Positions 1 to 64,000 of a stretch of 64,000 bases of DNA are shown here, in pieces. Position numbers and translations under genes: made by a program. The notes under the pieces were generated by a model. The model saw nothing but the letters and a program-made list of their open reading frames with translations, ran no database searches and was not told the DNA's origin. This DNA is from Phycisphaerales bacterium. Lineage in GTDB: Bacteria; Planctomycetota; Phycisphaerae; Phycisphaerales; UBA1924. The number at the start of each line of letters is the position of its first letter. The stretch's first letter is position 1. Location of the stretch: assembly GCA_022843045.1 (NCBI GenBank), contig JALHOJ010000002.1:1-64000 (forward strand), in the 5' to 3' direction.

Positions 1-30
1 GTCGACCTCGGCGATCGCGGCTGTTGTAAA

Positions 31-2379
31 TCATTGTGGTTCCATGAGTTGGAACACGGTCTTGGTTCGGCCCTTCGTTCCCATCACAACTTCTTTCAAG
101 CGACTTGTGTTGATGAGGTTGTCGACCAGCTCCTGCCGTTCCCGGGTGTTGATGTGCTGGGTGATCCGGCAAAGCTCCGACTTCGAGATCGAGCCGCCCT
201 TCTCCCGGGCCCTTCTGAGGATCAGTTTCTGCCTGGCATCGAACTCGCCGTGGGCCACATGGTCGCGGATCATCGAGAGCATGCGGGTGGTGAGGTACGT
301 GCTCAGCTCACACGCCCACGTGGCGGCATCTTTATCGATCTCCAGATTGTGCGTGTCCCGCGAGCAGGCGTAAACGAGCGCGAGGCGACTGGCCTTCTCC
401 TCAGCCCGGGCCCAGATCGCTCGCTCTTCCTCGCTGTCCGCCTTGATCCGATCTTCCGCGCGAGCGGCCAACTCATTGAAGATGCCGATTGCCTCTTCGG
501 TTGCGGGCACCAGTGTGGGCGAGGGCGCGAACCCCGCGTGCCATGCTCCCTGCGTGAACTGCGTCCACCAACGCACATGCTCCATAATCGACTCGGGCGG
601 ATCGGCGGCCTGGGACCAAGTCCGGGGCGGCAACTCGGTTGCTTCGAACACCATCAAGCGGGCGAGGAAACCATCGCCCACCGACTCGGGAGTGAGGGCC
701 TGCCTGAAGTGCTCGGGTGCCGTGGTCGCTAGCAGCGATACACACGGTTGTTCGATGATCTGGTTGCGGGTGGGGTCGGCGTAGCCCTTGCTGCGGAATA
801 CACCTCCCGCAGATGAATACAGCTTCATCAGCGTCGAAACCGTCGCGAACTGGTGGGGGTTGCGGCGCGGATCGCCGATGGTCCGCAGCCAGCGCCCAAA
901 CTCATCCATCTGCAGCAGGATCGCCGGGCTCATCGCCACCGCGGATACCAGGCCCGCATCGCTGGCCAGGTCCTCAGGACCAATGAGCGTGTCGCATCGC
1001 CCTTGCTCGAGGACGTTCTTGTTGACGGTGCGAGCATGTTCCTTGCCCGCTCCCGAGCCGGCGAGGTTGACAACGTACAGGTTGGTTCGGTTCCCGCGCT
1101 CGTCCCGCACCTTGCGGGCGGCAAGAACTGCCTGCAGCACGATCGCGCCAGACAACGCAAGGATCGGCTGCCAGCGGTGTGCGGTCTTGTGGTTGTACTC
1201 CATCACAGCGCTAATGAGCCCTGGAACCTCAAGCAGGTGCTGCGGGAACGGCTGAGGAGCGCGATCGGGAACTGACGCTGGCTGCGTCTCGACCTCATCA
1301 TGCTCGATCACATCGACCTCCGTATGGAATGAATCTGTCCAAGCGTGACCACGCTCCATCGATCCACCGCCCCATCCATCCGCGCGAAGAGCCCGTGCGG
1401 CTTGAGCAAAGTCGCCCTCGTTCTCGAGCAACGCGAACACCACGAACTTCGAGTATCCGCGATCGGGTTCGAACGGTGGCGCGTTGGTTGTGAACACATA
1501 GAACACTGTGCCGTTGAACGTCGCGCTGGTGCCTGCCGACTTGCCGGGCCTTGTCCAGTACTCGTTCTCGCCGGGTCGAGAGAGGTTCCAGCCGTGCCTG
1601 ACCAACAGCGGCCGAATGTCCCCGGTCTCGTTGAACACGTCGCCGGGGCGGTTGCCCGCACGATTGCTCGATGTCGAGCCATTCGCGAGAACGCTGCTGG
1701 GAGAAGTGGTTCGCGGGCTGGATGCCTCGTTCGCCACCCGGGGGCGTTGGTCAAGTTCGATGGCCGCGTCTATCAGCACTGCGTGCTCCTCGCTGGTGAG
1801 CACGGGCAGGTTGGCCAAATCACCCTGAACGCGCTCGTACCCAGGCGACGGCGCGCACAAGAACAGCCCGCTTTCGCCTTTGGTCTCGATGAGCGTCAGT
1901 TGAACCTCGAACCCGCCGCCTTTGCTCTTCCGCGGCTTGTACCGCTTGCCCGCGATAAGGACCTCGGCGTTGCTCTCGCGGGCAACCACTCGGCCCGACA
2001 ACTTCATCGCGCCGTCTACGGGTTCGGCACATCGGTACACGGCGTGCATGCCGCCCGATTGCGAACGCTCCAAGTACAGCCGCTCCAGCAACCCCGGCGA
2101 GCGATCACGCACGAGGTTGGCCCAGGCCTCGAACTGCTCGGCCGCGACATCAAAGTCCAGCAATTCGACGTGGCCTGACACTTGGCCGCAGATGACGCAG
2201 AGCGCGGACGCGCGACGCATCAGCTTCTCTAGCTCGGACTCGGCGGGACGGACCCTTTGGTATCGCTTCCACGACTCAACAGCCGGGACCTTGGTCTTGG
2301 CGAACGCGGGCAGCACGCACAGGCCTGCGGCGTGCAATCGCATTGCTTCGTCGAGCAGGTTCAGGTTGGCTTCGCTCAT
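31..2379 (-). CDS. Primase-polymerase / DUF3987 ATPase (mobile-element replication protein)
   Basis: 782 aa. The N-terminal third resembles bifunctional primase-polymerase domains: an early LCVLPAF strand, an acidic LDFD pair near residue 90, and an SGGMH element after it. The second half looks like a DUF3987 ATPase, with a Walker A GSGAGKE and a Walker B-like LQMDEFGRW. Such fusions initiate replication of phages and integrative elements by laying primers and opening DNA. The start is fixed by an ATGA overlap with the stop of the upstream helicase gene and a GGGGGAGGTG ribosome site 6-7 nt before ATG; the open frame extends further upstream but lies inside the helicase gene. The two genes are therefore translationally coupled. 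The family call is inferred from motifs. Confidence 0.8.
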   Translation of the reverse strand: MSEANLNLLDEAMRLHAAGLCVLPAFAKTKVPAVESWKRYQRVRPAESELEKLMRRASALCVICGQVSGHVELLDFDVAAEQFEAWANLVRDRSPGLLERLYLERSQSGGMHAVYRCAEPVDGAMKLSGRVVARESNAEVLIAGKRYKPRKSKGGGFEVQLTLIETKGESGLFLCAPSPGYERVQGDLANLPVLTSEEHAVLIDAAIELDQRPRVANEASSPRTTSPSSVLANGSTSSNRAGNRPGDVFNETGDIRPLLVRHGWNLSRPGENEYWTRPGKSAGTSATFNGTVFYVFTTNAPPFEPDRGYSKFVVFALLENEGDFAQAARALRADGWGGGSMERGHAWTDSFHTEVDVIEHDEVETQPASVPDRAPQPFPQHLLEVPGLISAVMEYNHKTAHRWQPILALSGAIVLQAVLAARKVRDERGNRTNLYVVNLAGSGAGKEHARTVNKNVLEQGRCDTLIGPEDLASDAGLVSAVAMSPAILLQMDEFGRWLRTIGDPRRNPHQFATVSTLMKLYSSAGGVFRSKGYADPTRNQIIEQPCVSLLATTAPEHFRQALTPESVGDGFLARLMVFEATELPPRTWSQAADPPESIMEHVRWWTQFTQGAWHAGFAPSPTLVPATEEAIGIFNELAARAEDRIKADSEEERAIWARAEEKASRLALVYACSRDTHNLEIDKDAATWACELSTYLTTRMLSMIRDHVAHGEFDARQKLILRRAREKGGSISKSELCRITQHINTRERQELVDNLINTSRLKEVVMGTKGRTKTVFQLMEPQ

Positions 2380-4043
2380 GATCGCACCTCCCCCGCAGCG
2401 GTGGTGTTGGTTGTCCGAATGAAGACCGGTGCGACGATGCGGCAGAACCGCGAGCCCGGTTGCCACCGCACCGTGATGCGAACCGGTTCGCGCAACTGAC
2501 CAGCCTGCCCCAACGCGACCAGTGCCTCTGCATCGGTGGGCATCGCCTGCCCGGCAGGTCCGCGCATCGCCCACCATCGCTCCGCACACAGCCGCGGATA
2601 CCACCCGGGCGGGTGCTCACAGCAGACCCATTCACTGAACGTGCGGCCATCGCGGGTTAGGTACGTGACCCGCATGCTGCGGCGAGCCCGAACACCTTGC
2701 ACGCCAGTCGGCACGCTCTTGACGTGCACCGAGTACCAGACGTTGATCACTTCATACTGGTGGGGGAGCAGCGGCCCATCGACCGAACTGACGATCAGCC
2801 CCTCGTCCGGAACTGCCCGCAGCTGCGTCGCCGAAGGCGGGAACTCAAACCCACAGTGCGGGCAGATGCGGCAGCCACCGGCGATCAACTCCTCACACGA
2901 AGGACAGAGCTTGGTAACCGCCGGAGCACGGCGCGGCTTGGGCGGGTCTTTCCACAACCCATCGATGGGACCGTGGCGGGCGATGTTGCCTGCGAAGTCC
3001 AGGACAAGGCAGTCGCGCTTGCCGGATGCAACCCGCAGGCCTCTGCCGCACATCTGGTAATACAGCCCCGCGCTCATCGTGGGCCGCAGCAGCGCCACGC
3101 AGTCCACATGCGGAGCATCGAACCCCGTGGTCAACACGCTGACATTGGCCAGGTACTTCAGTTCCTTCCGCCGAAACGCCGCAATTGTCCGGTCGCGCTC
3201 AGCGCCTGGGGTCTGTGAACTGACCAACCCACACCCTACCCCGTGATGCTCGCGGAGCGCGGTCTGGATGTGGTGGGCATGGGCAATCGACGCCGCGAAC
3301 AGCAGGGTGCCCTGCCGATCACGAGTCGCTTCCACGACCTCGGTGCAGGCCGCCCGCACGATTGCCTCAGTGTCGACAAGCCGCTCCACATCACGCTGGG
3401 CGAACTCGCCCCGCACCACGCGAAGCTGGCTGGTATCGACCGACCGCGCGCTGGTTGTGGTCACGAGCGGCGACAGATACCCCTGCTCGATCAACTCACG
3501 AACCCCGATCTCGAAACAGATGCTGCGGAACATCTGGTTGGGCCCGCACAACGGACCGGACTTCATCCGGTAGGGCGTGGCGGTCAGGCCGATCAGTCGG
3601 AGAGCGGGGTTGATCTCTCGTGCGCTTGCGAGGAACTTGCGATACATCCCCTCGCCGCCAGGTGGCACGAGATGGCACTCATCGATCAGCACCAAGTCCA
3701 CCCGACCCAGGCGATGGGCCTGGCGGTGGATCGATTGGATCGATGCGATGGTGACCGCGGCGTGCAGCTGCTTGCGACCAAGTCCCGCGGAGTAGATGCC
3801 CACCGGACACTCGGGCGCGATCTGTCGGAGCTTGTCCGTGGTCTGCCCGAGCAGTTCCTTGACATGGGCGAGCACGAGCACGCGCTGCCCGGCGCGAACC
3901 GCATCGCGGCAGAGGGTGGCAATCACTGGCGTCTTGCCACCTCCGGTGGGGATCACGATGAGCGGCGCATCCGCGCTGGGGTGGGTACGAACATGTTGCT
4001 GGGCCGCGAGAACGGCCTCAAGTTGGTACGGTCGTAGTTCCAT
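2376..4043 (-). CDS. RadD-like superfamily 2 DEAD/DEAH helicase
   Basis: 555 aa SF2 helicase. Q-like RPYQLEAV lies at the N-terminus, Walker A PTGGGKT at residues 32-38, DECH at 121-124, a LTATPYR motif III, and a C-terminal helicase domain with TTGFDAP and QMCGRGLR. A four-cysteine zinc ribbon (CPSC...CPHC) follows near residues 385-405, as in RadD/YejH. RadD proteins act on branched DNA during recombination and repair. The gene sits between a DUF669 gene and a primase gene, an order familiar from phage replication modules, so a role in replication or recombination of the element is likely. Its stop overlaps the primase start. Confidence 0.88.
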   Translation of the reverse strand: MELRPYQLEAVLAAQQHVRTHPSADAPLIVIPTGGGKTPVIATLCRDAVRAGQRVLVLAHVKELLGQTTDKLRQIAPECPVGIYSAGLGRKQLHAAVTIASIQSIHRQAHRLGRVDLVLIDECHLVPPGGEGMYRKFLASAREINPALRLIGLTATPYRMKSGPLCGPNQMFRSICFEIGVRELIEQGYLSPLVTTTSARSVDTSQLRVVRGEFAQRDVERLVDTEAIVRAACTEVVEATRDRQGTLLFAASIAHAHHIQTALREHHGVGCGLVSSQTPGAERDRTIAAFRRKELKYLANVSVLTTGFDAPHVDCVALLRPTMSAGLYYQMCGRGLRVASGKRDCLVLDFAGNIARHGPIDGLWKDPPKPRRAPAVTKLCPSCEELIAGGCRICPHCGFEFPPSATQLRAVPDEGLIVSSVDGPLLPHQYEVINVWYSVHVKSVPTGVQGVRARRSMRVTYLTRDGRTFSEWVCCEHPPGWYPRLCAERWWAMRGPAGQAMPTDAEALVALGQAGQLREPVRITVRWQPGSRFCRIVAPVFIRTTNTTAAGEVRS

Positions 4044-4176
4044 AGCAGTTGGTCCCTGTGAACGCGCGCACCACAGGCGGTGCCGCGCGAAGCGCGGTTA
4101 CGGGCCAAGAGGTGGCGGGGGGATGGATGTCGGGTTGGGGACGCGGCCCTACGCCGGACCGCGCATCAGAACGCGA

Positions 4177-4590
4177 TCAGTCGATGCGGTCCGCGCGAGC
4201 GGCCAGTTGCCGGTAGTTGCGGACGGTATTGGCAAAGTCCCCCGGTCCACGCTGCTTGACGCCAACGTCGATGAGCAGTCGGCGACCGTGGAGCTCGTGG
4301 GTGGTTGAGAACGATGCGAGACCAACGGCGGCACATAACGCCGCAAGCTCTTGTTCGGCGAGCTGGCGGACGGTGAACTTGCTGCTGCCAACGTGCACTC
4401 GCACGAACAGCACACGCCCGGCGTGATCTCCACGATCGATCTGCAGAGCAAACTGCAGGAAGTGGCCATCACCCGAGCGTGCGAGCCGGCGCATCGAATC
4501 AACGATGCGGGCCTGATAGGTGCCGATCGGGACAAGGCCCGCGTTGGCGGCGGCGAGATGGGCGGTTGCGTTGAATCGATAGCTGGCCAT
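4177..4590 (-). CDS. DUF669-like phage/element protein
   Basis: 137 aa. It begins MASYRFNATAHLAA and continues with a compact beta-rich body (GTYQARIVDS, HFLQFALQI, GRVLFVRVHV). This matches DUF669 proteins, which are found beside helicase and recombinase genes in phages and are thought to bind single-stranded DNA. ATG at 4590 is chosen because AAGGAGCG sits just before it; the open frame runs further upstream but the extra 41 residues have no family character. About 130 bp separate it from the downstream helicase gene, so co-transcription is plausible. The DUF669 assignment is from overall resemblance. Confidence 0.7.
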   Translation of the reverse strand: MASYRFNATAHLAAANAGLVPIGTYQARIVDSMRRLARSGDGHFLQFALQIDRGDHAGRVLFVRVHVGSSKFTVRQLAEQELAALCAAVGLASFSTTHELHGRRLLIDVGVKQRGPGDFANTVRNYRQLAARADRID

Positions 4591-4819
4591 GGAACGCTCC
4601 TTCTGAATGAGCATGCTGGCACGTATCAGGTTGATTAGTCGCATGCTCCACGCGGCCCGTCCGATGCACATCGAGTGCGCCTCGACGAGCAACCAGCGGG
4701 TACGCGTGGTCACATCCTGACATTGATGTCGTCGTGGTCGTTGCCGGGCATATCCGGATGAACAACACAGCGGCTATTGAGCGAGCAAAGACCAATCACG
4801 ATGCGTGGATGTGCTTTTC

Positions 4820-5413
4820 CTATGCGGTGCGGTGCGAGGCTGCCCGCAAAGTGGAGAATTGATCGCGGATCGTGTGAAGCCTCGAGGCAACCTGCCTGCG
4901 CGACACGCGCTCTGTGCGTGCCACGTCGGCCATCCCGCGGGTCGCAACCTCGTGGACGAACTGCAAGTCGCTGGCAGAAAGCGTCGACTTCACGCGAGCA
5001 AACAAGTCTTGGTTCTGCACAACGTCAAGTGTTCCCAGACCCATCGTGCGGGTGCGATGGAACAGCTCCGAGTCTGCGATGCGTTCTCCAAGCAACTCGT
5101 GCGAACCATCGCGGCCCTCTACCTTCGTCGTGTCCAGCGATACGACCGCGGCTCCGTTGTATCGCTTTTGCGCACGACGGGACCGAACTTCCATGTCGGT
5201 CCAACTTCGCAGGACCGTCACGATGAACGCTTCGGCGTTGCCGCGTGCCGCGTCAAACAACCTGGAAGCCGACCACAAGTACAAGAGCATGCTTTGGCGA
5301 AGATCCGCTTCATCGGATCGACTGAACCCTGGGCGGGCGCAGAGTTGCCGAGCCTTTCGGTTGATCAAGTTGGTGGCGAAAGGCGTGCTGACGATGTCCA
5401 AACGACTGGCCAT
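4820..5413 (-). CDS. Small sigma-70-family-like transcription factor
   Basis: 197 aa. The first half (LRQSMLLYLWSASRLFDAAR ... AFIVTVLRSWTDMEVRSRR) has the helical pattern of sigma region 2. The C-terminus carries a helix-turn-helix of region-4 type (GMADVARTERVSRRQVASRL). A linker of about 60 residues joins them. ATG at 5413 is preceded by GGAGGTCAC. Sigma-like factors on mobile elements usually switch on late or transfer genes. It sits alone between the replication module and the two unknown genes, behind a structured intergenic stretch. It might instead be a DNA-binding protein of sigma fold without polymerase activity. Confidence 0.7.
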   Translation of the reverse strand: MASRLDIVSTPFATNLINRKARQLCARPGFSRSDEADLRQSMLLYLWSASRLFDAARGNAEAFIVTVLRSWTDMEVRSRRAQKRYNGAAVVSLDTTKVEGRDGSHELLGERIADSELFHRTRTMGLGTLDVVQNQDLFARVKSTLSASDLQFVHEVATRGMADVARTERVSRRQVASRLHTIRDQFSTLRAASHRTA

Positions 5414-5478
5414 GTGACCTCCGAGGCCGGAGGTCTGCTCGCCAACCAGTCACGCAACCGCACGATGAAGACTGTGCT

Positions 5479-5552
5479 GCGGCAACATGCCGCGAGAAAT
5501 GCACAGGTGCGTCCGTGACTGGCCGGTTATGAGCCGACCGGCCTCGGACGCA
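5479..5552. repeat. Tandem hairpins in a 217-bp intergenic region
   Basis: Two inverted repeats lie between the sigma gene and the next gene. The first (5479-5493) is GCGGCA / TGCCGC with a 3-nt loop. The second (5508-5552) is two-tiered: an outer 8-bp stem TGCGTCCG / CGGACGCA encloses an inner 7-bp stem GGCCGGT / ACCGGCC with a 9-nt loop. Neither strand has a T-run after the structure, so it does not look like a simple terminator. Possible roles are a replication or transfer origin, a protein-binding site or an RNA structure. The pairing is read directly; function is unknown. Confidence 0.6.
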
Positions 5553-5630
5553 GGGCCCGGTGTCGCGGAAATCACGAGTCCGCAGCGGGCGCGACGCCGC
5601 GAGAGCCATACGTAAGTCACTGCGAGATAG

Positions 5631-6605
5631 TTAGTTGTGATATTTTGCGAACTTTTCTCCTCTGTCGCGAGATTGCGACGCGACAGACCTGCTGACCGAC
5701 GCGGAGTCGTCGGGAGTTTCAAAGGTGCCAGCCTTCTTGGCTCGTTGGACAGCGCGCCAGACGCTGTCCCGAGAGATCTTTTTCTCGAGCTGCTTGGAAA
5801 GAGCCTCGGCCGCTTTGTCGAACGAGCCGTTGAGCGTGTACGCGGCGACCAGCATGTCGTCGTCCAAGTGCGCCTTCATCTCGGCCTTGACCTGCGCGCG
5901 GACAAGCTTCTTCCCGCACGCATCGAGCGACACTCCACCGGTCAGCTCCGCGAGGCGATCCGCTGTATCGATGGCCTCAATGACTGCGTGTGGATCAAGC
6001 ACGATGGTGTCGTCAACCAGCACCGCCGCGTCATACAGAGAAACTACAGCCGGAACGCGGCCGGGCCATCGGGTCGGCTCCGGCACCCGGTGCGGAACGA
6101 ACACCACCGCACGTCCACCGGTGCCGACGTGGCGCATGAGCGCCTCAGCGTCGTCATCGGCAAGCCGCACCGCGAACACGACCTCGCGCGTCGTATCGCG
6201 GACCCGCATCCGACCGAGCCGCCAGAGTCGACCGGGCACGACGGGCTTGGGGGTGGACACCGCGAGGGCCGATGCCAACGCCGCGGCCAGACCGTCAACG
6301 TTGACGGTCCAGCCGCGGCACATCGCTTCGGTGACTTCGACCCGGAGCGATGCAGGGCAATAGATGAAGTACTTCGGGTGCTCGGTATCGTCCGAGGGCG
6401 AGACGATGGTCACCGATTCGACGTGGTCGTCGTCGCAGTGGGGGCAGGCGGCTGTGAGCCCAGTCTGAACTGGGCGCACGAACTGCAATCCCACCATCTC
6501 TTCAAGAGCGCCAGTTGGCCAGCGGGACACTTCGGCGTAGTCAAAGAGCGGGTCCGGAGCATCCGCGGCGACGACGAGGAGGCGGAACAGATCAGCCTTG
6601 GTCAC
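5631..6605 (-). CDS. Unrecognised protein with zinc-finger-like N-terminus and C-terminal HTH-like segment
   Basis: 324 aa, family not recognised. Near residue 54 there is a CPHC pair followed by His61 and Cys83, which could bind zinc. The middle is a beta-rich alpha/beta region with acidic loops. The C-terminus (NGSFDKAAEALSKQL ... SRDSVWRAVQRAKKAG) has the look of a helix-turn-helix that recognises DNA, followed by a polar tail. GTG at 6603-6605 is the start, with GGGAGGTG six bases before it. It overlaps the end of the preceding gene by 14 bp, so the two are likely translated together and may act in one complex. It is the last gene of the XRE-ImmA operon. Confidence 0.72.
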   Translation of the reverse strand: MTKADLFRLLVVAADAPDPLFDYAEVSRWPTGALEEMVGLQFVRPVQTGLTAACPHCDDDHVESVTIVSPSDDTEHPKYFIYCPASLRVEVTEAMCRGWTVNVDGLAAALASALAVSTPKPVVPGRLWRLGRMRVRDTTREVVFAVRLADDDAEALMRHVGTGGRAVVFVPHRVPEPTRWPGRVPAVVSLYDAAVLVDDTIVLDPHAVIEAIDTADRLAELTGGVSLDACGKKLVRAQVKAEMKAHLDDDMLVAAYTLNGSFDKAAEALSKQLEKKISRDSVWRAVQRAKKAGTFETPDDSASVSRSVASQSRDRGEKFAKYHN

Positions 6606-7779
6606 CGGTCACCTCCCACCGACGCAGGCACCGCTCGCCAATCACACGAACCTCGTCGGGCTTGCTCTTGAGGTTGCTCGAGTGGGGCACCGAGACATCG
6701 AACGTCAGCGTCGGCTGGCGACCGGCACCGTTGTGGATGAACCGCAACGAGAACGTCGCCTGGGTGACGCGGAGCGCCTCGATGGGCAGGTTCTCGCGGC
6801 GAAGCCACCGATCCAGCTTGCGATAGATGTCGTTGCGCTCGCCGCGCGGGTCGGCCTTGATCTCGATGTAGCCGCTCCCGCCGAGAGGCACGATCCGCAT
6901 CCGCGTGATGCGAGCGTCCTCGACACGGTCGGCCGGGTCAGTCGGAAGCGGGAAGTCGTTCTGGAGCAGGTGGTCGAGGCGATACGACGGCTTAAGTGGA
7001 TCTGCTGGCGGGATGTCCTTCTTGAGCACGGCCTTGCAGAACGCCACCTGCAGCGTCGTCCACATCTTGCCACCGCCCGGTGCGACGATCTCCAGCACTC
7101 CTTCGTCACCGCTATAGACGAAGACGTTCTCGAACGCGTACCGATCCCAGCGCACGATCGGCTGGTTGTCGTTGCCATCAAACACCAGGTGCTTGTCGGG
7201 GTAGTCGTCGAGGTACGCAAAGAAGTAGTCTGCCCCATCCGCCCGGCGATAGTGTTCCACCATGCACTGCCTGCCGCGAAGTTGCACATGGCCGTAGACG
7301 CTCGAGAGCGCTTCGCCGAGGGGGCCGCACAACGAAGCGGGATCGTTCAGCTCACGCTTGGGCAAGCCGTTGCGACGGTTCCACAACCGTCCCCCAGCCA
7401 GAGCATCCGCCCGGGCGAACATCGCCGCGTCGTTGAAGACGCCGGGCGTATGCAGGTACGCCCACATCGCCTTGTCGGCCTTGCTTTGCTGCGACGTAAA
7501 GTCTGCTGCACGATCGGGATGACGAGCCAGGATGCTCTCTGCCAAGACGGCAACGCCGCGATGGTCGGCGAGCTCGTTCACGTCGCGCAGGACCATCTGC
7601 ACTTCACGCTGCTTGGCATCGGGCAACGCAAGCCACGCCGCAAAGACTGGCTCGACACGATGCTCACTGAGATCGTCCCAAGGCACTTCCATCAACTCGC
7701 CGCGGCGCGTGAAGAACTCACGCAGCAGCGAGTTGGCGATTTGCTTCAAGATCTTGCGGGGTTCAAACTGCTTCGCCAT
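6592..7779 (-). CDS. Unrecognised 395-aa protein of the XRE-ImmA operon
   Basis: 395 aa, family not recognised. No transmembrane segment, signal peptide or nucleotide-binding loop is visible. The first 120 residues are helical and rich in charged residues; the rest alternates beta-like stretches (DYFFAYLDDYPDKHLVFDG, RYAFENVFVYSG) with acidic turns, and the C-terminus contains FSLRFIHNG and TLTFDVSV strands. ATG at 7779 is preceded by AGGAG at good spacing. It lies 84 bp after immA and overlaps the following gene, which suggests a shared function with that gene under XRE/ImmA control. An effector, anti-restriction or regulatory role would be guesswork. Confidence 0.75.
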   Translation of the reverse strand: MAKQFEPRKILKQIANSLLREFFTRRGELMEVPWDDLSEHRVEPVFAAWLALPDAKQREVQMVLRDVNELADHRGVAVLAESILARHPDRAADFTSQQSKADKAMWAYLHTPGVFNDAAMFARADALAGGRLWNRRNGLPKRELNDPASLCGPLGEALSSVYGHVQLRGRQCMVEHYRRADGADYFFAYLDDYPDKHLVFDGNDNQPIVRWDRYAFENVFVYSGDEGVLEIVAPGGGKMWTTLQVAFCKAVLKKDIPPADPLKPSYRLDHLLQNDFPLPTDPADRVEDARITRMRIVPLGGSGYIEIKADPRGERNDIYRKLDRWLRRENLPIEALRVTQATFSLRFIHNGAGRQPTLTFDVSVPHSSNLKSKPDEVRVIGERCLRRWEVTGDQG

Positions 7780-7822
7780 AAACGGATCTCCTATGTCTGT
7801 CGTTTGCTAAAAGGTTGACACT

Positions 7823-7845
7823 CGGAACGTGACAGAACCGTTCCG
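7823..7845. repeat. Inverted repeat between immA and the 395-aa gene
   Basis: CGGAACG and CGTTCCG form a 7-bp stem with a 9-nt loop in the 84-bp gap. No T-run follows on the minus strand. It may attenuate transcription, protect the mRNA, or be an operator. Confidence 0.35.
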
Positions 7846-7863
7846 ATGTCGATTCGGTCGGGG

Positions 7864-8568
7864 TTAGAACAGCAGGTTGGGGCGTTCACGCATCAGCAGG
7901 CCCAGCTTTTCGAGGCGGATGCGCATCGCCTCGGCGGACACTTCAAACCGCTCTGCGAGCGGCTTTGCGAACTGTTCGAGCGTCGCGCTGGCTGGGTCGC
8001 GTCCGGCGCTGGCCCGCGCTGGGGGAAGATCCTGAAGGATGACCGCATCGAGGTTGCCACGCCACTCTTCCCAGGCAGCGACCACGAGGCGCTTGGGCAT
8101 CAGGAGGTAACTGGCAAACATGTCGGCCTGCCACTCCTCAGGCGGCTTGTCGCTCGAGCGGCATACGAACGCAGGTTGTCCGCGGCCGTCGAAGAGCGCG
8201 GCTTGGGCTGGATCTTTGCGGTAGTACGTGCGGTGCAGCCGCCAATGGCCGATCTCGTGCGCCACCGTGAACCGATAGCGGCCAAGCCGCGCCGGGTTGT
8301 CGGAAGGATCAAGCTGGGAGTCGATCCGTACCAACTTGTCGTCGAACCAGATCGCGCCCAGCACACTGTCGGTGCCAAAGAGCGCCGCAAGGTCCTCGAT
8401 CGCGAACGTCAACCCTAAGTGAAGCTCCAGGATGTCCTCGACGGGGATCGGCGCGGCTACCGGCTGGCCGACTCGGTGGCCATACTCGGCAATGAGGGCA
8501 TCGGCATCTCGCTCGATGCGAACTTCCGGGACGAACGGCACACTTGAGATGGCCCCGCGAACGCTCAA
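7864..8568 (-). CDS. ImmA/IrrE-type metalloprotease
   Basis: 234 aa. The zinc protease motif HEIGHW sits in VAHEIGHWRLH near residue 97, with a downstream ADMFASYLLMP segment, both typical of the ImmA/IrrE (DUF955) family. These proteases cleave a partner repressor when the cell senses DNA damage or a mobile-element signal. The start is a TTG (8568) forming a TTGA overlap with the stop of the upstream XRE gene; GGAGG lies 10 nt before it. The gene pair arrangement, repressor first and protease second, matches the ImmR/ImmA switch of integrative elements and some toxin-antitoxin-like modules. Confidence 0.88.
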   Translation of the reverse strand: MSVRGAISSVPFVPEVRIERDADALIAEYGHRVGQPVAAPIPVEDILELHLGLTFAIEDLAALFGTDSVLGAIWFDDKLVRIDSQLDPSDNPARLGRYRFTVAHEIGHWRLHRTYYRKDPAQAALFDGRGQPAFVCRSSDKPPEEWQADMFASYLLMPKRLVVAAWEEWRGNLDAVILQDLPPARASAGRDPASATLEQFAKPLAERFEVSAEAMRIRLEKLGLLMRERPNLLF

Positions 8569-8933
8569 GACCGATCAACCTCCATGCGCAGCTTTGCGGC
8601 GTGATCTTGCAGCTTCTTGAGTTGCTCAGGCGTGAGGCCCTTCAGGGCACGCAGCAGGGCGGGCATCGCTTCGGGTTGGCTCTGGATGATCTTCGGGAGA
8701 TCTTCGGGCACACGCCCGGCAAGGGCGAACAGTTCATCAGCGCTCGTGCCCAGGAGATCTGCCATCTTCTGAATGCGATCCGCGGTCGGGGGCGAGTCTA
8801 CCTTTCCCTGTTCAACGTGGGAGAGGTAGGTCGGGCTGACCCCCACGAGCTCCGCGAACCGACGCAGGCTGTAGCCTTTGGCGGTGCGACGCTCGCGAAG
8901 GAAGGCACCGAACTTTGGCTTAGGGGCGGTCAT
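8565..8933 (-). CDS. XRE-family helix-turn-helix regulator
   Basis: 122 aa. An HTH_3 domain occupies roughly residues 5-65 (FGAFLRERRTAKGYSLRRFA ... VSPTYLSHVEQGK), followed by a helical tail (LKGLTPEQLKKLQDHAAKL). An ATG 45 bp further upstream at 8978 is in frame, but it lies between a strong -35 and -10, so it would not be in the mRNA; ATG 8933 fits a leader of about 24 nt. No good ribosome site is visible at either. It probably represses its own promoter and perhaps the divergent defence operon, and is probably the substrate of the ImmA protease encoded next. Confidence 0.85.
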   Translation of the reverse strand: MTAPKPKFGAFLRERRTAKGYSLRRFAELVGVSPTYLSHVEQGKVDSPPTADRIQKMADLLGTSADELFALAGRVPEDLPKIIQSQPEAMPALLRALKGLTPEQLKKLQDHAAKLRMEVDRS

Positions 8934-8963
8934 GAGGGATGGAAGTCTGCCTGTCCCCTGTTT

Positions 8964-8992
8964 ACTATACGTGGACATAACCGGCGGGTCAA
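8964..8992 (-). promoter_or_regulatory. Sigma-70 promoter of the XRE-ImmA operon
   Basis: On the minus strand, TTGACC (8992-8987) is followed after exactly 17 bp by TATAGT (8969-8964). An imperfect palindrome with GTT...AAC ends overlaps the spacer and -10 and is a candidate operator for the XRE protein. Read directly from sequence; activity is inferred. Confidence 0.7.
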
Positions 8993-9212
8993 ACTGCTTC
9001 TTCAGCGGCGAGATTGGCGAAGAACCGAGAAAATGAACGTTTGCCCAAATGCTCCCAACTCTTTCACTCCAAGAACCCGCGGTAGTAGATCAAGCGCGAA
9101 ACTTGAGTTTCTCGATTATGCGGCCGGGATCGAACGCTAAACCGACGTGTCTCGATATGGGGCGCGATTTCGGGAGCGTGACGCGACCTCGCCTAGTCAC
9201 TCGGAGGGCTGT

Positions 9213-12200
9213 GTGAGAGTCGTCCCCAACACCGGAAATGATCGCGTTTTTGACGCTGTGCAGCGATGTGCACCTGGCGTTGCACAACTCGATTTCGCTT
9301 CAGCGCAGCTATCTGTGTTCGCCCTTAGCGAGCTCGTAGCTTTGATGAGCGAAATGCGGGCAATGAGAGCCATCATTCCAGCACAGTCGCAGCCCGCCGA
9401 GCTTCTGGGAGACGATGCCGACCGCAGCCGGCGGAACCGCTTCGAGACTCCGTTTCTGGCGAGGACGCTCGCGGACACGATCGAGAAGGTATCTGCTGTT
9501 AGGCAAGCTCCGAAAGGTGTTCCACAGGGCGCGTTGGTCGCGAGGCTTGGCAGCAATGAGCCCGCGCAGGCGATTCTCGGCGCGTTCTCTATCAGCAGTC
9601 CCGGCCTCGGTTTGTCGCCGGGAAACCCGCTCAGTCTGATCCAGGCGTCCGAAAGCCCTGCTGAAGCTGCGATGATCGCGCAATGGTTCGACCTGCAGTG
9701 GGCCTCGTTGGGGGCCGACGGTACCGCCAAGAGCGACCTCATTTCGCTGCTTCGTCGGATCTGCCAGCATCGGGATCCGCTGGGCGTCTATGCGGTAATG
9801 TTGCACCATCTGCTAGGCAGCCGGGGGGACGCGCTCGACGAAGACCGCGTCGTCAACGCCGCAACTGGTATTCGGAAGACCATCATCTGGAAGAAGCTCT
9901 ACAAGTTCCAGCGAGATGGTGTCGTCGGAGCGATCGACAAGCTGAACCGGTTCGGCGGCTGCATCATCGCCGACAGCGTTGGTCTTGGAAAGACATTTGA
10001 AGCTCTCGCAGTGATCAAGTACCACGAGCTGCGAAACGATCGTGTCCTGGTTTTGTGCCCAAAGCGCCTTCGCGACAACTGGACGCTCTATGCCACGAAC
10101 GATCGCCGAAACATCCTCGCAGCAGATCGCTTCAACTACGACGTGCTGAACCACACCGACCTTTCGCGCGATGGCGGCACGTCGGGCGACATCGATCTCG
10201 GGAACGTCAACTGGGGCAACTACGACCTCGTCGTCATCGACGAGTCGCACAACTTCCGCAACAAGAAGAGTCCTCGCCAGGGCGGAATGACGCGATATGA
10301 CCGCCTGATGAAGCAAATCATCAAGGAAGGTGTCCGAACCCGCGTTCTGATGCTCTCGGCAACGCCCGTGAACAACCGTCTCGCCGACTTGCGCAATCAG
10401 ATCGCCTTCGCGACTGAAGGCGACGATACGGCGCTCGCCGACCACGGCATCTCGAGCATCGACTCCACCACCCGCATGGCCCAGAAGCAGTTCAACCGCT
10501 GGCTCGAACTCGATGCAGTGGACCGCACGCCTGGCCGTTTGGTGGAAATGCTGGGCTTCGACTACTTCAAGCTGCTCGATTTGCTCACCATCGCTCGCTC
10601 GCGCAAGCACATCGAGAAGTACTACGGCACGAGTGAAACAGGTCGCTTTCCCGACCGGCGTAAGCCAATCAACGTCAAGGCCGACATTGACACCGCGGGC
10701 GAGTTTCGCTCCATCCGCGAACTCAACCAGGAGATACGTCGGCTAAACCTCTCGGCGTATGCGCCGCTGCGATACGTTCTTGCTCACAAGCAGGAAGCCT
10801 ACGACCGAAAGTACAGCACAGAGGTGTCGGGCGGCAAGGGATACTGGCGGCAGGTCGACCGCGAAGAGAGCTTGATACAACTGCTCCGCGTCAACGTGCT
10901 CAAGCGCCTGGAGAGTTCGGTGAACTCGTTTGCCCTGACCGTTCATCGACAGTTGCACGATGTCGAGGCGATGCTCGCTCGCATCGATGCCAAAGGTGAA
11001 GAGGTCGAAGAGGTCAGCATCGAGGACGTGGACATCGACGACTCCGCATTCGAGAGCTTGCTTGTTGGCCGGAAGGTCAAGGTTCTGCTGTCTGACGTTG
11101 ACTTGGTGCGATGGCGGCAGGATCTCATCGAGGACCGCAATCGCCTGTCCACCCTCGCGTCGGTAGCGAGGCTTGTATCGGCTGAGCGTGACGCCAAGCT
11201 TGTCAAGCTCAAGGAGTTCATCCTCGCAAAGTGCGGGGAGCCCTTCAATGCTGGCAACCGTAAGGTCCTGCTTTTCACGGCGTTCGCGGACACGGCGGAT
11301 TACCTCTACCAGCATCTCGCTCCCTGGGCGAAGCAGACACTGGGCGTCGACTCCGCCGTTGTCACCGGAACGGGTCGCAACCAGACCACTCTGCCATCAA
11401 TTCGCAAGGACTTCGTATCGATCCTCACAGCGTTCTCCCCGCGTTCAAAGGAGCGCCCCGAGGATCTCACCAACGAAGGCACGATCGACCTGCTCATCGG
11501 TACCGACTGCATTTCTGAAGGGCAAAACCTCCAGGATTGCGATTGTGTCATCAACTACGACATCCACTGGAACCCTGTCCGCATCATCCAGCGGTTTGGC
11601 CGAATTGATCGCCTGGGATCGTCCAACGCCCAAATCCAGTTGGTCAATTTCTGGCCCAACATGCAGCTGGAGGAGTACATCAACCTCGAGCAGCGGGTGA
11701 GCGGTCGAATGGTCTTGCTCGACGTCTCCGCGACAGGCGAGGAGAATCTGATCGAGGCAGATTCTGGTAACATGATGCGAGACTTGGAGTACCGCCGCGC
11801 CCAGCTATTGAAGCTCCAGGACGCCGTCATCGATCTTGAGGACCTCTCCACCGGGGTCAGCATTGCGGACCTAACTCTAACGGACTTCCGCATCGATCTC
11901 GCTGAGTACAGCCGAGAGCACCCCGACCGCCTCGAGACCGAGCCTCCTGGTACATTCGCGGTCACGACCTCGTCGGACGCCGATATTGAGCCTGGCATTA
12001 TCTTCTGTCTTCGCGCGGAAGGCGACGCCGCGAAAGCGACCCCCGAGCCCGGTTATCCACTCGCTCCGCACTACTTGGTTCACGTTGGCGACAATGGGAC
12101 CGTTCTCGTCCCCTACACGCGGGCTAAGCAGATTCTCGACCGCCTCAAGCGGCTGTGTATCGGCAAGTCGATCCCAGACGCCGAGGCAAGCAACCGCTTT

Positions 12201-12443
12201 GACCGCCAGACGCGAATGGGCAAAGACATGGACCACGCGCGGACACAATTCGCTAGCGCCGCAACGTCCATCATCGGCAAGAACGACGAACGAGCCATCG
12301 CCAGTCTGTTCACGCCCGGCGGTACCCACGTCCGCCGGGGCGAAGTCGCGGGTATCGATGATTTTGAAGTCTTGGCATTCCTGGTCGTGCTACCCGCGTC
12401 GCGCGATTCCGCTGCATCCCACGCTGTGGAGGCGAATGCGTGA
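9213..12443 (+). CDS. SNF2-like superfamily 2 helicase of the defence operon
   Basis: 1,076 aa from GTG 9213. An N-terminal stretch (residues about 8-45, RVFDAVQRCAPGVAQLDFAS) resembles the start of PLD-like domains found on such helicases, but no HKD motif is visible. Helicase motifs follow: Walker A SVGLGKT, DESH box in VVIDESHNFRNKK, LSATPVNNR, then C-terminal GTDCISEGQNLQ and IIQRFGRIDRLGS. A helical insertion lies between the two RecA lobes. GTG 9213 is preferred over GTG 9147 because CGGAGG lies at good spacing before it. The stop overlaps the next gene's start (GTGA). Probably an ATP-driven translocase that supports restriction. Confidence 0.88.
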   Translation: MRVVPNTGNDRVFDAVQRCAPGVAQLDFASAQLSVFALSELVALMSEMRAMRAIIPAQSQPAELLGDDADRSRRNRFETPFLARTLADTIEKVSAVRQAPKGVPQGALVARLGSNEPAQAILGAFSISSPGLGLSPGNPLSLIQASESPAEAAMIAQWFDLQWASLGADGTAKSDLISLLRRICQHRDPLGVYAVMLHHLLGSRGDALDEDRVVNAATGIRKTIIWKKLYKFQRDGVVGAIDKLNRFGGCIIADSVGLGKTFEALAVIKYHELRNDRVLVLCPKRLRDNWTLYATNDRRNILAADRFNYDVLNHTDLSRDGGTSGDIDLGNVNWGNYDLVVIDESHNFRNKKSPRQGGMTRYDRLMKQIIKEGVRTRVLMLSATPVNNRLADLRNQIAFATEGDDTALADHGISSIDSTTRMAQKQFNRWLELDAVDRTPGRLVEMLGFDYFKLLDLLTIARSRKHIEKYYGTSETGRFPDRRKPINVKADIDTAGEFRSIRELNQEIRRLNLSAYAPLRYVLAHKQEAYDRKYSTEVSGGKGYWRQVDREESLIQLLRVNVLKRLESSVNSFALTVHRQLHDVEAMLARIDAKGEEVEEVSIEDVDIDDSAFESLLVGRKVKVLLSDVDLVRWRQDLIEDRNRLSTLASVARLVSAERDAKLVKLKEFILAKCGEPFNAGNRKVLLFTAFADTADYLYQHLAPWAKQTLGVDSAVVTGTGRNQTTLPSIRKDFVSILTAFSPRSKERPEDLTNEGTIDLLIGTDCISEGQNLQDCDCVINYDIHWNPVRIIQRFGRIDRLGSSNAQIQLVNFWPNMQLEEYINLEQRVSGRMVLLDVSATGEENLIEADSGNMMRDLEYRRAQLLKLQDAVIDLEDLSTGVSIADLTLTDFRIDLAEYSREHPDRLETEPPGTFAVTTSSDADIEPGIIFCLRAEGDAAKATPEPGYPLAPHYLVHVGDNGTVLVPYTRAKQILDRLKRLCIGKSIPDAEASNRFDRQTRMGKDMDHARTQFASAATSIIGKNDERAIASLFTPGGTHVRRGEVAGIDDFEVLAFLVVLPASRDSAASHAVEANA

Positions 12444-13207
12444 CGGTAACCGGGACCCAACAGGTGATCGACGCTTTGGGGCTGCCAGCCGCGGCGCTCG
12501 TCGGACAGCGCGTCCCCAAGACCCTGCTGGTCGAGCACGGTGCGCCCACCGTCGCCGACAAGCGCCTTGTGGAGGCCGGCATCGAGGAGCTTCGGTGGGT
12601 TGCAAGCCTCAAACCCAACACGATCGGCGTCGCCGCCTTTGAGGATTCGGTCCGCCAGTGCGTGGAGCTCATCGTCCTCGCGCTGTCGCTCCGCCCTGAT
12701 GCCAAGCCCGCTCGCCTGCTCGAGCTTGTCCATCGAGCGGTCCCCTATCACGTCCTCCTGATCGTCAACCAATCCGTGAGCTCACCGGTCCTCAGCGGCG
12801 CTGACAAGCGATGGTCGCAGGGCGAATCCGGGAGAGTGGTGCTCGATGGAAACATCGTGACTACCCACCTGTCGGCCGCCACGCAGCCAGCCGTCGACGC
12901 GCTGCTCGGCACGCTCGCCGTGCCGCGCCGGCCCCACCCAAACCTCTACACGCTGTACCGCTCATGGCTCGACGCGCTGCTGGCGGCCGAAGCCGCCCTT
13001 ACGACCGGCGTGTTCACGGAATCCGGATCCACCGAACATTCCGCCGCGCGAGAAGCGGCACTCGCCGAGTGCGCTGATCTCGACAAACAAATCAAATCGC
13101 TCCGCACTGCCGCAGCCAAAGAGCGACAGATGGCCCGCCAGGTCGATCTCAACCTCCAACTCCGGCAACTGCAAGCACGATACGACGAGGCTCGTAAGCG
13201 GCTTTGA
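12440..13207 (+). CDS. DUF4391 protein
   Basis: 255 aa. It matches the DUF4391 pattern: an ELRWVASLKPNTIGV strand near residue 50, an ELIVLAL helix, a YHVLLIVNQ strand, and a long C-terminal coiled coil (AALAECADLDKQIKSLRTAA ... LRQLQARYDEARKRL). DUF4391 genes are known neighbours of SNF2-like helicases and type III-like Mod and Res genes. The biochemical role is not established; it may be an adaptor between helicase and methyltransferase. GTG at 12440 overlaps the helicase stop by 4 bp. The next gene starts 13 bp after its stop. Confidence 0.82.
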   Translation: MTVTGTQQVIDALGLPAAALVGQRVPKTLLVEHGAPTVADKRLVEAGIEELRWVASLKPNTIGVAAFEDSVRQCVELIVLALSLRPDAKPARLLELVHRAVPYHVLLIVNQSVSSPVLSGADKRWSQGESGRVVLDGNIVTTHLSAATQPAVDALLGTLAVPRRPHPNLYTLYRSWLDALLAAEAALTTGVFTESGSTEHSAAREAALAECADLDKQIKSLRTAAAKERQMARQVDLNLQLRQLQARYDEARKRL

Positions 13208-13220
13208 ACCAGGACTCTCC

Positions 13221-14900
13221 ATGAAGAACCAGAAACAGACAATCCGAAAGATCGTGGGGTTCCTGAACAACCCGGATGAAGAGGGCGGCTTCTGGCTTCC
13301 GAACATCCAACGCCCATTCGTGTGGAGCGAAGAGCAGATCTGCCGCCTCTTTGATTCGATCCTGCGTGAGTACCCGATCAGCACGCTGCTCATCTGGAAG
13401 ACGACCAGCGGAATTCGGCGGCGAAAGTTCATTGACAACTGGAAGGAATCCCTCCGCCTGAGCGATTACTACGTCCCGGAAGATTCCAGGAAAAAGTGCC
13501 TTGTGCTGGATGGGCAGCAGCGGCTGCAGAGCCTGTTCATCGGTCTCTGCGGCAGCTACGAGGGGCGGGAGCTCTACTTCGATATCCTCAGCGGCCAGCT
13601 CGCCGCGCCCGACGACGTCAAGTATCGCTTCAAGTTCATGCCCGCGGCCCCGGCTTTCCCGTGGGTCCGGTTCAAGGACTTGGTGTTCACGACTCAGCGA
13701 AAGAGCGACATCGCCCGCGACCTTCGCGATCGTCATGAAGTGAGTCATGCGGACTTGCAGAAACTGGAAGATCACCTCGACCTGGTCGATCGCACCCTCA
13801 AGATGGATGAGGCGATCACATACCAGGAGCTCGACAGCATCGACAACCCACAGCTGTACTCCGAGGACGATGTCGTAGAGGTGTTCATCCGCGCCAACTC
13901 TGGCGGCACGAAGCTCGGTAAGTCCGACTTGCTCTTCTCCCTGCTCAGCGCCACGTGGGAGGTCGCCGATGACCGCATGGAGGAGCTGCTCGGTTCGCTC
14001 AACACCCACGGCTTTGCCTTCGACCGCGACTTCGTCCTGAAGACGTGCTTGGTGTTGCTGGGGCAGGGCGCTCGTTACGAGGTCGAGAAGTTCCGCAAGC
14101 CCGGCGTGCGCGAGGACATCGAGCGCCGCTGGTACGAGATTGCGGGCGCGGTCCAGGATGTGCTCGACTTCGTGCGGAGCAAGACGTTCATCCAGTGTGA
14201 CAAGGCCCTGCCCAGCTACCAGGTGCTCATACCGCTGGTCTACGTCCGGTTCCACTACCACGACGAGTGGAAGCGTGCGGCCGGGCTCGATGAGTATTTG
14301 CTCCGCTGCTCCCTGGCCGCTTCATTCACGGGCCAGCCCGACACCGTCATCGACGGCCTCTGCCGGCGCTTCAAAGAGATCGGCAAGTTTGACCTCTCCG
14401 AGGCGTTCAAGGTCATCCGCACCGCCAATCGCCCGCTGGAGCTCACCGAGGAACGTCTCTGGCAGCTCGGCTATGGCTCGGATGCGATCCACCTGTTGTT
14501 CAACCTCTGGTACCGGGACTTCAACCACACGCCCGCGTACGAGAACAACCTGCCCCAGATCGACCACATCTTCCCGCAATCCGTCCTCGAAGCGATCCGC
14601 GATCCCAATCCCGACACCGGCAAGCGCAGCGTGATGCGCTACCGAAAGCCCGTCCGCGATCAGCTCGCCAACTGCATGTTGCTTACCCGAGAGGAGAACG
14701 GGGCCGGCGGCAAGGGCGACACCATGCCCGATGTCTGGTTCGCGGGCAAGAACGAGGCGTATCTTGACAGGCACATGATCCCCCGCGACAAGAATCTGTG
14801 GAAGCTGGATCGCTTCGATGACTTCATCGCCGCCCGCAAAGACCTGATCCGTGAGAAGTTCGCCCAGCTGCTGACCGCGCCCGGAGGCACCACCGCATGA
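13221..14900 (+). CDS. DUF262 + HNH single-chain GmrSD-like nuclease
   Basis: 559 aa. The N-terminal DUF262 (GmrS-like) domain has the usual signatures: IQRPFVWSEEQICRLFDSIL near residue 30 and LVLDGQQRLQSLF near residue 97. The C-terminus (about 450-500) carries an HNH/DUF1524-like site: QIDHIFPQS followed by LANCMLLTREEN and a lysine/glycine loop. GmrSD enzymes are NTP-dependent type IV nucleases that cut modified phage DNA. Here both parts are in one chain. The gene lies between the DUF4391 gene and mod, and its stop overlaps the mod start by ATGA, so it is produced with a modification enzyme rather than alone. Confidence 0.86.
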   Translation: MKNQKQTIRKIVGFLNNPDEEGGFWLPNIQRPFVWSEEQICRLFDSILREYPISTLLIWKTTSGIRRRKFIDNWKESLRLSDYYVPEDSRKKCLVLDGQQRLQSLFIGLCGSYEGRELYFDILSGQLAAPDDVKYRFKFMPAAPAFPWVRFKDLVFTTQRKSDIARDLRDRHEVSHADLQKLEDHLDLVDRTLKMDEAITYQELDSIDNPQLYSEDDVVEVFIRANSGGTKLGKSDLLFSLLSATWEVADDRMEELLGSLNTHGFAFDRDFVLKTCLVLLGQGARYEVEKFRKPGVREDIERRWYEIAGAVQDVLDFVRSKTFIQCDKALPSYQVLIPLVYVRFHYHDEWKRAAGLDEYLLRCSLAASFTGQPDTVIDGLCRRFKEIGKFDLSEAFKVIRTANRPLELTEERLWQLGYGSDAIHLLFNLWYRDFNHTPAYENNLPQIDHIFPQSVLEAIRDPNPDTGKRSVMRYRKPVRDQLANCMLLTREENGAGGKGDTMPDVWFAGKNEAYLDRHMIPRDKNLWKLDRFDDFIAARKDLIREKFAQLLTAPGGTTA

Positions 14901-16933
14901 GCACACCGACCATCCGCAAAATCACCGCCTCCGACCCGCTCGCCGCCTCCGCCGACGTTGTCGCGGAGAACATTGCCAAGCTCAAGGCCCTCTTCCCCGA
15001 GTTGGTGACCGAGGGGGAGAAGGGCGTTTCGGTGAATGTCGACGTGCTGAAACAGCTCGTCGGCGACGGGACGCTCACCGACGCAGAGGAGAAGTTCGGC
15101 CTCAACTGGCACGGCAAGCGGCAGGCCCGCCAGCTCGCGCTCACGCCCAGTACGGGGACGCTTCGCCCCTGCCCGGAAGAGAGTGTGGACTGGGATACCA
15201 CGCAGAACATCTTCATCGAGGGAGACAACCTGGAGGTGCTCAAACTGCTCCAAAAGTCGTACGCGGGTCAGGTGAAGCTCATCTACATCGATCCACCGTA
15301 CAACACGGGCAAGGACTTCGTGTACCCCGACGACTTTTCAGATGGCATCGGGAACTACCTCGCCCGGACAGGCCAGGTGGACAGCGAGGGACTGAAGAAG
15401 TCCAGCAACACGGAATCGTCGGGCCGGTTCCATACGTCATGGCTCAGCATGATCTTGCCACGAGTCCGGCTGGCTAGGTCATTGCTGAAGCCGGACGGTG
15501 CGATCTTTGTTTCCTGCGATGAAGCTGAACATCCGCGTCTCCGTTCGCTCATGGACGATGTATTCGGAGAAGAGAACTTCGTTGCCGACTTTGTCTGGGC
15601 AGCAGGTCGCAAGAACGATTCTCGACTGGTGTCGATATCACACGAGTACATCGTCTGCTATGCGCGGGACAGCGGCTATCTGAAGGCGGCAGAAATCGAG
15701 TGGCGTCAGCGAAAGAAGGGCCTCGAAGACATTTACTCACAGTACGACCGACTCAAGCGCCAGCACGGCAATGATTATGCTGCGATGACAGCTGCTCTGA
15801 AGGCGTGGTTCAAGGATTTGCCCGACAGCCACCCCGCGAGAGCACACAAGCACTACTCCCATGTCGATCACCGCGGCATCTACTTTCCGGACAACATCTC
15901 GTGGCCCGGCGGTGGAGGTCCTAAGTACGAGGTCTTGCATCCCCGCACTCGGCGTCCTGTAGCCGTGCCGTCCAGAGGATGGATGACGAGCGACCCGAAG
16001 AAGATGCAGGCGTGGATCGCTGACGAACGAGTGCACTTCGGCGAGGACGAATCGGCCGTGCCGTGTATCAAGTCATACCTGAAAGACCGAGAATACCAGG
16101 CCCCGTATAGCGTGTTCTACCAAGACGGCCGAGCGGCAACGAAACGGCTGCGGGAGTTGATGGGCACGGATTGCTTCGATTTCCCGAAGGACGAGCTCGT
16201 TCTGCAAGAGCTTGTGGGCATGATGACGGGCGAAGGCGACATCGTCATGGACTTCTTCGCAGGGTCCGGCACCACAGGTCACTCTGTAATGCTGCAGAAT
16301 CGTGAGGATGGTAAGCAACGTCGGTTCATTCTCGTTCAACTTCCCGAACCGCTCGACCCCGAGCATGCCGAGCAGGCTGAGGCGGCGGCATTCTGTGACA
16401 AACTCAGAAAACCCCGGAACATCGCCACGCTCACCAAAGAACGACTTAGACGGGCGGGCCGGGCTGTTGTCGATGGCCGTCTTGGTGCGGTAGACGTGGG
16501 GTATCGAACCTTCCGTCTCGATTACTCGTGCCTCCGGTTGTGGAACTCCGCGAAGTCGGTGACAACCGATCGGCTGGAGGCCTCTGTTGAACACATTGAG
16601 CCGGGACGGACATCAAGCGACCTTCTCAACGAGCTGTTGCTCAAGCGAGGCCTCGATCTCTGCGTACCTATCGAGACCAAGACAATTGCTGGCAAAGTGG
16701 TCCACTCGGTCGGTGCGGGATCGCTCATCGCGTGCCTCGATGCAGCGATTGCGAGAGAGAATGGAGAGGCCCTTGCACTGGGAATTGCCAAATGGCACAC
16801 GGAGCTGAACCCCGCCGGCGAGACCGCCGTCGTCTTCCGCGATGACGCGTTCGCTGACGATGTGGTGAAGACCAACGTCGTGGCGATTCTGGTGCAGCGT
16901 GGTTTTGACGAAGGCCGTATTCGCAGCCTGTAG
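14897..16933 (+). CDS. Type III-like DNA methyltransferase (Mod, beta class)
   Basis: 678 aa. Catalytic motif IV DPPYN is at residues 132-136 in KLIYIDPPYNTGKDF, and the SAM-binding FAGSGTTGHS comes later, near residue 455. That order marks a beta-class N6-adenine or N4-cytosine methyltransferase of the type III Mod family. The segment between them would be the target-recognition region. The C-terminal 180 residues are less conserved and probably contact Res. ATGA overlap with the DUF262 gene shows translational coupling. It presumably methylates one strand of an asymmetric site, protecting host DNA against the Res subunit encoded downstream. Symbol left blank as the specificity is unknown. 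Confidence 0.9.
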   Translation: MSTPTIRKITASDPLAASADVVAENIAKLKALFPELVTEGEKGVSVNVDVLKQLVGDGTLTDAEEKFGLNWHGKRQARQLALTPSTGTLRPCPEESVDWDTTQNIFIEGDNLEVLKLLQKSYAGQVKLIYIDPPYNTGKDFVYPDDFSDGIGNYLARTGQVDSEGLKKSSNTESSGRFHTSWLSMILPRVRLARSLLKPDGAIFVSCDEAEHPRLRSLMDDVFGEENFVADFVWAAGRKNDSRLVSISHEYIVCYARDSGYLKAAEIEWRQRKKGLEDIYSQYDRLKRQHGNDYAAMTAALKAWFKDLPDSHPARAHKHYSHVDHRGIYFPDNISWPGGGGPKYEVLHPRTRRPVAVPSRGWMTSDPKKMQAWIADERVHFGEDESAVPCIKSYLKDREYQAPYSVFYQDGRAATKRLRELMGTDCFDFPKDELVLQELVGMMTGEGDIVMDFFAGSGTTGHSVMLQNREDGKQRRFILVQLPEPLDPEHAEQAEAAAFCDKLRKPRNIATLTKERLRRAGRAVVDGRLGAVDVGYRTFRLDYSCLRLWNSAKSVTTDRLEASVEHIEPGRTSSDLLNELLLKRGLDLCVPIETKTIAGKVVHSVGAGSLIACLDAAIARENGEALALGIAKWHTELNPAGETAVVFRDDAFADDVVKTNVVAILVQRGFDEGRIRSL

Positions 16934-16986
16934 TGCCCTTACAAACCAAATCATCGAAGTACCGCAGTCGCCGTCCGGAGTTCATT

Positions 16987-17622
16987 ATGAGCCGCATCAC
17001 CATAAATCTCGAATACGTGCTGTGCTTGAATCAGCAGGGCCACTTTAACTACGCCATTCGAAGTCACCGTCGAGAGGGTGGCAGTCCCCGTTGGGTGATC
17101 GACACGAGCGGCGCTGCGGTCGTGTGGCGGCTCGAGAAGCTCACTGATGGGGTTCCGGAGGTTCCTGGTGGCGGCAGAGACCGTGTGGATCGAGTTGATT
17201 TCTACATCCTGCAACGCGACCTAAAGCCGCTGATCTCTACGTTCCCCCCCGCAGCAGCGCCTGCAGATAAGACCTTTAAGTTGCCCGTTACTGATTCGCG
17301 TGGTACTGAACGCCACGCCGGAAAGACCGTGCGCCCACTCGTCCAGATAGCCCGCTACTCGGGGATCACATCGTGCCATTGGGAGAACCATCGAACACCT
17401 CCCTTCTTTGCGGCTGTGACGACGAGTGCCGAGTTGCACGTTGATATCGAGCTCACACCTGAGAAGGAGTATGGGGCCGAACTGCCTGAGCTTCACTTCG
17501 GCATCTCCGGTCAGTATGTAGTGACCGGTATCGCTGGCGGCGGGGCCAGCTTCGTGGAGATCCGGATGCCTCATGAGCTCTACGCTCAGATTGTCGCGGA
17601 CCTTCGATGGAACCTTCGGTAG
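16987..17622 (+). CDS. Unrecognised 211-aa protein between mod and res
   Basis: 211 aa from ATG 16987, which has CCGGAG at good spacing; an in-frame GTG at 16933 overlaps the mod stop but has no ribosome site. No family recognised. It is beta-rich: ITINLEYVLCLNQQGHFNYA at the start, a VDFYILQRDL segment near residue 75, and ELHVDIELT, HFGISGQYVVTGI and SFVEIRMP strands near the end. There is no signal peptide, membrane segment or obvious catalytic motif. Location between methyltransferase and nuclease genes on the same strand implies a function in the same system, for instance specificity, inhibition or sensing; this is inference only. Confidence 0.7.
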   Translation: MSRITINLEYVLCLNQQGHFNYAIRSHRREGGSPRWVIDTSGAAVVWRLEKLTDGVPEVPGGGRDRVDRVDFYILQRDLKPLISTFPPAAAPADKTFKLPVTDSRGTERHAGKTVRPLVQIARYSGITSCHWENHRTPPFFAAVTTSAELHVDIELTPEKEYGAELPELHFGISGQYVVTGIAGGGASFVEIRMPHELYAQIVADLRWNLR

Positions 17623-17668
17623 TCAGAGGCATAGTGCACACCACATCGCCATCGGAGACTGAATCGCC

Positions 17669-20600
17669 GTGAAGCTCCACTTTGAACCAGACCTCGACTA
17701 TCAGCTGCGGGCCATCGAGTCCGTGTGCGACCTGTTCCGCGGCCAGGAGCTCTGCCGCACGGAGTTCACGGTCGTGCGTGATGTGGCCAACCCGCAGATG
17801 CGGCTGGGCTTCGCCGAGAGCGACCTGGGCGTCGGCAACCGCCTCACCCTGCTCGATGACGAGCTGCTGGAGAACTTGAAGGACGTCCAGCTTCGCAACG
17901 GGCTCGCGCCGGCGAGCACGCTCGCGTCTGGCGACTTCACGGTCGAAATGGAGACGGGTACGGGCAAGACGTACGTCTACCTCCGGTCCATCTTCGAGCT
18001 CAACAAGCGGTTCGGCTTCACCAAGTTCGTCATCATCGTGCCATCCGTCGCCATCAAGGAGGGCGTGTACCACTCGATCGACTCGATGGCCGAGCATTTC
18101 CGCGGGCTGTACGCGGGCGTGCCGTTCGACTACTTCCTGTACGACTCGTCGCGTATGGGCCAGGTGCGGAACTTCGCCACCAGCCCGCACATCCAGATCA
18201 TGGTGACGACCGTCGGCGCGATCAACAAGAAGGACGTGAACAACCTCTACAAGGACAGCGAGAAAACCGGCGGCGAGAAGCCGATCGACCTGATTAAGGC
18301 GACGCGTCCCATCCTTATAGTGGACGAGCCCCAGAGCGTCGACGGCGGCCTGAGCGGAGCGGGCAAGCTGGCCCTCGATGCCATGAACCCGCTGTGCACG
18401 CTGCGGTACTCGGCGACGCACGTGAACAAACACCACATGGTGTACCGGCTCGATGCCGTGGACGCGTACGAGCGGAAGCTGGTCAAGCAGATCGAAGTGG
18501 CCGCCGCCACGGTGGAGAGCGCCCACAACCGGCCGTTCGTGCGGCTCGTCGGCGTGCAGAATCGGCGGAACGTCATCTCCGCGAAGGTGGAATTGGACGT
18601 GGAAACGCTCCACGGCGTGGAGCGCAAGGAGGTTTTGGTTCAGGACGGCGATGACCTCGAGCAGACCACGCGCCGCGCGATGTATGCCAACTGCCGTGTC
18701 GGCGAGATTCGCGTAGCCGCGGGTCGCGAGCACATGGAGCTGCGCTACCCGGGCGGCGAGAAGTACCTGAAGCCCGGTGAGTCGTGGGGCGACGTCGACG
18801 GCGCGAGCATCCAGCGCGAGATGATCAAGCGGACCATCAAGGAGCACTTGGACAAGGAGAAGCGTCTCCGACCGCTCGGGATCAAGGTCCTCAGCCTGTT
18901 CTTCATCGACGAGGTGGCGAAGTACCGGCAGTACGACAAGGACGGCAACCCCGTGAAGGGCGAATATGCCAAGATCTTCGAGGAGGAGTACAAGCGCTGG
19001 GCCCGACATCCGGACTACGACACGCTCTTCAAAGAGGTCGACCTGTCGAAGGCTGCTGACGAGGTGCACGACGGCTATTTCTCCATCGACAAGCGCACCG
19101 GCCGAGCCGTGGACACCGAGGAGGGAAATCAGACTGGTCGCGACGCGGCTGAGAAGGCGTACAACCTGATCATGAAGGAGAAGGAGAAGCTGCTGAGCTT
19201 CTCGACGCCGCTGAAGTTCATCTTCTCGCACTCGGCGCTGAAGGAGGGCTGGGACAACCCCAACGTGTTCCAGATCTGCTCGCTCCGCGACATCCGCACC
19301 GAGCGAGAGCGCCGCCAGTCGATCGGTCGCGGGCTCCGGCTCTGCGTGAACCAGGACGGACAGCGCGTCCGCGGGTTCGAGGTCAACACGCTGACCGTGG
19401 TGGCCAACGAGAGCTACGAGGCGTTCGCCGACAACCTTCAGAAGGAAATCGAGGAGGACACCGGCATCCGGTTCGGCATCGTCGAGCAGCACCAGTTCTC
19501 GCAGGTCGCGACGGCGGGCACCGACGGCAAGGTCACAGTGCTCGGCGTCGAGCAGTCGAAGGCCGTCTGGGAGCACCTCAAGGCGAAGGGGTACATTGAC
19601 GCTCGCGGCAAGGTGCAGGATGCGCTGCGTCAGGCGATCAAGAACAAGACGGTCGAACTGCCCGTTGCGATTGTCGGCGAGGCGGGGCAGAAGGACCAGG
19701 TCGTGGAGATCCTGCGCAAGCTTGCGGGCAAGCTGGAGATCAAGAACGCCGATGACCGGAAGCCGATCACGGTCCGCCGCGCCGTGCTGGATAGTGAGCA
19801 GTTCAAGCAGCTTTGGGCCCGTATCCGGGACAAGACCACGTATCGCGTCAACTTCGACAACGATAAGCTAATCGCCGATGCCAGCAAGGCGATCGAGGAG
19901 GCACCGCCGATCGCGCGGACTCGGTTGCAGTGGCGGAAGGCCGACGTTGCGATCGGCCGCGGCGGCGTCCAAGCCACGGAGTCCGGTGATTCGTCCGTCG
20001 TCGTCCTCAACGAAGCGGATATCGAGCTTCCTGACATCCTCACGGATCTGCAGGATCGCACACGCCTCACCCGCAGGAGCATCGCCAAGATTCTGATTGA
20101 CAGCGGACGACTAGACGAGTTCTCACGCAATCCCCAGGAGTTCATCGAACTGGCCGCTGACGCGATCAATCGATGCAAACGATTGGCGCTGGTGGACGGC
20201 ATCAAGTACCAGCGCCTTGGCAATGAGTTCTACTACGCCCAAGAGCTCTACGAGAACAAGGAGCTGACCGGGTATCTGCGGAACATGCTGGCGGCCTCAA
20301 AGGCCCCGTACGAACACGTCGTGTACGACTCCGACGTCGAGAAGTCGTTCGCTCAAGAGCTTGAACGGAACACCGCGATCAAGGTCTACGCGAAGCTGCC
20401 CGGGTGGTTCACAGTGCCCACCCCGCTTGGACCGTACAACCCCGACTGGGCGGTTCTCGTACAGCAGGACGGGGAAGAGCGTTTGTACTTCGTCGTAGAG
20501 ACCAAACCATCGGCCTTGCTGTTCGACGATGCTCGGAGAGTCTCAGAGAACGCAAAGATCCAGTGCGGCAAGGCTCACTTCAAAGCAATTGCAACCGACG

Positions 20601-20683
20601 CCAATCCTGCACAGTTTATTGTCGCCGAATCGATCGATGATGTGTTTCGGCATTCAACACATACTTCGCCACCTAGAAATTGA
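17669..20683 (+). CDS. Type III-like restriction subunit (Res): helicase plus PD-(D/E)XK nuclease
   Basis: 1,004 aa, the usual size for Res. It opens with a Q-like DYQLRAIESV, then Walker A METGTGKT near residue 95, DEPQ box (ILIVDEPQSVDG) near residue 215, and motif VI QSIGRGLRLCVN near 550. The C-terminus has a PD-ExK nuclease site: YNPDWAVL near residue 923 and VVETK near 945. Start is GTG 17669 with CGGAG upstream. Together with Mod it would translocate along or scan DNA and cut unmethylated sites. The gene ends 15 bp from the convergent HTH gene, so the operon closes here. Confidence 0.9.
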   Translation: MKLHFEPDLDYQLRAIESVCDLFRGQELCRTEFTVVRDVANPQMRLGFAESDLGVGNRLTLLDDELLENLKDVQLRNGLAPASTLASGDFTVEMETGTGKTYVYLRSIFELNKRFGFTKFVIIVPSVAIKEGVYHSIDSMAEHFRGLYAGVPFDYFLYDSSRMGQVRNFATSPHIQIMVTTVGAINKKDVNNLYKDSEKTGGEKPIDLIKATRPILIVDEPQSVDGGLSGAGKLALDAMNPLCTLRYSATHVNKHHMVYRLDAVDAYERKLVKQIEVAAATVESAHNRPFVRLVGVQNRRNVISAKVELDVETLHGVERKEVLVQDGDDLEQTTRRAMYANCRVGEIRVAAGREHMELRYPGGEKYLKPGESWGDVDGASIQREMIKRTIKEHLDKEKRLRPLGIKVLSLFFIDEVAKYRQYDKDGNPVKGEYAKIFEEEYKRWARHPDYDTLFKEVDLSKAADEVHDGYFSIDKRTGRAVDTEEGNQTGRDAAEKAYNLIMKEKEKLLSFSTPLKFIFSHSALKEGWDNPNVFQICSLRDIRTERERRQSIGRGLRLCVNQDGQRVRGFEVNTLTVVANESYEAFADNLQKEIEEDTGIRFGIVEQHQFSQVATAGTDGKVTVLGVEQSKAVWEHLKAKGYIDARGKVQDALRQAIKNKTVELPVAIVGEAGQKDQVVEILRKLAGKLEIKNADDRKPITVRRAVLDSEQFKQLWARIRDKTTYRVNFDNDKLIADASKAIEEAPPIARTRLQWRKADVAIGRGGVQATESGDSSVVVLNEADIELPDILTDLQDRTRLTRRSIAKILIDSGRLDEFSRNPQEFIELAADAINRCKRLALVDGIKYQRLGNEFYYAQELYENKELTGYLRNMLAASKAPYEHVVYDSDVEKSFAQELERNTAIKVYAKLPGWFTVPTPLGPYNPDWAVLVQQDGEERLYFVVETKPSALLFDDARRVSENAKIQCGKAHFKAIATDANPAQFIVAESIDDVFRHSTHTSPPRN

Positions 20684-20698
20684 TGGGACAATTGCTGC

Positions 20699-21082
20699 TC
20701 AAAGTGCTAGCCAGGCGGCTCGCTGCTGACTCCAAGAGGCGGTGGCGGCAATTGGCCGAAGATCACGCTCGGTGATCGCGTCACGGCCCTTCGAGGACGC
20801 GGGAAGATACAAGATCTGTTCCTGAATATCCGGCGCAAGATGCAGCAGGTTCATAATCTGCGTCATACGCGGCTGTGTGACCCGGCACAGGCGGGCAAGC
20901 TCGGAAAGGTCCGCAACGACACCCTTCTGGATGAGCCGGTCGTACTTGATCGCCAGGGCCATCAGGCGGGCTACGCGGGGCACACGGCCCGGCAGTTCGG
21001 CTTTGGGGGCCTCTGGTCCAAGCACAACGCGCTTGCGGCGGGCTTTCCGAGTGATATGGATGGTCCGGACAACGGTTGTCAA
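20699..21082 (-). CDS. Small HTH protein coupled to the recombinase
   Basis: 127 aa if it starts at TTG 21082. That TTG forms a TTGA overlap with the recombinase stop and is preceded by TGGAGGAA, a strong ribosome site; an ATG at 21109 would add 9 residues. The middle (ADLSELARLCRVTQPRMTQI) is a clear helix-turn-helix, and basic residues dominate the N-terminus (TRKARRKRV). Similar small genes follow serine recombinase genes in related elements. It may be a recombination directionality factor or a regulator, but this cannot be decided from sequence. It resembles the HTH part of KorB/ParB proteins only loosely. Confidence 0.72.
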   Translation of the reverse strand: MTTVVRTIHITRKARRKRVVLGPEAPKAELPGRVPRVARLMALAIKYDRLIQKGVVADLSELARLCRVTQPRMTQIMNLLHLAPDIQEQILYLPASSKGRDAITERDLRPIAATASWSQQRAAWLAL

Positions 21083-22677
21083 GCTGCTTCCTCCAGTCGA
21101 CGGGTACACAGGGCGGCGATGCCGGTTGCTCGGAACGTCACTGCGACTGTTGATTTCTCCGAGTCGAACTCGACATTTGACAACAGCAACTTCAGCACGC
21201 GAGCCTGCTCTCGAGGTGACAATTGCGACCAGACGCCGTCGAATTCGCTGAGGGCTTTTCTGGCCTCTTCCCGTGAGATGGCCTTGGACCCGAGCACGCC
21301 CAGCCGGGTTTCGATTTCGGCAACGCGGTTGCGGGTTCCGCTGATCTGCTCGTGGATACTGGCCAGTCGGGCGGTGGTGGCCGCACTCCCGCTCTTGTCC
21401 GCGATGAGTTCCCTCAGCTCCTTCTCCATACGGCCGAGCGAGGCGTGGATCGATGCCCGCTCTGCCTTGAGCGCCGCGAGTTCCTCGTCCACGTTGACCA
21501 CTGCCTCAGCGAGAATGCGGTCGAGCAGCGCCCGGTCTTTGCCGAGCGAGCGGATCTCGTCGACGACCAACTTCTCGATCTCCAGCCCGGGCAGCGATGA
21601 CGCTCCGCAGGTGTGTGCTCCGTTCTTGATCGCCTCAAGGCACCTGTAGTAGCGGTACTGTTTGTTCCGCTTGCCGTAGAACGTGTGGATCATTGCGCAG
21701 TCGCACTTCTTGCACCGCATGAGCCCGCGTAGCAAGGCCCCGTACTTGTTGCGCATCTCAATACCGCCGGTTCGACCGTTCTCCGCGAGCTGCTGGCGGA
21801 CTCGCTCAAACAAGGCAACATCGACGATCGCCTCGTGCTCGCCGTCATAGGTGTTGCCCCGATGGACGATCTTGCCGGTCAGGAGCGGGTTGGTTAGAAG
21901 AACGTGCAGGCTGCCGGTGTTGAAAGGCTGGCCGCCGACGCTGTCGCCCTTCCGGGTTACTCGGCGCTTGTTCTTCCATTCGCGGTGCCTCAGCTCGGTC
22001 ACTGTTCGCTGAAGCGACCCTTTATCCAGATACATCTTGAAGATCTCGCGGACGCGGTGGGCTTCGCGGGGGTTGACCACCAAGCGGGGACTACCGCCGG
22101 AACGGTCCACGTCATAGCCCAGGATCGGCACGCCGCCCGCCCACTTGCCCCGACGCTTCTGGGCGGCGATCTTGTCGCGGATGCGCTCACCGATGATCTC
22201 GCGTTCGAACTGGGCGAACGACAACAGGATGTTGAGCGTCAGGCGGCCCATCGAGCTCGTGGTGTTGAACTGCTGCGTCACCGAGACGAACGACACGCCT
22301 TTGCGATCGAACGTCTCCATGATGCGAGCGAAGTCCATCAGAGAACGGCTCAACCTATCCACTTTGTAGACTACAACGCAGTCGATCTTCCCGGCCTCGA
22401 TGTCTTTCAGGAGCTGCTCCAACGCCGGTCGCTCCATGCTGCCGCCGGAGAAGCCGCCGTCGTCGTATCGATCCGGGAGGCACACCCACCCTTCGTTGCG
22501 CTGGCTGGCGATGTATGACTCCGCAGCCTCCCGCTGGGCGTCGAGCGAGTTGAACTCGAGTTCGAGCCCCTCCTCGCTGCTTTTGCGGGTATAGATCGCG
22601 CACCGGATCGGACCCGGAGATCGGTTGCCGCGGTCCCGTGACAGAGACGTGTTGGAAGATTGGCCGCGCTTGGTCAT
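21079..22677 (-). CDS. Large serine recombinase (integrase)
   Basis: 532 aa. The catalytic domain occupies roughly residues 23-170: AIYTRKSSEEG with nucleophile Ser33, then DDGGFSGGSMERPAL, YKVDRLSRS and ERIRDKIAAQ. A recombinase domain follows (GGVPILGYDVD...), then a zinc ribbon (CKKCDCAM ... YRCLEAIKNGAHTC) and a C-terminal coiled coil rich in Glu/Arg. These enzymes integrate and excise elements at short att sites with a 2-bp crossover core. The upstream DUF2924 gene and the downstream HTH gene both overlap it by start/stop codons, forming one operon. It is the best evidence that the left third of the window is a mobile element. Confidence 0.93.
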   Translation of the reverse strand: MTKRGQSSNTSLSRDRGNRSPGPIRCAIYTRKSSEEGLELEFNSLDAQREAAESYIASQRNEGWVCLPDRYDDGGFSGGSMERPALEQLLKDIEAGKIDCVVVYKVDRLSRSLMDFARIMETFDRKGVSFVSVTQQFNTTSSMGRLTLNILLSFAQFEREIIGERIRDKIAAQKRRGKWAGGVPILGYDVDRSGGSPRLVVNPREAHRVREIFKMYLDKGSLQRTVTELRHREWKNKRRVTRKGDSVGGQPFNTGSLHVLLTNPLLTGKIVHRGNTYDGEHEAIVDVALFERVRQQLAENGRTGGIEMRNKYGALLRGLMRCKKCDCAMIHTFYGKRNKQYRYYRCLEAIKNGAHTCGASSLPGLEIEKLVVDEIRSLGKDRALLDRILAEAVVNVDEELAALKAERASIHASLGRMEKELRELIADKSGSAATTARLASIHEQISGTRNRVAEIETRLGVLGSKAISREEARKALSEFDGVWSQLSPREQARVLKLLLSNVEFDSEKSTVAVTFRATGIAALCTRRLEEAA

Positions 22678-23189
22678 CGACCACCCCGCAATCCGAAGAA
22701 CCGGTAGCCGTTGATGTGCTGACCAGTCACTTTCTTGGCAACTACTGAGAGCGTGCCGTATCGCTCGCCGTCGAACTCGAAGCCCTCACCGTCTGCGAGC
22801 ACCATCACCCGGATCGTCCGACCCTTGTACTGACGGACGATCGCGGAACCGGGCGGGGGCAAACGTGGATCGCGGCTCTCGCGTTGATCGAGGGACCGCA
22901 CCGTCGTACGGATCTCACCGGGCTGGGGCGGGCAGGTGTACGAGCGAGGGGCCATCGTGCGGATTTCAGCGTCGTCGGCTAACTCGGCCGCCCGCCGCTT
23001 GGCTCGCTCGCTCAGATCGCCCTCCGCGTTGGCCTGGATACGCCAAGCGTTCTTGCGGATCAGATACGCACGGTGGCGAGTGCGACAGGCGTGGCCATGG
23101 ATTTCTTCGTAGAGATCGATCAGTTCACCGGTGGTCATGCGCTGCAGTTCGCTCAGTTGTCGTTCCATTGCGTCGGTCGTGGGGGACAT
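22674..23189 (-). CDS. DUF2924 protein
   Basis: 171 aa. The N-terminal helix (QLSELQRMTTGELIDLYEEI), a basic middle (RTRHRAYLIRKNAWRIQANA) and a C-terminal beta module (GSAIVRQYKGRTIRVMVLAD ... FEFDGERYGTLSVVAKKVTG) are characteristic of DUF2924. Members sit directly upstream of serine recombinase genes in many elements of planctomycetes and alphaproteobacteria, and are presumed to help recombination or DNA binding. Its stop overlaps the recombinase start by ATGA. No catalytic residues are apparent. Confidence 0.86.
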   Translation of the reverse strand: MSPTTDAMERQLSELQRMTTGELIDLYEEIHGHACRTRHRAYLIRKNAWRIQANAEGDLSERAKRRAAELADDAEIRTMAPRSYTCPPQPGEIRTTVRSLDQRESRDPRLPPPGSAIVRQYKGRTIRVMVLADGEGFEFDGERYGTLSVVAKKVTGQHINGYRFFGLRGGR

Positions 23190-23219
23190 AGAGGTTCCTC
23201 GTCGCAGCGGCCCAAAGCC

Positions 23220-23435
23220 CTAACCCTGGGGCCGCGCGGAGACACTGATGCCGTCACGTTGGGGAAGTTCAAGTGCATGCGGAGCGGATTCCGGATGCTG
23301 CTGGTCGTTCAACGCGAGCCGGGCAGTGGGGGATCGCTCTTGACGGAGGGCTCGTACCAGTCCACGGGCAAACAGGCTCGCCAATTCGGCGTCTCGTTGC
23401 TCGGGCGTCATCGTGTCTGGATCTTGAGTTCGCAT
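23220..23435 (-). CDS. Small hypothetical protein upstream of DUF2924
   Basis: 71 aa from ATG 23435 with CCGGAG before it. The N-terminus, DTMTPEQRDAELASLFARGL followed by VRAL, has the form of short helical proteins that often precede DUF2924-recombinase pairs; the remainder is polar and low in structure. It would be the first gene of the recombination operon. Being short, it could be a chance frame, but its position and start site favour a real gene. Confidence 0.55.
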   Translation of the reverse strand: MRTQDPDTMTPEQRDAELASLFARGLVRALRQERSPTARLALNDQQHPESAPHALELPQRDGISVSARPQG

Positions 23436-23763
23436 CGGGGCTCCGGCCACCGGACGCAGCACTTGCTCCGGTATTGGTTCCCTATGCAGTCGTCACGCTA
23501 TCTGCCCGCGAGAGATGATCGTGCAGAGAATCGCAATGAAGCGATTCAACCCCAGTCCGTCGTGGCCAAGGTTTCGTCTGTCGCGCTCTCGCATGCAGGA
23601 ACCCGCCATAACCCGCGCTCTCGATCCAGAGAGATACGGAGAGACTTTGGGCCAGAACCGCGTCAAACTGGTCGGACCGAGCAAAGTCGGGTTATGACCA
23701 TGCAGCGTGGCAGAGACCTTGTCCAAGTGCGGCCGTTCACGCAAACCCTTGGGAGCGTGGGCC
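23436..23763. other. Gene-poor junction between element and tRNA
   Basis: I see no convincing gene here. The stretch should hold the promoter of the small gene/DUF2924/recombinase operon and, by position, the right attachment site of the element. An 11-base copy of part of the tRNA anticodon arm (tcgggttatga) occurs at 23687-23697, which may be coincidence. Confidence 0.4.
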
Positions 23764-23801
23764 AAAAAACGAAAACGCCGCTGAGGTCTCTCAGCGGCGT
23801 T
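23764..23801 (-). terminator. Rho-independent terminator after tRNA-fMet
   Basis: A perfect 12-bp stem (AACGCCGCTGAG with its complement, tetraloop) at 23774-23801 is followed on the minus strand by TTCGTTTTTT. It ends transcription from the initiator tRNA gene. Confidence 0.85.
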
Positions 23802-23816
23802 CCCTGAAAACCAAAG

Positions 23817-23840
23817 GGCCGGCTGCTTTCGCAACCGGCC
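23817..23840 (-). terminator. GAAA-loop hairpin directly behind the tRNA
   Basis: GGCCGGTTGC and GCAGCCGGCC pair over 10 bp (one G.T) around a GAAA loop on the minus strand, followed by CTTTGGTTTT. It lies 7 bp after the tRNA 3' end and could be a first, weaker terminator or a processing signal. Confidence 0.6.
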
Positions 23841-23847
23841 TTGGAAA

Positions 23848-23921
<74 letters not shown>

Positions 23922-24063
23922 ATCAAAGCGGAATTAGTCGGTAGGATAGGGAAACCGGGCGCGAACGTCAAGTTTGAGCGTCAGTTTGCGCGGAAATGGG
24001 TGGCGTCGCGGTTGCTTCGTGGTGAAACCTGTGATCGCGCGACACACGATTCGCCCACCCCAA

Positions 24064-24082
24064 CCCCTCCCTCTGGGAGGGG
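24064..24082 (-). terminator. Hairpin behind the superoxide dismutase gene
   Basis: CCCCTCCC and GGGAGGGG pair over 8 bp with a 3-nt loop, 4 bp past the sod stop. There is no T-run, so it may stabilise the mRNA end or be a dispersed palindrome rather than a true terminator. Confidence 0.4.
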
Positions 24083-24086
24083 CCTT

Positions 24087-24860
24087 TCAGGCTACCGCCG
24101 CGTCGAACAACTGCTCACAGAACCGCCAATTGACCACTTTCATGAACGCATCGACATATTCGCTGCGCTTGTTCTGATACTTCAGGTAGTACGCGTGCTC
24201 CCACACGTCCACGCCCAGGATCGGCACCGCCCCCGCAATGAATCGGTCCTGCTGGCTCTCCATTTGGATCAGCACCAGCCGCTTGCTCAGCGTGTCCAGC
24301 ACCAGCCAGCCCCAGCCACCGCCTTCAACCTGCAGCGCGTTGGCCTTGAAGTGCGCCACGAACTTGTCAAACGAACCAAAGTCGCGACGAATCGCGGCGA
24401 TCAGTGCTCCCGTGGGTTCGCCTCCGCCGCCCTTCCCCGCCGGAGCCATCATGTTCCAGAAGAGCGTGTGGTTGACATGCCCGCCAAGGTGAAACGACAA
24501 CTCCCGCGCCCAGTGCCGCACCAGCCCCGCATCGCCCCCGTCGCGAATGCCCGCAAGCTCCTTGAGCGCACGATTCGCGCCCGCGACATACGCCGCGTGG
24601 TGCTTGCCGTGGTGGAGTTCCATGGTCGCTTTGTCGATCACCGGCTCGAGTTCGTCGGACTTGTAGGGAAGGGGCGGCAGCACATATTCGCCCTTCGTCG
24701 CGTCAAACGCCGCAAGGCTCGCCACCGGAGCGGCGGCAGGCTTGACGGTTGTGATGGGCGTCGTCGGATCCGCCGTCTGGCAGTACGCGCCAAACGAAAA
24801 AGCGGCAACGCCGGACATGCCGGCAAGGGAGGCAAGAGCTTCGCGTCGGGTGGCGTCCAT
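24087..24860 (-). CDS. Fe/Mn superoxide dismutase with Tat-like signal
   Basis: 257 aa, about 50 longer than cytoplasmic enzymes because of an N-terminal export region. RREALASLAG at residues 5-14 followed by a hydrophobic stretch resembles a twin-arginine signal. Metal ligands are visible: His83 in ELHHGKHHAAYV, His131 in GGHVNHTLFW, Asp218 and His222 in DVWEHAYY. It converts superoxide to peroxide and oxygen, here probably outside the cytoplasmic membrane. Metal choice between Fe and Mn cannot be settled. The start at 24860 is the ATG opening the signal region. It lies downstream of the sdh operon on the same strand, after a 234-bp gap, so it may have its own promoter. Confidence 0.9.
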   Translation of the reverse strand: MDATRREALASLAGMSGVAAFSFGAYCQTADPTTPITTVKPAAAPVASLAAFDATKGEYVLPPLPYKSDELEPVIDKATMELHHGKHHAAYVAGANRALKELAGIRDGGDAGLVRHWARELSFHLGGHVNHTLFWNMMAPAGKGGGGEPTGALIAAIRRDFGSFDKFVAHFKANALQVEGGGWGWLVLDTLSKRLVLIQMESQQDRFIAGAVPILGVDVWEHAYYLKYQNKRSEYVDAFMKVVNWRFCEQLFDAAVA

Positions 24861-25094
24861 GGGGTAGTTTAGGGGGACCGGCGTGACTCGAGTTTCAGCT
24901 CGGAGACACAGAGACTGGCAGGAAGGGAGAGATGCGTTGGGCTGGGTATCGCACGAACGCTGCGGTGTGGCTGCAAGTCTGAGATTACCTTGCTCGTCAT
25001 CGTCTGGGTCCGTGCGGCTCCCTGCCGAAAGCAAGCGCAGGTGAATGATGGCGCTTGCTGACTCGAGCGTTTCGCTTTGTCGCTGCGCGACGGC

Positions 25095-25961
25095 TCAGTC
25101 TTTGAAGAAGCGGGTGAAGGCGCGGACGGTGACGGCTCGTCCGATCGCGGCGATGCTCTCGGTCAGCGGAATGTGCTTGGGGCAGACCTTGACGCAGTTC
25201 TGGGCGTTGCCGCAGTCGTTGACGCCGCCCGGGCCCATGAGGACATCGAGGCGGTCGTCCTTGAGCTGCTTGCCGGTTTCGTGCTCGTTGAAGAGACGGG
25301 CCTGGCTGATGGCGTGGGCACCGATGAAGGCGGAGTCCCACTCGTTCTTGTTTTCTTCGAGGTTGAACTGCGGGCAGGCCTCGAGGCAGCAGCCGCAGCT
25401 CATGCATTCGCTGAGCTTGTAGCGGGTTTCCTGCTTCTGGGGCGATTCCTTGGGGCCGCCGCCCAGGTAGTACGTGCCATCGATGGGGACCCAGGCCTTG
25501 ACGCGCTTGAGGTTGTGGAAGACGCGTTCGCGATCGACCCAGAGATCGCGGATCACGGGGAACTTGCTCATGGGTTCGAGCGTCATGACGTCGCCTTCGC
25601 CTGGCGCATAGTCGTCAATGAGGCACGAGCAGGACTGGCGGACCTTGCCGTTGATGACCATGGTGCACGCCCCGCAGACTTCTTCAAGGCAGCCGCTGTC
25701 CCACACCACCGGCGTGCTCTGTTGGCCTTGAGCCGTCACGGGGTTGGCCGCGATGTACTGAAGGCACGAGATCACGTTGGCGTTCTTGGGAACCGGAACC
25801 TTGAAGTCCTCCCAGCGGCTGGGCTTGCCCGGGCCATCGCAGCGCTTGATGCGGAAGATGATGGTGCGGCCTTCCTTGGCCATCTTGCGATTGGCCATGC
25901 GCTGGGCGAGCTCGGCGGCGAGGGGGGAGTTGGCGTCGGTGTTGGTGAAGGTGGAGATCAT
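25095..25961 (-). CDS. sdhB: Succinate dehydrogenase iron-sulfur subunit
   Basis: 288 aa. Cluster ligands: Cys91, 96, 99 and 111 for the [2Fe-2S] centre (SGCLEEVCGACT ... SCSC), then CMSCGCCLEACP near 186-196 and Cys250/256/260 (CGNAQNCVKVCPKHIP) for the other clusters. It passes electrons from the flavoprotein to the quinone site. The N-terminal extension before RTIIFRIKR is longer than in enterobacteria. It follows sdhA by 48 bp on the same strand, in the order sdhC-sdhA-sdhB typical of the cytochrome b558 class of succinate:quinone oxidoreductases. Confidence 0.95.
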   Translation of the reverse strand: MISTFTNTDANSPLAAELAQRMANRKMAKEGRTIIFRIKRCDGPGKPSRWEDFKVPVPKNANVISCLQYIAANPVTAQGQQSTPVVWDSGCLEEVCGACTMVINGKVRQSCSCLIDDYAPGEGDVMTLEPMSKFPVIRDLWVDRERVFHNLKRVKAWVPIDGTYYLGGGPKESPQKQETRYKLSECMSCGCCLEACPQFNLEENKNEWDSAFIGAHAISQARLFNEHETGKQLKDDRLDVLMGPGGVNDCGNAQNCVKVCPKHIPLTESIAAIGRAVTVRAFTRFFKD

Positions 25962-26009
25962 GGCAGTCGGTGATGACGTGAGTGATCGTGAACAGTGAAC
26001 GCGAAACGG

Positions 26010-27977
26010 TTACACGCCTGCGAGGGCGGGCTTCTTGGCGGGCTCTGCCGACGCTTCTTTCTTGCCGTAGGTGCGGGCGGTCGGCTTGATCAAACTGGCG
26101 TCGATGGGAACAAAGTCGACGGTTGTCGTGCGGGATGCGGGGTCGTAGACGGCGCGGGTGGTCTTCATGAAGTTTGCGTCGTCACGCTCAGTGTGGTCCT
26201 CGCGATAGTGTGCCCCGCGGCTTTCGCGTCGCTCCAGCGCGCCCTTTGCGATCGCCTCGGCGATCAGCAGCATGTCGCCCATGGCTCGCGTGTAGCTCAT
26301 GCTCTGGTTGGTCCAGGTCGCGGCGTCTGCGAGCTTCAGGCGGCTGTAGCGATCCTTGAGCTCCGTAAGCTTGCCCAGGCACTGCTTGAGGCGGGCTTCG
26401 CCTCGCACGACCGTGCACGCGGCTGTCATCTCGTCGCCCAGTTCCTTGCCGATCGCGTAGGGGTTCACTTCGACGTTGCGGTTGCCGGCGGGGTCCACTG
26501 CGTCCATCAAGCGCTTGACCTTGGCCTGCTCGCTTGCGACGGCGGCGTCGAAGACGCTCTGAGCCACGCTATCGGCGGGTTTCTTCGAGGGAGCTTCGTT
26601 CTTGATGTAGTTCACGACGCTGACGCCGCAGAAGAGGCCGTCGAAGATGCAGGAGAGCAGGGCGTTGGCACCCAGGCGATTCGCACCGTGATAGGCGAAG
26701 TTGACTTCGCCGAAGGCGTAAATGCCCGGGATATTGGTCATGCTGTTGTTCGGCGCGCCCAGTTGCATGCCCAATCCGATGTCAAAGTTGATCGGGGCGC
26801 GGCTGCCGCTCTTGTGCTTCGTGAGCGCATCGTTGGGGTTGTAGCTGCCCTTAGTGAACGTCGTCCACAGACCGCCCATGCTGTAGTGGACAGCGGGGAA
26901 GATCTTCATGGGGCTGAAGCGGGGGTCGGCGCCCACGAACTTCTCGTAGATTTCGAGGATGCCGCCGAGCTTCTTGGTGAGGTAATCCGGGGCGAGGTGG
27001 GTGAGGTCGAGGTAGACCTGGTTCTGGCCGTCGACGCCCAGGCCGTCATTCACGCAGACGCTGAAGATCTCACGCGTCGCGATGTCACGCGGCACGATGT
27101 TGCCGTACGCCGGGTAGCGCTCTTCGAGGAAGTAGTACCGCTCGGCTTCGGGAATGTCCTTGGGGTTGCGGGTGTCGCCTTTCTTGCGAGGCACCCACAC
27201 GCGTCCGCCTTCACCGCGGGCGGACTCGCTCATGAGACGGAGCTTGTCTGCGCCGGGGATTGCGGTGGGGTGCACCTGGATCATTTCCGGGTTGCCGTAC
27301 CACACGCCGGCTTGATAGCAACGAGCGGCGGCGGCGCCGGTACAGATGACGCTCTGGGTGCTCTTCCCGTACACGAGGCCATTGCCGCCCGTGGCCATGA
27401 CGACGGCGTCGGCCCGGAACGAACGAATCTGCATCGTTCGAAGGTCCTGGGCGACAATGCCCACGGCCTTGCCGTCTTCGATGATGGGCCACAGGAACTC
27501 CCAGAACTCGTACTTACTGACCTTGCCTTCCGCTTCGTAGCGGCGGACCTGTTCGTCCAACGCGTAGATCAGTTGCTGGCCCGTGGTCGCGCCAGCAAAG
27601 TGCGTGCGCTTGAAGAGCGAGCCGCCGAAGAGGCGCAGGTCGCGGTTGCCCTCGTTGGTGCGGTTAAAGGGAACGCCCATGCGGTCAAGCAGGTCGATGA
27701 TGCGTGGGGCCCAGTTGGCCATTTCGAGCACGGGGTGCTGATCCGCGAGGAAGTCCCCGCCGTAGATCGTTTCGTCGAAGTGCTCGTATTCGGAGTAGCC
27801 CTGCTGCCGCGCGACTTCATTGCAGGCGTTGATGCCGCCCTGAGCGCAGACGCTGTGCGAGCGTTTGACGGGGACGAGGGAGAAGAGGTCGACAGGCGTG
27901 CCGGCCTCGGCGATGCGAACGGACGCGGCGAGGCCCGCCAGTCCGCCGCCGACCACGATGACTCGTTGCTGTGCCAT
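26010..27977 (-). CDS. sdhA: Succinate dehydrogenase flavoprotein subunit
   Basis: 655 aa, the length of the b558-type enzymes. The FAD dinucleotide site is VVGGGLAGLAASV at the N-terminus, and His41 in KRSHSVCAQGGINA is the residue that links FAD covalently. Substrate-site elements HPTAIPGADKLRLMSESARG and the capping-domain HYSMGGLWT are present. It oxidises succinate to fumarate in the TCA cycle and feeds electrons to SdhB. It begins 135 bp after the sdhC stop. Fumarate reductases of the same class look alike, but the aerobic gene context favours succinate oxidation. Confidence 0.95.
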   Translation of the reverse strand: MAQQRVIVVGGGLAGLAASVRIAEAGTPVDLFSLVPVKRSHSVCAQGGINACNEVARQQGYSEYEHFDETIYGGDFLADQHPVLEMANWAPRIIDLLDRMGVPFNRTNEGNRDLRLFGGSLFKRTHFAGATTGQQLIYALDEQVRRYEAEGKVSKYEFWEFLWPIIEDGKAVGIVAQDLRTMQIRSFRADAVVMATGGNGLVYGKSTQSVICTGAAAARCYQAGVWYGNPEMIQVHPTAIPGADKLRLMSESARGEGGRVWVPRKKGDTRNPKDIPEAERYYFLEERYPAYGNIVPRDIATREIFSVCVNDGLGVDGQNQVYLDLTHLAPDYLTKKLGGILEIYEKFVGADPRFSPMKIFPAVHYSMGGLWTTFTKGSYNPNDALTKHKSGSRAPINFDIGLGMQLGAPNNSMTNIPGIYAFGEVNFAYHGANRLGANALLSCIFDGLFCGVSVVNYIKNEAPSKKPADSVAQSVFDAAVASEQAKVKRLMDAVDPAGNRNVEVNPYAIGKELGDEMTAACTVVRGEARLKQCLGKLTELKDRYSRLKLADAATWTNQSMSYTRAMGDMLLIAEAIAKGALERRESRGAHYREDHTERDDANFMKTTRAVYDPASRTTTVDFVPIDASLIKPTARTYGKKEASAEPAKKPALAGV

Positions 27978-28112
27978 GGGATTCGCTCGAAACGGGCCTA
28001 GATGGGGCCCGGGGTGTGCTGGGACAAGGATGCGAGGACGGAGTTGGTTTCGTCTGAACTGTCGAATCGGATCAAACGATCCGCTCAGTAGTTTCCCCGA
28101 GGCAAACGAGGA

Positions 28113-29021
28113 TTACTGGCCCGATGAAACGCCTTGGTTGCTGACGGTGGTCATGGGGAGGGATTCTTCCGCGCGACTCTCGATGGTGCCGGGCTGTGGT
28201 GGGAGCTTCACTTTCTGCTTGTCGAGCAGTCGTTGCTCCACTTCTCGCATCTCGTTGGGCGGCGTGATCAACGCGCCCGCGAGGCTCATCCACGCCATGC
28301 CCATCAGGCCAACGCCCACCATCGCGCACACGTAACCCCAGCGGCGCTGGGCCGGAGCGGAGACGGTGAGGCCCCAGGTGATGGCGGCGGTCCAGAGGCC
28401 ATTGGCGAAGTGGTAGACGCTCGCGGTGATGCCCACGAAGTAAAAGAGGCTGGTCACCACGCCCATCGCGGTGAAGTCGGTATTGCTACCTCGCAGCGCG
28501 GCGGCGAGCGTGCTCGCGGCGTAGTCAGCGGACCACTTGGCGTCGCCTGGAATCAGGAATTCCCAACCCCAGCGGAGCGTCGCGACGTGGTAGAAGATGT
28601 AGAAGATCGCGATGTAGCCGGTGATGCGCTGCAGCGAGTAGCGCCAGTTGGACTGGTAGGCGTATCGCGCGGTGTTGGCCTTGCCCGTGCGGGCGTAGTA
28701 GACGCCCAGAATGCTGTGGAAGGCGATGGAGACCCACAGCACGATCTCAATCAGCAGAAGGTGCGGAATCTGGTTGTTGATCCACTGCACTTCCTTCCAG
28801 AAGTAATGGACGCCGCCCGAGATGATGGTCTCGTCGGCGCCTTCACTGCGCAGACCCCACTTGCCCCAAAGCAGGCTGCTGTTGGTCGTCAGGTGGGCGA
28901 TCAGGAAGACGCCGATGGGGACGATGCCGGTGAGGCTGTGCAGCCGGCGGAGGAGGAAGTAGTTCTTCTCCATGAAGCCGGGGGAAGAGGACGTGGGGGC
29001 GGGGGTTTCGGGTGTGCTCAC
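28113..29021 (-). CDS. sdhC: Succinate dehydrogenase cytochrome b558 subunit
   Basis: 302 aa if it starts at GTG 29021, 286 aa from ATG 28973 (MEKNYFLLRRLHS). Neither start has a strong ribosome site. Five membrane helices can be seen, including GIVPIGVFLIAHL, LLLIEIVLWVSIAFHSILGV, GYIAIFYIFYHV and a last pair near the C-terminus. Histidines in RRLHSLTG, IAHLTTN, FHSILGV and YHVATLRWG are candidates for ligands of two b hemes. It anchors SdhAB and reduces quinone. A single fused membrane subunit without sdhD agrees with the b558 class. First gene of the sdhCAB operon. Confidence 0.9.
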   Translation of the reverse strand: MSTPETPAPTSSSPGFMEKNYFLLRRLHSLTGIVPIGVFLIAHLTTNSSLLWGKWGLRSEGADETIISGGVHYFWKEVQWINNQIPHLLLIEIVLWVSIAFHSILGVYYARTGKANTARYAYQSNWRYSLQRITGYIAIFYIFYHVATLRWGWEFLIPGDAKWSADYAASTLAAALRGSNTDFTAMGVVTSLFYFVGITASVYHFANGLWTAAITWGLTVSAPAQRRWGYVCAMVGVGLMGMAWMSLAGALITPPNEMREVEQRLLDKQKVKLPPQPGTIESRAEESLPMTTVSNQGVSSGQ

Positions 29022-29109
29022 GAGGGAAGCCCTGGGGAAAAGCGAAAAACGGCAAAGCGACAAGCAGCAATTGAACGCGGTTCGGAGGCGACCCGCGAGA
29101 TCAGTTTCG

Positions 29110-29670
29110 TCAGGTTGTGCCGCCCAGGTGCAATCCTGGCGCGCCGCCTGACAAACCGGGGCCGGCCATGCCGCCCAAGCCCATCGCGCCGCCTGGCCCG
29201 CCACCAGGTCCGCCCTGGGGCTTGATGCGGCCTTCCTGCACAGCCTTGGCGACAGCCTTGGACAACTCGACGAAAGCAAGGCGCAGTTCGCTGACGCTGC
29301 GGGTCATGAACGCCTGTTCTTCTTCGGTCAGGTTGCCCTTGGTCTTCTCTTCGAGGATGCAGAGCATGTCAATGTGCAGCTTGGCATAGTCGAGGGCGAC
29401 CACTGCCTGACCCGTGCGCGGGTCAGGGAAGTAGCCCATGTAGCTCATCGCCTGGGTCGCGAGCATCGCGACGATGTCCTTGAAGCCCATCGGGCCGGCT
29501 TCGGCTTCTTCGCCTTCTTCGCCCGCGGGGCCTGCGGCTGCGGGCATTGCGCCCAGCGGAGCCTTCTTGGCCGCGACTTTCGCCGCGGCTTGCTGTTCCA
29601 ACCGTTCCTTCTCGGCTTGGGCCTGGCTCTTCCAGTCAGAGTCGATGATGAGTTTGGGTTGGTCGGCCAT
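29110..29670 (-). CDS. DUF1844 protein
   Basis: 186 aa. After a charged, coiled-coil-like N-terminus (KSQAQAEKERLEQQAAAKVA) comes the DUF1844 core near residues 60-135: FKDIVAMLATQAMSYMGYFP, DYAKLHIDMLCILEEKTKGN and LTEEEQAFMTRSVSELRLAF. The C-terminus is a Gly/Pro-rich tail. Function unknown; the family is widespread in planctomycetes and deltaproteobacteria. ATG 29670 starts the family-like part. It lies 88 bp upstream of sdhC on the same strand and may be transcribed with it. Confidence 0.82.
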   Translation of the reverse strand: MADQPKLIIDSDWKSQAQAEKERLEQQAAAKVAAKKAPLGAMPAAAGPAGEEGEEAEAGPMGFKDIVAMLATQAMSYMGYFPDPRTGQAVVALDYAKLHIDMLCILEEKTKGNLTEEEQAFMTRSVSELRLAFVELSKAVAKAVQEGRIKPQGGPGGGPGGAMGLGGMAGPGLSGGAPGLHLGGTT

Positions 29671-29913
29671 GGGTCGCGGGTTCCTTGCTGCGAAGGCGAA
29701 GATGGGACGGTCAGTCCGGGCCGAGAAACGGCTCCAGAAAGCCTGGGTCGAGCATGGGAACGAATCCCGGCGCTCGCGTACGCTCAGTGTAAGCCTCCGA
29801 ACCGCGCGGCGCGACCCTTTGGGCCTCGATTGTGCGGCTTTCCGGTGGTGGTTCCCCACGCGCGTTGGTTGCATCGGGCCGACGCGATTCATTCTGCGAG
29901 CAAGGCCGCCGCT

Positions 29914-31305
29914 ATGCGAGACATCAATCCACGCCCGTTCCGAGTTTGGCTTGCCGCGTGTATGTGCGTGCCGGGATTGGCGTGGCTGGGCGCGTGCGCT
30001 GGGGATGGCGCAGCGCCTCGCGCGAGTGCGGGGGAGTTGGGGCCGCCTCGGGCGCTCCGGCCGGCGGACTTTGCGAGCAGGCCTGGGGCACAGCCGCTGG
30101 GACCGCTTGATGTGAATGCGGTCAAGCCCGCGACGAGCCCGGACGTGGCGACTGATCTACCCGCGTTGGCGTCGGGCGTTGAGGTGATGGGTGATGTTCC
30201 CGCGGACACAAGCAGCGATGTGATCGCGCGGCCCGGCCTGCCCATGGCGAGCGGCGCGGCGAGGCCGATTGGTGCGCCGGTGTTCATCGATGCCAAGTTG
30301 GGCGACATCAACGGCAACCCGATCTTTGCGTCGATCTTCCTGGATTCGGGTTCGACGACAGTCGAACCGATCGGGCGGTTTCTCTCGGAAGAAGCCAGGC
30401 GGCGGCCCTTGCCGCAGTGGCGGGTGTTTGCTCGTGAGGAGATCTCCAAGCGCGTCGCGTTGTTTGTCCGCGACGAGATTCTGCGAGCCGAGGCGCTCGC
30501 GACGCTCAACCAGGATCAGAAGGTCGGGTTCCTTGCGTTCATCGATCGCCTGCAGCGCGACGCGCAGCGGCGGATGGGCGGGTCGCGGGCAGTCGCGGAA
30601 CGCACGCTCTCTCAGACCGAAGGCGTGACGTTTGACGAGTGGAAGCGGCGCGAGCGCGACAAGAACCTGATTCAGTTCCAGGTACAGGAAAAGGTGTCCA
30701 AGCGCGTGCAGGTGTCGGGGCGCGACATCGCGCAGCGGTACGACCAGTTGTACGACACGTTCAATCGCCCGCCGCTCGCGACGTTTCGACAAATTGTGGT
30801 GCCCGCGAGCAACGCGGAGGCGATTGCGGCGGTGCAGGCGAAGATCGACGCGAAGGAGTCGTTTGAGGCAATTGCCAAGAGCGAGGCGAACACGCATCGC
30901 CGCGCCACGGGCGGGCTGGAGGCTCGCGAGATCGCGGGTGATCGGAGCAACGCGGAGTTGTTCGCAAACGCAAAGCTGAACGAGGCGGCGCGGACTGTGG
31001 AAGTGGGGCAGGTCGCCGGGCCTATCGATGTATCCGCGGGCAAGGCTTGGTTGTTCCTTGAGTCGATCCAGGACCGCTCGCAAGACCTGTACAACGCTCA
31101 GTTGGTGCTTGAAGACCGCATCCGCGAGGAGCGATTCAATCGCGCGTTGGAGCGGTACTTCACGCGGCTTGCGAATCGCATGAACATCAGCGACACCAGC
31201 GATGTGGTCGAGCAACTCGCGCAGATCGCTGAGCGGCGGTACTTCCCGCAAGGCGCAACGGGCGCGAATCCGGCTTCCGCGCCGGCTGGCCCTCCCGCGA
31301 AGTGA
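29914..31305 (+). CDS. PpiC/SurA-type peptidyl-prolyl isomerase lipoprotein
   Basis: 463 aa. The N-terminus (FRVWLAACMCVPGLAWLGAC) is a lipoprotein signal with Cys at the end of LGAC. A proline/alanine-rich linker follows, then a helical chaperone-like region with SurA_N character, and a parvulin-like domain near residues 285-395 (LATFRQIVVPASN ... ATGGLEAREIA ... KLNEAARTVEVGQVAGPI). It would help fold exported proteins in the periplasm. Several catalytic positions of parvulins are poorly kept, so it may work mainly as a chaperone. The yraN gene starts 7 bp after its stop, so they form a pair. Confidence 0.8.
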   Translation: MRDINPRPFRVWLAACMCVPGLAWLGACAGDGAAPRASAGELGPPRALRPADFASRPGAQPLGPLDVNAVKPATSPDVATDLPALASGVEVMGDVPADTSSDVIARPGLPMASGAARPIGAPVFIDAKLGDINGNPIFASIFLDSGSTTVEPIGRFLSEEARRRPLPQWRVFAREEISKRVALFVRDEILRAEALATLNQDQKVGFLAFIDRLQRDAQRRMGGSRAVAERTLSQTEGVTFDEWKRRERDKNLIQFQVQEKVSKRVQVSGRDIAQRYDQLYDTFNRPPLATFRQIVVPASNAEAIAAVQAKIDAKESFEAIAKSEANTHRRATGGLEAREIAGDRSNAELFANAKLNEAARTVEVGQVAGPIDVSAGKAWLFLESIQDRSQDLYNAQLVLEDRIREERFNRALERYFTRLANRMNISDTSDVVEQLAQIAERRYFPQGATGANPASAPAGPPAK

Positions 31306-31311
31306 GCACGC

Positions 31312-31782
31312 ATGGCAGTGCCCAAGCCGCCCACGTTGGTTGAGCGCGTCGGCCGGTGGGTGGCGATGGCGTTTGGCACTGCGCGAAGTGAAGACCGCGA
31401 TGAGGTGGGCCGGCTGGGTGAGCATGCCGCGGAACAGGAATTGAAGCGCTTGGGGTGGGAGATACTCGCACGCAACGCGCGGGTGCCTATGGGCGAGGCG
31501 GACTTGCTCGGGCGTGATCCAAAGGGCGTGTTCGTTGTCGTCGAAGTCAAGACGCGGGTGCGGGCGCGAGACGCATCGTCCAAGTCGCTCACCGTGTCGC
31601 CTTTCGCGAGCGTGACGGCGCGGAAGCGGGCGAAGCTGCGGGCCATTGCGAGGTACTTGGCGAAGCAGAACGGCTGGCCGATCAATCGGGTTCGGGTGGA
31701 CGCCGTCGCAGTGGAGTTTCGACGCGAAGCGAACGGGTCGCTCAAGGCGATCGATGTGCGCATCGCGCATGGAGTTGCCTAA
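31312..31782 (+). CDS. yraN: YraN/UPF0102 family nuclease-fold protein
   Basis: 156 aa. The UPF0102 core is clear: GRLGEHAAEQELKRLGWEIL, then ARNARVPMGEADLLGRDPKG and VFVVVEVKTRVRAR, with the E-x-D ... E-x-K pattern of a restriction-endonuclease-like fold. The remaining region (RKRAKLRAIARYLAKQNGWP) is also typical. Biochemical function is unknown in most bacteria. The gene is 7 bp downstream of the PpiC-type lipoprotein gene and converges with the histidine kinase gene after 20 bp. The N-terminus is about 30 residues longer than in E. coli. Confidence 0.9.
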   Translation: MAVPKPPTLVERVGRWVAMAFGTARSEDRDEVGRLGEHAAEQELKRLGWEILARNARVPMGEADLLGRDPKGVFVVVEVKTRVRARDASSKSLTVSPFASVTARKRAKLRAIARYLAKQNGWPINRVRVDAVAVEFRREANGSLKAIDVRIAHGVA

Positions 31783-31801
31783 GTGGCAACCCGTGACATC
31801 A

Positions 31802-33460
31802 TCACTCGGCAAGGCGTGCGGCGATGCCGTTCGCGGGCAATGCCTCAACAGGAGACGCGGCGGCGGGAGGCGCGGGCGGGTGCAGCGTCACGGGGAGGAT
31901 CAGGCTGAACATGGAGCCTCGGCCGACGTCGCTCACGAGTTGGATCTCCGCATTGAGCAGCGTCGCGAGGTCCTTGCAGATCGCCAGGCCCAGGCCCGTG
32001 CCCGAGGCTTCACGAGTGTGGCCGCCCTCGGCCTGGTAGAACTTTTCGAAGATCAGTTGCTGTTCGTCCTTGGGAATGCCTGGGCCGTTGTCGATCACAC
32101 TGATGCGCACGCGTTCTTCGCTATCAGCCCCGCCTCCCGCGGGCAGGCGCTCGGCCCGCAGCACGATTGAAGGCTCGCGCCCGGTCTTTTCGAGGGGCTG
32201 GCTGAACTTCACGGCGTTGCTGAGGAAGTTGAAGATGATCTGCTGGAGCTTGCGATGGTCGGTGCGGATGATGGGCACGTCGTCGGCGACTTCGAGCGTG
32301 GTGGTGACGTGCTTCTTGGTGGCCAGTGGATTGATGAGGCCAAGCAAGCCATCGCAGGAATCGCGGACGTTGACGAGTTCGATGCGAAGATCGACCTTGC
32401 CCGCTTCGATGCGGGCCATCTCGAGGAGGGAGTTGATCAACGCGAGCAATCCGCGACCGGCGGTCAGGATGTTCTCAAGATATCGAATCCGCTTCAGCAG
32501 CGTTGCGCTGGGCTCGCCCTGTTCGAGTTCGCCTCGGGCGATTTCGAGCAGCAGTTCGGCGAATCCGTTGATGGAGTTCAATGGCGTGCGCAGTTCGTGG
32601 CTCACGCTGGCCAAAAACTCGCCCTTGAGCTTCGCGGCTTGGTGCAGCGAGGAGTTTGATGCCTCCAGTTCGTGGAGCTTGACGTCCATCGCCGCGTTGA
32701 TGGCGCGGAGACGGTCTTGGGTGGCTTGCAGGTCGGTGACCATCCAGTTGAACGTCTCGGAGAGCTCCTGAAACTCATCGCCCGTCTGGATGTCGCTGCG
32801 GAAGGCGAGGTTGCCCTCGCGGGCGCGCTCGGCGGCGAGGCGGAGCTGGCCGACGGGTGCGAGCACGAGCTTGCGGGTGATGACGTAAAAGACGACGAGG
32901 GCCGCGAGGAGCACCGCCGCGCCGGCCAGGAGGAGGTAGGCGGTGTTGGTGATTAGTTGCGAGGTTGCGGAGATGGAGGGGCGCTTGAGTTCGATGAGGC
33001 CGGCGAGTTGGCGGCCAGTGCCGCGAGCGCCGGTGGTCCAGACAGCGCGGGCGTAGCGGTACTCGCGGCTGGTGCCGACCCAGGAGGCCCGCTGACGATC
33101 GACTTCCATGGGGCGAGCTTCGAAGAACGTGATGCTCTCTCGCACGAACGGATCGTCGTCGACGCGGGCCTCGGCGAGCGTGAGCATGCGAGCGCTGATG
33201 CCAGCGCGCTGTGTGGTGACGATGCCCGGTGCGGGCAGGTTCCAGAGGCGACCGGGCGATGGGGGGCCGGTGAGGGAGTTTTCTGATTCGCCCAGACGCT
33301 CCCACACCGCGACCATCTGACGCGAGACTTCGAGCTGGCCTTCGTCGATGAGGCGGGTCATGCGAATCCACGGCGCCACCATCGCGGCGAGCACGACGAG
33401 AGTCGTGGCGACGCTGAATACGAGCAAGCACTTGGCAGCGAGGGAAAGACCGCGGAACAC
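31802..33460 (-). CDS. Membrane sensor histidine kinase with HAMP domain
   Basis: 552 aa. Membrane helix at residues 11-30, a periplasmic sensor of about 140 residues, second helix at about 174-194, HAMP domain at 195-247, and a coiled-coil region leading to His288 in SVSHELRTPLNSINGF, the phosphorylation site. The ATPase domain shows NFLSNAVKFSQ, DNGPGIPKDEQQLIFEKF and GTGLGLAICKDL. It would autophosphorylate on a signal and pass phosphate to a response regulator, which is not in this window, so it is an orphan here. Ligand unknown. Convergent to yraN. Confidence 0.93.
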   Translation of the reverse strand: MFRGLSLAAKCLLVFSVATTLVVLAAMVAPWIRMTRLIDEGQLEVSRQMVAVWERLGESENSLTGPPSPGRLWNLPAPGIVTTQRAGISARMLTLAEARVDDDPFVRESITFFEARPMEVDRQRASWVGTSREYRYARAVWTTGARGTGRQLAGLIELKRPSISATSQLITNTAYLLLAGAAVLLAALVVFYVITRKLVLAPVGQLRLAAERAREGNLAFRSDIQTGDEFQELSETFNWMVTDLQATQDRLRAINAAMDVKLHELEASNSSLHQAAKLKGEFLASVSHELRTPLNSINGFAELLLEIARGELEQGEPSATLLKRIRYLENILTAGRGLLALINSLLEMARIEAGKVDLRIELVNVRDSCDGLLGLINPLATKKHVTTTLEVADDVPIIRTDHRKLQQIIFNFLSNAVKFSQPLEKTGREPSIVLRAERLPAGGGADSEERVRISVIDNGPGIPKDEQQLIFEKFYQAEGGHTREASGTGLGLAICKDLATLLNAEIQLVSDVGRGSMFSLILPVTLHPPAPPAAASPVEALPANGIAARLAE

Positions 33461-33508
33461 GGGCGGATGTTAGAAGAGGCGAACGGGGAGCGGCGAACTG
33501 GGAGCGGA

Positions 33509-34222
33509 TTAGGGCGCAGGTGGATTGGTGCCGTGCTTGGCGGCGTGGCTGGCGGCGTCGGCTTCGAGGAGTGGTTTGAGCCTGGCGACTTCTTTGGCGT
33601 CCAGAATCCAGTAGCCGGTCACGAATGGCTCGCTGAGCACCTGCGCGGCTTCGTCGGAGAGCCAGACGTATGGAATGAGCGGTCCTTCGAGCGTTGTGCC
33701 AAGACAGTGCGAGTTCGCGACGATGTGGATCGTAATGTGTCCGGGAATCCAGGCGGCTTCGGCATCGACGGCGTGTTCTTCGCCGTAAATATGGAGAAAC
33801 TCGCCGTCGTCGGTTTCGATGAGCCAGATCAGGATGTCGTCGCCATAGTCCGTGGCGAAGACCCGGCGGGCGGGAATGTTCCAAGTTTCGACGAGGGCGT
33901 CCGTGCGGACGTTGGTGCGGGCGATGATGCGTTCCCGTCCCGTGATGGCGGCGAAGAGGATCGCAGGCAGAGGCTTGGCGAATACCAGACCGATCAGGAT
34001 CAGAATCGTGGCCAACGCGGCGAGCAGGATCCTCGGGAATCCAGAGAACGCGCCCAGGGAGAGCAGACAGGCGATACCGATGCCCCCGCACACGAGCAGA
34101 CATCCGCCGCGAGTGATGGTGGAGAAGACGGCCTCGAGCTTGGTGACGGGGATGGTCTCGGGCGCGGTGACCTTCGCATGTTCCTCGAGCGTGATCGGAC
34201 GTGTGGATCGCTGGATTGGCAT
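33509..34222 (-). CDS. Hypothetical membrane protein
   Basis: 237 aa, not recognised. Two membrane helices lie together near residues 37-58 (GGCLLVCGGIGIACLLSLGA) and 64-90 (ILLAALATILILIGLVFAKP). The following soluble part is beta-rich (DDILIWLIETDDGEFLHIYG, ITIHIVANSHCLGTTLEGPL, PYVWLSDEAAQVL) and presumably faces the cytoplasm. It is divergent from miaB with 51 bp between start codons, and is followed by the histidine kinase gene 48 bp downstream on the same strand, so the two could be co-transcribed and work together. No functional evidence beyond that. Confidence 0.75.
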   Translation of the reverse strand: MPIQRSTRPITLEEHAKVTAPETIPVTKLEAVFSTITRGGCLLVCGGIGIACLLSLGAFSGFPRILLAALATILILIGLVFAKPLPAILFAAITGRERIIARTNVRTDALVETWNIPARRVFATDYGDDILIWLIETDDGEFLHIYGEEHAVDAEAAWIPGHITIHIVANSHCLGTTLEGPLIPYVWLSDEAAQVLSEPFVTGYWILDAKEVARLKPLLEADAASHAAKHGTNPPAP

Positions 34223-34273
34223 GTTTACTCCCCGGGGGCGTTGCGCGTTCTGAATCCTACCATTGCCTCACTC

Positions 34274-36070
34274 ATGGCGCAACGCAACGTGTACTTGGAA
34301 ACGTTTGGCTGTCAGATGAACGAGCTCGACAGCGAGCTGGTGGCGGGGCAGTTACGCGCGCTGGGGTACAAGTTTGTCCCCACCAGCGAGCAGGCCGACG
34401 TCGTGCTGTACAACACCTGTTCGGTGCGAGAGCACGCGGAGCAGAAGGTCTGGAGCCGGCTGGGAGAGCTGCGGCTGCGCAAGCAGCAGGAACCGACGCT
34501 GGTGGTGGGGGTGCTGGGGTGCATGGCGGAACGCGATGGGGTGGACCTCATCAAGCGGATGCCGGTGGTGGATGTGTTGTGCGGGCCGGGGGAGCTGGAC
34601 AAGTTGCCGGGGCTCTTGGACAACGCGGTGCGGACTAATGAGAGCTTGGTGGGTGAGCTCGCGTCGGGTACCTCGGCTCTCCGAGCCGGGCGAGCGACGG
34701 ATGAGCCCGTTGTCGTGAGTGCCGGACAAGTGGCGCTGCAGGGCAGTGCGTCGCGGCGAAGTTCCACGCTGGCGGCGGCGGAGGACACGCTGGAGATGCT
34801 GGACTTGTCGCGGGCGATTTCGCCGGTGGATGAGGGTGGCTTGTTGGAAGAAGCGAGCGTTGATGGTGAGTCGACCGGGGCGGCGCGCCCCGGCTCACGA
34901 ACCAGCGCGTACGTCCGCATCACGCGGGGGTGCAACAAGTTCTGCACGTACTGCGTCGTGCCCTTTACACGCGGGGCCGAGATTCATCGTCCGCCCGAGC
35001 ACATCATCGATGAGTGCAAGAAGCTCGCCGACAGCGGCGTGATCGAGATCACGCTCCTGGGGCAGACCGTCAACCACTATCGCTTCGAGCACGGCGCGGC
35101 GGTCACGGTCAACGGCGTGGTGCAGCCGCAGAAGGGGCGTTCGTACAAGGGCGGGCATCGGCGTGATCCGTTCGCGGGCGAGTCCGTCACGACGTTTGCC
35201 GATCTGCTGCGCCGGATACACGATGAAGTGCCGGCGATCCAGCGGCTGCGGTTCGTCACCAGTTATCCGCGTGACTTTGGCGATGACGTCCTCGAAGTGA
35301 TGCGCGATCATCCGCGGATGTGCCGGTATCTGCACGTGCCGGCCCAATCGGGCAGCAATCGGCTCTTGCAGATGATGAACCGCGGGTACAGCGTCGAGGA
35401 GTATCTGGAGTTTCTCGATCGGGCCAAGCAGTACTTGCACCAGCCCGAGATCGGCCGCCCGTTGACCACGTCGGGCGACTTCATCATCGGTTTCCCCTCC
35501 GAAACCGACGAGGACTTTGAACTGACCAAGGACCTGGTGCGCCGAGCTCGCTACAAGAACGCGTTCATCTTCAAGTACTCGCCTCGGCCGGGTACGCCGG
35601 CGTTCGACAAGCTCGCGGATGATGTGCCCGAAGCCGTGAAGCGCCGACGCAACAACGAGTTGCTTGCGCTGCAGACCGAGATCAGTCATCAGATCAGTCT
35701 GGAGCAGGTCGGCAGCACATTCGATGTCATGGTCGAAGGCCTTTCGCCCAAGAGCCTGCGAAAGCGGGGCGTGACGCAAGGCCAACGCCGCGCGGCGGGG
35801 CAAGTCGCGATCACGATCAGTGGCCGACGGCTGGCATCAGGACTTGAAGAAGACCATGTCGGCGCGTGCTCGGCGAGTGGCGCGAACGTGCTCACGCCCG
35901 CGTTCGAGGACGACGGTGAGACTGTGCAGTTGTCATGCCGGACGGATGGGGACTTGATCGTCTTTGTCGAGGTGCCTCGCGCGTCGGCAAAGGGAATGCT
36001 GGGGCGGATTGTGCGGGTGCGGGTGGATGGGGCGGACAATTTGTCGTTGCATGGGGCGGTGGTGGGGTAG
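34274..36070 (+). CDS. miaB: tRNA-2-methylthio-N6-dimethylallyladenosine synthase
   Basis: 598 aa, against about 440-470 for most MiaB. The N-terminal methylthiotransferase domain has Cys13, Cys49 and Cys83 for the auxiliary cluster (FGCQMNELDS, YNTCSVRE, LGCMAER). The radical SAM site is C220-x3-C224-x2-C227 (RGCNKFCTYCVVPFTRG), and a TRAM-like domain closes the protein. It adds a methylthio group to A37 of certain tRNAs. The extra length comes mainly from residues about 120-212, which separate the first two domains and contain two palindromic DNA repeats read in frame, and from a smaller insertion near residue 275. ATG 34274 opens the MiaB signature. Confidence 0.92.
   Translation: MAQRNVYLETFGCQMNELDSELVAGQLRALGYKFVPTSEQADVVLYNTCSVREHAEQKVWSRLGELRLRKQQEPTLVVGVLGCMAERDGVDLIKRMPVVDVLCGPGELDKLPGLLDNAVRTNESLVGELASGTSALRAGRATDEPVVVSAGQVALQGSASRRSSTLAAAEDTLEMLDLSRAISPVDEGGLLEEASVDGESTGAARPGSRTSAYVRITRGCNKFCTYCVVPFTRGAEIHRPPEHIIDECKKLADSGVIEITLLGQTVNHYRFEHGAAVTVNGVVQPQKGRSYKGGHRRDPFAGESVTTFADLLRRIHDEVPAIQRLRFVTSYPRDFGDDVLEVMRDHPRMCRYLHVPAQSGSNRLLQMMNRGYSVEEYLEFLDRAKQYLHQPEIGRPLTTSGDFIIGFPSETDEDFELTKDLVRRARYKNAFIFKYSPRPGTPAFDKLADDVPEAVKRRRNNELLALQTEISHQISLEQVGSTFDVMVEGLSPKSLRKRGVTQGQRRAAGQVAITISGRRLASGLEEDHVGACSASGANVLTPAFEDDGETVQLSCRTDGDLIVFVEVPRASAKGMLGRIVRVRVDGADNLSLHGAVVG
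34674..34688. repeat. Palindrome inside miaB, first copy
   Basis: CGGCTC and GAGCCG form a 6-bp stem with a 3-nt loop in the extra segment of miaB (residues about 134-139). It resembles small dispersed palindromes of planctomycete genomes. Confidence 0.45.
34866..34898. repeat. Two-tier palindrome inside miaB, second copy
   Basis: An 8-bp inner stem (CCGGGGCG / CGCCCCGG, 3-nt loop) is enclosed by GTGAG / CTCAC. It encodes residues about 198-208 of MiaB, just before the radical SAM domain, and shares a GTGAGTC flank with the intergenic palindrome near 44615. Confidence 0.55.
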
Positions 36071-36204
36071 CGGGTTTGGGGCGGCTGGTGGAACCCGGGG
36101 CTTGCGCCTTTCGGTTCTTCTGAAACTCTGGGCGTCGGCGAGCGAACAATGCAGCGACCGGGAGCGTCCTTTGTTCAAAGGCTTTCCCGGCCCAAGGAGT
36201 TCGC

Positions 36205-38061
36205 ATGGCCAGTTTCCGCTCGCGTGGGTTCTCGCTCGTTGCTCTTACCTTGATCGCTGGTCTGGCCGTCGCGCCGGCGCAGACATTCGCGCAGGACGCC
36301 GCGACCGACAAGGCCGCTGCTGCGGAGACCGGGGAGCGGACGCGCGTCGGCCGGATTGACATCGAAGGCAAGCTGCTCGAGCGTCTGCCCGAGATGTCAG
36401 TGATTCTGGGCGGCAGCGAAGAGCTGACCCTCCGCAGCGTCGTCGACGCAATCGACAACGCGGCGAACGACGATGACATCGACGCCCTCATGATCCGCCT
36501 GAAGGACGCAACGATCACCGCGACCCAGGTGCAGGAACTGGGCGCGGCGATGAAGCGATTCCGCGACGCGGGCAAGAAGATCCACGTCTTCAGCGAGGCA
36601 TACGGCCCGACCGAGCTCATGCTCGGCGCATATGCCGACGAAGTGATCGCGCAGAGCGGCGGGCCTGTGATGCTGCCGGGCCTGTACATGGAAGAGATGT
36701 TCCTCGCCGACACGCTCGCGTGGGCGGGCATCAAGGCCAACATGGTGCAGGTGGGCGACTACAAGGGCGCGAGCGAGCAGATGAGCCGCAACAAGCCCAG
36801 CCCGCAGTGGGATCAGAACATCAATCAGTTGCTCGACAGCATGTACGCGAACCTGCGGGCACCCATGCTCTCGGGGCGCAGGCTCAGCGAAACGCAGCTC
36901 GACAGCGCGATGAAGGACCTCTGGCTCGCGCAGGCCGATGACGCCAAGCAGGCGGGCCTTGTGGACAGCGTGATCGACCTGCCCACGATGACGCAGCACT
37001 TCCGGGCACAGTACTCCGCACCAATCGCCTGGAACACCAAGCTCGTCGAGGCCCCCAAGGCCGAGATGGACTTCAGCAACCCCTTCGCGATGCTCAGCAT
37101 GCTGGGCAAGAAGCCCGAGTACAAGACCAACGGACCCACCATCGGCGTCGTGCACATCGATGGCCCGATCATGGACGGCGACAGCAGCGGCGGCAGCCCC
37201 TTTGGCGGCGGCCCCAGCGTCGGCAGCCGCACGATCCGCAACAGCCTCGAAGACCTGCTCAAGAACGACGACATCAAGGGCGTGATCCTGCGGATCAACT
37301 CGCCAGGCGGCAGCGCGACGGCGAGCGAAGTGATCTGGCAGGGCGTGCAGCGTGTCGCGGAGAAAAAGCCGGTGTGGGTGAGCGTGGGCAGCATGGCCGC
37401 GAGCGGGGGCTACTACATCGCCGTCGCTGGGGACAGGATTTACGTGAACCCCAGCAGCATCGTCGGCTCCATCGGCGTGGTGGGCGGCAAGATGAGCATG
37501 CAAGGTCTGTACGACAAGCTGAAAGTGGGCGTCGTGGGTCGCAGTCGTGGCCCTCGCGCGGAGATGTTCGCCAGCGGCAGTGATTGGAGCGAGCAGGACG
37601 TCGCGGAAGTGCGTCGCAAGATGACGGAGACTTACGACCTGTTCACCGGGCGCGTCAGCAGCGGTCGCAAGGGCATCGATCTGTCGAAGACGGCTGAGGG
37701 CCGGCTATTCACGGGCGACAAGGCCTTGGGCCTGAAGATGGCCGACGCAGTGGGCGGGCTTGATGACGCCCTGCGCGACATGGGCAAGGAACTGGGCCTC
37801 GCGGACTTTGACGTGCGCGATTACCCCGCTCCGCGATCCTTCGAAGAAGTGCTCAAGGAGTCCTTGGGCGGCATGGTCGCGGCCCCGGGAGCCGGCGTGG
37901 CTGGGCACGGCGCGCTGTCGCAGAACCAGTTGTTCGCCGCGATCCGCGCGATCGTGGGCGAGCGGGCGTACTCGCAGATTGAGGGCCAACTGACGGGGAT
38001 GATGCAGCTTCGCGAGGGCAAGGTGCTGCTGATGTCGCCGACGGCGTTGGTGTTCAAGTGA
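36205..38061 (+). CDS. sppA: Signal peptide peptidase SppA (two-domain type)
   Basis: 618 aa, the long SppA form with two S49 domains. A signal or anchor segment (FSLVALTLIAGLAVAPAQTF) precedes the body. The catalytic dyad is split as in E. coli: Lys187 in VGDYKGASEQ of the first domain and Ser400 in GSMAASGGYYIA of the second. A glycine/serine-rich loop (residues 327-341) sits before the second domain. It degrades leftover signal peptides and small membrane proteins. It stands alone, 134 bp after miaB, and its transcript ends at a strong hairpin shared with the convergent next gene. Confidence 0.92.
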   Translation: MASFRSRGFSLVALTLIAGLAVAPAQTFAQDAATDKAAAAETGERTRVGRIDIEGKLLERLPEMSVILGGSEELTLRSVVDAIDNAANDDDIDALMIRLKDATITATQVQELGAAMKRFRDAGKKIHVFSEAYGPTELMLGAYADEVIAQSGGPVMLPGLYMEEMFLADTLAWAGIKANMVQVGDYKGASEQMSRNKPSPQWDQNINQLLDSMYANLRAPMLSGRRLSETQLDSAMKDLWLAQADDAKQAGLVDSVIDLPTMTQHFRAQYSAPIAWNTKLVEAPKAEMDFSNPFAMLSMLGKKPEYKTNGPTIGVVHIDGPIMDGDSSGGSPFGGGPSVGSRTIRNSLEDLLKNDDIKGVILRINSPGGSATASEVIWQGVQRVAEKKPVWVSVGSMAASGGYYIAVAGDRIYVNPSSIVGSIGVVGGKMSMQGLYDKLKVGVVGRSRGPRAEMFASGSDWSEQDVAEVRRKMTETYDLFTGRVSSGRKGIDLSKTAEGRLFTGDKALGLKMADAVGGLDDALRDMGKELGLADFDVRDYPAPRSFEEVLKESLGGMVAAPGAGVAGHGALSQNQLFAAIRAIVGERAYSQIEGQLTGMMQLREGKVLLMSPTALVFK

Positions 38062-38107
38062 TCGAGACGGACCTGTGATCAAGGGTTCGAAGTCATCAGA
38101 AAATGAC

Positions 38108-38135
38108 AAAGGCCGCGGTGCAAGCCGCGGCCTTT
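38108..38135. terminator. Bidirectional terminator between sppA and the PEP-like gene
   Basis: AAAGGCCGCGG and CCGCGGCCTTT form a perfect 11-bp stem with a 6-nt loop and A/T ends on both sides. It can stop transcripts from either convergent gene. Confidence 0.8.
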
Positions 38136-38159
38136 CTTCATTCTGCGAAGCGGGCGACA

Positions 38160-38831
38160 TTAGCGACGGCGACGCATCGAGAGCAGGACGCCAAGGCCCA
38201 GGGCCGCTCCTGCTGCGGGCGTCGGCACGCCGATCGTCGCGTCGTAGTTGACGTGATCGAACAGGTACGAGCCGTTGTCCCCGAAGGCGATGTGCACGCG
38301 ATCGCCCGGCTGGAAGAGCGTCGTGGGGAAGGTGAAGCTGTCCAGGCGTTCATCGGCGGTTCCGACGAGAGTGACAGTGCCGACGCTGGTCGTGTTGCCT
38401 GCGATCGTGGTGAAGACCGAGATCGTCACGCCGTTGCCCGAAAGGCCGTTCGCGATCAATTCGGAACGAACGTCCACCTGCCCGATCAGCATGGGAGCGG
38501 TGGGGGCGAAGACGAGCACCGCAGCGATGCCGGGACCGGGATGGGCCCATGAGCCGTTGAAGGTTGCCGGGCCCGCCGCGCCGGCGTTGGTGCCGATGTT
38601 GTTGCGCAGGGCGAGCAGCGGCGTGCCATTTGGGAAGCCGGGTGAGTACCACTGGGTACTGTCGCTGGTCATCATGGCACCGTTGACGCCCTGCGTCCCA
38701 AACCACTCGTTGGACGAGCTGTTGGGCGTGCTGGCGTTGGCGTCGAGCCAGGAACGGAAGTTCACGATGTCGGCGGACGCGGCGGAAAGGCCGACGAAGC
38801 CAAGGGCGGCGATGGCGAAACACAGTCTCAT
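38160..38831 (-). CDS. Exported protein with PEP-CTERM-like sorting tail
   Basis: 223 aa. A Sec signal (MRLCFAIAALGFVGLSAASA) is followed by a beta-rich, Asn/Thr/Gly-rich body, and the C-terminus is VPTPAAGAALGLGVLLSMRR plus RR. That order (VPTPAA, hydrophobic helix, basic cluster) is a planctomycete variant of the PEP-CTERM signal handled by exosortases. ATG 38831 is supported by GGAGG six bases upstream. It is probably a surface or extracellular-matrix protein. No enzyme motif was seen. Convergent to sppA. Confidence 0.82.
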   Translation of the reverse strand: MRLCFAIAALGFVGLSAASADIVNFRSWLDANASTPNSSSNEWFGTQGVNGAMMTSDSTQWYSPGFPNGTPLLALRNNIGTNAGAAGPATFNGSWAHPGPGIAAVLVFAPTAPMLIGQVDVRSELIANGLSGNGVTISVFTTIAGNTTSVGTVTLVGTADERLDSFTFPTTLFQPGDRVHIAFGDNGSYLFDHVNYDATIGVPTPAAGAALGLGVLLSMRRRR

Positions 38832-39194
38832 CTCAATCCTCCAGTGGAGGGAGAGCATACCTCCGACGATTGAAGCATGCAAGCGATTTCAGCTGCTTTG
38901 GGGGTTCCCGGAGTTGCCGCGAGAGCGTTCTAGGACGCAAGATGAGCAAGCCATAGACAGAACCGATCACGGGCTTTCGACGAAGCGATCAGCGAGCGAG
39001 ATTCGGCTGAGAGGCGCGTTCGATGCACAACACCAAACCGCGCGACGCGGTCAGATAGGTGCGTCGCGTGGCTTGTGAGATCGTGGATGGCTGGGCGATG
39101 GCGACCCCCTTGTAGCTTGAGGTGCTCACCGCCACAGCTAGCTGCATGCGCCACGATTTGTGGCACGTTGATCGCACCGTGTCAGCGATTGGCC
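38832..39194. other. Intergenic region without recognisable gene
   Basis: 363 bp upstream of the PEP-like gene. Short frames exist on both strands but none has a family pattern or ribosome site. It should contain the promoter of the PEP-like gene; no clear -35/-10 pair was picked out. Confidence 0.4.
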
Positions 39195-39641
39195 TCAGTC
39201 CGGCGCGTTCCTGGGCGGTCCAGCGTTGAGCGCGATCATTCTTCCTGCGAGAATGAGCAAGCCACTAAGCACAGCCACGGCAGCGAGAACGACTCTGGGG
39301 GTCGGGATTGGCAAACCGCCGAGCGACTTGATGCTGAGTGAAATCACGGCAACCGCGAACGCGATCCACCGCGCGCGTGGCAATGGCCCGTAACCCTTGA
39401 ACTCCCGCACGATGTGCCAACCGGAGAACGCGCAGAGGAGAAGTGTGATGATCGCGTCATGCAGCGGGCGATTGCTCCCACGGGTTGCGAGCGCGAGAAA
39501 CGCCATCACAAAGAACAGGCCAACGCTCCCTAGCATCAGGCTCAGGCTATAGGCAGCCTGTTCAATGACTGACAACTTCGAGACATCCGCGTGAAATTCT
39601 CTTGGCAATTCGCAACTCCCCCGACACATCGATTCAGCCAA
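39195..39641 (-). CDS. Small hypothetical membrane protein
   Basis: 148 aa, not recognised. Four probable membrane helices: AAYSLSLMLGSVGLFFVMAF, HDAIITLLLCAFSGWHIV, ARWIAFAVAVISLSI and VVLAAVAVLSGLLILAGRMI. The N-terminus is a short polar segment. No conserved motif suggests transport or enzymatic function. It lies between the PEP-like gene and aconitase, all on the minus strand, with gaps that argue against an operon. The hydrophobic pattern makes a chance frame unlikely. Confidence 0.6.
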   Translation of the reverse strand: MAESMCRGSCELPREFHADVSKLSVIEQAAYSLSLMLGSVGLFFVMAFLALATRGSNRPLHDAIITLLLCAFSGWHIVREFKGYGPLPRARWIAFAVAVISLSIKSLGGLPIPTPRVVLAAVAVLSGLLILAGRMIALNAGPPRNAPD

Positions 39642-39738
39642 GTGTGATTCGGAAGATCGACAGATTCAATCGCCAGCGCAGGAACTCGACGCTGATGAAC
39701 CGCGCCGAACGTCTGGCGATCGCAATCTGTCCTTGGTC

Positions 39739-42540
39739 TTACACACCCACTGCCACTTTCCCGCCCGTCTTGCTCTCATTGAGCAACCGCCGCAGCACCG
39801 TGTGCAGCACCCCGCCATTCTTGTAGTACTCTGCTTCGACGGGCGTGTCGATGCGGCACAGGGCCGTGAACTCGGTCTTCTTGCCCGAGGGGTGCGTCGC
39901 GACGATCTTCACGTCGCAGCGGGGTGTCACGAGGCCGTCGGGGCTCGCCGTGAGGTGGATGTCGAAAGTCTCTTCGCCCGTCAGGCCCAGGCTCGCAGCG
40001 TTCTGACCGTCCTTGTAATTCAGTGGCAGAACGCCCATGCCCACGAGGTTGCTGCGGTGGATGCGCTCGAAGCTCTCGCTGATGACGGCCTTCACACCCA
40101 GCAGCAGTGTCCCCTTCGCCGCCCAGTCGCGGCTGGAACCCATGCCATAGTCCTTGCCGCCCAGCACGACCAGAGGCGTGCCTTCCTTCTTGTAGTTCTG
40201 GCTGGCGTCGAAGATCGCGCTCACTTTGTTGCCACCGGTCTTGCTGAAGTCGGTGGTCCACCAGCCTTCCTTGATCTTTCCGCCCTCAACCGCAAGCTTG
40301 TTCTTGACTCGCACGTTCGCAAACGTGCCGCGGGTCATGACGCGGTCGTTCCCGCGGCGGCTGCCGTAGCTGTTGAAGTCGTGCTTGGGCACGCCCAGGG
40401 TCTTGAGGTATTCGCCCGCGGGGCTCGCCGCGGCGATGTCGCCCGCGGGAGAGATGTGGTCGGTGGTGATGCTGTCGCCCACGTTCACGAGGCAGCGAGC
40501 ACTCTTGATCGCGCCGATCTTGGAAGCGTCGGGCGTGGGGCTCATGCCTTGGAAGTACGGCGGGTGCTGGATGTACGTGGACTTGTCGTTCCACTTGTAC
40601 TGGTCGCTCTTGCTGACGGGCACCTTGTTCCACGTGTCGTTAGCCGTGAAGACCTGGCCGTACTGCCGCTTGAACTGGCCCGGCTCGATGCACTTGGCCT
40701 TGAGTTCCTGAATCTCGGCGTTGCTGGGCCAGATGTCCTTGAGGAACACAGGCTTGCCGTCCTTGCTCGTGCCCAGCGGTTCGGTCGCGAGATCGATGGC
40801 GACGCTTCCGGCGATGGCATACGCGACGCACAGGGGCGGGCTCGCAAGGTAGTTGGCCTTGACGCTCTGGTGGACGCGGCCTTCGAAGTTGCGGTTGCCG
40901 GAGAGCACGCTGGCGACGATCAGGTCGCCTTCCTTGATGGCGGCTTCGACTTCATCGGGCAGCGGGCCGCTGTTGCCGATGCACGTCGTGCAGCCGTAAC
41001 CCACGGTGAAAAAGCCGCAAGCGTCGAGGTCCTCAGTGAGGCCGCCCTTGTTGAGGTATTCGGTGACGACGGTGCTGCCCGGGGCGAGGCTGGTCTTGAC
41101 CCAGGGCTTGCGCGTGAGGCCCAGGGCGCGGGCCTTGCGAGCAACGAGCCCCGCAGCGATCAGCACGTCAGGGTTGCTGGTGTTGGTGCAGCTGGTGATC
41201 GCAGCGATGACGACGGCGCCATGCGTGATCGTGTTGGAAGACTTGCCGGCGGGGGCAGGCGTCATCGGCCCGCTTTGGACCTCGCCCTTGGCGTTGAAAA
41301 TCTTCTCGAAGGGCAAGCCAAAGCTCGTGTTGCCCAGTGGCGCGCCCAGACTCTTGAGGAACTCAGCCTTGATGTTCTTGAGCTCCACGCGGTCCTGCGG
41401 GCGCTTGGGGCCGGCCATGCTGGGTTGGACGGTGGAGAGGTCGAGCTCGAGCACGTCGGTGTACTCGGGCTCGGGACTGCCGGGCGTCCAGAACATGCCC
41501 TGGGCCTTGCAGTAGGCCTCCACGAGCGCGACGGTTTCTTCATCGCGACCGGTGAACCGCAGGTAATCGAGCGTCACGCTGTCAATCGGGAAGAACCCGA
41601 TCGTCGCGCCGTACTCGGGAGCCATGTTACCGATCGTCGCGCGATCGGGCACACTCAGGGCGGCGATGCCATCGCCAAAGAACTCGACAAACTTATCAAC
41701 GACGCCCTTCTTGCGGAGGATCTGCGTGACGGTGAGGACGAGGTCGGTCGCCGTCGCGCCTTCAGGCATCTTGCCCTTGAGGCGGAAGCCGATCACGTCG
41801 GGCGTGAGCATGTAAATGGGCTGGCCCAGCATCACGGCCTCGGCCTCGATGCCGCCCACGCCCCAGCCGACGACGCCCAAACCATTCACCATCGTGGTGT
41901 GGCTGTCGGTGCCGACGCAGGAGTCGGGATAGGCGACGGTCGCGCCGTCCAGGGGCTTGGTCCACACGCCCTTGGCGAGGTACTCGAGGTTGACCTGGTG
42001 CACGATGCCCGTCGCGGGCGGCACGCAGCGGAAGTTGCTCAGGCTCTGCTGGCCCCACTTGAGGAACTCGTACCGCTCGTTGTTGCGCTCGAATTCGCGG
42101 TTGGCGTTGATCGTCAGGGCGTTCTTGGTGCCGAATGCGTCCACCTGCACGCTGTGGTCGATGACAAGGTCACACGGCACGAGCGGGTTGATTGCGTTCG
42201 CATCGCCGCCCATCGCCTTCATCGCGTCGCGCATCGCGGCGAGGTCCACCACACAAGGCACGCCCGTGAAGTCCTGCAACACAACGCGGGCGGGCATAAA
42301 GGGGATTTCTTCCTTCACCGGGCTCTTGGCGTTGTAGTTGGCAAGGCCCACGACATCGTCGTCGGTGACGATGAAGCCGTCGACGTTGCGGAGCATGGCT
42401 TCGAGGAGCACCTTGATCGAATAGGGCAGTTTGTCAAGGTGTCCGATCTTCTGTTGTTTGAGGGCATCAAGGGCGAAGTAGGTGTAGCTGCCGTGCTTGG
42501 TGGTGAGGGTCTTGCGAGAGTTGAATGGGTTCGAGGGCAT
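39739..42540 (-). CDS. acnA: Aconitate hydratase
   Basis: 933 aa, the AcnA/IRP1 type. Iron-sulfur ligands appear in [17 protein letters not shown] and in [16 protein letters not shown]; other family marks are [32 protein letters not shown] and the swivel-domain [10 protein letters not shown]. It isomerises citrate to isocitrate in the TCA cycle. ATG 42540 has AAGGA six bases upstream; a longer reading frame upstream overlaps the LysR gene and is not used. Like other AcnA proteins it may bind RNA when the cluster is lost, but nothing here shows that. A LysR gene lies just upstream on the same strand. Confidence 0.95.
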
Positions 42541-42655
42541 GGGGGGTCCTTGGGGAGTGGATCGGAACAATGCAAGCGTACCAGTCCATCGGCATGAATC
42601 GAATCGATCAGGATTACGTCTTCGGTAACTTGTAATTATGGCGTCCGTGCGGCAG

Positions 42656-43567
42656 TCAGGCCCGCCGGGGCTTGCTGGCGCGGGCGGCCTGCTGGAGCGA
42701 CCGCTCAAACTGTTGCACGGCGGGGCTGGGCTGGCGATCGCTCCTGCGGACGACGGCGAGCTTGCGGGTGAGTTTGGAGTCCTTGCACGCCACGCCCTCC
42801 CCCGGCTTGAGTGCAAAGCGAGAGACGAAGCCAATGCCGATCCCCGCCGCGACCATGCCCTTGATGCCTTCGATCGAGCGCAGTTCCATCACGTAGTGCA
42901 GCGTCACGCCCGCGCGGGCCGCGGCTTGATCGATGACGCTTCGGACCGCGCTGCCAGCTTCAAAGCCGACGACAGGCATGCCGGCGATGTCCTTCCAGCG
43001 GAAGGGTTCGCTGGCGGGCCACGCCACTTTCGAGCCGGAACGTTTGGGTGGCGCGATCAATCGCAATTCATCGTCGACCAGTTCGAGCGTCAGCAGGTCG
43101 CTCTTCTCCGGAAGGGTGAGCGGGAGCGTGACGATGCCAAGATCGAGTTCGCCCAGGGCCACGGCTTGGGCAACTTGCGTGCTACCGGCTTCGCGAATCG
43201 AGAACGTGAGCGCCGGGTGGCTCTCGCGGACGCTATGGATCACGGGGGGCAGCAGGTACGTGATCGCGGTCGCCCCGCCACCCACGCGGATGGTGCCGCG
43301 TTCCAGGCCCAGCAATTCGCGCACGCTTCGGGTTGCCGCGTCGGCCTCGCGGAGCGCGGCCTCGGCGTGCTGGAGGAAGACCTTGCCAGCGTCGGTGAGG
43401 GCGACGCCCTTGCCGGTGCGGTCGAGCAGTGGGGCACCCAGTTCGGCTTCGAGCTTGCGGACCATCGCGGAAAGTGCGGGTTGCGTCACGCCCAGTTGGC
43501 GAGCCGCGCGGGTCATGTGCAGGTGCTGGGCGATGGCCTTGAAGTAGCGGAGGGTCGTGAGTTCCAC
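42656..43567 (-). CDS. LysR-family transcriptional regulator
   Basis: 303 aa. The winged HTH is at the N-terminus ([59 protein letters not shown]), followed by a periplasmic-binding-like effector domain ([18 protein letters not shown] ...). The overall form resembles CynR/CbbR-like members. It is 115 bp upstream of acnA on the same strand, so aconitase or another carbon gene is a possible target, but LysR proteins more often control divergent genes and no such gene is present. Effector unknown. Confidence 0.9.
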
Positions 43568-43630
43568 AGGGCAAGCGTACGAGAAGCCGAGCGGCGACTT
43601 TGGGCAGCGACCGCGCCGCTTGCCGAAGCA

Positions 43631-44581
43631 TCACGCATCCTTGCGAGCAACGACATACACCACGTACGGATCATCCAACTCGTCGTCTTCGCGAAGCGGC
43701 GCGACGTACGTAGTGCCGTCCGCGTCTATGCCGTCGGCGAGGCGGTCGTAGACCTCGACGCTCGCGAAGCCGGCTTCCAGCATCGCATCGCGAAGTTCGG
43801 GAATGCTCCAGAGTCGCCAGTGGTAGGTGAAGGCGTTGCGGATGTAGCGGGTTGTCTTCGACGGATTGAACGCAGAGCCCGCGGGCAGTTCGAAGTGGAT
43901 GTGGTTGGTGACGAGGTTGGTCGTCGGATTCGCCGCGGGCTGCTCCCAGTGATAACGAAACGCGACCGCGAGGGAGCGTCGCGTGCGTTTGGCTCTGGAG
44001 TTCGTCGAATGCTGTTGGTCGCCGCGCGAGGACAGAACATCAGCTTGCTTGACGCTTCCTGACGGTCGCGTTTCGTGGATTGCGCGGGAGGTCACGCCTT
44101 GTTCGAAGGCATTGGAGCCGCCGTACAGGTCCGCGACAAAAACACCGTGCTTTGTGAGGCAGCGGCGGGCGTGGCGGAGATACGCGATCAGTTCGGGGCG
44201 AGTGTGGAAGTAGCCCAGCGGGAAGTTGGTCGCCGCGAGGATGTCGGCTCGGTCGGTGGCGGCGAGAACGTCGGTTGTGCGAGTGGTGAGACTGTTCGCC
44301 AGAGGCGTCGAAGTCGTCGAAGAGCCGACGACTTCGGTGGCACGGCGGAGCACACGCTTGTCACGGTCGACGGCGAGGGCGCGGTGCTTGGGGTTGAGGG
44401 CGAGCCAGCCCCGCGCAAGCGCGGCGGTGCCGGAGAAGTCTTCGCGGAGCGTGACGGGCGGACGCGACGTGCCGCGCTGATGCACGGCAAACAAAAACCC
44501 TGCCATGGGCAGGGCGTGAGTCACTGCGAGTTCATAGAGATCGTGGCGGAGTTTGAAGGATGTTTGCGATTCGCGGGGCAT
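43631..44581 (-). CDS. Class I SAM-dependent methyltransferase
   Basis: 316 aa. The SAM-binding loop appears as LREDFSGTAALARGWL near residue 45, followed by an acidic strand end (ALAVDRDKRVLRRA), a second motif ADILAATNFPLGYF, and VFVADLYGGSNAFEQG, with a beta-rich C-terminal half (FRYHWEQPAANP...). The DFSGTA form of motif I is characteristic of a subgroup of uncharacterised methyltransferases. Substrate not predictable. It is 63 bp upstream of the lysR gene on the same strand. A cluster of palindromes lies upstream. Confidence 0.82.
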   Translation of the reverse strand: MPRESQTSFKLRHDLYELAVTHALPMAGFLFAVHQRGTSRPPVTLREDFSGTAALARGWLALNPKHRALAVDRDKRVLRRATEVVGSSTTSTPLANSLTTRTTDVLAATDRADILAATNFPLGYFHTRPELIAYLRHARRCLTKHGVFVADLYGGSNAFEQGVTSRAIHETRPSGSVKQADVLSSRGDQQHSTNSRAKRTRRSLAVAFRYHWEQPAANPTTNLVTNHIHFELPAGSAFNPSKTTRYIRNAFTYHWRLWSIPELRDAMLEAGFASVEVYDRLADGIDADGTTYVAPLREDDELDDPYVVYVVARKDA

Positions 44582-44598
44582 GCTGTTCCCCCGTGGCG

Positions 44599-44698
44599 CG
44601 GCCTTCTAGGCCGTGAGTCAGACGGGCTTCTGGCCCGTCTGAATTCCTTCGAGCCCAACGGCTAGAAGCCATTGAGACTCATGGGCCGGAGGCCCATG
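44599..44698. repeat. Cluster of small palindromes (REP-like)
   Basis: Three hairpins lie in about 100 bp: CGGCC / GGCCG (44599-44613), CAGACGGGC / GCCCGTCTG (44619-44641, 9-bp stem, 5-nt loop) and CATGGGCC / GGCCCATG (44680-44698, 8-bp stem, 3-nt loop). The GTGAGTC and GACTCATGG flanks recur near 34868 and 49906. They could also terminate the rpmA transcript, though no T-run follows. Confidence 0.6.
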
Positions 44699-44716
44699 CC
44701 GCCCAGTTCTTTCCAC

Positions 44717-44992
44717 TTAGTTCTTCAGCCAAACGGGGCAGGGGCTGTTCGCGTCGGTGGGGACGACGTGCACGTCGCGACCGCGGAAGACGACCTTGCC
44801 ATTGCCGACGCTGTACAGCGTGTTGTCGCTGCCCATGCGGACGTTGTATCCTGCTTTGAACGGAGTCCCGACTTGGCGCACGATGATCGAGCCGGGCTGA
44901 GCGTCCTGGCCACCGTACAGCTTGATGCCGCGGTACTGCGGGTTGGAGTCACGACCGTTCTTGGTAGAGCCTTGGCCCTTCTTATGTGCCAT
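44717..44992 (-). CDS. rpmA: 50S ribosomal protein L27
   Basis: 91 aa, usual length. The N-terminus [20 protein letters not shown] and the core [20 protein letters not shown] with the [20 protein letters not shown] loop are diagnostic. L27 reaches into the peptidyl transferase centre. There is no N-terminal extension needing cleavage, unlike in Firmicutes. It is normally preceded by rplU (L21); here no rplU is found upstream, and the next gene is the divergent accD. Palindromes follow the stop. Confidence 0.97.
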
Positions 44993-45272
44993 AAATCAAA
45001 GTCCTTACTAACACCAAACGCGTAGCCAGAATCAAAAGTCAGCGCGTTGGGTCAAGATCATACCCAACCCCAGCCATACTTTCCAGCGAGCCCCAAAGGG
45101 TCCAAGCCGCCAGGAATCGTAGGGTGAAGGGACTATCGGCTGTCAGAAACCCGTTCTCGGGCGGAATTTGGGCGTGCAGGGACGGAAGAACTCCACTAAA
45201 CTATGCCCTTGGCCCGAGCGGGACTCCGCCGGGCTGGCACGGATGGCCCGACCCAGCGCAGGAACGCACACT

Positions 45273-46199
45273 ATGGGCGACGAACTTTCCCGCATGACCG
45301 CAGCACCTACCACGGAATCCGCAGGCGGGCCTTCTCAGGCCGTCGGTCCTAAGGCCTCTGCAAAGAAGGCCCCGGCCCGTTCCTGGGCAAGCGTCCGCGA
45401 TACCCAGAGCCAGATTCCCGAGGGGGTCTGGCTGCGGTGTGCGGCCTGCGAGAAGATGCTGTATCGCGGGCACCTCGAGGAAGACCTGTGGGTCTGCCGG
45501 GAGTGCGGGCATCATCATCGCGTCTCCGCGACGCAGCGGATGGCACAGTTGGCGGACCAGGGCTCGTTCGTGGAGATGTTCACGAACCTGTCGCCCGCCG
45601 ACCCGCTGAAGTTCAAGGACCTCAAGACGTACTCCGATCGCGTGCTCGCCGAGCAGATCAAGAGTGGCTGCAAGGACGCCATCAAGGCGGGGACGATGTT
45701 CATCAAGGGTCGTCAGGCGATGGTCGCGGGGCTTGATCCGGCGTTCATGATGGGCAGCATGGGCAGCGTGGTGGGGGAGGTGCTGACCCGCGCGATCGAG
45801 CATGCGACGGCGGAGAAGCTGCCGCTGATCGTCGTGAGTTGCTCGGGCGGGGCCCGCATGCAGGAGTCGGGCCTGTCGCTCATGCAGATGGCCAAGACCA
45901 GCGCTGCGTTGGCTCGACTGGACGAATCGGGCGGGCTGTTCATCAGCGTTCTGGCCGACCCGACCACGGGCGGCGTCACGGCAAGTTTCGCGATGCTCGG
46001 GCACGTCATCATCGCGGAGCCGCAGGCGCTCATTGGCTTCGCGGGTCCGCGCGTCATTCAGCAGACGATCCGTCAAGAGCTGCCCGACGGGTTCCAGCGC
46101 AGCGAGTTCCTGCGAAAGGCCGGATTCGTGGATCGCGTGGTGCACCGGTCGCAGTTGCGCAACGAACTGGCGCGGCTGATTGACTATGCCGGCATGTAG
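45273..46199 (+). CDS. accD: Acetyl-CoA carboxylase carboxyltransferase subunit beta
   Basis: 308 aa from ATG 45273 (AGGA upstream); an ATG at 45294 is an alternative, and the frame also extends upstream without a plausible start signal. An N-terminal Ser/Ala-rich stretch precedes the zinc ribbon CAACEKM ... CRECGHHHR. The carboxyltransferase fold then shows AMVAGLDPAFMMGSMGSVVG, VSCSGGARMQESGLSLMQM, LADPTTGGVTASFAMLG and GFAGPRVIQQTI. With AccA it transfers carboxylate from biotin to acetyl-CoA, the first step of fatty acid synthesis. accA is not in this window. Confidence 0.95.
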   Translation: MGDELSRMTAAPTTESAGGPSQAVGPKASAKKAPARSWASVRDTQSQIPEGVWLRCAACEKMLYRGHLEEDLWVCRECGHHHRVSATQRMAQLADQGSFVEMFTNLSPADPLKFKDLKTYSDRVLAEQIKSGCKDAIKAGTMFIKGRQAMVAGLDPAFMMGSMGSVVGEVLTRAIEHATAEKLPLIVVSCSGGARMQESGLSLMQMAKTSAALARLDESGGLFISVLADPTTGGVTASFAMLGHVIIAEPQALIGFAGPRVIQQTIRQELPDGFQRSEFLRKAGFVDRVVHRSQLRNELARLIDYAGM

Positions 46200-46239
46200 T
46201 CGCCGGGATGTGATCGCGGGTCGTTCGACTGCTTCCGGC

Positions 46240-46728
46240 CTACTTGCGTGCCTGCTCGACAAATGCGAGCACGTTGCTCGCACTCGTGTTGCCCGTGAAG
46301 CGGCCCAGTTGCTTGCCATCTTGCAGCAGGATGACGGTGGGGAAGCCTGAGATGCCCAGCGACGCGACATCATCGGGTACGGTGTTGGTCGCGTCGACGT
46401 ACAGCGGGACGGTGAGGTTCGAGACGGCTTCGGCGACCTTTGGATCAGCCAGCGCGTCGCGCTTGAGGGCTTGGCAGGGCGGGCACCAGTCGGCAGTCAC
46501 GAAGACGAAGACGGGCTTGCCCGAGGCGGTGCTCTTGTCGTTTGCGCTCGCGAGCGTCAGGGCCTTGTCGAAGTAGGCGGGTGTGGGCGCGAGGCCGCCA
46601 CCGCCGCCGCGGCTGAAGGCCATGACAGCGACGAGGCCACCGATGGCGAGCAGGGGCAAAATGAGCGAGCGCACGCCCGCGAAGCGAGGGCGTGCATGGG
46701 AACTGGAACGGGGTGTGGTGTGGGGCAT
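46240..46728 (-). CDS. Membrane-anchored thioredoxin-like protein
   Basis: 162 aa. One N-terminal membrane helix (SLILPLLAIGGLVAVMAFSR) anchors a thioredoxin fold with active site TADWCPPCQALK and the cis-proline element GISGFPTVILLQDG. The WCPPC motif is typical of reductases that work outside the membrane, for example in cytochrome c maturation or disulfide reduction. The window's multiheme cytochrome (actA) offers a possible client, which is speculation. It converges with accD. Confidence 0.85.
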   Translation of the reverse strand: MPHTTPRSSSHARPRFAGVRSLILPLLAIGGLVAVMAFSRGGGGGLAPTPAYFDKALTLASANDKSTASGKPVFVFVTADWCPPCQALKRDALADPKVAEAVSNLTVPLYVDATNTVPDDVASLGISGFPTVILLQDGKQLGRFTGNTSASNVLAFVEQARK

Positions 46729-46785
46729 GACTGATCCGTTTGTGCGCTGCAGGGGCCGAAATAGGACGCGGCGACTGTGCTCCGG

Positions 46786-47775
46786 TTACAGGCTTACGAG
46801 TTCGCCCGTCAATGGTTCGACCAGATCCTTGGCCGAGACGATGCCCACCGGCTTGCCCCACGCGTCCTCGACGATGGCGATGCGGGCCTTGTGCGTCCGC
46901 AAACTGGCCAGGCCATCGCGGGCGGTGGTGTCGAGCTTGAGGCGCGGCACGGGCAGGACCAGTTCCTGAGGCGATTTCTTGGTCTGCGTGTAAAGGTCAA
47001 GGTGGCGAATCGCACCGATGACGCGGCCTTGGCGGTCGACGACCGGAAAGAACGCGTGGGGGCTGCCCGCGACCAGATCAAGCACACGCGACCGTTCGGC
47101 GCTCGCGGGCAGGACGGTGACCTTCTCCCACGCGACCATTTCATCTCCCACCGCAATGGTGCGGAACATCAGGGCGCGATCAAGGAGCGACACCTGACTC
47201 TCAGAGAGCACGCCGTGCCCTGCGCCTTCCTTGAGCAGCTGCGCGATGCGCTGGCGAGCGTCGCTGGCGGAGTCGCGGGGCAACTTGAGCACGCGCTCAA
47301 GTAGATGCGAGAGGAACAGAATGAGCGGCAGCACGCCCAGCATGGTGAGCACGATCCGCACGCCCTTGATGCTGCGTGCGAATAGCGGCGTGAGCCGATC
47401 CGATTCGACGCGGAAGACTTCTTTCGGCGCGGCATCGCCCAGGATGAACAGCACCGGGCCCAGCACGAGCGTGTTGATCACAGCGATGGCCAGGGCGGAG
47501 TACGCCCCCGCCTGAAGGATGCTTGACGCTGCTTCGGCGGCGATCGCGTTGACGACGTTGTTGCAGATCAACAGCGTCGCGAGCAGACGTGCGGGGTTTC
47601 GCAGTTCATGCAGGAGCGTGCGCGCACTGTGGTCGGGCGGCGTGCGGGCGGCGCGAAGGTCCAGGCGCACGCGGTTGAGCGAGTAGCTGCCTACCTCAAG
47701 CCCGCTGCAGAGCGCGCTGGCGGCGATGGCGAGCACGAGCAGCGACCACCAGAATGCCCACTCGAGCGGGGTCAT
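46786..47775 (-). CDS. CNNM/CorC-type DUF21-CBS protein, second copy
   Basis: 329 aa. The DUF21 (CNNM) membrane domain begins at FWWSLLVLAIAASALCSGLE and includes ATLLICNNVVNAIAAEAASS and AIAVINTLVLGPVLFILGDA. Two CBS motifs follow (VLPASAERSRVLDLVAGSPH, GLASLRTHKARIAIVEDAWG). The C-terminal transporter-associated CorC_HlyC domain of full-length members is missing, so it is a short form. Such proteins are linked to magnesium or cobalt transport, and older names call them hemolysins. Its start overlaps the stop of the full-length copy by ATGA, so the pair may form a heteromer. Confidence 0.88.
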   Translation of the reverse strand: MTPLEWAFWWSLLVLAIAASALCSGLEVGSYSLNRVRLDLRAARTPPDHSARTLLHELRNPARLLATLLICNNVVNAIAAEAASSILQAGAYSALAIAVINTLVLGPVLFILGDAAPKEVFRVESDRLTPLFARSIKGVRIVLTMLGVLPLILFLSHLLERVLKLPRDSASDARQRIAQLLKEGAGHGVLSESQVSLLDRALMFRTIAVGDEMVAWEKVTVLPASAERSRVLDLVAGSPHAFFPVVDRQGRVIGAIRHLDLYTQTKKSPQELVLPVPRLKLDTTARDGLASLRTHKARIAIVEDAWGKPVGIVSAKDLVEPLTGELVSL

Positions 47776-49103
47776 GGCGTGGCCTCCTTGCTCGATGGGT
47801 TCGCAGCGGACTTGCTGTCGGCTTGTTTGGCGAGCGAGACGCGCACGCGGTCAATAGTCCTGCCGCCCGTCGCCATCGCTTCGACGCGCAGCGATACGTT
47901 GCCAATTTCAACCAGGTCGCCCTCGCGGGGCAGACGGCCCAGGCGGGCGAGGATCAGGCCCGCCACCGTGCTGACGCGGCCACGCTGGGCTTCGGTCATG
48001 GCGGGCTCAAAGAACTCCTCCCAATCGCGCACGCTCAGGCGGCCGGGCACTTCCCACTCGCCAACGCCGATCATGCGGACCTGGGCCGCGTGGCTGCCCT
48101 CGGGCGCGGCGGCGAACTTGATGAGTTCGTTGATCACGTTGTCGATCTGCACCATGCCCACGATTTCGCCCTTTTCGTTGACGACCATGGCGACATCGGC
48201 GCGGGCGACGCGGAGGACTTCGAGCAGTTGGTCCACGCGGGCGCGTTCGGGCACGAACCGGACAGGTTCAACGAGCGTGGGAAGGGGCAGGCGAGCCGCG
48301 GCGCCTTGTTTGCTCAGCATGGGGAGGACGCGATGGGCGTTGACCATGCCGACGATGGTCCGTTCGGAAAGCGGGCCCCGCGACACAGGAAATCGCGTGT
48401 AGCCGGTCTCGCGAGCGACTTGCAGGAGCTCCTGGCTGGTATCGGTCGCGGCGAGCGTGCGGACGTCCACGCGGGGCGTCATGATGTCCTTCACGCGGAG
48501 CGTGGAGAGTTGCACAACGTCACCGAGCAGTTGCTCCTCGTCCTCGTGCAGCACGCCTTGGCGTGCGGCGACTTCGACCAAGTTGGACAGATCATCACTT
48601 GTCAGCGCGGCTCGCGGCTCGACGCTGGGCCGCACCACGCGAGCCAGCGGACCCACGACAAACGAGTCGAGCAGCACGCGCACTGGGGTGATCAGGCGAA
48701 ACCACGCGAGGACCGGAATCGCAATCACTCGGCAGAACGCGATGCGATGGACCGCCGCGAGGCCCTTGGGAAGGACCTCCGCGAACATGATCATCACAAA
48801 GACACTGGCGAGAGCCGCGACGATGCTCCAAATCCCATCGAGCCACTCCTGGGCGACCAGGCCGAAGATCGTGAAGTACGCCGTGTTGACAGTGACGTTG
48901 AGCAGCAGAACCGCGACCAGCAGCGAAGAGGGCTGGGCAAGCAGGTCGCTCACGGCGTCGTTGACACGCGGGAACGTCTTGCGAAGCCGGATGCGATCCG
49001 CCTGCGTGAGGCTGAAGAGGGCCGTCTCGGCGGCGGAGCACAACGCGCTGACGATCACGAGGATCGGCAGGAGCGCGGCGAGGATGGTGTAGATGCCGGG
49101 CAA
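47772..49103 (-). CDS. CNNM/CorC-type DUF21-CBS protein, full length
   Basis: 443 aa. DUF21 membrane domain (YTILAALLPILVIVSALCSA, VAVLLLNVTVNTAYFTIFGL, FVMIMFAEVLPKGLAAVHRI), two CBS domains with the TPRVDVRTL hallmark and DVAMVVNEKGEIVGMVQI, and a C-terminal CorC_HlyC domain (RLSVRDWEEFFEPAMTEAQR ... TVAGLILARLGRLPREGD). Predicted inner-membrane divalent cation transporter or regulator. Upstream partner of the shorter paralogue with which it overlaps. Confidence 0.9.
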   Translation of the reverse strand: MPGIYTILAALLPILVIVSALCSAAETALFSLTQADRIRLRKTFPRVNDAVSDLLAQPSSLLVAVLLLNVTVNTAYFTIFGLVAQEWLDGIWSIVAALASVFVMIMFAEVLPKGLAAVHRIAFCRVIAIPVLAWFRLITPVRVLLDSFVVGPLARVVRPSVEPRAALTSDDLSNLVEVAARQGVLHEDEEQLLGDVVQLSTLRVKDIMTPRVDVRTLAATDTSQELLQVARETGYTRFPVSRGPLSERTIVGMVNAHRVLPMLSKQGAAARLPLPTLVEPVRFVPERARVDQLLEVLRVARADVAMVVNEKGEIVGMVQIDNVINELIKFAAAPEGSHAAQVRMIGVGEWEVPGRLSVRDWEEFFEPAMTEAQRGRVSTVAGLILARLGRLPREGDLVEIGNVSLRVEAMATGGRTIDRVRVSLAKQADSKSAANPSSKEATP

Positions 49104-49188
49104 GTTTCAAGCGAAGAGCGACAAAGCGAAACGCGACAAGTGTTTCAGGATCGGGCGTGGAAAGGTACGGACTGCATCTCTTCTCACT

Positions 49189-49812
49189 CTATCGACTTTC
49201 GCTTCTCGTTTGCGGTCCCCCGTCCTTCCAGTCGGCCTTCGCCGGGTCATAAGTCTCGTCCAACTGCTCGAGCATGCGTTCAATGTAGCGCCAGGCGTTG
49301 AGCAGGCGGCGCAGGTCGCGGGCGATTGCGTTCCGGCCGGTGTCGGTGGCGGCCTGAAGGCGTTGGAACATCTCGCAGGTGGCCTTCGTGTATTCGGCGC
49401 GATGAGATTGGGCCCATTGCTTCCACTTCGCGCGTTCGGCGGCTTGCTCGGGTCCCTTCGCGGCGAGGGCGGCGTCGACCTGCTCGCGGATCTCCATGAT
49501 CTCCATGAGAAACCCGTCGGGCAGCGACTTGTCAGCTTCTTTCGCAGGGCCGCCGAGCAAGCCGAGCAGCAGATTGGCCCGGGCTTCGTCGGATTCGAGC
49601 GTGGCTTTGGCCCGGTTGAGGTCCGCCGCGAGCGAGGATGCGTCGTCAAGGTCCTCCAGCATCTCCGCTCCGATGGCGTCGGGGTGGGCTTGCAACACCT
49701 TGCCCAGGTACGCACGTTGCACGTCACCTGGGGAGAGGTCGAATCGTCTGGGCAGGCCGAGCACGGCGAATGCGTCGTGGGGAGGTGGCGAGTTGGTTCC
49801 GGCGCGAAACAT
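49189..49812 (-). CDS. hscB: HscB-like J-domain co-chaperone
   Basis: 207 aa from ATG 49812. The J-domain (residues about 13-80: DAFAVLGLPRRFDLSPGDVQ RAYL) keeps the HPD tripeptide in LQAHPDAIG, and the C-terminal helical HSCB domain begins at LPDGFLMEIMEIREQVDAAL. HscB brings the IscU scaffold to HscA for iron-sulfur cluster transfer. No isc or hsc partner genes are nearby, so the name rests on domain form. The start lacks a visible ribosome site; in-frame ATGs exist upstream to 49872. It lies 85 bp upstream of the CNNM genes on the same strand. Confidence 0.78.
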   Translation of the reverse strand: MFRAGTNSPPPHDAFAVLGLPRRFDLSPGDVQRAYLGKVLQAHPDAIGAEMLEDLDDASSLAADLNRAKATLESDEARANLLLGLLGGPAKEADKSLPDGFLMEIMEIREQVDAALAAKGPEQAAERAKWKQWAQSHRAEYTKATCEMFQRLQAATDTGRNAIARDLRRLLNAWRYIERMLEQLDETYDPAKADWKDGGPQTRSESR

Positions 49813-49908
49813 CGAACGATTGTACGAAGTGCGGGTGCGCTCCCGACAGAGCGATTCCGAGTGCGAGGCCATCGGGACGCTGGGCAGGGGCCATAAAGGT
49901 CCTGCGAC

Positions 49909-49931
49909 TCATGGACGGGACGCCCGTGCCA
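49909..49931. repeat. Palindrome upstream of the racemase gene
   Basis: ACGGG / CCCGT (3-nt loop) within a gactcatgg ... gtgccac context, like the last palindrome of the 44599-44698 cluster. Confidence 0.4.
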
Positions 49932-49978
49932 CTTCGCGCGAGCGGCTACGGTTGACCAACCTTGGAGGTCCCTCTCGC

Positions 49979-50710
49979 TTGAGCCTCTCCCAGCCCAACA
50001 GTCCCGGCGCGAACAACCACATTGGCATCGTCGGCGTCAGTCCCGAAGGAGCGGCGTTGTTCTATCGCCTGCTCACGCGGCACGCCGGGCGTTTGCGCAG
50101 CCCCAGCGAGCAGCCCCGCATCAGCCTGCACAACGAGCCGCTCTCGGCGTACATCGATGCGATTCGCCATGACGATTGGCATAGCGTGGGCAAGTTGTTG
50201 CGGCGCTCCGCGGAGCATGTGGCCCGCTGCGGAGCGAGCTTTTGCTTGACGCCCGACAACGCGGTGCAGCATGGCGTGCAACTCGCGGAAGTAGGCAGCC
50301 CGATTCCGTGGCTGACGATGCCGGACTTGGTGGGCGAGTCGATCGCGCAGGATGGGCGGCGGGTGGTGGGGATCCTGGGCACGAAGTTGGTGATGCACTC
50401 GTCTACGTACCAGACGCACCTGGGCCTGCGCGGGATTCAGGTGCTCGCGCCCAACAACGAGCAGGCCGACTTCGTCGATCGGGTCATCTTTGACGAACTG
50501 ATCTACGGATACAGCCGGCCAGAGAGCCACGCGGGCGTGCTGGAGGTGGCCCAATCACTTGCCGGTCAGGGGTGCGAGGCCGTGATTCTGGCGTCGAGCG
50601 AGTTGCCGCTGGTCTTGCAGGAGGACACCTGTCCCCTTCCTCTATATGACTCGGCGGAGATTCTGGCAGAGGCGGCTGTCCTGCGAACGATGAAGGCGGG
50701 CCCGCGATGA
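49979..50710 (+). CDS. Asp/Glu racemase-family protein lacking the second catalytic Cys
   Basis: 243 aa if it starts at TTG 49979; GGAGG lies 10 nt upstream and no in-frame ATG precedes the family-like IGIVGVSPEGAALFYRLL. Cys89 in ASFCLTPDNAVQ aligns with the first catalytic cysteine. The second, normally in GCTELPLL, is replaced by serine (Ser206 in ILASSELPLVL). Two-base racemisation needs both thiols, so the enzyme may be a one-way isomerase, a lyase or inactive. The rest of the fold (YQTHLGLRGIQVLAP, DELIYG, LYDSAEILAEAAV) is well kept, suggesting selection. The stop is followed by a long gene-free leader. Confidence 0.78.
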   Translation: MSLSQPNSPGANNHIGIVGVSPEGAALFYRLLTRHAGRLRSPSEQPRISLHNEPLSAYIDAIRHDDWHSVGKLLRRSAEHVARCGASFCLTPDNAVQHGVQLAEVGSPIPWLTMPDLVGESIAQDGRRVVGILGTKLVMHSSTYQTHLGLRGIQVLAPNNEQADFVDRVIFDELIYGYSRPESHAGVLEVAQSLAGQGCEAVILASSELPLVLQEDTCPLPLYDSAEILAEAAVLRTMKAGPR

Positions 50711-51242
50711 ACGCAACCGCGGAGGGCGGGCGGACGGAAAGACACGCGTGGCGGCCTGCGGGATTCTGTGCGGCCGGAGGGGAAACCCCTACCACAACCC
50801 AAGCGGGTGGCATGAGACGGCCAGCGAACAGAATCCTATCTACTATGCCATCCCTTGCTGAGGAATTAGACTGGACAAGCACCCGGACTTTCCTGTATGC
50901 TATTGCAGCAGCAGCCCCGCTCCGGAGCACGAGGTCGGTCGCTCCGCGAGGGAAAAAGGCGTGTACGCTCCCGCCCCCCATCAGAGCCCTCGGGCAATCT
51001 TGGGAGGAAGGGTGTGGAGGCGCCTGAGGCGTGAAAGCGAAGAGGGCAACCTCTCCCGTTTCCGCCGACCGGCCTTCGAGCCAGTGGATGAACGTGAGTG
51101 CGAGCGCCAAGCGCCCGTGCTCACGTTGACAGACAGACGCAGCGCACGCGCTGGAGCGCGCAGCGGGCACGCAGCATGAAGCTTTGCGCCGTACAGTCGG
51201 CGCTTGAGGCTGATACTTGTGGGCGATAGATGGAGCCGCGCC
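50711..51242 (+). other. 532-bp leader of the giant surface-protein gene
   Basis: No gene seen. A sigma-70 promoter at 50872-50901 would give a 5' leader of about 335 nt, GC-rich with several short inverted repeats such as AGAGGgcaaCCTCT near 51040. I could not match it to a known riboswitch. Confidence 0.45.
50872..50901 (+). promoter_or_regulatory. Candidate promoter of the giant gene
   Basis: TGGACA (50872-50877) and TATGCT (50896-50901) with an 18-bp spacer. One mismatch to TTGACA and two to TATAAT. Confidence 0.5.
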
Positions 51243-54200
51243 ATGGTGAGCAGGGAATTCCGTTCGTTCCTCCCGCTTCGCAACAACGCCGGTCATGCGC
51301 AGGATCGCGCAGCCGCCGGCACTATTCGTTCTCAATCCCGAGGTTCCCGACTCGCGGCGGTGCTCGCCGGCAAAGTCGGACGCGCCCTGGGCGTGGGCGG
51401 CGCGCGAGGCAACTCGCTGGACCGGCTTGAGGATCGCGTGCTGCTGGACGGCAGCCCGACCAATCCGCTTCCGCTGACTGCGGGGCCGGATGGTCGCTTC
51501 ACCGCGGCGCAGACGATCTCGTCGCCCACGGACGTGGACTTCTTCGAGTTCATCGCTCCGGCGAACGGGTTCGTGAGCGTGCTGGCGGACACCGCCAACG
51601 AAGCCAATCGCAACCTTGACTCGACCGTTCGCGTCAACGTCGCCTCGACGCAGACGCTCGTGGCAATCGGCAACGACAACGGCACGCTGACCAGCGGGTT
51701 CCAGAAGGACGGCTGGGCGGGCTTCGTCGCGACGCAGGGGACGCGGTACATCATCTCGGTGGCGGGGCAGTTTGCGACCACTGGGCCATACACGCTGCGG
51801 ATGCGAGCGACCAATTCCACCTTCACGGTTGGTGGCCTCGACAATCGGACCAACCCTCCGACGCAGCTGGGCGTTGGCTTCGAAACGGGCTCTGCCACTC
51901 CCACCATCGCACCCAATGGAGTGTTCATTCCCGGAGGCGCGATCCTCGGACAATTGGGTGGCACCGGACCCATCAACAGCCGCACTCGTCAGGACGAGAT
52001 CATCTACAGCTGGACCGCGCCCAACGAAGCCAGATTCAACACGCTCGTCACGATCAACGCCCAGTCGACCGAAGAAGCCAATCTCGCGCAGCGTGTCGAC
52101 ACGCATCTGGACATCTACGACCAGAACGGCAATCTGATCGTCAGCGATCAGCAATCAGGCCGCATCAACGATGCTGCGGTCGCCTTCCGCGCCGCCGCCG
52201 GACAGACCTACTTCATCCGAGTCCGCAGCGACGAAGTAACCAACGCCAACCGGCAGCTTGCCACGGGCCCCTTCTTCCTGCTGTTTGACGCGCAGCCCAA
52301 TTCGGCGGCGGCTGACCGGATCTCGCGTCGTTTCACGTTCGCTGGCCAGTTCCTCAACTATGACGCGTCATCGACGCTGCCCAATCCCGTGATGGTCGAG
52401 CCGGTCTTCCAGACCGAGGCCTTCAGCTTCATCTCAGAAGGCACCGGCCTTGGCATCATCACGCTGACGCCCAACTTCTTCCCGCCCATCGCTCCCGCCG
52501 CTGGTCAGGGACCTGGCCCGCTGACGAATGCCGCGATGAGCCTCTACGACGATCAGGGCAATCGTCTCGCGTTCTCCGATGACGCGAACGGTCTGAACCC
52601 CGCGCTCCGTGTGCAGCTTGTTGGCGGCCAGCGGTACTTCATTCTCGTCGATGGCTTCGAACTCGACGCTGGTCAGGCCTACAACGTCTTCGCCGAAGTC
52701 ACCCACACCACCACGCCGACAAACGACGACCATCCCGACGGCATCATCGGGCCGGAGAACATCGCGCGCCGCAATGCCTCGGAAGCGACGGCGCTGCCCT
52801 GGAGCGATCCATTCCCGACATTTGACGCCGACGGCAACGTCGTTCGCGACCGCGGCCTGCGAGTCTCCGCGATCGGCGAAGGCCGCATCGAGCCGCAGGT
52901 CAATGGCGGCGCTGATTCGGATGTCTTCCAGTTCACCCCGCCTGCCGACATGCTGCTGGACTACGACGGCAACAACAACGACGCAGGCACGTCTCTGTTC
53001 CTCGGCGGAGCGTTTGACACGCAGGATCTGGGGCGTCAATTCTCCAACTTCTCGCGTGCCATGGCAGGCTTTGATGGCGGCGACTGGTTCACCACCGGCA
53101 AGCAGAACACGGTGATACTCAATGGCCAGCCGGTGCAGCAGGGCTTCATCGACAACCCGGCAACGGCCAACACCTCGGGTCCGGTCATTCATGTCACCTA
53201 TAACTGGGAACCTTTCGCCAACGCCACCCAGACGCTTCCGCGTCGCCTGGTCGTCGGCGGCGACTTCATCTATCAGGAAGTCGTCAATGGCCAGATCGTT
53301 CAAATCAACAATCTGATCGTGTGGCAGCTGATCGCCGGGCGGTATCAGTGGAATCGCGGCCAAGGCCCGCAGTTCCTTGGCGGGGGCACCAATGGCCCGG
53401 TCTTCGCTGCTCTTGCGTACGATCCCGAAGAATTTGATCCCGATGACGCCGACCCGTTGCCAGCGGAACCGGATCCGGGCATCAACAGTCTGTTCGTTGG
53501 CGGTTCGTTTACGACCGTCAGCGGAACACCAGCCACCAATATCGCTCAGTTCTCTGTGCCGGGCGGCTGGGCCAATCTCTCGGGCGACAATCCTCAAGAT
53601 CCGAACTTCGATCCGCTTTTCGAAACCAACTCAGCGCCGGTTCGCGCGCTGGCGGTATTCGACGCGCCCGATGCTGGTGCTGGTCGAGAATTCCAGGCCG
53701 GTCCGCCCGTGCTCCAGGCAGTTGCGGATCCGGGCGATCCGCCCCAGTCGCTCTACATCGGTGGCGAATTCGGCTCTGGCGTGATCGCTTGGAACGGCGT
53801 CAACCGTTCACGGCTGTCCGTCGGCTCAGGCCAGACAGCTCCTCCCGTCGGCAACATCGACGGCTCGGTGTTCGCGCTCGCAACGTACGAAGTGGAACTG
53901 GACAACTACGTTGACATTGACGGTACCGATCACGACCCTGATCCTAACGCGAACGATGTTCCGCAGCGTGTGCTGATCATGGGCGGTGACTTCACCGGCC
54001 GCGACGGCATTGCGTCAAGTGGCTTGCTGGGCTGGGGTGCGGTCCGTACCGGGCAGGATGTTCAGGATCCGACGTACAGCCCCGCGATCGAGTTCCTCGA
54101 CTTTGGCATGAACATTTTCGGCTCAGTGAACGCATTGGCCGAATGGACGCCCGCGTCCCTGACGCAGGGCGTGCAGCCCGTGCCCGTGCTTGCCGTGGGC

Positions 54201-57200
54201 GGCGCATTCGCAGCGACTGTCACGGCGAACCTGGGCATCTTCAACCTCGCGTCGCCCTTCACGCTCGATCTCGTTCGCGCGGGCGGTGCGATCGGTCCCG
54301 ATGGACCAGTCTTTGCGCTCGCGTCCTTCGATGACACCGAGGAACCTCTCGAAGAGGAAACGCTCGATTCGGGTTCCAGCAATGACACGCTGTATGTGGG
54401 CGGCGACTTCGACAACATCACCTTCCCGTTCCCCAACACCACCAATCCGCTTCCCGCGAAGAACATCGCGTACCTGAACGCCGTGACGGGCGACGGCCCG
54501 CTGCCCGACGATTCCTTCTCATGGGGTCGCCTGGGCAACAACGGTGTGGACTTCGAAACCAACGTGCCCGGACGCCCCGCCGTTGTGAGAGCCTTGGCTG
54601 CCTTCGACGATGGTCTGGCAGGCCAGTGGGACCGCAACGACCGCCCCGCCTCGCGGCTCGCCCTGCAGGTGACTGGCACGTTCAACGACCTTGCCGACTT
54701 CCAGGTCTTCGTGCTGGACAGCAACTTCAACACAATCTTCGGCGCTGGCAATATCGGCTTCTCAAACCTTGAAGAACCGCCGGGCGATGGCGACCCTGAC
54801 AACCCGGGCATGGTGGATCCCTCGCTCGCGCGTGTCAATCGCAACGACCAGTACGATGGCGTGCCGTTGGTGGGCGGCCAGGTCTATTACGTCGTCGTCG
54901 CCGCAGCGAGCGGCACCGGGCGATACAACCTCTCTCTGACCGCCGATGCCGGACCGAGCCGGGCCCAGCTGAACCGCGACGGCACCCTCACGTTCAACAA
55001 CAGCCTGCCGTTGGCCGATGTGACCACAACGTTGCCCAACCTCCCGCGAGCGTTTGGCGCCAATGCTGATGACGTTGTCGGCTCGCCCGCGTCGGAAATT
55101 GCAAACGAAGGCGACTTCATCGGCGCTCTGCGTCGCTTGCTTGGCCCGCAGACCAACGACGCCGACATCATCTCTGAACGTCCGGGCCAGGGTGCGTTCT
55201 TGAGTGACAATTCTCGTCACCTGCGCGAAAATCCCTCGAACCGGACAGCGCCTGTGCTGGCCGGCTCGCAGGGCATGATCCAGACGATCAACGATACCGA
55301 CCTGTACTTCTTCCGCGCCGCAACCACGGGCACCGCCGAGATTCGGATCTCAACGTCGCGCATCACCGATCTGGGCGTTGCGCAGTTCGTAGATTATCGC
55401 CGGTCCTATCCGCCGATCACTGGTCAGGGTGCGGTTGTCCTCACAGCCGAAACACAGTCCGTTGAAGTGCCCGCATACGAGAGCAACCTTGATGCCGCTC
55501 TCCGCGTCTATTCAAACGACTTCAGCCAGATTGCCTACAACGACGACAACCCTGCGTTCGCCTTCACAACGACGGGCGATCGCGAAGCCAAGCAGGTCGT
55601 GTTCGGCGCGGACGGCCAACCGTTTGTCGGACAGTTCAATCGACGCGACTCCCGCGTCGTCTTCCCGGTCGTGGCGAATCAGGTCTACTTCGTGCAGGTT
55701 GAGAGCGCCCAGCGTTGGCGCATTCCCAACCCGCCCGAGTTCTATGACAACATCCCTGACGCGTCAGAAGTCCGCACTGCCAACGTCGATCCCGACATCG
55801 ATTGGCGGTACGCCACTGGCTCTTACCAGTTGTTCATCAACACCAACAACGATCAGGCCAGCGACATCGAGAACGGGCAGATCGTCACCGACGACCACAC
55901 CGACGTGGGCGGCGACGATCCCAACCTCGATCTGTTCGCTTCGACGATCCGGATCGGTTCTGATCCTCAGAGCACCGAGTCCAACGGCGTCGGCGCGGCG
56001 AGCGGGGTGATCAACAACACGCCGATCAAGCCGGTCGACTTTGACGCCTTCCGCTTTGTTGCCACGGGCGATGCCGACGTAGTCGTGACCTTCAGCCGCG
56101 CTCCGGGCTCAACCTTGAACGCACAGATGATCATCTTCAGCGATGGCATCCGTCAGGCAGACCCGGTCAACATCGGCAATGGCTCGTTCCGCTTCATCGG
56201 CCGCGGCATCACCGGTCAGAACTTCGCAATCCAGATTCGCGGCGTCGCGACCAGCGAAGGCGCGTATCAGGTTTCGATCCAGACCGGCGCGAGTTCGGAT
56301 GACTTCGGCGACAAGTTCGAGTGGTGGTCCGCTTCGGAAGTCCAACTCGAGGATGCTTCGGGCTCTGGTTTCATCGCAGGTCGTCTCGAAACCAGCGATG
56401 ACACAGATCTGTTCAAGTTCCAGTTCCCCAGCTGGGATCTCATCACGGTCAGCGTTCGCCCCCTCGACGGCACGCTGCGTCCCCGAGTGACGGTGTATGA
56501 GGTGTCCGAGATTCCGATCAACGGCGTTGGCGCAATCGTCCATCCGTTCTATCTGCAGCTGGCCTCCTCCAGCCGCACCGAGCCGTCCGTGGCCGGACAG
56601 GACGCGGTGGTTCGTGCAAGCGTCCAGCCGGATCGCACCACCCGTTTCGCTCCTCCAAACGATCGCAGCTATCCGTTCTACTTCATCGTGGTCGAGGGCT
56701 TTGACCCCACCGCCGACATCGGCCGCTACGAACTCCGCATCAACTTCAACTCCACCGACGACCACCCCGACTCGGTCGATGTCAACAACGATGACGTTTA
56801 CGACACCAGCCAGTTCTCCTTCGCCTCACGCATCAACATCGACAACTTCAACGGCTCCGGCGCGTCCAACGGCGTGATCGAAGTGCTGGGCGACACCGAC
56901 CTCTTCACGATTGAAGTGCCCGCGAGCGGGCCAGTCAGCGTCAGCCTCCAGCGCGCCTTGGGCAGCGGCTTCCGCGGCCGAGTGTCGATCCTCGATTCCA
57001 CCGGCACACTGCTGGGCACTCGCGGCGTTCTGGGCGACAACCTCTCCACCGATCCGGTCTCGGCCTTCGTGCCCTTCGTGGCACGCGGCACCGTGTTGTT
57101 CGTCGTCGTCGAGTCCGTCACCCCCAACACCAACACCACGCCCACCGGCGCCTACAGCCTCAGCGTCCTGACGGCGTCGATCGATGATCACGCCAACCAG

Positions 57201-59528
57201 GGCGAGTTCCCGCTCGCCACCCCCATCGCCATCCTCGCGAGCAACGGTCGCGGGCAGTTGGGCGGCTCGTCTGCCGGCCAACCCGGCAATCCCCGCATCA
57301 ATTCGGCCGCCGACACCGACCTGTTCTCCTTCATCAGCATCGCGTCGGGCTCGCACACCGTCACGATCACGCCGCTCTCGAGCAGCCTGCTCGGGTTGCG
57401 GCCGCGCGTCGAAGTGTTCCAGGCGGTCTTCAACAGCCAGGGCACCGAAGTCGCCCAGAATCTCATCGGCTCCTTCAGCGCCGGCGCGGCTCTGGACGAA
57501 GCCACCTTCACCTTCAACGTCTCTGTGGCCCTCGCCAAGTACTACATCCTCGTCATCCCGCTCAGTGGCGCGAACACCACGACGCCCGCCGAGTACCGCG
57601 TTGCGGTCCAGGGTCCGATTCCGACCAACCCGCCCCCGGGCGGCGACACGGGCGAGATCGACTTCAACGCCCCGACCACCATTGTCCTCAACGACCGCAC
57701 CGGCGACGGCAGCACCCTGCGTCAGGGCCTCCGTCCGCAGTTGCCCGAAATCAACCCCTCGGGCGACCGCGACCTCTACAGCTTCACCACGCTGGCCCCG
57801 GGCCGCGTCTTCATTCGCCTTGCCCTGCCCGACGGCTCGACGCTCCTGGGCCGCATGGATGTCTTCCGCCGCCTGCCCGATACCTCGATCGTCGCGATTG
57901 GTAGCGATGAGACCAACAACTTCGGCTCCGCAGCCACTCTCAACTTCCCGGCGTCTGCGGGCGAGGAAATCCTCGTCATCGTCGATGCTCCAGGCGACAG
58001 CACGGGCTCCTACGTCCTCGAGGTCGACACGCAACCCGTTGTCAACCGCCTGGTCTACCCCGAAGGCTTCAGCACGAATCTGATCAGCGAGTTCGTCCCG
58101 ATCGTCAATCCCAATCCCTTCCCGATCAGCTACACCGTCAAGCTCTACTACTCCTTCGCCGACGAGAACGGCGGACGTCTGGTCGACACCTTCCCCACAC
58201 GCACCATCGGGGCCCAGACCCGCGACGGCGTGACGATCAACGCGCCCATTGGCGGGCAGATCGTGCAGGAAGGCCCCGTGCGTCAGAACGTGCCATACTC
58301 GCTTGTCGTTGAGTACCAGTACCCCAGCACCTACACCAACACCCAGGGCCAGACCGTCGCTGTCGATCCCGCGATCATCCAGCCGCTGGGTGCCACGCTG
58401 TCGCACTACGACTTCGGCAGCAGCACCGGCGACGCCTTCACCAGCCGCGTCAGCGACGAGTGGGCCTTTGCCCGCCTCGAACGCTCGCCCGGCAGCGTGC
58501 TCAACTACGTCGTCGTCTGGAATCCGCAGGACTTCGCGGTGGACATGCAGCTCGTCGCATACATGCAGGACGGTCGCCAGATCGTGCTGCCGGGCGACGG
58601 CCAGTGGCGTCGCATCGAGTCGCAGCGTCGCGAGGGCTTCGGTATCGACGACTTTGCCCAACTGGGCACGGGCGTCTTCAGCGCCGCCCTTCGTACGCGT
58701 GTCGCGCCAGAATCCAACGGCACGACCGACCCCGCGAAGGCTGCGGTCTTCGAGGGCGTGGTTGCCGCCGTCAGCGCGTATCGCATCGTCCCTGGCCAGG
58801 AGGCCGCGTTCGGCACCATCGGCGATGCCGACTTTGGCAGCCGTCGCGGTGCGATAACCAACCTGACTCAAGGCAACGGCGTCACCTCAGAGATCGTGAT
58901 CTTCAATCCCAACCCCGACCCCGCAACGGTGACGCTGAGCAGCAAGTTCATCCGCACCGGCCTCACCGGTTTCAGCCGCCAGGTCAACGTCGGCGCGGGC
59001 CGCTCGACGGTCATCAACGCCTCAACGCTTGGTATCACCCCGGGCCAGCCCGTCGGCATCACCTACACCAGCAACATCGACGTCAGCGTCCAGTCCGTGC
59101 AGTTCCAACGTGGCGACGCCGACGCCGCCAGCCCGCGGTACGCCGCCGGCAACCGTTTCCTGTTCGGCGATGCCTTCATCGACGCCCGCACCGCAGGGCG
59201 CCAGTACTTCGAAACCCTCTGGTTCTACAACCCCACGAACGTCGTGAACACCGTGAGCGTGAAGCTCGTGTTCTTCAACAATCCCCAGACGCCCAGCGCG
59301 ACCATCAGCATCAACCTCCCCGCCAACGGCTTCGGTGAAATCCGTCTGCACGAGCGGCCTGAGGTCCTCAACAACACCCGCGGCCCCACCTGGTTCGCCA
59401 TCGACGCCAGCTCGGCCCTGCCCTTCATGGTCACGCTCGAGCACTACGACCTGTTCCTGGGCGGCGGTTGGGCCGCAAGCGGCCTGCCCTTCGGCATCGA
59501 AACCCCGCTCGAACAGTTCCGCGGCTAA
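51243..59528 (+). CDS. Giant LEPR-XLL-type surface protein with PPC-like and propeller-like repeats
   Basis: 2,761 aa from ATG 51243 (GATGGAG upstream). Residues about 58-72 hold LDRLEDRVLLDGSP, a form of the planctomycete LEPR-XLL export motif. Then follow PPC-like beta domains, each with a D-x-D-hydrophobic core such as VDFFEFIAPANG, ADSDVFQFTPPAD, DTDLYFFRA, DTDLFKFQFPS, DTDLFTIEVPASG, DTDLFSFIS and DRDLYSFTT. Residues about 580-1090 form a different block with repeated LFVGGSFTTV / LYIGGEF / LIMGGDFTG / LYVGGDF units, like a delta-60 beta-propeller. The C-terminal 500 residues are another beta-rich pair of segments with NPNPFP and NPNPDP turns. No catalytic motif, dockerin or membrane anchor was found. 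Probably an extracellular structural or adhesive protein. Confidence 0.88.
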   Translation: MVSREFRSFLPLRNNAGHAQDRAAAGTIRSQSRGSRLAAVLAGKVGRALGVGGARGNSLDRLEDRVLLDGSPTNPLPLTAGPDGRFTAAQTISSPTDVDFFEFIAPANGFVSVLADTANEANRNLDSTVRVNVASTQTLVAIGNDNGTLTSGFQKDGWAGFVATQGTRYIISVAGQFATTGPYTLRMRATNSTFTVGGLDNRTNPPTQLGVGFETGSATPTIAPNGVFIPGGAILGQLGGTGPINSRTRQDEIIYSWTAPNEARFNTLVTINAQSTEEANLAQRVDTHLDIYDQNGNLIVSDQQSGRINDAAVAFRAAAGQTYFIRVRSDEVTNANRQLATGPFFLLFDAQPNSAAADRISRRFTFAGQFLNYDASSTLPNPVMVEPVFQTEAFSFISEGTGLGIITLTPNFFPPIAPAAGQGPGPLTNAAMSLYDDQGNRLAFSDDANGLNPALRVQLVGGQRYFILVDGFELDAGQAYNVFAEVTHTTTPTNDDHPDGIIGPENIARRNASEATALPWSDPFPTFDADGNVVRDRGLRVSAIGEGRIEPQVNGGADSDVFQFTPPADMLLDYDGNNNDAGTSLFLGGAFDTQDLGRQFSNFSRAMAGFDGGDWFTTGKQNTVILNGQPVQQGFIDNPATANTSGPVIHVTYNWEPFANATQTLPRRLVVGGDFIYQEVVNGQIVQINNLIVWQLIAGRYQWNRGQGPQFLGGGTNGPVFAALAYDPEEFDPDDADPLPAEPDPGINSLFVGGSFTTVSGTPATNIAQFSVPGGWANLSGDNPQDPNFDPLFETNSAPVRALAVFDAPDAGAGREFQAGPPVLQAVADPGDPPQSLYIGGEFGSGVIAWNGVNRSRLSVGSGQTAPPVGNIDGSVFALATYEVELDNYVDIDGTDHDPDPNANDVPQRVLIMGGDFTGRDGIASSGLLGWGAVRTGQDVQDPTYSPAIEFLDFGMNIFGSVNALAEWTPASLTQGVQPVPVLAVGGAFAATVTANLGIFNLASPFTLDLVRAGGAIGPDGPVFALASFDDTEEPLEEETLDSGSSNDTLYVGGDFDNITFPFPNTTNPLPAKNIAYLNAVTGDGPLPDDSFSWGRLGNNGVDFETNVPGRPAVVRALAAFDDGLAGQWDRNDRPASRLALQVTGTFNDLADFQVFVLDSNFNTIFGAGNIGFSNLEEPPGDGDPDNPGMVDPSLARVNRNDQYDGVPLVGGQVYYVVVAAASGTGRYNLSLTADAGPSRAQLNRDGTLTFNNSLPLADVTTTLPNLPRAFGANADDVVGSPASEIANEGDFIGALRRLLGPQTNDADIISERPGQGAFLSDNSRHLRENPSNRTAPVLAGSQGMIQTINDTDLYFFRAATTGTAEIRISTSRITDLGVAQFVDYRRSYPPITGQGAVVLTAETQSVEVPAYESNLDAALRVYSNDFSQIAYNDDNPAFAFTTTGDREAKQVVFGADGQPFVGQFNRRDSRVVFPVVANQVYFVQVESAQRWRIPNPPEFYDNIPDASEVRTANVDPDIDWRYATGSYQLFINTNNDQASDIENGQIVTDDHTDVGGDDPNLDLFASTIRIGSDPQSTESNGVGAASGVINNTPIKPVDFDAFRFVATGDADVVVTFSRAPGSTLNAQMIIFSDGIRQADPVNIGNGSFRFIGRGITGQNFAIQIRGVATSEGAYQVSIQTGASSDDFGDKFEWWSASEVQLEDASGSGFIAGRLETSDDTDLFKFQFPSWDLITVSVRPLDGTLRPRVTVYEVSEIPINGVGAIVHPFYLQLASSSRTEPSVAGQDAVVRASVQPDRTTRFAPPNDRSYPFYFIVVEGFDPTADIGRYELRINFNSTDDHPDSVDVNNDDVYDTSQFSFASRINIDNFNGSGASNGVIEVLGDTDLFTIEVPASGPVSVSLQRALGSGFRGRVSILDSTGTLLGTRGVLGDNLSTDPVSAFVPFVARGTVLFVVVESVTPNTNTTPTGAYSLSVLTASIDDHANQGEFPLATPIAILASNGRGQLGGSSAGQPGNPRINSAADTDLFSFISIASGSHTVTITPLSSSLLGLRPRVEVFQAVFNSQGTEVAQNLIGSFSAGAALDEATFTFNVSVALAKYYILVIPLSGANTTTPAEYRVAVQGPIPTNPPPGGDTGEIDFNAPTTIVLNDRTGDGSTLRQGLRPQLPEINPSGDRDLYSFTTLAPGRVFIRLALPDGSTLLGRMDVFRRLPDTSIVAIGSDETNNFGSAATLNFPASAGEEILVIVDAPGDSTGSYVLEVDTQPVVNRLVYPEGFSTNLISEFVPIVNPNPFPISYTVKLYYSFADENGGRLVDTFPTRTIGAQTRDGVTINAPIGGQIVQEGPVRQNVPYSLVVEYQYPSTYTNTQGQTVAVDPAIIQPLGATLSHYDFGSSTGDAFTSRVSDEWAFARLERSPGSVLNYVVVWNPQDFAVDMQLVAYMQDGRQIVLPGDGQWRRIESQRREGFGIDDFAQLGTGVFSAALRTRVAPESNGTTDPAKAAVFEGVVAAVSAYRIVPGQEAAFGTIGDADFGSRRGAITNLTQGNGVTSEIVIFNPNPDPATVTLSSKFIRTGLTGFSRQVNVGAGRSTVINASTLGITPGQPVGITYTSNIDVSVQSVQFQRGDADAASPRYAAGNRFLFGDAFIDARTAGRQYFETLWFYNPTNVVNTVSVKLVFFNNPQTPSATISINLPANGFGEIRLHERPEVLNNTRGPTWFAIDASSALPFMVTLEHYDLFLGGGWAASGLPFGIETPLEQFRG

Positions 59529-59563
59529 GTGTGACGCCCAGTGTGATGCCAAGTGTGATGCGC
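59528..59563 (+). repeat. Three 12-bp tandem repeats after the giant gene
   Basis: agtgtgacgccc, agtgtgatgcca and agtgtgatgcgc follow directly, with a fourth partial copy (ggtgtgaca). They begin at the stop codon. Confidence 0.6.
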
Positions 59564-59592
59564 TCGGTGTGACAGTCATCAACGATCCCCAA

Positions 59593-59620
59593 GGCCTCAG
59601 CCCAGTGCTGGGGCCTTTTT
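59593..59620 (+). terminator. Terminator of the giant gene
   Basis: GGCCTCAGC pairs with GCTGGGGCC (9 bp, one T.G, 5-nt loop) and is followed by TTTTTCTTT. Confidence 0.85.
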
Positions 59621-59713
59621 CTTTGCCAATGCTGCTCAACGATGCGCTCGATCAGCGAGTTGCACGATTCGTTCCCGCGTGGTCGATAGTGGGGGAGACG
59701 CATCCCGTCGACC

Positions 59714-60439
59714 ATGCCCACAGACGCGCACCAAGACGCTCCTCCGACCGCTCGCGATGCCTGCCAGAGCATCGCCGCCACCCTCGACCGACTTCAAAGT
59801 GTGCGCAACGAGATCTACGCCTCGGGCGTGATGCGTGGGGCCTCGGGCGCGCTGCGTCCGGTCTGGCCCGCAGGGCTGACGCGCGATCGGGGCGAGTTCC
59901 TGCGCGACGCCGCCACGTCAATCGACGCGTCCAGCATCATCGAGACGGGCCTTGGCCTCGCCATGTCGAGTTCGTACCTGCTCGAAGCCGCGCTGCGGTC
60001 CTCGCAAAGTGCCCAGGCGAGGCTCACGAGCATCGATCCAGGCGAGACGAGCGTGTGCGATGACGCAGGATTGCTGCACCTGCACGACGCTGGGCTCACG
60101 CCCTTCCACCGTTTCTTTCCCGAGCCTTCACAGCGAGTGCTGCCCCTGCTCGCCCAGAGCGGCGAATCGTTCGACCTCGCGTTCCTCGATGGCGACCACC
60201 GCTTCGACGGCGCGTTCGTGGACGCGTACTACGCGCTGCAGGTGGTGCGCCCGGGCGGCCTCATCATCCTCGACGATGTGTGGATGCCATCGGTGATGAA
60301 AGTGAGCAGGTTCCTGACGTCCAACTGCCTGTGTGAACTCGCCAGCGAATACGCCTCGGGCGGCAAGCCCCGCCTGCACGTGCTGCGACCGCTCGCGACC
60401 CACGCGGCCCGTGCGTGGGACCACTTTCTCGAATTCTGA
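59714..60439 (+). CDS. Class I SAM-dependent methyltransferase (MTase_24-like)
   Basis: 241 aa. The form is that of Methyltransf_24 or cephalosporin-hydroxylase-like proteins: IIETGLGLAMSSSYLLEAAL for SAM binding near residue 75, LTSIDPGETS near 105, SFDLAFLDGDHRFDGAFVDA near 150, and VVRPGGLIILDDVWMPSV near 180. Substrate unknown; small-molecule or sugar O-methylation is usual for this group. It is a single gene convergent with ctaA, separated by 18 bp. Confidence 0.85.
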   Translation: MPTDAHQDAPPTARDACQSIAATLDRLQSVRNEIYASGVMRGASGALRPVWPAGLTRDRGEFLRDAATSIDASSIIETGLGLAMSSSYLLEAALRSSQSAQARLTSIDPGETSVCDDAGLLHLHDAGLTPFHRFFPEPSQRVLPLLAQSGESFDLAFLDGDHRFDGAFVDAYYALQVVRPGGLIILDDVWMPSVMKVSRFLTSNCLCELASEYASGGKPRLHVLRPLATHAARAWDHFLEF

Positions 60440-60457
60440 CTTTCGACTTCGCTCGTC

Positions 60458-61864
60458 TCAAGCCCGCTTGGGCGACATCGCGCGAGCCATGATGAACAGC
60501 GCCGTGAGCAACGCAAGCATCGCAGCGCCGTTGGCCTGGTGGGCGGTGCGAAGCAGAGCCTGTGCCTCGTTGGCGGCTTGAACACCGCCCCGGGCGAAGA
60601 AGAAAGTGGCCCAGCCCAGCACAAACTGCAGGCCCACGACCACGACCAGCGCGATGCCGATGCCTCGCAGCGTGGGCAGCAGCGACGCGCCGCGCACCGC
60701 GGTCTGTTCGTTCTCGCCCTTCATGCCCGCCGCGACGAAGCCCGCCATGAGGCCGAAGGTCGCGACAATCAGAGCGAACGCGGCGTGCATCCACAGCACG
60801 TGCTCGTGCCGCAGGTGGCGGTACAGCGCCCCCAGCACGAGTTGCAGGATCGTCGTGTGCAGCGCGGCCGTCGCGAGAAAGCGAAGCTTGCGTGCGTGCT
60901 CGTGCGGTGTCGCGTCGAGCATCGCCTTTGTCGTGCGATACGCGGGGATCAGCAGCACCGCGACGGTGACCGTGAGCGCGAACGCAAGTTGCCCCTTGAT
61001 CCCGTGCAGCATCGAGAGCCAGCGATTGTCCTCCGCCGCGATCGCGCTGCCCTGGAGGACGCGCAGGCCCCCCAGCACACCTTGCAGCACGATGAAGGCG
61101 AACAGGCCGATCACCCACGGACGCAGATCGCGATGCTCGCGCGAGCGGAGCGTCCAGATCATGAGCACCAGCGTGGTGAGGCCCACCAGCGTGCCGAAGA
61201 GACGATGACTGTGTTCAAAGAAGATGTCCGCCGGCACGCGCGGGCCCAGCGGATAGAGGAACATGTTGCTCCCGAACGTGTTGGGCCAGTCTGGCACAGC
61301 CATGCCCGAGTTCGTGCTCGTCACCAGTCCGCCGATGAACACCAGCGGGGCGACCGCACAAGTCGCGACGATTGCAAACGCGGGCAAACCCATCGCCCGG
61401 CTTCGCACGCCAGCAATCAATCCGCCAATCACCCCGGCGATCCCACCGAGCACCCCGCCCAGGCCGATGAACCCCGCCGCCATCAGCGCCGCATTCGGAC
61501 GCACGCTGGTGGCGTCCATCGCAGTGGGGCTTGCCGTTTCAGTGAGTTTGCTCCCCAGGATGAGCAGGCCAACCACTGCCGCGATCGCGCCCGAGCCCGC
61601 GCCGACGACCATGCCGCGTGCCTTGCCCGCCCGCCACCCGGCCCACCCCAACGCCAAGGCCCAGCACCCCAGTGTGATTGGCTTGGCCACCTGTTCGGAC
61701 AGCGACAGCCAAGGCAGGTGCGTCACAAACCACGACGACCAAAGGACCAAGGTGCTCGCAAAGCCGCCGGTGAGGATCATCGCGGGGCGCGAATCAACGC
61801 GGGACGTCGCCCGCGAGTGACCAATGAGACCGTCCGCGACAGGGGAGGTGGAGAGGGTGCCCAT
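60458..61864 (-). CDS. ctaA: Heme A synthase (COX15/CtaA)
   Basis: 468 aa, with about eight membrane helices. Paired heme-ligand histidines lie in IFFEHSHRLFGTLVG and LSMLHGIKGQ in the first half, and in YRHLRHEHVLWMHAAFALI and LLRTAHQANGAAML in the second. The loop VTSTNSGMAVPDWPNTFGSN is diagnostic. It oxidises the methyl group of heme O to give heme A for aa3-type oxidases. The N-terminus has three additional helices compared with the shortest members. It is divergent from actA; a Fur-box-like palindrome lies 25-45 bp upstream of its start. Confidence 0.92.
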   Translation of the reverse strand: MGTLSTSPVADGLIGHSRATSRVDSRPAMILTGGFASTLVLWSSWFVTHLPWLSLSEQVAKPITLGCWALALGWAGWRAGKARGMVVGAGSGAIAAVVGLLILGSKLTETASPTAMDATSVRPNAALMAAGFIGLGGVLGGIAGVIGGLIAGVRSRAMGLPAFAIVATCAVAPLVFIGGLVTSTNSGMAVPDWPNTFGSNMFLYPLGPRVPADIFFEHSHRLFGTLVGLTTLVLMIWTLRSREHRDLRPWVIGLFAFIVLQGVLGGLRVLQGSAIAAEDNRWLSMLHGIKGQLAFALTVTVAVLLIPAYRTTKAMLDATPHEHARKLRFLATAALHTTILQLVLGALYRHLRHEHVLWMHAAFALIVATFGLMAGFVAAGMKGENEQTAVRGASLLPTLRGIGIALVVVVGLQFVLGWATFFFARGGVQAANEAQALLRTAHQANGAAMLALLTALFIMARAMSPKRA

Positions 61865-61888
61865 GGAGAGAAATTCCGGCCAAACAGG

Positions 61889-61909
61889 AATTGAGACACA
61901 GTCTCAATT
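61889..61909. promoter_or_regulatory. Perfect 9-3-9 palindrome, Fur-box-like operator candidate
   Basis: AATTGAGAC and GTCTCAATT are separated by ACA. The TTGAGA/TCTCAA ends resemble Fur-family boxes. It lies between ctaA and the predicted actA promoter, so either gene could be the target. Confidence 0.55.
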
Positions 61910-61965
61910 ACGGTAAGGCGAGAGGACCTTGCCGCAGGATGGTACGCACAAAGAATTTTTCTGGT

Positions 61966-61995
61966 TTGACAGCAAAGTTCCGAAAAACTTGCTAT
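61966..61995 (+). promoter_or_regulatory. Candidate promoter of the actA operon
   Basis: TTGACA (61966-61971) with TGCTAT 18 bp downstream (61990-61995); TATCCT at 21 bp is an alternative. The leader to the actA start would be about 150 nt. Confidence 0.45.
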
Positions 61996-62154
61996 CCTGT
62001 GTTTAGCAAACCCCGCGAATGTCGGGATTTGGGTATTTCACTGGCCCCAGGCTTCACCGAGACAGGCAATTCGCTCGTGATCTGCTCGGTAGTTTGGGGC
62101 ACACTCGACTCTTCCTTTCCCAGTAGAAACTGGGCTTCGCAGGAGATTCGGCTC

Positions 62155-62856
62155 GTGTCAGTGCTGTTTCCAAAGTGGACCAACGTGCTTCCGACCGTCT
62201 TCGCCGTCGGCGCCCTGGGTGGCGCGGTCGCGGCGATCGGTGGCTTTTGGTATTACGCGACTCCCAAGTTCTGGCGCGTGGGCTACATGCCGACGCAGCC
62301 GGGCGGCGGGTTCAACCACCAACTGCACGTGGGCAAACTGGGCATGGACTGCCGGTATTGCCATACGAAGGTGGAAAAGAGCTACGAGGCCAACATCCCC
62401 AACGTGTCCACGTGCTACGGCTGCCACAGCGACGGCAAGCTGAGCAAGCTCACCGAAGACCCGGTCCACAAGGAAAAGACCGAGTTCATCCGCACGGCCT
62501 ACGCCCAGGACGCCAGCATTCCGTGGCGCCGCGTACACAAGGTGCCGGACTACGTGCACAACTTCCCGCACCATGTGCACATCAACGCCGGCATCAGCTG
62601 CTACAGCTGCCACGGCCGCATCGACACGATGCCCGTTGTCTTCCACGCCGAGAGCCTGAGCATGAGTTGGTGCCTGGACTGCCACCGTGCTCCTGAGGAC
62701 AAGGTGATTCCCAAGGACAAGATCACCAACCTCGCGTGGGTGCAGAATGAACTGAAGGAACGCAAGGCCGGCAAGGCCATGAGCGTCGAGGCCCAGCAGG
62801 TGCTCGACGCGTTGCAGAAGGCTCCGCCCGAAAACTGCGGAGCGTGTCACTACTAG
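62155..62856 (+). CDS. actA: Alternative complex III pentaheme cytochrome c subunit
   Basis: 233 aa from GTG 62155, with AGGAG eight bases before it; in-frame codons further upstream give no plausible protein. One N-terminal membrane helix (LPTVFAVGALGGAVAAIGGF) anchors a periplasmic domain with five CxxCH heme sites: CRYCH, CYGCH, CYSCH, CLDCH and CGACH. This is the ActA subunit of the quinol:electron-acceptor oxidoreductase (ACIII), which replaces the bc1 complex. It precedes actB by 119 bp. Confidence 0.92.
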   Translation: MSVLFPKWTNVLPTVFAVGALGGAVAAIGGFWYYATPKFWRVGYMPTQPGGGFNHQLHVGKLGMDCRYCHTKVEKSYEANIPNVSTCYGCHSDGKLSKLTEDPVHKEKTEFIRTAYAQDASIPWRRVHKVPDYVHNFPHHVHINAGISCYSCHGRIDTMPVVFHAESLSMSWCLDCHRAPEDKVIPKDKITNLAWVQNELKERKAGKAMSVEAQQVLDALQKAPPENCGACHY

Positions 62857-62972
62857 AAGGCATTGGGGATTGGGCATTGGGCACTTGGGAAGGCCTGATG
62901 TCGTGAGTCCTCGTGCCAACTACGGAATTCTGCGTGTCTTTCCCAATGCCCGATGCCCCATCCCTGATGCCT
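62857..62972. repeat. Imperfect inverted repeat between actA and actB
   Basis: AGGCATTGGGGATTGGGCAT at 62858-62877 is mirrored by CGATGCCCCATCCCTGATGC and its surroundings at 62942-62972. Both arms are built from ggcattggg-like units. The right arm ends 3 bp before the actB start. Confidence 0.5.
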
Positions 62973-62975
62973 CCT

Positions 62976-64000
62976 ATGTCACACGATCAATGCCCCACAA
63001 CCGTGAAGGGTGAGAAGCAGCAGCCCAGCAAGGCGCACTTGGCGGCGACGCCCCGTCGCCTGCAGCGCGTGAACGGGCAAGTTGCCTGGCGCAGCATGGA
63101 AGACATGCTCGACGCGCCCGAGTTCCGCGAGCATCTGGAGCGAGAGTTCCCCGCCGCGATGTCCGAACTCGTGATGCGCGAGCGGGTGGACCTGCAGCAG
63201 GCCGCGCTCGAAGAGGCAGCGGTCGCGACCGGCGTTGCGGTTGCCGATCCCGCGGCCAAGTCTGTGACAGGTCGCAAGCAGGCAGGCGGCGATTCGCGCC
63301 GCGAGTTCCTCAAGCTCATGGGTGCCAGCATGGCCCTCGCGGGCGTCGCGGCGACCGTGCCCGGCTGCCGTCGGCCCGATCACAAGATCTACACGTACAG
63401 CAAGCAGGTGCCCGAGGAAGTGATTCCCGGCAAGCCGCTGTTCTACGTGACGGCGATGCCCCGCTGGGACGGCGGCGCGGAAGGCCTGCTGGTCGAAACG
63501 CACGAAGGCCGCCCGACCAAGATCGAAGGCAACCCGCTGCACCCGATGAACCAAGGCAAGTCCACGTCGTGGAGCCTGGGCAGCATCATGTGCCTGTACG
63601 ATCCGGACCGGCTCAAGGCGTGCGAGTATGAGAATCCGGCGCGTGGGCGCGTGCCCGCCAACTGGGCCGACTTCCGCATCTGGAGCGACGGGCACTTCAA
63701 GCAGTACGACGCCAATCAGGGCGACGGCCTCGCGTTCCTGGTTGAAAAGAACACCAGCCCCACGCGTGCCGCGTTGCGTGACAAGATCCTCAAGAAGTAC
63801 CCGAAGGCCAAGTGGTACGCGTACAGCCCCAGCGAAGCGATGGGCGAGGTCGAAGGCACCAAGGCTGCCTTCGGCAGCCCGATGCGCACGGTGCTGAACC
63901 TCAAGAAGGAACAGACCAACGTCATCGTCTCGCTCGATCGCGACTTCGTGCAGTACGAAGCCTGCGAACTGCCCAACGCTCGCCAGTTTGCCTCAACCCG
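62976..64000 (+). CDS. actB: Alternative complex III molybdopterin/iron-sulfur-type subunit, 5' part
   Basis: Partial, the first 341 codons; the gene runs past the window end. The N-terminus has the family mark WRSMEDMLDAPEFREHLERE followed, after about 60 residues, by a twin-arginine-type signal (RREFLKLMGASMALAGVAAT, then VPGC). The following part (YTYSKQVPEEVIPGKPLFYV, EGLLVETHEGRPTKIEGNPL) resembles the molybdopterin-oxidoreductase fold without the cofactor, as in ActB. In ACIII this subunit carries iron-sulfur clusters that take electrons from quinol. ATG 62976 lies in frame with this motif; no strong ribosome site is seen. Confidence 0.9.
   Translation, partial: MSHDQCPTTVKGEKQQPSKAHLAATPRRLQRVNGQVAWRSMEDMLDAPEFREHLEREFPAAMSELVMRERVDLQQAALEEAAVATGVAVADPAAKSVTGRKQAGGDSRREFLKLMGASMALAGVAATVPGCRRPDHKIYTYSKQVPEEVIPGKPLFYVTAMPRWDGGAEGLLVETHEGRPTKIEGNPLHPMNQGKSTSWSLGSIMCLYDPDRLKACEYENPARGRVPANWADFRIWSDGHFKQYDANQGDGLAFLVEKNTSPTRAALRDKILKKYPKAKWYAYSPSEAMGEVEGTKAAFGSPMRTVLNLKKEQTNVIVSLDRDFVQYEACELPNARQFAST

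What the first reader, a model, noticed from the sequence alone, without database searches (positions are those of the whole stretch)
9213..20683. Composite defence operon: helicase, DUF4391, GmrSD-like nuclease, Mod, unknown, Res
Six genes on one strand, most joined by 4-bp overlaps or short gaps, combine a type III-like Mod/Res pair with a second (SNF2-like) helicase, a DUF4391 protein, a DUF262-HNH nuclease and an unrecognised protein. Helicase-DUF4391-Mod-Res sets are familiar, but I do not know this six-gene form as a named system. It would cover both unmodified DNA (Mod/Res) and possibly modified phage DNA (GmrSD-like). It sits in a mobile element with a recombinase.
Basis: partly seen in the sequence, partly recalled or inferred. 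Interest (0 to 1): 0.8.

Follow-up and report, generated by a model that had tools for sequence, protein, structure and literature searches.

The report
Prophage-borne extended type III restriction operon
A phage-like element in a Phycisphaerales-like bacterium carries a widespread four-gene defence core (SNF2 helicase, DUF4391, Mod, Res) with two extra genes slotted in: a nuclease of the kind that cuts modified phage DNA, and a small protein of unknown function that seems to go with one version of the DNA-marking enzyme.

Summary
The six genes are real, intact and co-directional. They are best read as a layered system, not a new six-part machine. The core is Hel-DUF4391-Mod-Res, an unnamed but widespread extended type III restriction-modification set found on plasmids and chromosomes of several bacterial phyla and an archaeon. 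Hel carries an N-terminal PLD-like domain that has lost its HKD motif in all 15 type III-linked copies aligned. Two cargo genes are inserted: a BrxU/HEC-05-type GmrSD nuclease, and a 211-aa orphan with no Pfam, PADLOC, NCBIfam, PHROGs or PDB match. The six-gene order recurs in one other genome (Phycisphaerales UBA2421, 29-70% identity by gene, with DUF3800 added). A viral contig with Hel, GmrSD and Res at 92-94% identity lacks the orphan. DUF262 genes of several unrelated lineages sit in or beside this core elsewhere, so cargo is replaceable. Mod is a mosaic: its centre groups with UBA2421's Mod, the other orphan-bearing operon, while Hel, DUF4391 and Res group with the viral contig. The operon lies between repressor and serine integrase genes of a phage-like element. 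Likely role: exclusion of unmethylated and base-modified phages. New variant of a known kind.

The parts
9213..12443 (+). Hel: SNF2-family SF2 helicase (1076 aa) with a degenerate N-terminal PLD-like domain that lacks the HxKx4D motif
   Evidence: Pfam SNF2-rel_dom and Helicase_C, PADLOC C3a139 'HKD+Snf2' E 7e-111; Walker A, DESH, SAT and QRFGRIDR motifs intact; HKD absent in 15/15 type III-linked homologues but HAK retained in the L038 homologue
12440..13207 (+). DUF4391 protein (255 aa), core component that co-varies most tightly with Hel; C-terminal helical hairpin
   Evidence: Pfam DUF4391 E 1e-59; distance correlation with Hel r=0.965 over 16 loci; AF2 model pLDDT 85
13221..14900 (+). GmrSD-like (DUF262 + HNH) nuclease, 559 aa, HEC-05/BrxU type; cargo gene
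   Evidence: GmrSD_N E 2e-28 and GmrSD_C E 1e-8; PADLOC HEC-05 E 7e-97; PDB 7p9k (BrxU) E 5e-30; DGQQR, DHIFP and Asn motif intact; relatives at 49-54% stand alone in Nostoc and Nitrosospira
14897..16933 (+). Mod: type III DNA methyltransferase (678 aa)
   Evidence: PADLOC MTase_III E 2e-203; DPPYNTG and FAGSGTTG motifs; mosaic ancestry
16987..17622 (+). Orphan protein (211 aa) between Mod and Res
   Evidence: no match in Pfam, PADLOC, NCBIfam, PHROGs or PDB; 70% identical in L002; differences concentrated at third codon positions, 134 of 225; distant homologues in L038 and L046 adjacent to methyltransferase + SNF2 helicase genes
17669..20683 (+). Res: type III restriction helicase-nuclease (1004 aa)
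   Evidence: PADLOC REase_III score 1282; Pfam ResIII and RE_endonuc; Walker A, DEPQ and PD...ETK motifs
21079..22677 (-). large serine integrase of the carrying element
   Evidence: Resolvase + Recombinase + Zn_ribbon_recom; phrog_95 integrase E 1e-122; 88% identical in viral contig L056
22674..23189 (-). DUF2924 protein paired with the integrase
   Evidence: Pfam DUF2924; 89% identical in L056, 42% in L057 next to the integrase
7864..8978 (-). lysogeny-type control pair: HTH repressor (8565-8978) and IrrE-type metalloprotease (7864-8568), divergent from the operon
   Evidence: Pfam and PHROGs
31..4713 (-). phage-type replication genes: primase/polymerase-helicase, SF2 helicase, ssDNA-binding-like protein
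   Evidence: PHROGs phrog_3022, phrog_16, phrog_6015

Best explanation
A phage-like integrative element carries a layered restriction operon. Layer 1 is an extended type III system: Mod methylates host and element DNA at an unknown site and, with Res, cleaves unmethylated invading DNA. Hel and DUF4391 act as a paired accessory motor and adaptor for this layer; Hel's PLD domain has lost its catalytic motif, so cutting is left to Res. Layer 2 is an autonomous GmrSD/BrxU-type nuclease that cuts DNA with modified bases which would escape layer 1. The 211-aa orphan is an optional partner or regulator of the Mod step that goes with a particular Mod allele. Shown here: gene content, intact motifs, recurrence of the core, loss of HKD, absence of the orphan from a close relative, Mod mosaicism, phage-like setting. 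Inferred: every biochemical activity, the Hel-DUF4391 role and the orphan's role.
For: The core of four recurs without the extras: Paraburkholderia, Enterococcus, Methylotuvimicrobium, Aeromonas and Vibrio plasmids, Acetobacter with an IS-split Res, phylum loci L032, L033, L035, and an archaeal plasmid with another insert. Hel-DUF4391 distances correlate at r=0.965, the tightest of the six gene pairs. HKD lost in 15/15. GmrSD motifs intact and nearest solved relative BrxU. Unrelated DUF262 genes (23-31% identity) sit at three positions of the core: L034, L050, L054, L057. Orphan absent from L056, whose Hel, GmrSD and Res are 92-94% identical. The Mod tree pairs window with L002 (0.967), while Hel, DUF4391 and Res pair window with L056 (1.0); Mod residues 300-450 share 19 sites with L002 against 5 with L056, the reverse of the ends (Fisher P about 2e-7). 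Phage genes and integrase.
Against: No experiment and no methylome. Orphan-Mod linkage rests on only two close operons plus two distant homologues of 24-28% identity whose neighbouring methyltransferases are of another class. In L046 the orphan homologue is convergent with the methyltransferase, not co-directional. Hel-DUF4391 could be an independent defence module that merely co-locates with Mod-Res. No structural phage genes were seen on this contig, which starts inside the element, and no terminase was found in the related viral records.
Confidence: 0.55

Rival explanations
1. Ordinary defence-island packing: a standard type III RM pair, an independent Hel-DUF4391 defence module and a stand-alone GmrSD happen to share a transcript, with no functional coupling.
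For: GmrSD relatives stand alone elsewhere; many type III Mod relatives on plasmids have no DUF4391 hit (115 Mod against 24 DUF4391 records); cargo varies freely.
Against: Hel-DUF4391-Mod-Res order is kept across several bacterial phyla and an archaeon, and all four genes' distances are correlated (r 0.79-0.97, none of 2000 permutations as high), although shared vertical descent contributes to this.
Confidence: 0.25
2. The orphan is a phage-derived counter-defence or control protein that holds back Mod, Res or GmrSD until lysogeny is established, and not a restriction partner.
For: The operon sits in a phage-like element next to repressor genes; the orphan is missing from the close relative L056.
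Against: Its distant homologues sit in other helicase-methyltransferase defence loci; no relative found in viral contigs by two pattern scans or in PHROGs.
Confidence: 0.15
3. One integrated six-protein machine in which GmrSD and the orphan are essential subunits.
For: Tight packing (short overlaps and gaps) and the same six-gene order in L002.
Against: Viral contig L056 lacks the orphan; most core loci lack both extras; unrelated DUF262 genes occupy other positions.
Confidence: 0.05

Closest known systems
Type III restriction-modification (EcoP15I-type Mod/Res)
   Same: Mod with type III motifs and order; Res with SF2 helicase plus PD-(D/E)XK nuclease; same strand, Mod before Res
   Different: Two additional conserved genes, Hel and DUF4391, precede Mod, and cargo genes are inserted on both sides of Mod
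BREX + BrxU on pEFER (Picton et al. 2021, PMC8565348)
   Same: A GmrSD-family nuclease co-encoded with a methylation-based system; the two layers were shown to protect against modified and non-modified phages
   Different: The partner is a type III-like core, not BREX; here the GmrSD gene lies inside the operon, between DUF4391 and Mod
TgvAB embedded in the Vibrio cholerae type I RM operon (PMC11411939); RloF in Campylobacter type I RM
   Same: GmrSD-like genes embedded inside an RM operon
   Different: Type I host operon and a two-protein system; here a type III host operon and a single GmrSD protein
Hma-embedded candidate HEC-05 (PADLOC), equated with BrxU in PMC11411939
   Same: The GmrSD protein's best PADLOC family (E 7e-97); embedded in a helicase-methylase operon
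   Different: The host operon has Mod-Res, Hel and DUF4391 instead of Hma genes
DISARM DrmD / HKD-SNF2 helicases
   Same: Hel is a distant SNF2 relative (NCBIfam DrmD 146 bits)
   Different: Far below the DrmD cut-off of 610 bits; no other DISARM gene identified among the six

Membership tests
Type III restriction-modification system | Mod with type III methyltransferase motifs and family match | tested here: met
   PADLOC MTase_III E 2e-203; DPPYNTG and FAGSGTTG motifs
Type III restriction-modification system | Res with SF2 helicase and PD-(D/E)XK nuclease domain | tested here: met
   PADLOC REase_III 1282 bits; ResIII + RE_endonuc; motifs intact
Type III restriction-modification system | Strand-specific m6A methylation at an asymmetric site and cleavage needing two sites and ATP | not testable with these tools
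   needs methylome and biochemistry
GmrSD / BrxU type IV restriction enzymes | DUF262 with DGQQR and DUF1524-type HNH (DHxxP, Asn) in one chain | tested here: met
GmrSD / BrxU type IV restriction enzymes | Cleavage of DNA with modified cytosine, NTP-stimulated | not testable with these tools
   needs biochemistry or phage assays
DISARM | DrmD at the curated cut-off | tested here: not met
   146 bits against a cut-off of 610
Active HKD (PLD) nuclease in Hel | HxKx4D motif in the N-terminal domain | tested here: not met
   absent in the window protein and 14 other type III-linked Hel proteins
BREX | PglZ, BrxC and PglX genes in the locus | tested here: not met
   none among the operon's family matches
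A named six-gene system | Published system with the same gene set | tested here: inconclusive
   No named match in PADLOC, Pfam or NCBIfam; only one paper in the held library mentions DUF4391; subscription papers and DefenseFinder models were not searched

The most novel reading that the evidence does not exclude
Hel-DUF4391-Mod-Res is a distinct, unnamed subtype of type III restriction in which a dead-PLD SNF2 motor and a DUF4391 adaptor are obligatory, and the 211-aa orphan is the first member of a new family of Mod-allele-linked partner proteins exchanged together with the target-recognition part of Mod.
Probability: 0.25. Interest if true: 0.65.

Novelty: new variant of a known kind. Interest (0 to 1): 0.45.

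Why it matters
Embedding of modification-dependent nucleases in restriction operons was known for type I RM, BREX and Hma; here it recurs in an extended type III operon with several unrelated DUF262 lineages in three positions, which suggests repeated selection for pairing the two kinds of restriction. The four-gene core with a dead-PLD helicase and DUF4391 is common but unnamed in the sources searched, so it is a ready target for experiments. The orphan gives a testable lead: a protein that may be tied to a methyltransferase allele.

Tried and rejected
Orphan function by homology: no match in Pfam (E up to 5), PADLOC, NCBIfam, PHROGs or PDB sequences, apart from a sub-threshold Pfam hit of its L046 homologue to LPG_synthase_C that was not relied on; none in plasmids with three queries; two viral-contig scans gave none. 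AF2 model of the orphan was poor (mean pLDDT 47 with two sequences), so it was not used for a fold search; a SecB-like reading of its strand-rich C-terminus was considered and left unclaimed. DUF4391 gave a good model (pLDDT 85) but no confident Foldseek match in PDB or viral models, and VIA-align matched only the C-terminal helical hairpin, so no fold is claimed; weak tRNA-splicing-endonuclease and restriction-enzyme hits were noted but not relied on. DISARM and BREX membership rejected. The idea that DUF4391 divergence from L056 shows recombination was dropped, because DUF4391 is the fastest-diverging core protein generally. More orphan homologues were sought in three orders and in class and phylum samples with little gain. 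An empty integration site could not be shown: the contig starts inside the element, and relatives' matches around the tRNA-Met were fragmentary.
Full report
Observation. The window contains six intact co-directional genes at the stated place: an SNF2 helicase (Hel), DUF4391, a GmrSD-like DUF262-HNH protein, a type III Mod, a small protein with no family, and a type III Res. Family searches with Pfam, PADLOC and NCBIfam support each label. The small protein's start is best placed at ATG 16987 (211 aa), as in its 70%-identical homologue, with a GGAG just upstream. Its differences from the homologue fall mostly at third codon positions (134 of 225), so it is a real gene under selection.

Setting. 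The host is a draft genome of 147 contigs, 4.08 Mb. No tool named it; the nearest named relative found is a Phycisphaerales MAG, and a genome with the same contig coordinates (G474, taken to be that MAG) is reported as the same class but a different family. The operon lies between a divergent HTH repressor/IrrE pair and a large serine integrase with DUF2924. The minus-strand genes to its left are phage-type replication genes. To the right come a tRNA-Met and then superoxide dismutase and succinate dehydrogenase genes. A viral-database contig (L056, IMG/VR) has the same layout with repressor, protease and integrase 77-88% identical. No terminase was found in the related viral records and this contig begins inside the element, so 'phage-like element' is as far as I go.

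The core. Hel-DUF4391-Mod-Res, in this order and without the extras, occurs on plasmids of Paraburkholderia, Enterococcus, Methylotuvimicrobium, Aeromonas and Vibrio, on Acetobacter and Acinetobacter plasmids with an IS insertion, and in three loci of the phylum sample (L032, L033, L035). With inserts it occurs on an archaeal plasmid and elsewhere. In a sample of 392 genomes of the phylum, 10 have a DUF4391 match over the curated cut-off. Across 16 loci, distances of the four proteins are correlated, most tightly Hel with DUF4391 (r = 0.965) and least tightly in pairs involving Mod (0.79-0.81); none of 2000 permutations was as high. Shared descent contributes, so this supports a unit but does not prove interaction. 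Hel's N-terminal domain aligns with a PLD domain. The L038 homologue keeps the VHAK...GSSNLT signature, but all 15 type III-linked copies have lost the catalytic HxK. I infer that Hel is a motor or sensor and that Res cuts.

The cargo. The GmrSD-like protein matches HEC-05 and BrxU and has the DGQQR and DHIFP motifs. Its closest plasmid relatives, 49-54% identical, are not embedded in such an operon. Other DUF262 proteins, 23-31% identical to this one or to each other, sit between DUF4391 and Mod (L034, contig cut there), between Mod and Res (L050, L054) or just after Res (L057). L050 lacks a recognised DUF4391. The same slots hold DUF1016 nucleases (L036, L037), a RhuM-family protein (L055) or an unknown (L049) in other loci. 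So the slots accept different cargo, and DUF262 nucleases have entered more than once.

The orphan. It was found between Mod and Res in only two genomes, the window's and UBA2421 (L002), which carries all six genes in the same order plus DUF3800. L002 identities to the window are Hel 53, DUF4391 about 30, GmrSD 68, Mod 69, orphan 70, Res 65%. L056 lacks the orphan: only 19 bp separate Mod from Res. In trees of Hel, DUF4391 and Res the window pairs with L056 (support 1.0) and L002 is distant. In the Mod tree the window pairs with L002 (0.967) inside a clade with L056 (1.0). Window-L056 Mod has dS 1.83 against 0.52-0.87 for the other four shared genes. Within Mod the two ends share sites with L056, while residues 300-450 share sites with L002 (19 against 5; Fisher P about 2e-7 against the N-terminal 150 residues). 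By my knowledge of EcoP15I the target-recognition domain lies in the central part of Mod. So the orphan is present in the two operons whose Mod centre is alike. This is suggestive but n is 2. Two distant homologues (24-28%) lie next to a type IIG-like methyltransferase and SNF2 helicase in L038 (same strand) and L046 (convergent). In all four loci the orphan's neighbour is a methyltransferase gene.

Mechanism. Best reading: layered restriction carried by a phage-like element. Mod marks self, Res cuts unmarked DNA, Hel-DUF4391 assist that layer, and GmrSD attacks DNA whose modified bases defeat the first layer. The complementary logic has been shown experimentally for BREX+BrxU (PMC8565348), and embedded TgvAB in a type I RM operon acts on hypermodified phages (PMC11411939). 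Here it is inferred. Rival readings are unlinked packing (0.25), an orphan that is a control or counter-defence protein (0.15), and an indivisible six-part machine (0.05). The rivals about the orphan and about the core are not mutually exclusive.

Novelty. No named system with this gene set was found in PADLOC, Pfam, NCBIfam or the held papers; DUF4391 occurs in a single paper of that library. DefenseFinder models and subscription papers were not searched. GmrSD embedding in restriction operons is known (PMC4619093, PMC11411939), so this is a new variant of a known kind. The least explained element is the orphan.

Noticed in passing
L038:2857-14937: SNF2 helicase with an apparently active PLD (VHAK), type IIG-like methyltransferase, orphan homologue, DUF4747-like gene and a TIR-SLOG protein in one stretch: another possible multi-layer defence locus.
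   Followed up: partly
L056 (IMGVR_UViG_3300045902_000773): Viral-database contig carrying nearly the whole element (Hel, GmrSD, Res 92-94% identical) but without the orphan; next to it the same tRNA-Met flank as in the window (78% over 354 bp) and one extra gene.
   Followed up: yes
G000:C88:4165-4460: Second copy (80% identical) of the tRNA-Met flank in the same genome; could be another tRNA locus or the far edge of an element.
   Followed up: no
G000:C4:94474-95976: Terminase-like frame (phrog_2 match) with two TGA and one TAG in frame: decaying prophage or recoding.
   Followed up: no
L036:11729-13386 and L037:14111-15322: DUF1016/YhcG-type nuclease genes inserted between Mod and Res, in L036 with a PDDEXK_3 protein.
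   Followed up: partly
window:12440-13207: DUF4391 has a confident AF2 model (pLDDT 85) but no confident whole-domain structural match; only its C-terminal helical hairpin was matched.
   Followed up: partly
L060:1-8831: Viral contig with two diverged Mod genes in tandem before Res (each about 35% identical to the window Mod), with short frames between them.
   Followed up: no
L050:2118-14214: Planctomycetes K2D plasmid pK2D_1: SNF2 helicase, SIR2-like, HerA-like, Mod, DUF262-HNH, Res in a row; DUF4391 seems replaced by a SIR2-HerA pair.
   Followed up: partly

Follow-up and report, generated by a model that had tools for sequence, protein, structure and literature searches.

The window, that is, the whole stretch of DNA analysed (64,000 nt of a Phycisphaerales bacterium, assembly GCA_022843045.1, contig JALHOJ010000002.1, positions 1 to 64,000), carries on its plus strand at 9147–20683 a run of six genes for a SNF2 helicase, a DUF4391 protein, a DUF262-HNH nuclease, a type III Mod, an orphan protein and a type III Res. 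The initial annotation had addressed the DUF262-HNH/mod pair and omitted the larger operon of which it is part. The features are as follows:

9147–12443, plus strand: SNF2-type helicase, 1098 aa, core gene 1 (Pfam SNF2-rel_dom and Helicase_C; PADLOC C3a139)
12440–13207, plus strand: DUF4391 protein, 255 aa, core gene 2 (Pfam PF14335, E 1.1e-59)
13221–14900, plus strand: predicted GmrSD/BrxU-type DUF262-HNH nuclease, 559 aa, cargo at junction A (DUF4391/Mod) (Pfam, PADLOC, phmmer, motifs)
14562–14699, plus strand: HNH active-site stretch of the nuclease with DHIFP (14562–14576), N484 (14670–14672) and N493 (14697–14699) (motif search; 7p9k alignment)
14897–14900, plus strand: ATGA, overlap of nuclease stop and mod start (sequence)
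14897–16933, plus strand: type III Mod, 678 aa, core gene 3, DPPY before FAGSG (beta-class order) (Pfam, PADLOC, 4zcf match, motifs)
16933–17622, plus strand: orphan frame, 229 aa from GTG (or 211 aa from ATG at 16987), cargo at junction B (Mod/Res) (sequence; no family)
17669–20683, plus strand: type III Res, 1004 aa, core gene 4, with GTGKT, DEPQ and a D-x(n)-ETK nuclease motif (Pfam, PADLOC, EcoP15I match, motifs)

The helicase and DUF4391 genes overlap by 4 nt, and 13 nt separate DUF4391 from the nuclease gene. The overlap of the nuclease stop with the mod start was found as described initially; of the accompanying claim that the two are translated together, the direct joining to mod stood, and a common transcript is suggested by relatives only. 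Overlaps of 4 nt are common in dense operons, and the ATGA alone is no evidence of joint function. The orphan frame matched no family in Pfam or PADLOC scans and no plasmid, and among 61 genomes it matched only itself; in the closely related locus L161 the Mod-Res gap at the corresponding place comprises only 23 nt. In the E. coli genomes searched, no near match to 12440–17622 was obtained.

Just upstream of the operon, a divergent pair encoding an HTH_31/HTH_3 regulator and a Peptidase_M78 (IrrE) protein (7864–8978, minus strand) is a possible switch for the operon or for a mobile element. On the other side lie a large serine recombinase gene followed by DUF2924 (21079–23189, minus strand), a pair that recurs in L036 (G035), where a further DUF262 gene and a distant Mod-like match lie nearby, and a tRNA-Met gene (23847–23922). 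A search of 4500–26000 for repeats as possible island marks gave four direct families of 18–33 nt, all imperfect and none of them located at the tRNA-Met gene.

The nuclease ORF starts with ATG and is free of internal stops. Its product scored above the curated Pfam cut-offs for GmrSD_N (E 1.7e-28, residues 15–242) and GmrSD_C (E 9.9e-9, residues 429–545; 35.6 bits versus a cut-off of 23), and matched PADLOC HEC-05 with E 7.2e-97; no further domain of any kind was found in the protein by Pfam. The DUF262 part contains QR, RLFDS (42–46), DGQQR (97–101) and FIRAN (222–226, FxxxN), and the DUF1524 His-Me/HNH pattern DH..N..N is represented by DHIFP (448–452, with D448 and H449), N484 and N493, so that the loss of catalytic residues considered in the initial annotation has not occurred. 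Both domains reside in one chain whose length agrees with the about 560–600 aa expected for the family. By phmmer, the protein aligned over residues 21–510 (E 4.6e-30) with the solved protein 7p9k, listed as 'DUF262 domain-containing protein', which we take to be BrxU (as also 7p9m). This assignment fits the motifs, RLFDS, DGQQR and DHIFP in the nuclease corresponding to RLFDS, DGQQR and DHIYP in BrxU (available part of PMC8565348). As judged from its sequence, the gene at 13221–14900 is thus an intact GmrSD/BrxU-type ORF of the BrxU/HEC-05 branch with nothing to suggest decay, in line with its initial description as GmrSD-like. A structure model built from 3 sequences was too poor to use (pLDDT 40.3). 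Six phage records matched the nuclease at 24.6–43.7% identity, the three covering most of the protein at 26.6–27.5%. The host assembly contains a second GmrSD_N protein (G000:C47:11459-11923; L002, L042), and no core-operon gene was matched in the 19 kb around it.

Mod, Res and the helicase are intact by motif. Mod was assigned to PADLOC MTase_III (E 2.3e-203) and Pfam N6_N4_Mtase and matched the EcoP15I Mod subunit (4zcf) with E 1.3e-75 over residues 23–522. As in beta-class type III enzymes, DPPY (at 132) precedes FAGSG (at 454), with the variable target region (about 200–440) between them. This order is that of EcoP15I-type adenine-N6 enzymes, and by it Mod is predicted to form N6-methyladenine. 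Res combines an SF2 helicase (Pfam ResIII; GTGKT, DEPQ) with a PD-(D/E)xK nuclease (RE_endonuc; D..ETK at 926), and its residues 58–597 match EcoP15I (4zcf). The helicase contains GLGKT and DESH. Its top PADLOC model was C3a139 'HKD+Snf2' (E 7.3e-111), with an alignment that starts only at profile position 161, and a pattern search revealed no H.K or HxK(x)4D motif in the protein, the part without HxK being its N-terminal half (window 9147–9800); the helicase therefore cannot be counted as a nuclease by the name of its model. By the same crude pattern, HxK is absent in 63 of the 69 helicases of the set, that of the window included.

Among known systems, EcoP15I (4zcf) is matched by both Mod and Res; it is known to consist of mod and res only, whereas the operon of the window adds the SNF2 helicase, DUF4391 and cargo. 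With BrxU, to which HEC-05 is equated in the accessible part of PMC11411939, the nuclease shares the single-chain DUF262-linker-HNH layout, the motifs RLFDS, DGQQR and DHI(F/Y)P and a defence locus beside an N6-adenine methyltransferase; it differs in that BrxU belongs to a BREX island and the present nuclease, with a predicted substrate, to an SNF2-DUF4391-type III operon. TgvAB from VPI-2 of Vibrio cholerae likewise comprises GmrSD-like genes inside a restriction-modification operon and is proposed to act against modified phages (PMC11411939, in part); there, two proteins are embedded in a type I operon, here a single one in a type III operon. GmrSD, OLD-TOPRIM and Schlafen auxiliary nucleases recur within or beside the cores of BREX and BREX-related systems (excerpts of PMC12839542), and all three were met here too, but around a type III Mod/Res core with DUF4391. 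For the six operon proteins, the matches listed included none to PglZ, BrxC or DUF499, and membership in BREX or BREX-related systems was rejected; the helicase matched BrxH models (1.7e-25) far below C3a139 (best 25 of its 46 matches). Hma loci are also helicase and methylase operons with embedded GmrSD cargo, HEC-05/HEC-06 (PMC11411939, in part). According to the available part of PMC8565338 they consist of three genes with an m5C methyltransferase, in contrast to the N6-adenine-type Mod and the Res of the window. Membership in Hma (helicase, m5C methyltransferase, ATPase) was rejected, as the methyltransferase is of the N6_N4_Mtase/MTase_III type, and among the PADLOC matches listed the helicase scored 4.9e-22 with HmaA versus 7.3e-111 with C3a139. 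An assignment to SspE was likewise rejected (PADLOC 6.8e-5 versus 7.2e-97 for HEC-05), and no Ssp modification gene was among the listed PADLOC matches of the six operon proteins (best 25 of 46 for the helicase, P0003, and best 25 of 41 for P0006).

The initial annotation had presented the neighbourhood as exceptional for such nucleases. The accessible parts of PMC8565348, PMC11411939 and PMC12839542 already describe GmrSD genes within or next to BREX, type I restriction-modification and Hma loci, so that an embedded nuclease is ordinary in kind. The newer part is the platform, a type III operon with SNF2 and DUF4391 in which three junctions vary. No description of such an operon with embedded cargo was found in the open-access papers searched, of which a single one names DUF4391; subscription papers, most bioRxiv preprints and the embedded-gene work cited in PMC11411939 lay outside the scope of this search.

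Related loci were collected mainly with DUF4391 as anchor from six overlapping genome draws, two of which were centred on genomes from the nuclease search, and from plasmids (9 of 24 records read). The 83 loci comprise the window, four first met via the nuclease (L026, L028, L035, L161) and 78 obtained via DUF4391; 17 weak or partial DUF4391 places were left out. L028 and L035 were also recovered by the family DUF4391 search, L161 was not, and the genome of L026 entered the DUF4391 searches solely through the nuclease. An operon was scored as complete when SNF2, DUF4391, Mod and Res followed one another on the same strand, which was so in 70 of the 83 loci. The other 13 lacked one or more core genes, several of them ending at a contig end. 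In L180, L190, L191 and L199, DUF4391 occurred without any other core gene, and the core is thus not universal around DUF4391. In one copy, on an Acetobacter plasmid (L078), the Res match is split, and an IS1380 transposase is annotated between its halves.

A junction was taken as filled when more than 300 nt lay between alignment ends, a rule by which a frameshifted core gene can mimic filling and gaps slightly above 300 nt may contain no gene. Among the complete operons, junction A was filled in 25, B in 33, C (SNF2/DUF4391) in 6 and any of the three in 41; unfilled A junctions measured −46 to 95 nt. A GmrSD gene was located at A in 8 of 70 operons (window, L161, L026, L028, L208, L035, L204, L205), with at least three GmrSD types among them. 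The window, L161 and L026 were left out of the frequency estimate because they had been obtained through the nuclease, after which GmrSD remained at A in 5 of 67 operons and none was detected there in 62. Over all 83 loci, 13 had a GmrSD gene at a core junction, nine directly after DUF4391 (including L075, cut by a contig end), three between Mod and Res (L081, L171, L172) and one between SNF2 and DUF4391 (L163). Operons without DUF262 are thus the rule, the outcome named initially as the one that would speak against the implied DUF262-Mod coupling. That it indicates chance insertion, as was also stated, does not follow, because junction A is repeatedly filled by different defence-type genes (25/70).

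For these fillings, 94 cargo frames (at least 130 aa before trimming) were collected; ten were dropped (six DUF262 genes already typed and four small or overlapping frames), and the remaining 84 mutually unrelated proteins, including the junction-B frame of the window, were each scanned. Five GmrSD_N matches emerged, all of which were traced (L205, L163, L081, L171, L172). Other junction-A cargo assigned by Pfam comprised Schlafen AlbA (L165, L173), SIR2 (L168), AAA with subtilase (L171), AAA_21 (L176), YhcG (L186), TIR (L192), DUF488, DUF4209 and MauJ (L202), PLD (L204, second gene) and OLD-TOPRIM with AAA (L206), and 11 of the 28 junction-A proteins scanned singly gave no Pfam family at E 0.001. 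At junction B, TIR, AbiEii, Macro, Abi_2, Fic, RhuM, Schlafen, DUF3800, UvrD, YhcG and AAA_15/21 were found. The commonest cargo families were RhuM and Schlafen (6/84 each), and PADLOC PDC-S05 was matched by six proteins. By script, the longest frame was co-directional with the operon in 23 of the 25 filled A junctions; the exceptions were L207, with small frames only, and the window, which was counted wrongly because its open frame extends back into DUF4391. Junction A is therefore an interchangeable slot for various defence genes.

The nuclease itself was matched in 15 of 101 genomes (its own and 100 relatives), and in two of the 14 others (G013, G023) the match lay in this operon. The closest relatives outside the operon are encoded on plasmids of Nostoc (54% identity) and Nitrosospira (49%), and the stretches read contained neither mod nor DUF4391, that of Nitrosospira beginning 3 kb before the gene at the start of the record. 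In a nuclease tree of 23 rows, the five window-type proteins of junction A formed a clade (94/97) within a larger one (100/99) that also took in the plasmid proteins of Nostoc and Nitrosospira. L035 and L204 fell elsewhere, among proteins without a core gene in their surroundings (L034, L038); L205 and L163 were on very long branches, and their placement is unsure. In an SNF2 tree (69 rows, quick method, LG+G4), the presence of GmrSD at A or C changed at least six times, the junction-B loci L081, L171 and L172 being labelled absent or uncounted. In this tree L026, with the window-type nuclease at A, is sister to L163, with a different GmrSD at C.

The window-type nuclease (68–94% identical) occupied this position in all five places where it was met (window, L161, L028, L026, L208), that is, in four genomes and one contig. 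The latter, L161, carries the same operon and is labelled viral in IMG/VR; it may be host or mobile-element DNA. The identities of each locus to the window, gene by gene, were:

L161: SNF2 91%, DUF4391 78%, nuclease 94%, Mod 74%, Res 95%
L028: SNF2 72%, DUF4391 50%, nuclease 74%, Mod 57%, Res 71%
L026: SNF2 67%, DUF4391 52%, nuclease 68%, Mod 44% (in two frames, best used), Res 68%
L208: SNF2 54%, DUF4391 32%, nuclease 69%, Mod 69%, Res 66%

In L208 the nuclease, Mod and Res are similar to those of the window but SNF2 and DUF4391 have diverged, which shows gene exchange at the DUF4391/nuclease junction. Between the window and L028, the Mod target region (40-residue windows) is only 12–45% identical while the nucleases share 74%; in L202, which has no GmrSD gene, the target region is 42–72% identical to that of the window. 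A target region that changes without the nuclease speaks against an enzyme tailored to a single recognition site. A nuclease reading N6-methyladenine in any sequence context would be compatible with this sequence comparison.

The initial annotation had seen a problem of self-attack in a modification-dependent nuclease beside a methyltransferase. According to the available parts of PMC12707154 and PMC11411939, GmrSD enzymes of tested function recognise modified DNA themselves. BrxU is active on m5C and glucosyl-hmC DNA independently of the adjoining BREX system (PMC12707154, in part), and a heading in the accessible part of PMC12409352 names a broad range of cytosine modifications. A BrxU plasmid, moreover, confers N6mA at GCTAAT in the same cells from the same island (excerpt of PMC8565348). 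Since GmrSD enzymes read modified cytosine and BrxU coexists with N6mA, a Mod with the adenine-N6 motif order creates no paradox; the puzzle appears weak and mostly dissolved. The likely answer is one that had been offered with the question, namely that the nuclease ignores the Mod mark because it would read cytosine and not adenine. The host assembly (91% complete, 3.7% contaminated) encodes one C5-cytosine methylase elsewhere (contig C35, E 2.7e-82); such an enzyme is also present in G1346, absent in G013 and represented by partial matches in G551. If the C35 methylase is active in the same cell, the nuclease should ignore 5mC, which would favour bulkier cytosine modifications as its target, although this is a hint only.

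The reading that we prefer, at a probability of roughly 0.7, is that the DUF262-HNH protein is interchangeable cargo of an SNF2-DUF4391-Mod-Res operon, namely a type IV enzyme of the BrxU/HEC-05 branch that works by itself and depends on NTP. It builds on the gene with its motifs, the operon, the variable filling, the exchange at the junction and the retention of the nuclease while the Mod target region changes. By analogy with the relatives, the enzyme would use NTP, act independently on modified cytosine and share a transcript with the core. The core would mark host DNA with the predicted N6-methyladenine at type III sites and attack unmarked DNA, and the embedded nuclease, carried between DUF4391 and mod and expressed along with the operon, would attack phage DNA with modified cytosines, which is often resistant to ordinary restriction. 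The nuclease is probably a mobile accessory, extending protection to phages that escape cutting by the main system. Some observations run against cargo. The constant position of the window-type nuclease in five of five places also fits a working partnership, nuclease and Mod stayed together in L208 despite the divergence of other core genes, as expected of a linked pair, an enzyme cutting every 5mC would endanger a host with the C35 methylase if that contig is the host's, and the four DUF4391-only loci show a core that is not universal around DUF4391.

At a low probability, the interpretation can be taken further. SNF2-DUF4391-Mod-Res may be a modular immune platform, as yet without a name, that accepts cargo at three fixed junctions. 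The cargo (GmrSD, Schlafen, TIR, SIR2, OLD-TOPRIM and others) would be licensed by the core: co-expressed, and set free or activated once the core detects an invader or loses control of it. In that scheme, GmrSD would deal with phages whose DNA modification protects them from the type III step.

Improbable, and far behind the cargo reading, is a coupled, SspE-like effector, in which DUF262 would sense the Mod mark, or its absence on phage DNA, and gate HNH, so that nuclease and Mod form one system. The same family includes SspE, which senses phosphorothioate (PMC11411939, in part). The close spacing of the two genes agrees with coupling: the nuclease stop is part of an ATGA in the window, L161 and L028, and in L026 and L208 an ATG follows it at a distance of 3 and 11 nt, respectively, the mod starts of the relatives being putative. 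So does the joint conservation of nuclease and Mod in L208. A coupled effector is, however, difficult to reconcile with its absence from junction A in 62 of 67 operons, with solitary close relatives, with unrelated genes in the same junction and with a PADLOC score for SspE far behind that for HEC-05. The shifting Mod target region also speaks against it, unless N6mA is read in any context.

A PrrC-style backup, by which the junction genes would watch over the core and be triggered once a phage inhibitor has blocked it, is slightly less likely again. Its precedent is PrrC in a type IC locus (accessible part of PMC12707154), and the junctions hold many suicide-type families (Schlafen, TIR, SIR2, Abi_2, Fic, AAA_21, OLD-TOPRIM). 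Against it, the functionally tested GmrSD enzymes recognise modified DNA themselves, as cited above, and the nuclease shows only DUF262 and HNH by Pfam. Chance insertion into a defence island, the exact position being without advantage, is the least plausible explanation: defence genes do gather in islands, absence of GmrSD from junction A is the rule and a serine recombinase pair lies nearby, but the core genes on either side of the cargo are mostly still open, the longest frame is co-directional by script in 23 of 25 filled A junctions, and several unlike GmrSD types have entered the operon.

Type I, BREX and Hma loci with embedded type IV and suicide-type genes have already been published, and the wider pattern found here is of moderate interest. 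If the junctions prove general, they would be a good place to seek defence genes not yet described: 11 of the 28 proteins scanned singly from junction A, and the 229-aa gene of the window, are without a family. For the GmrSD family, a nuclease of this type beside an N6-adenine methyltransferase would need no special protection if it reads cytosine.
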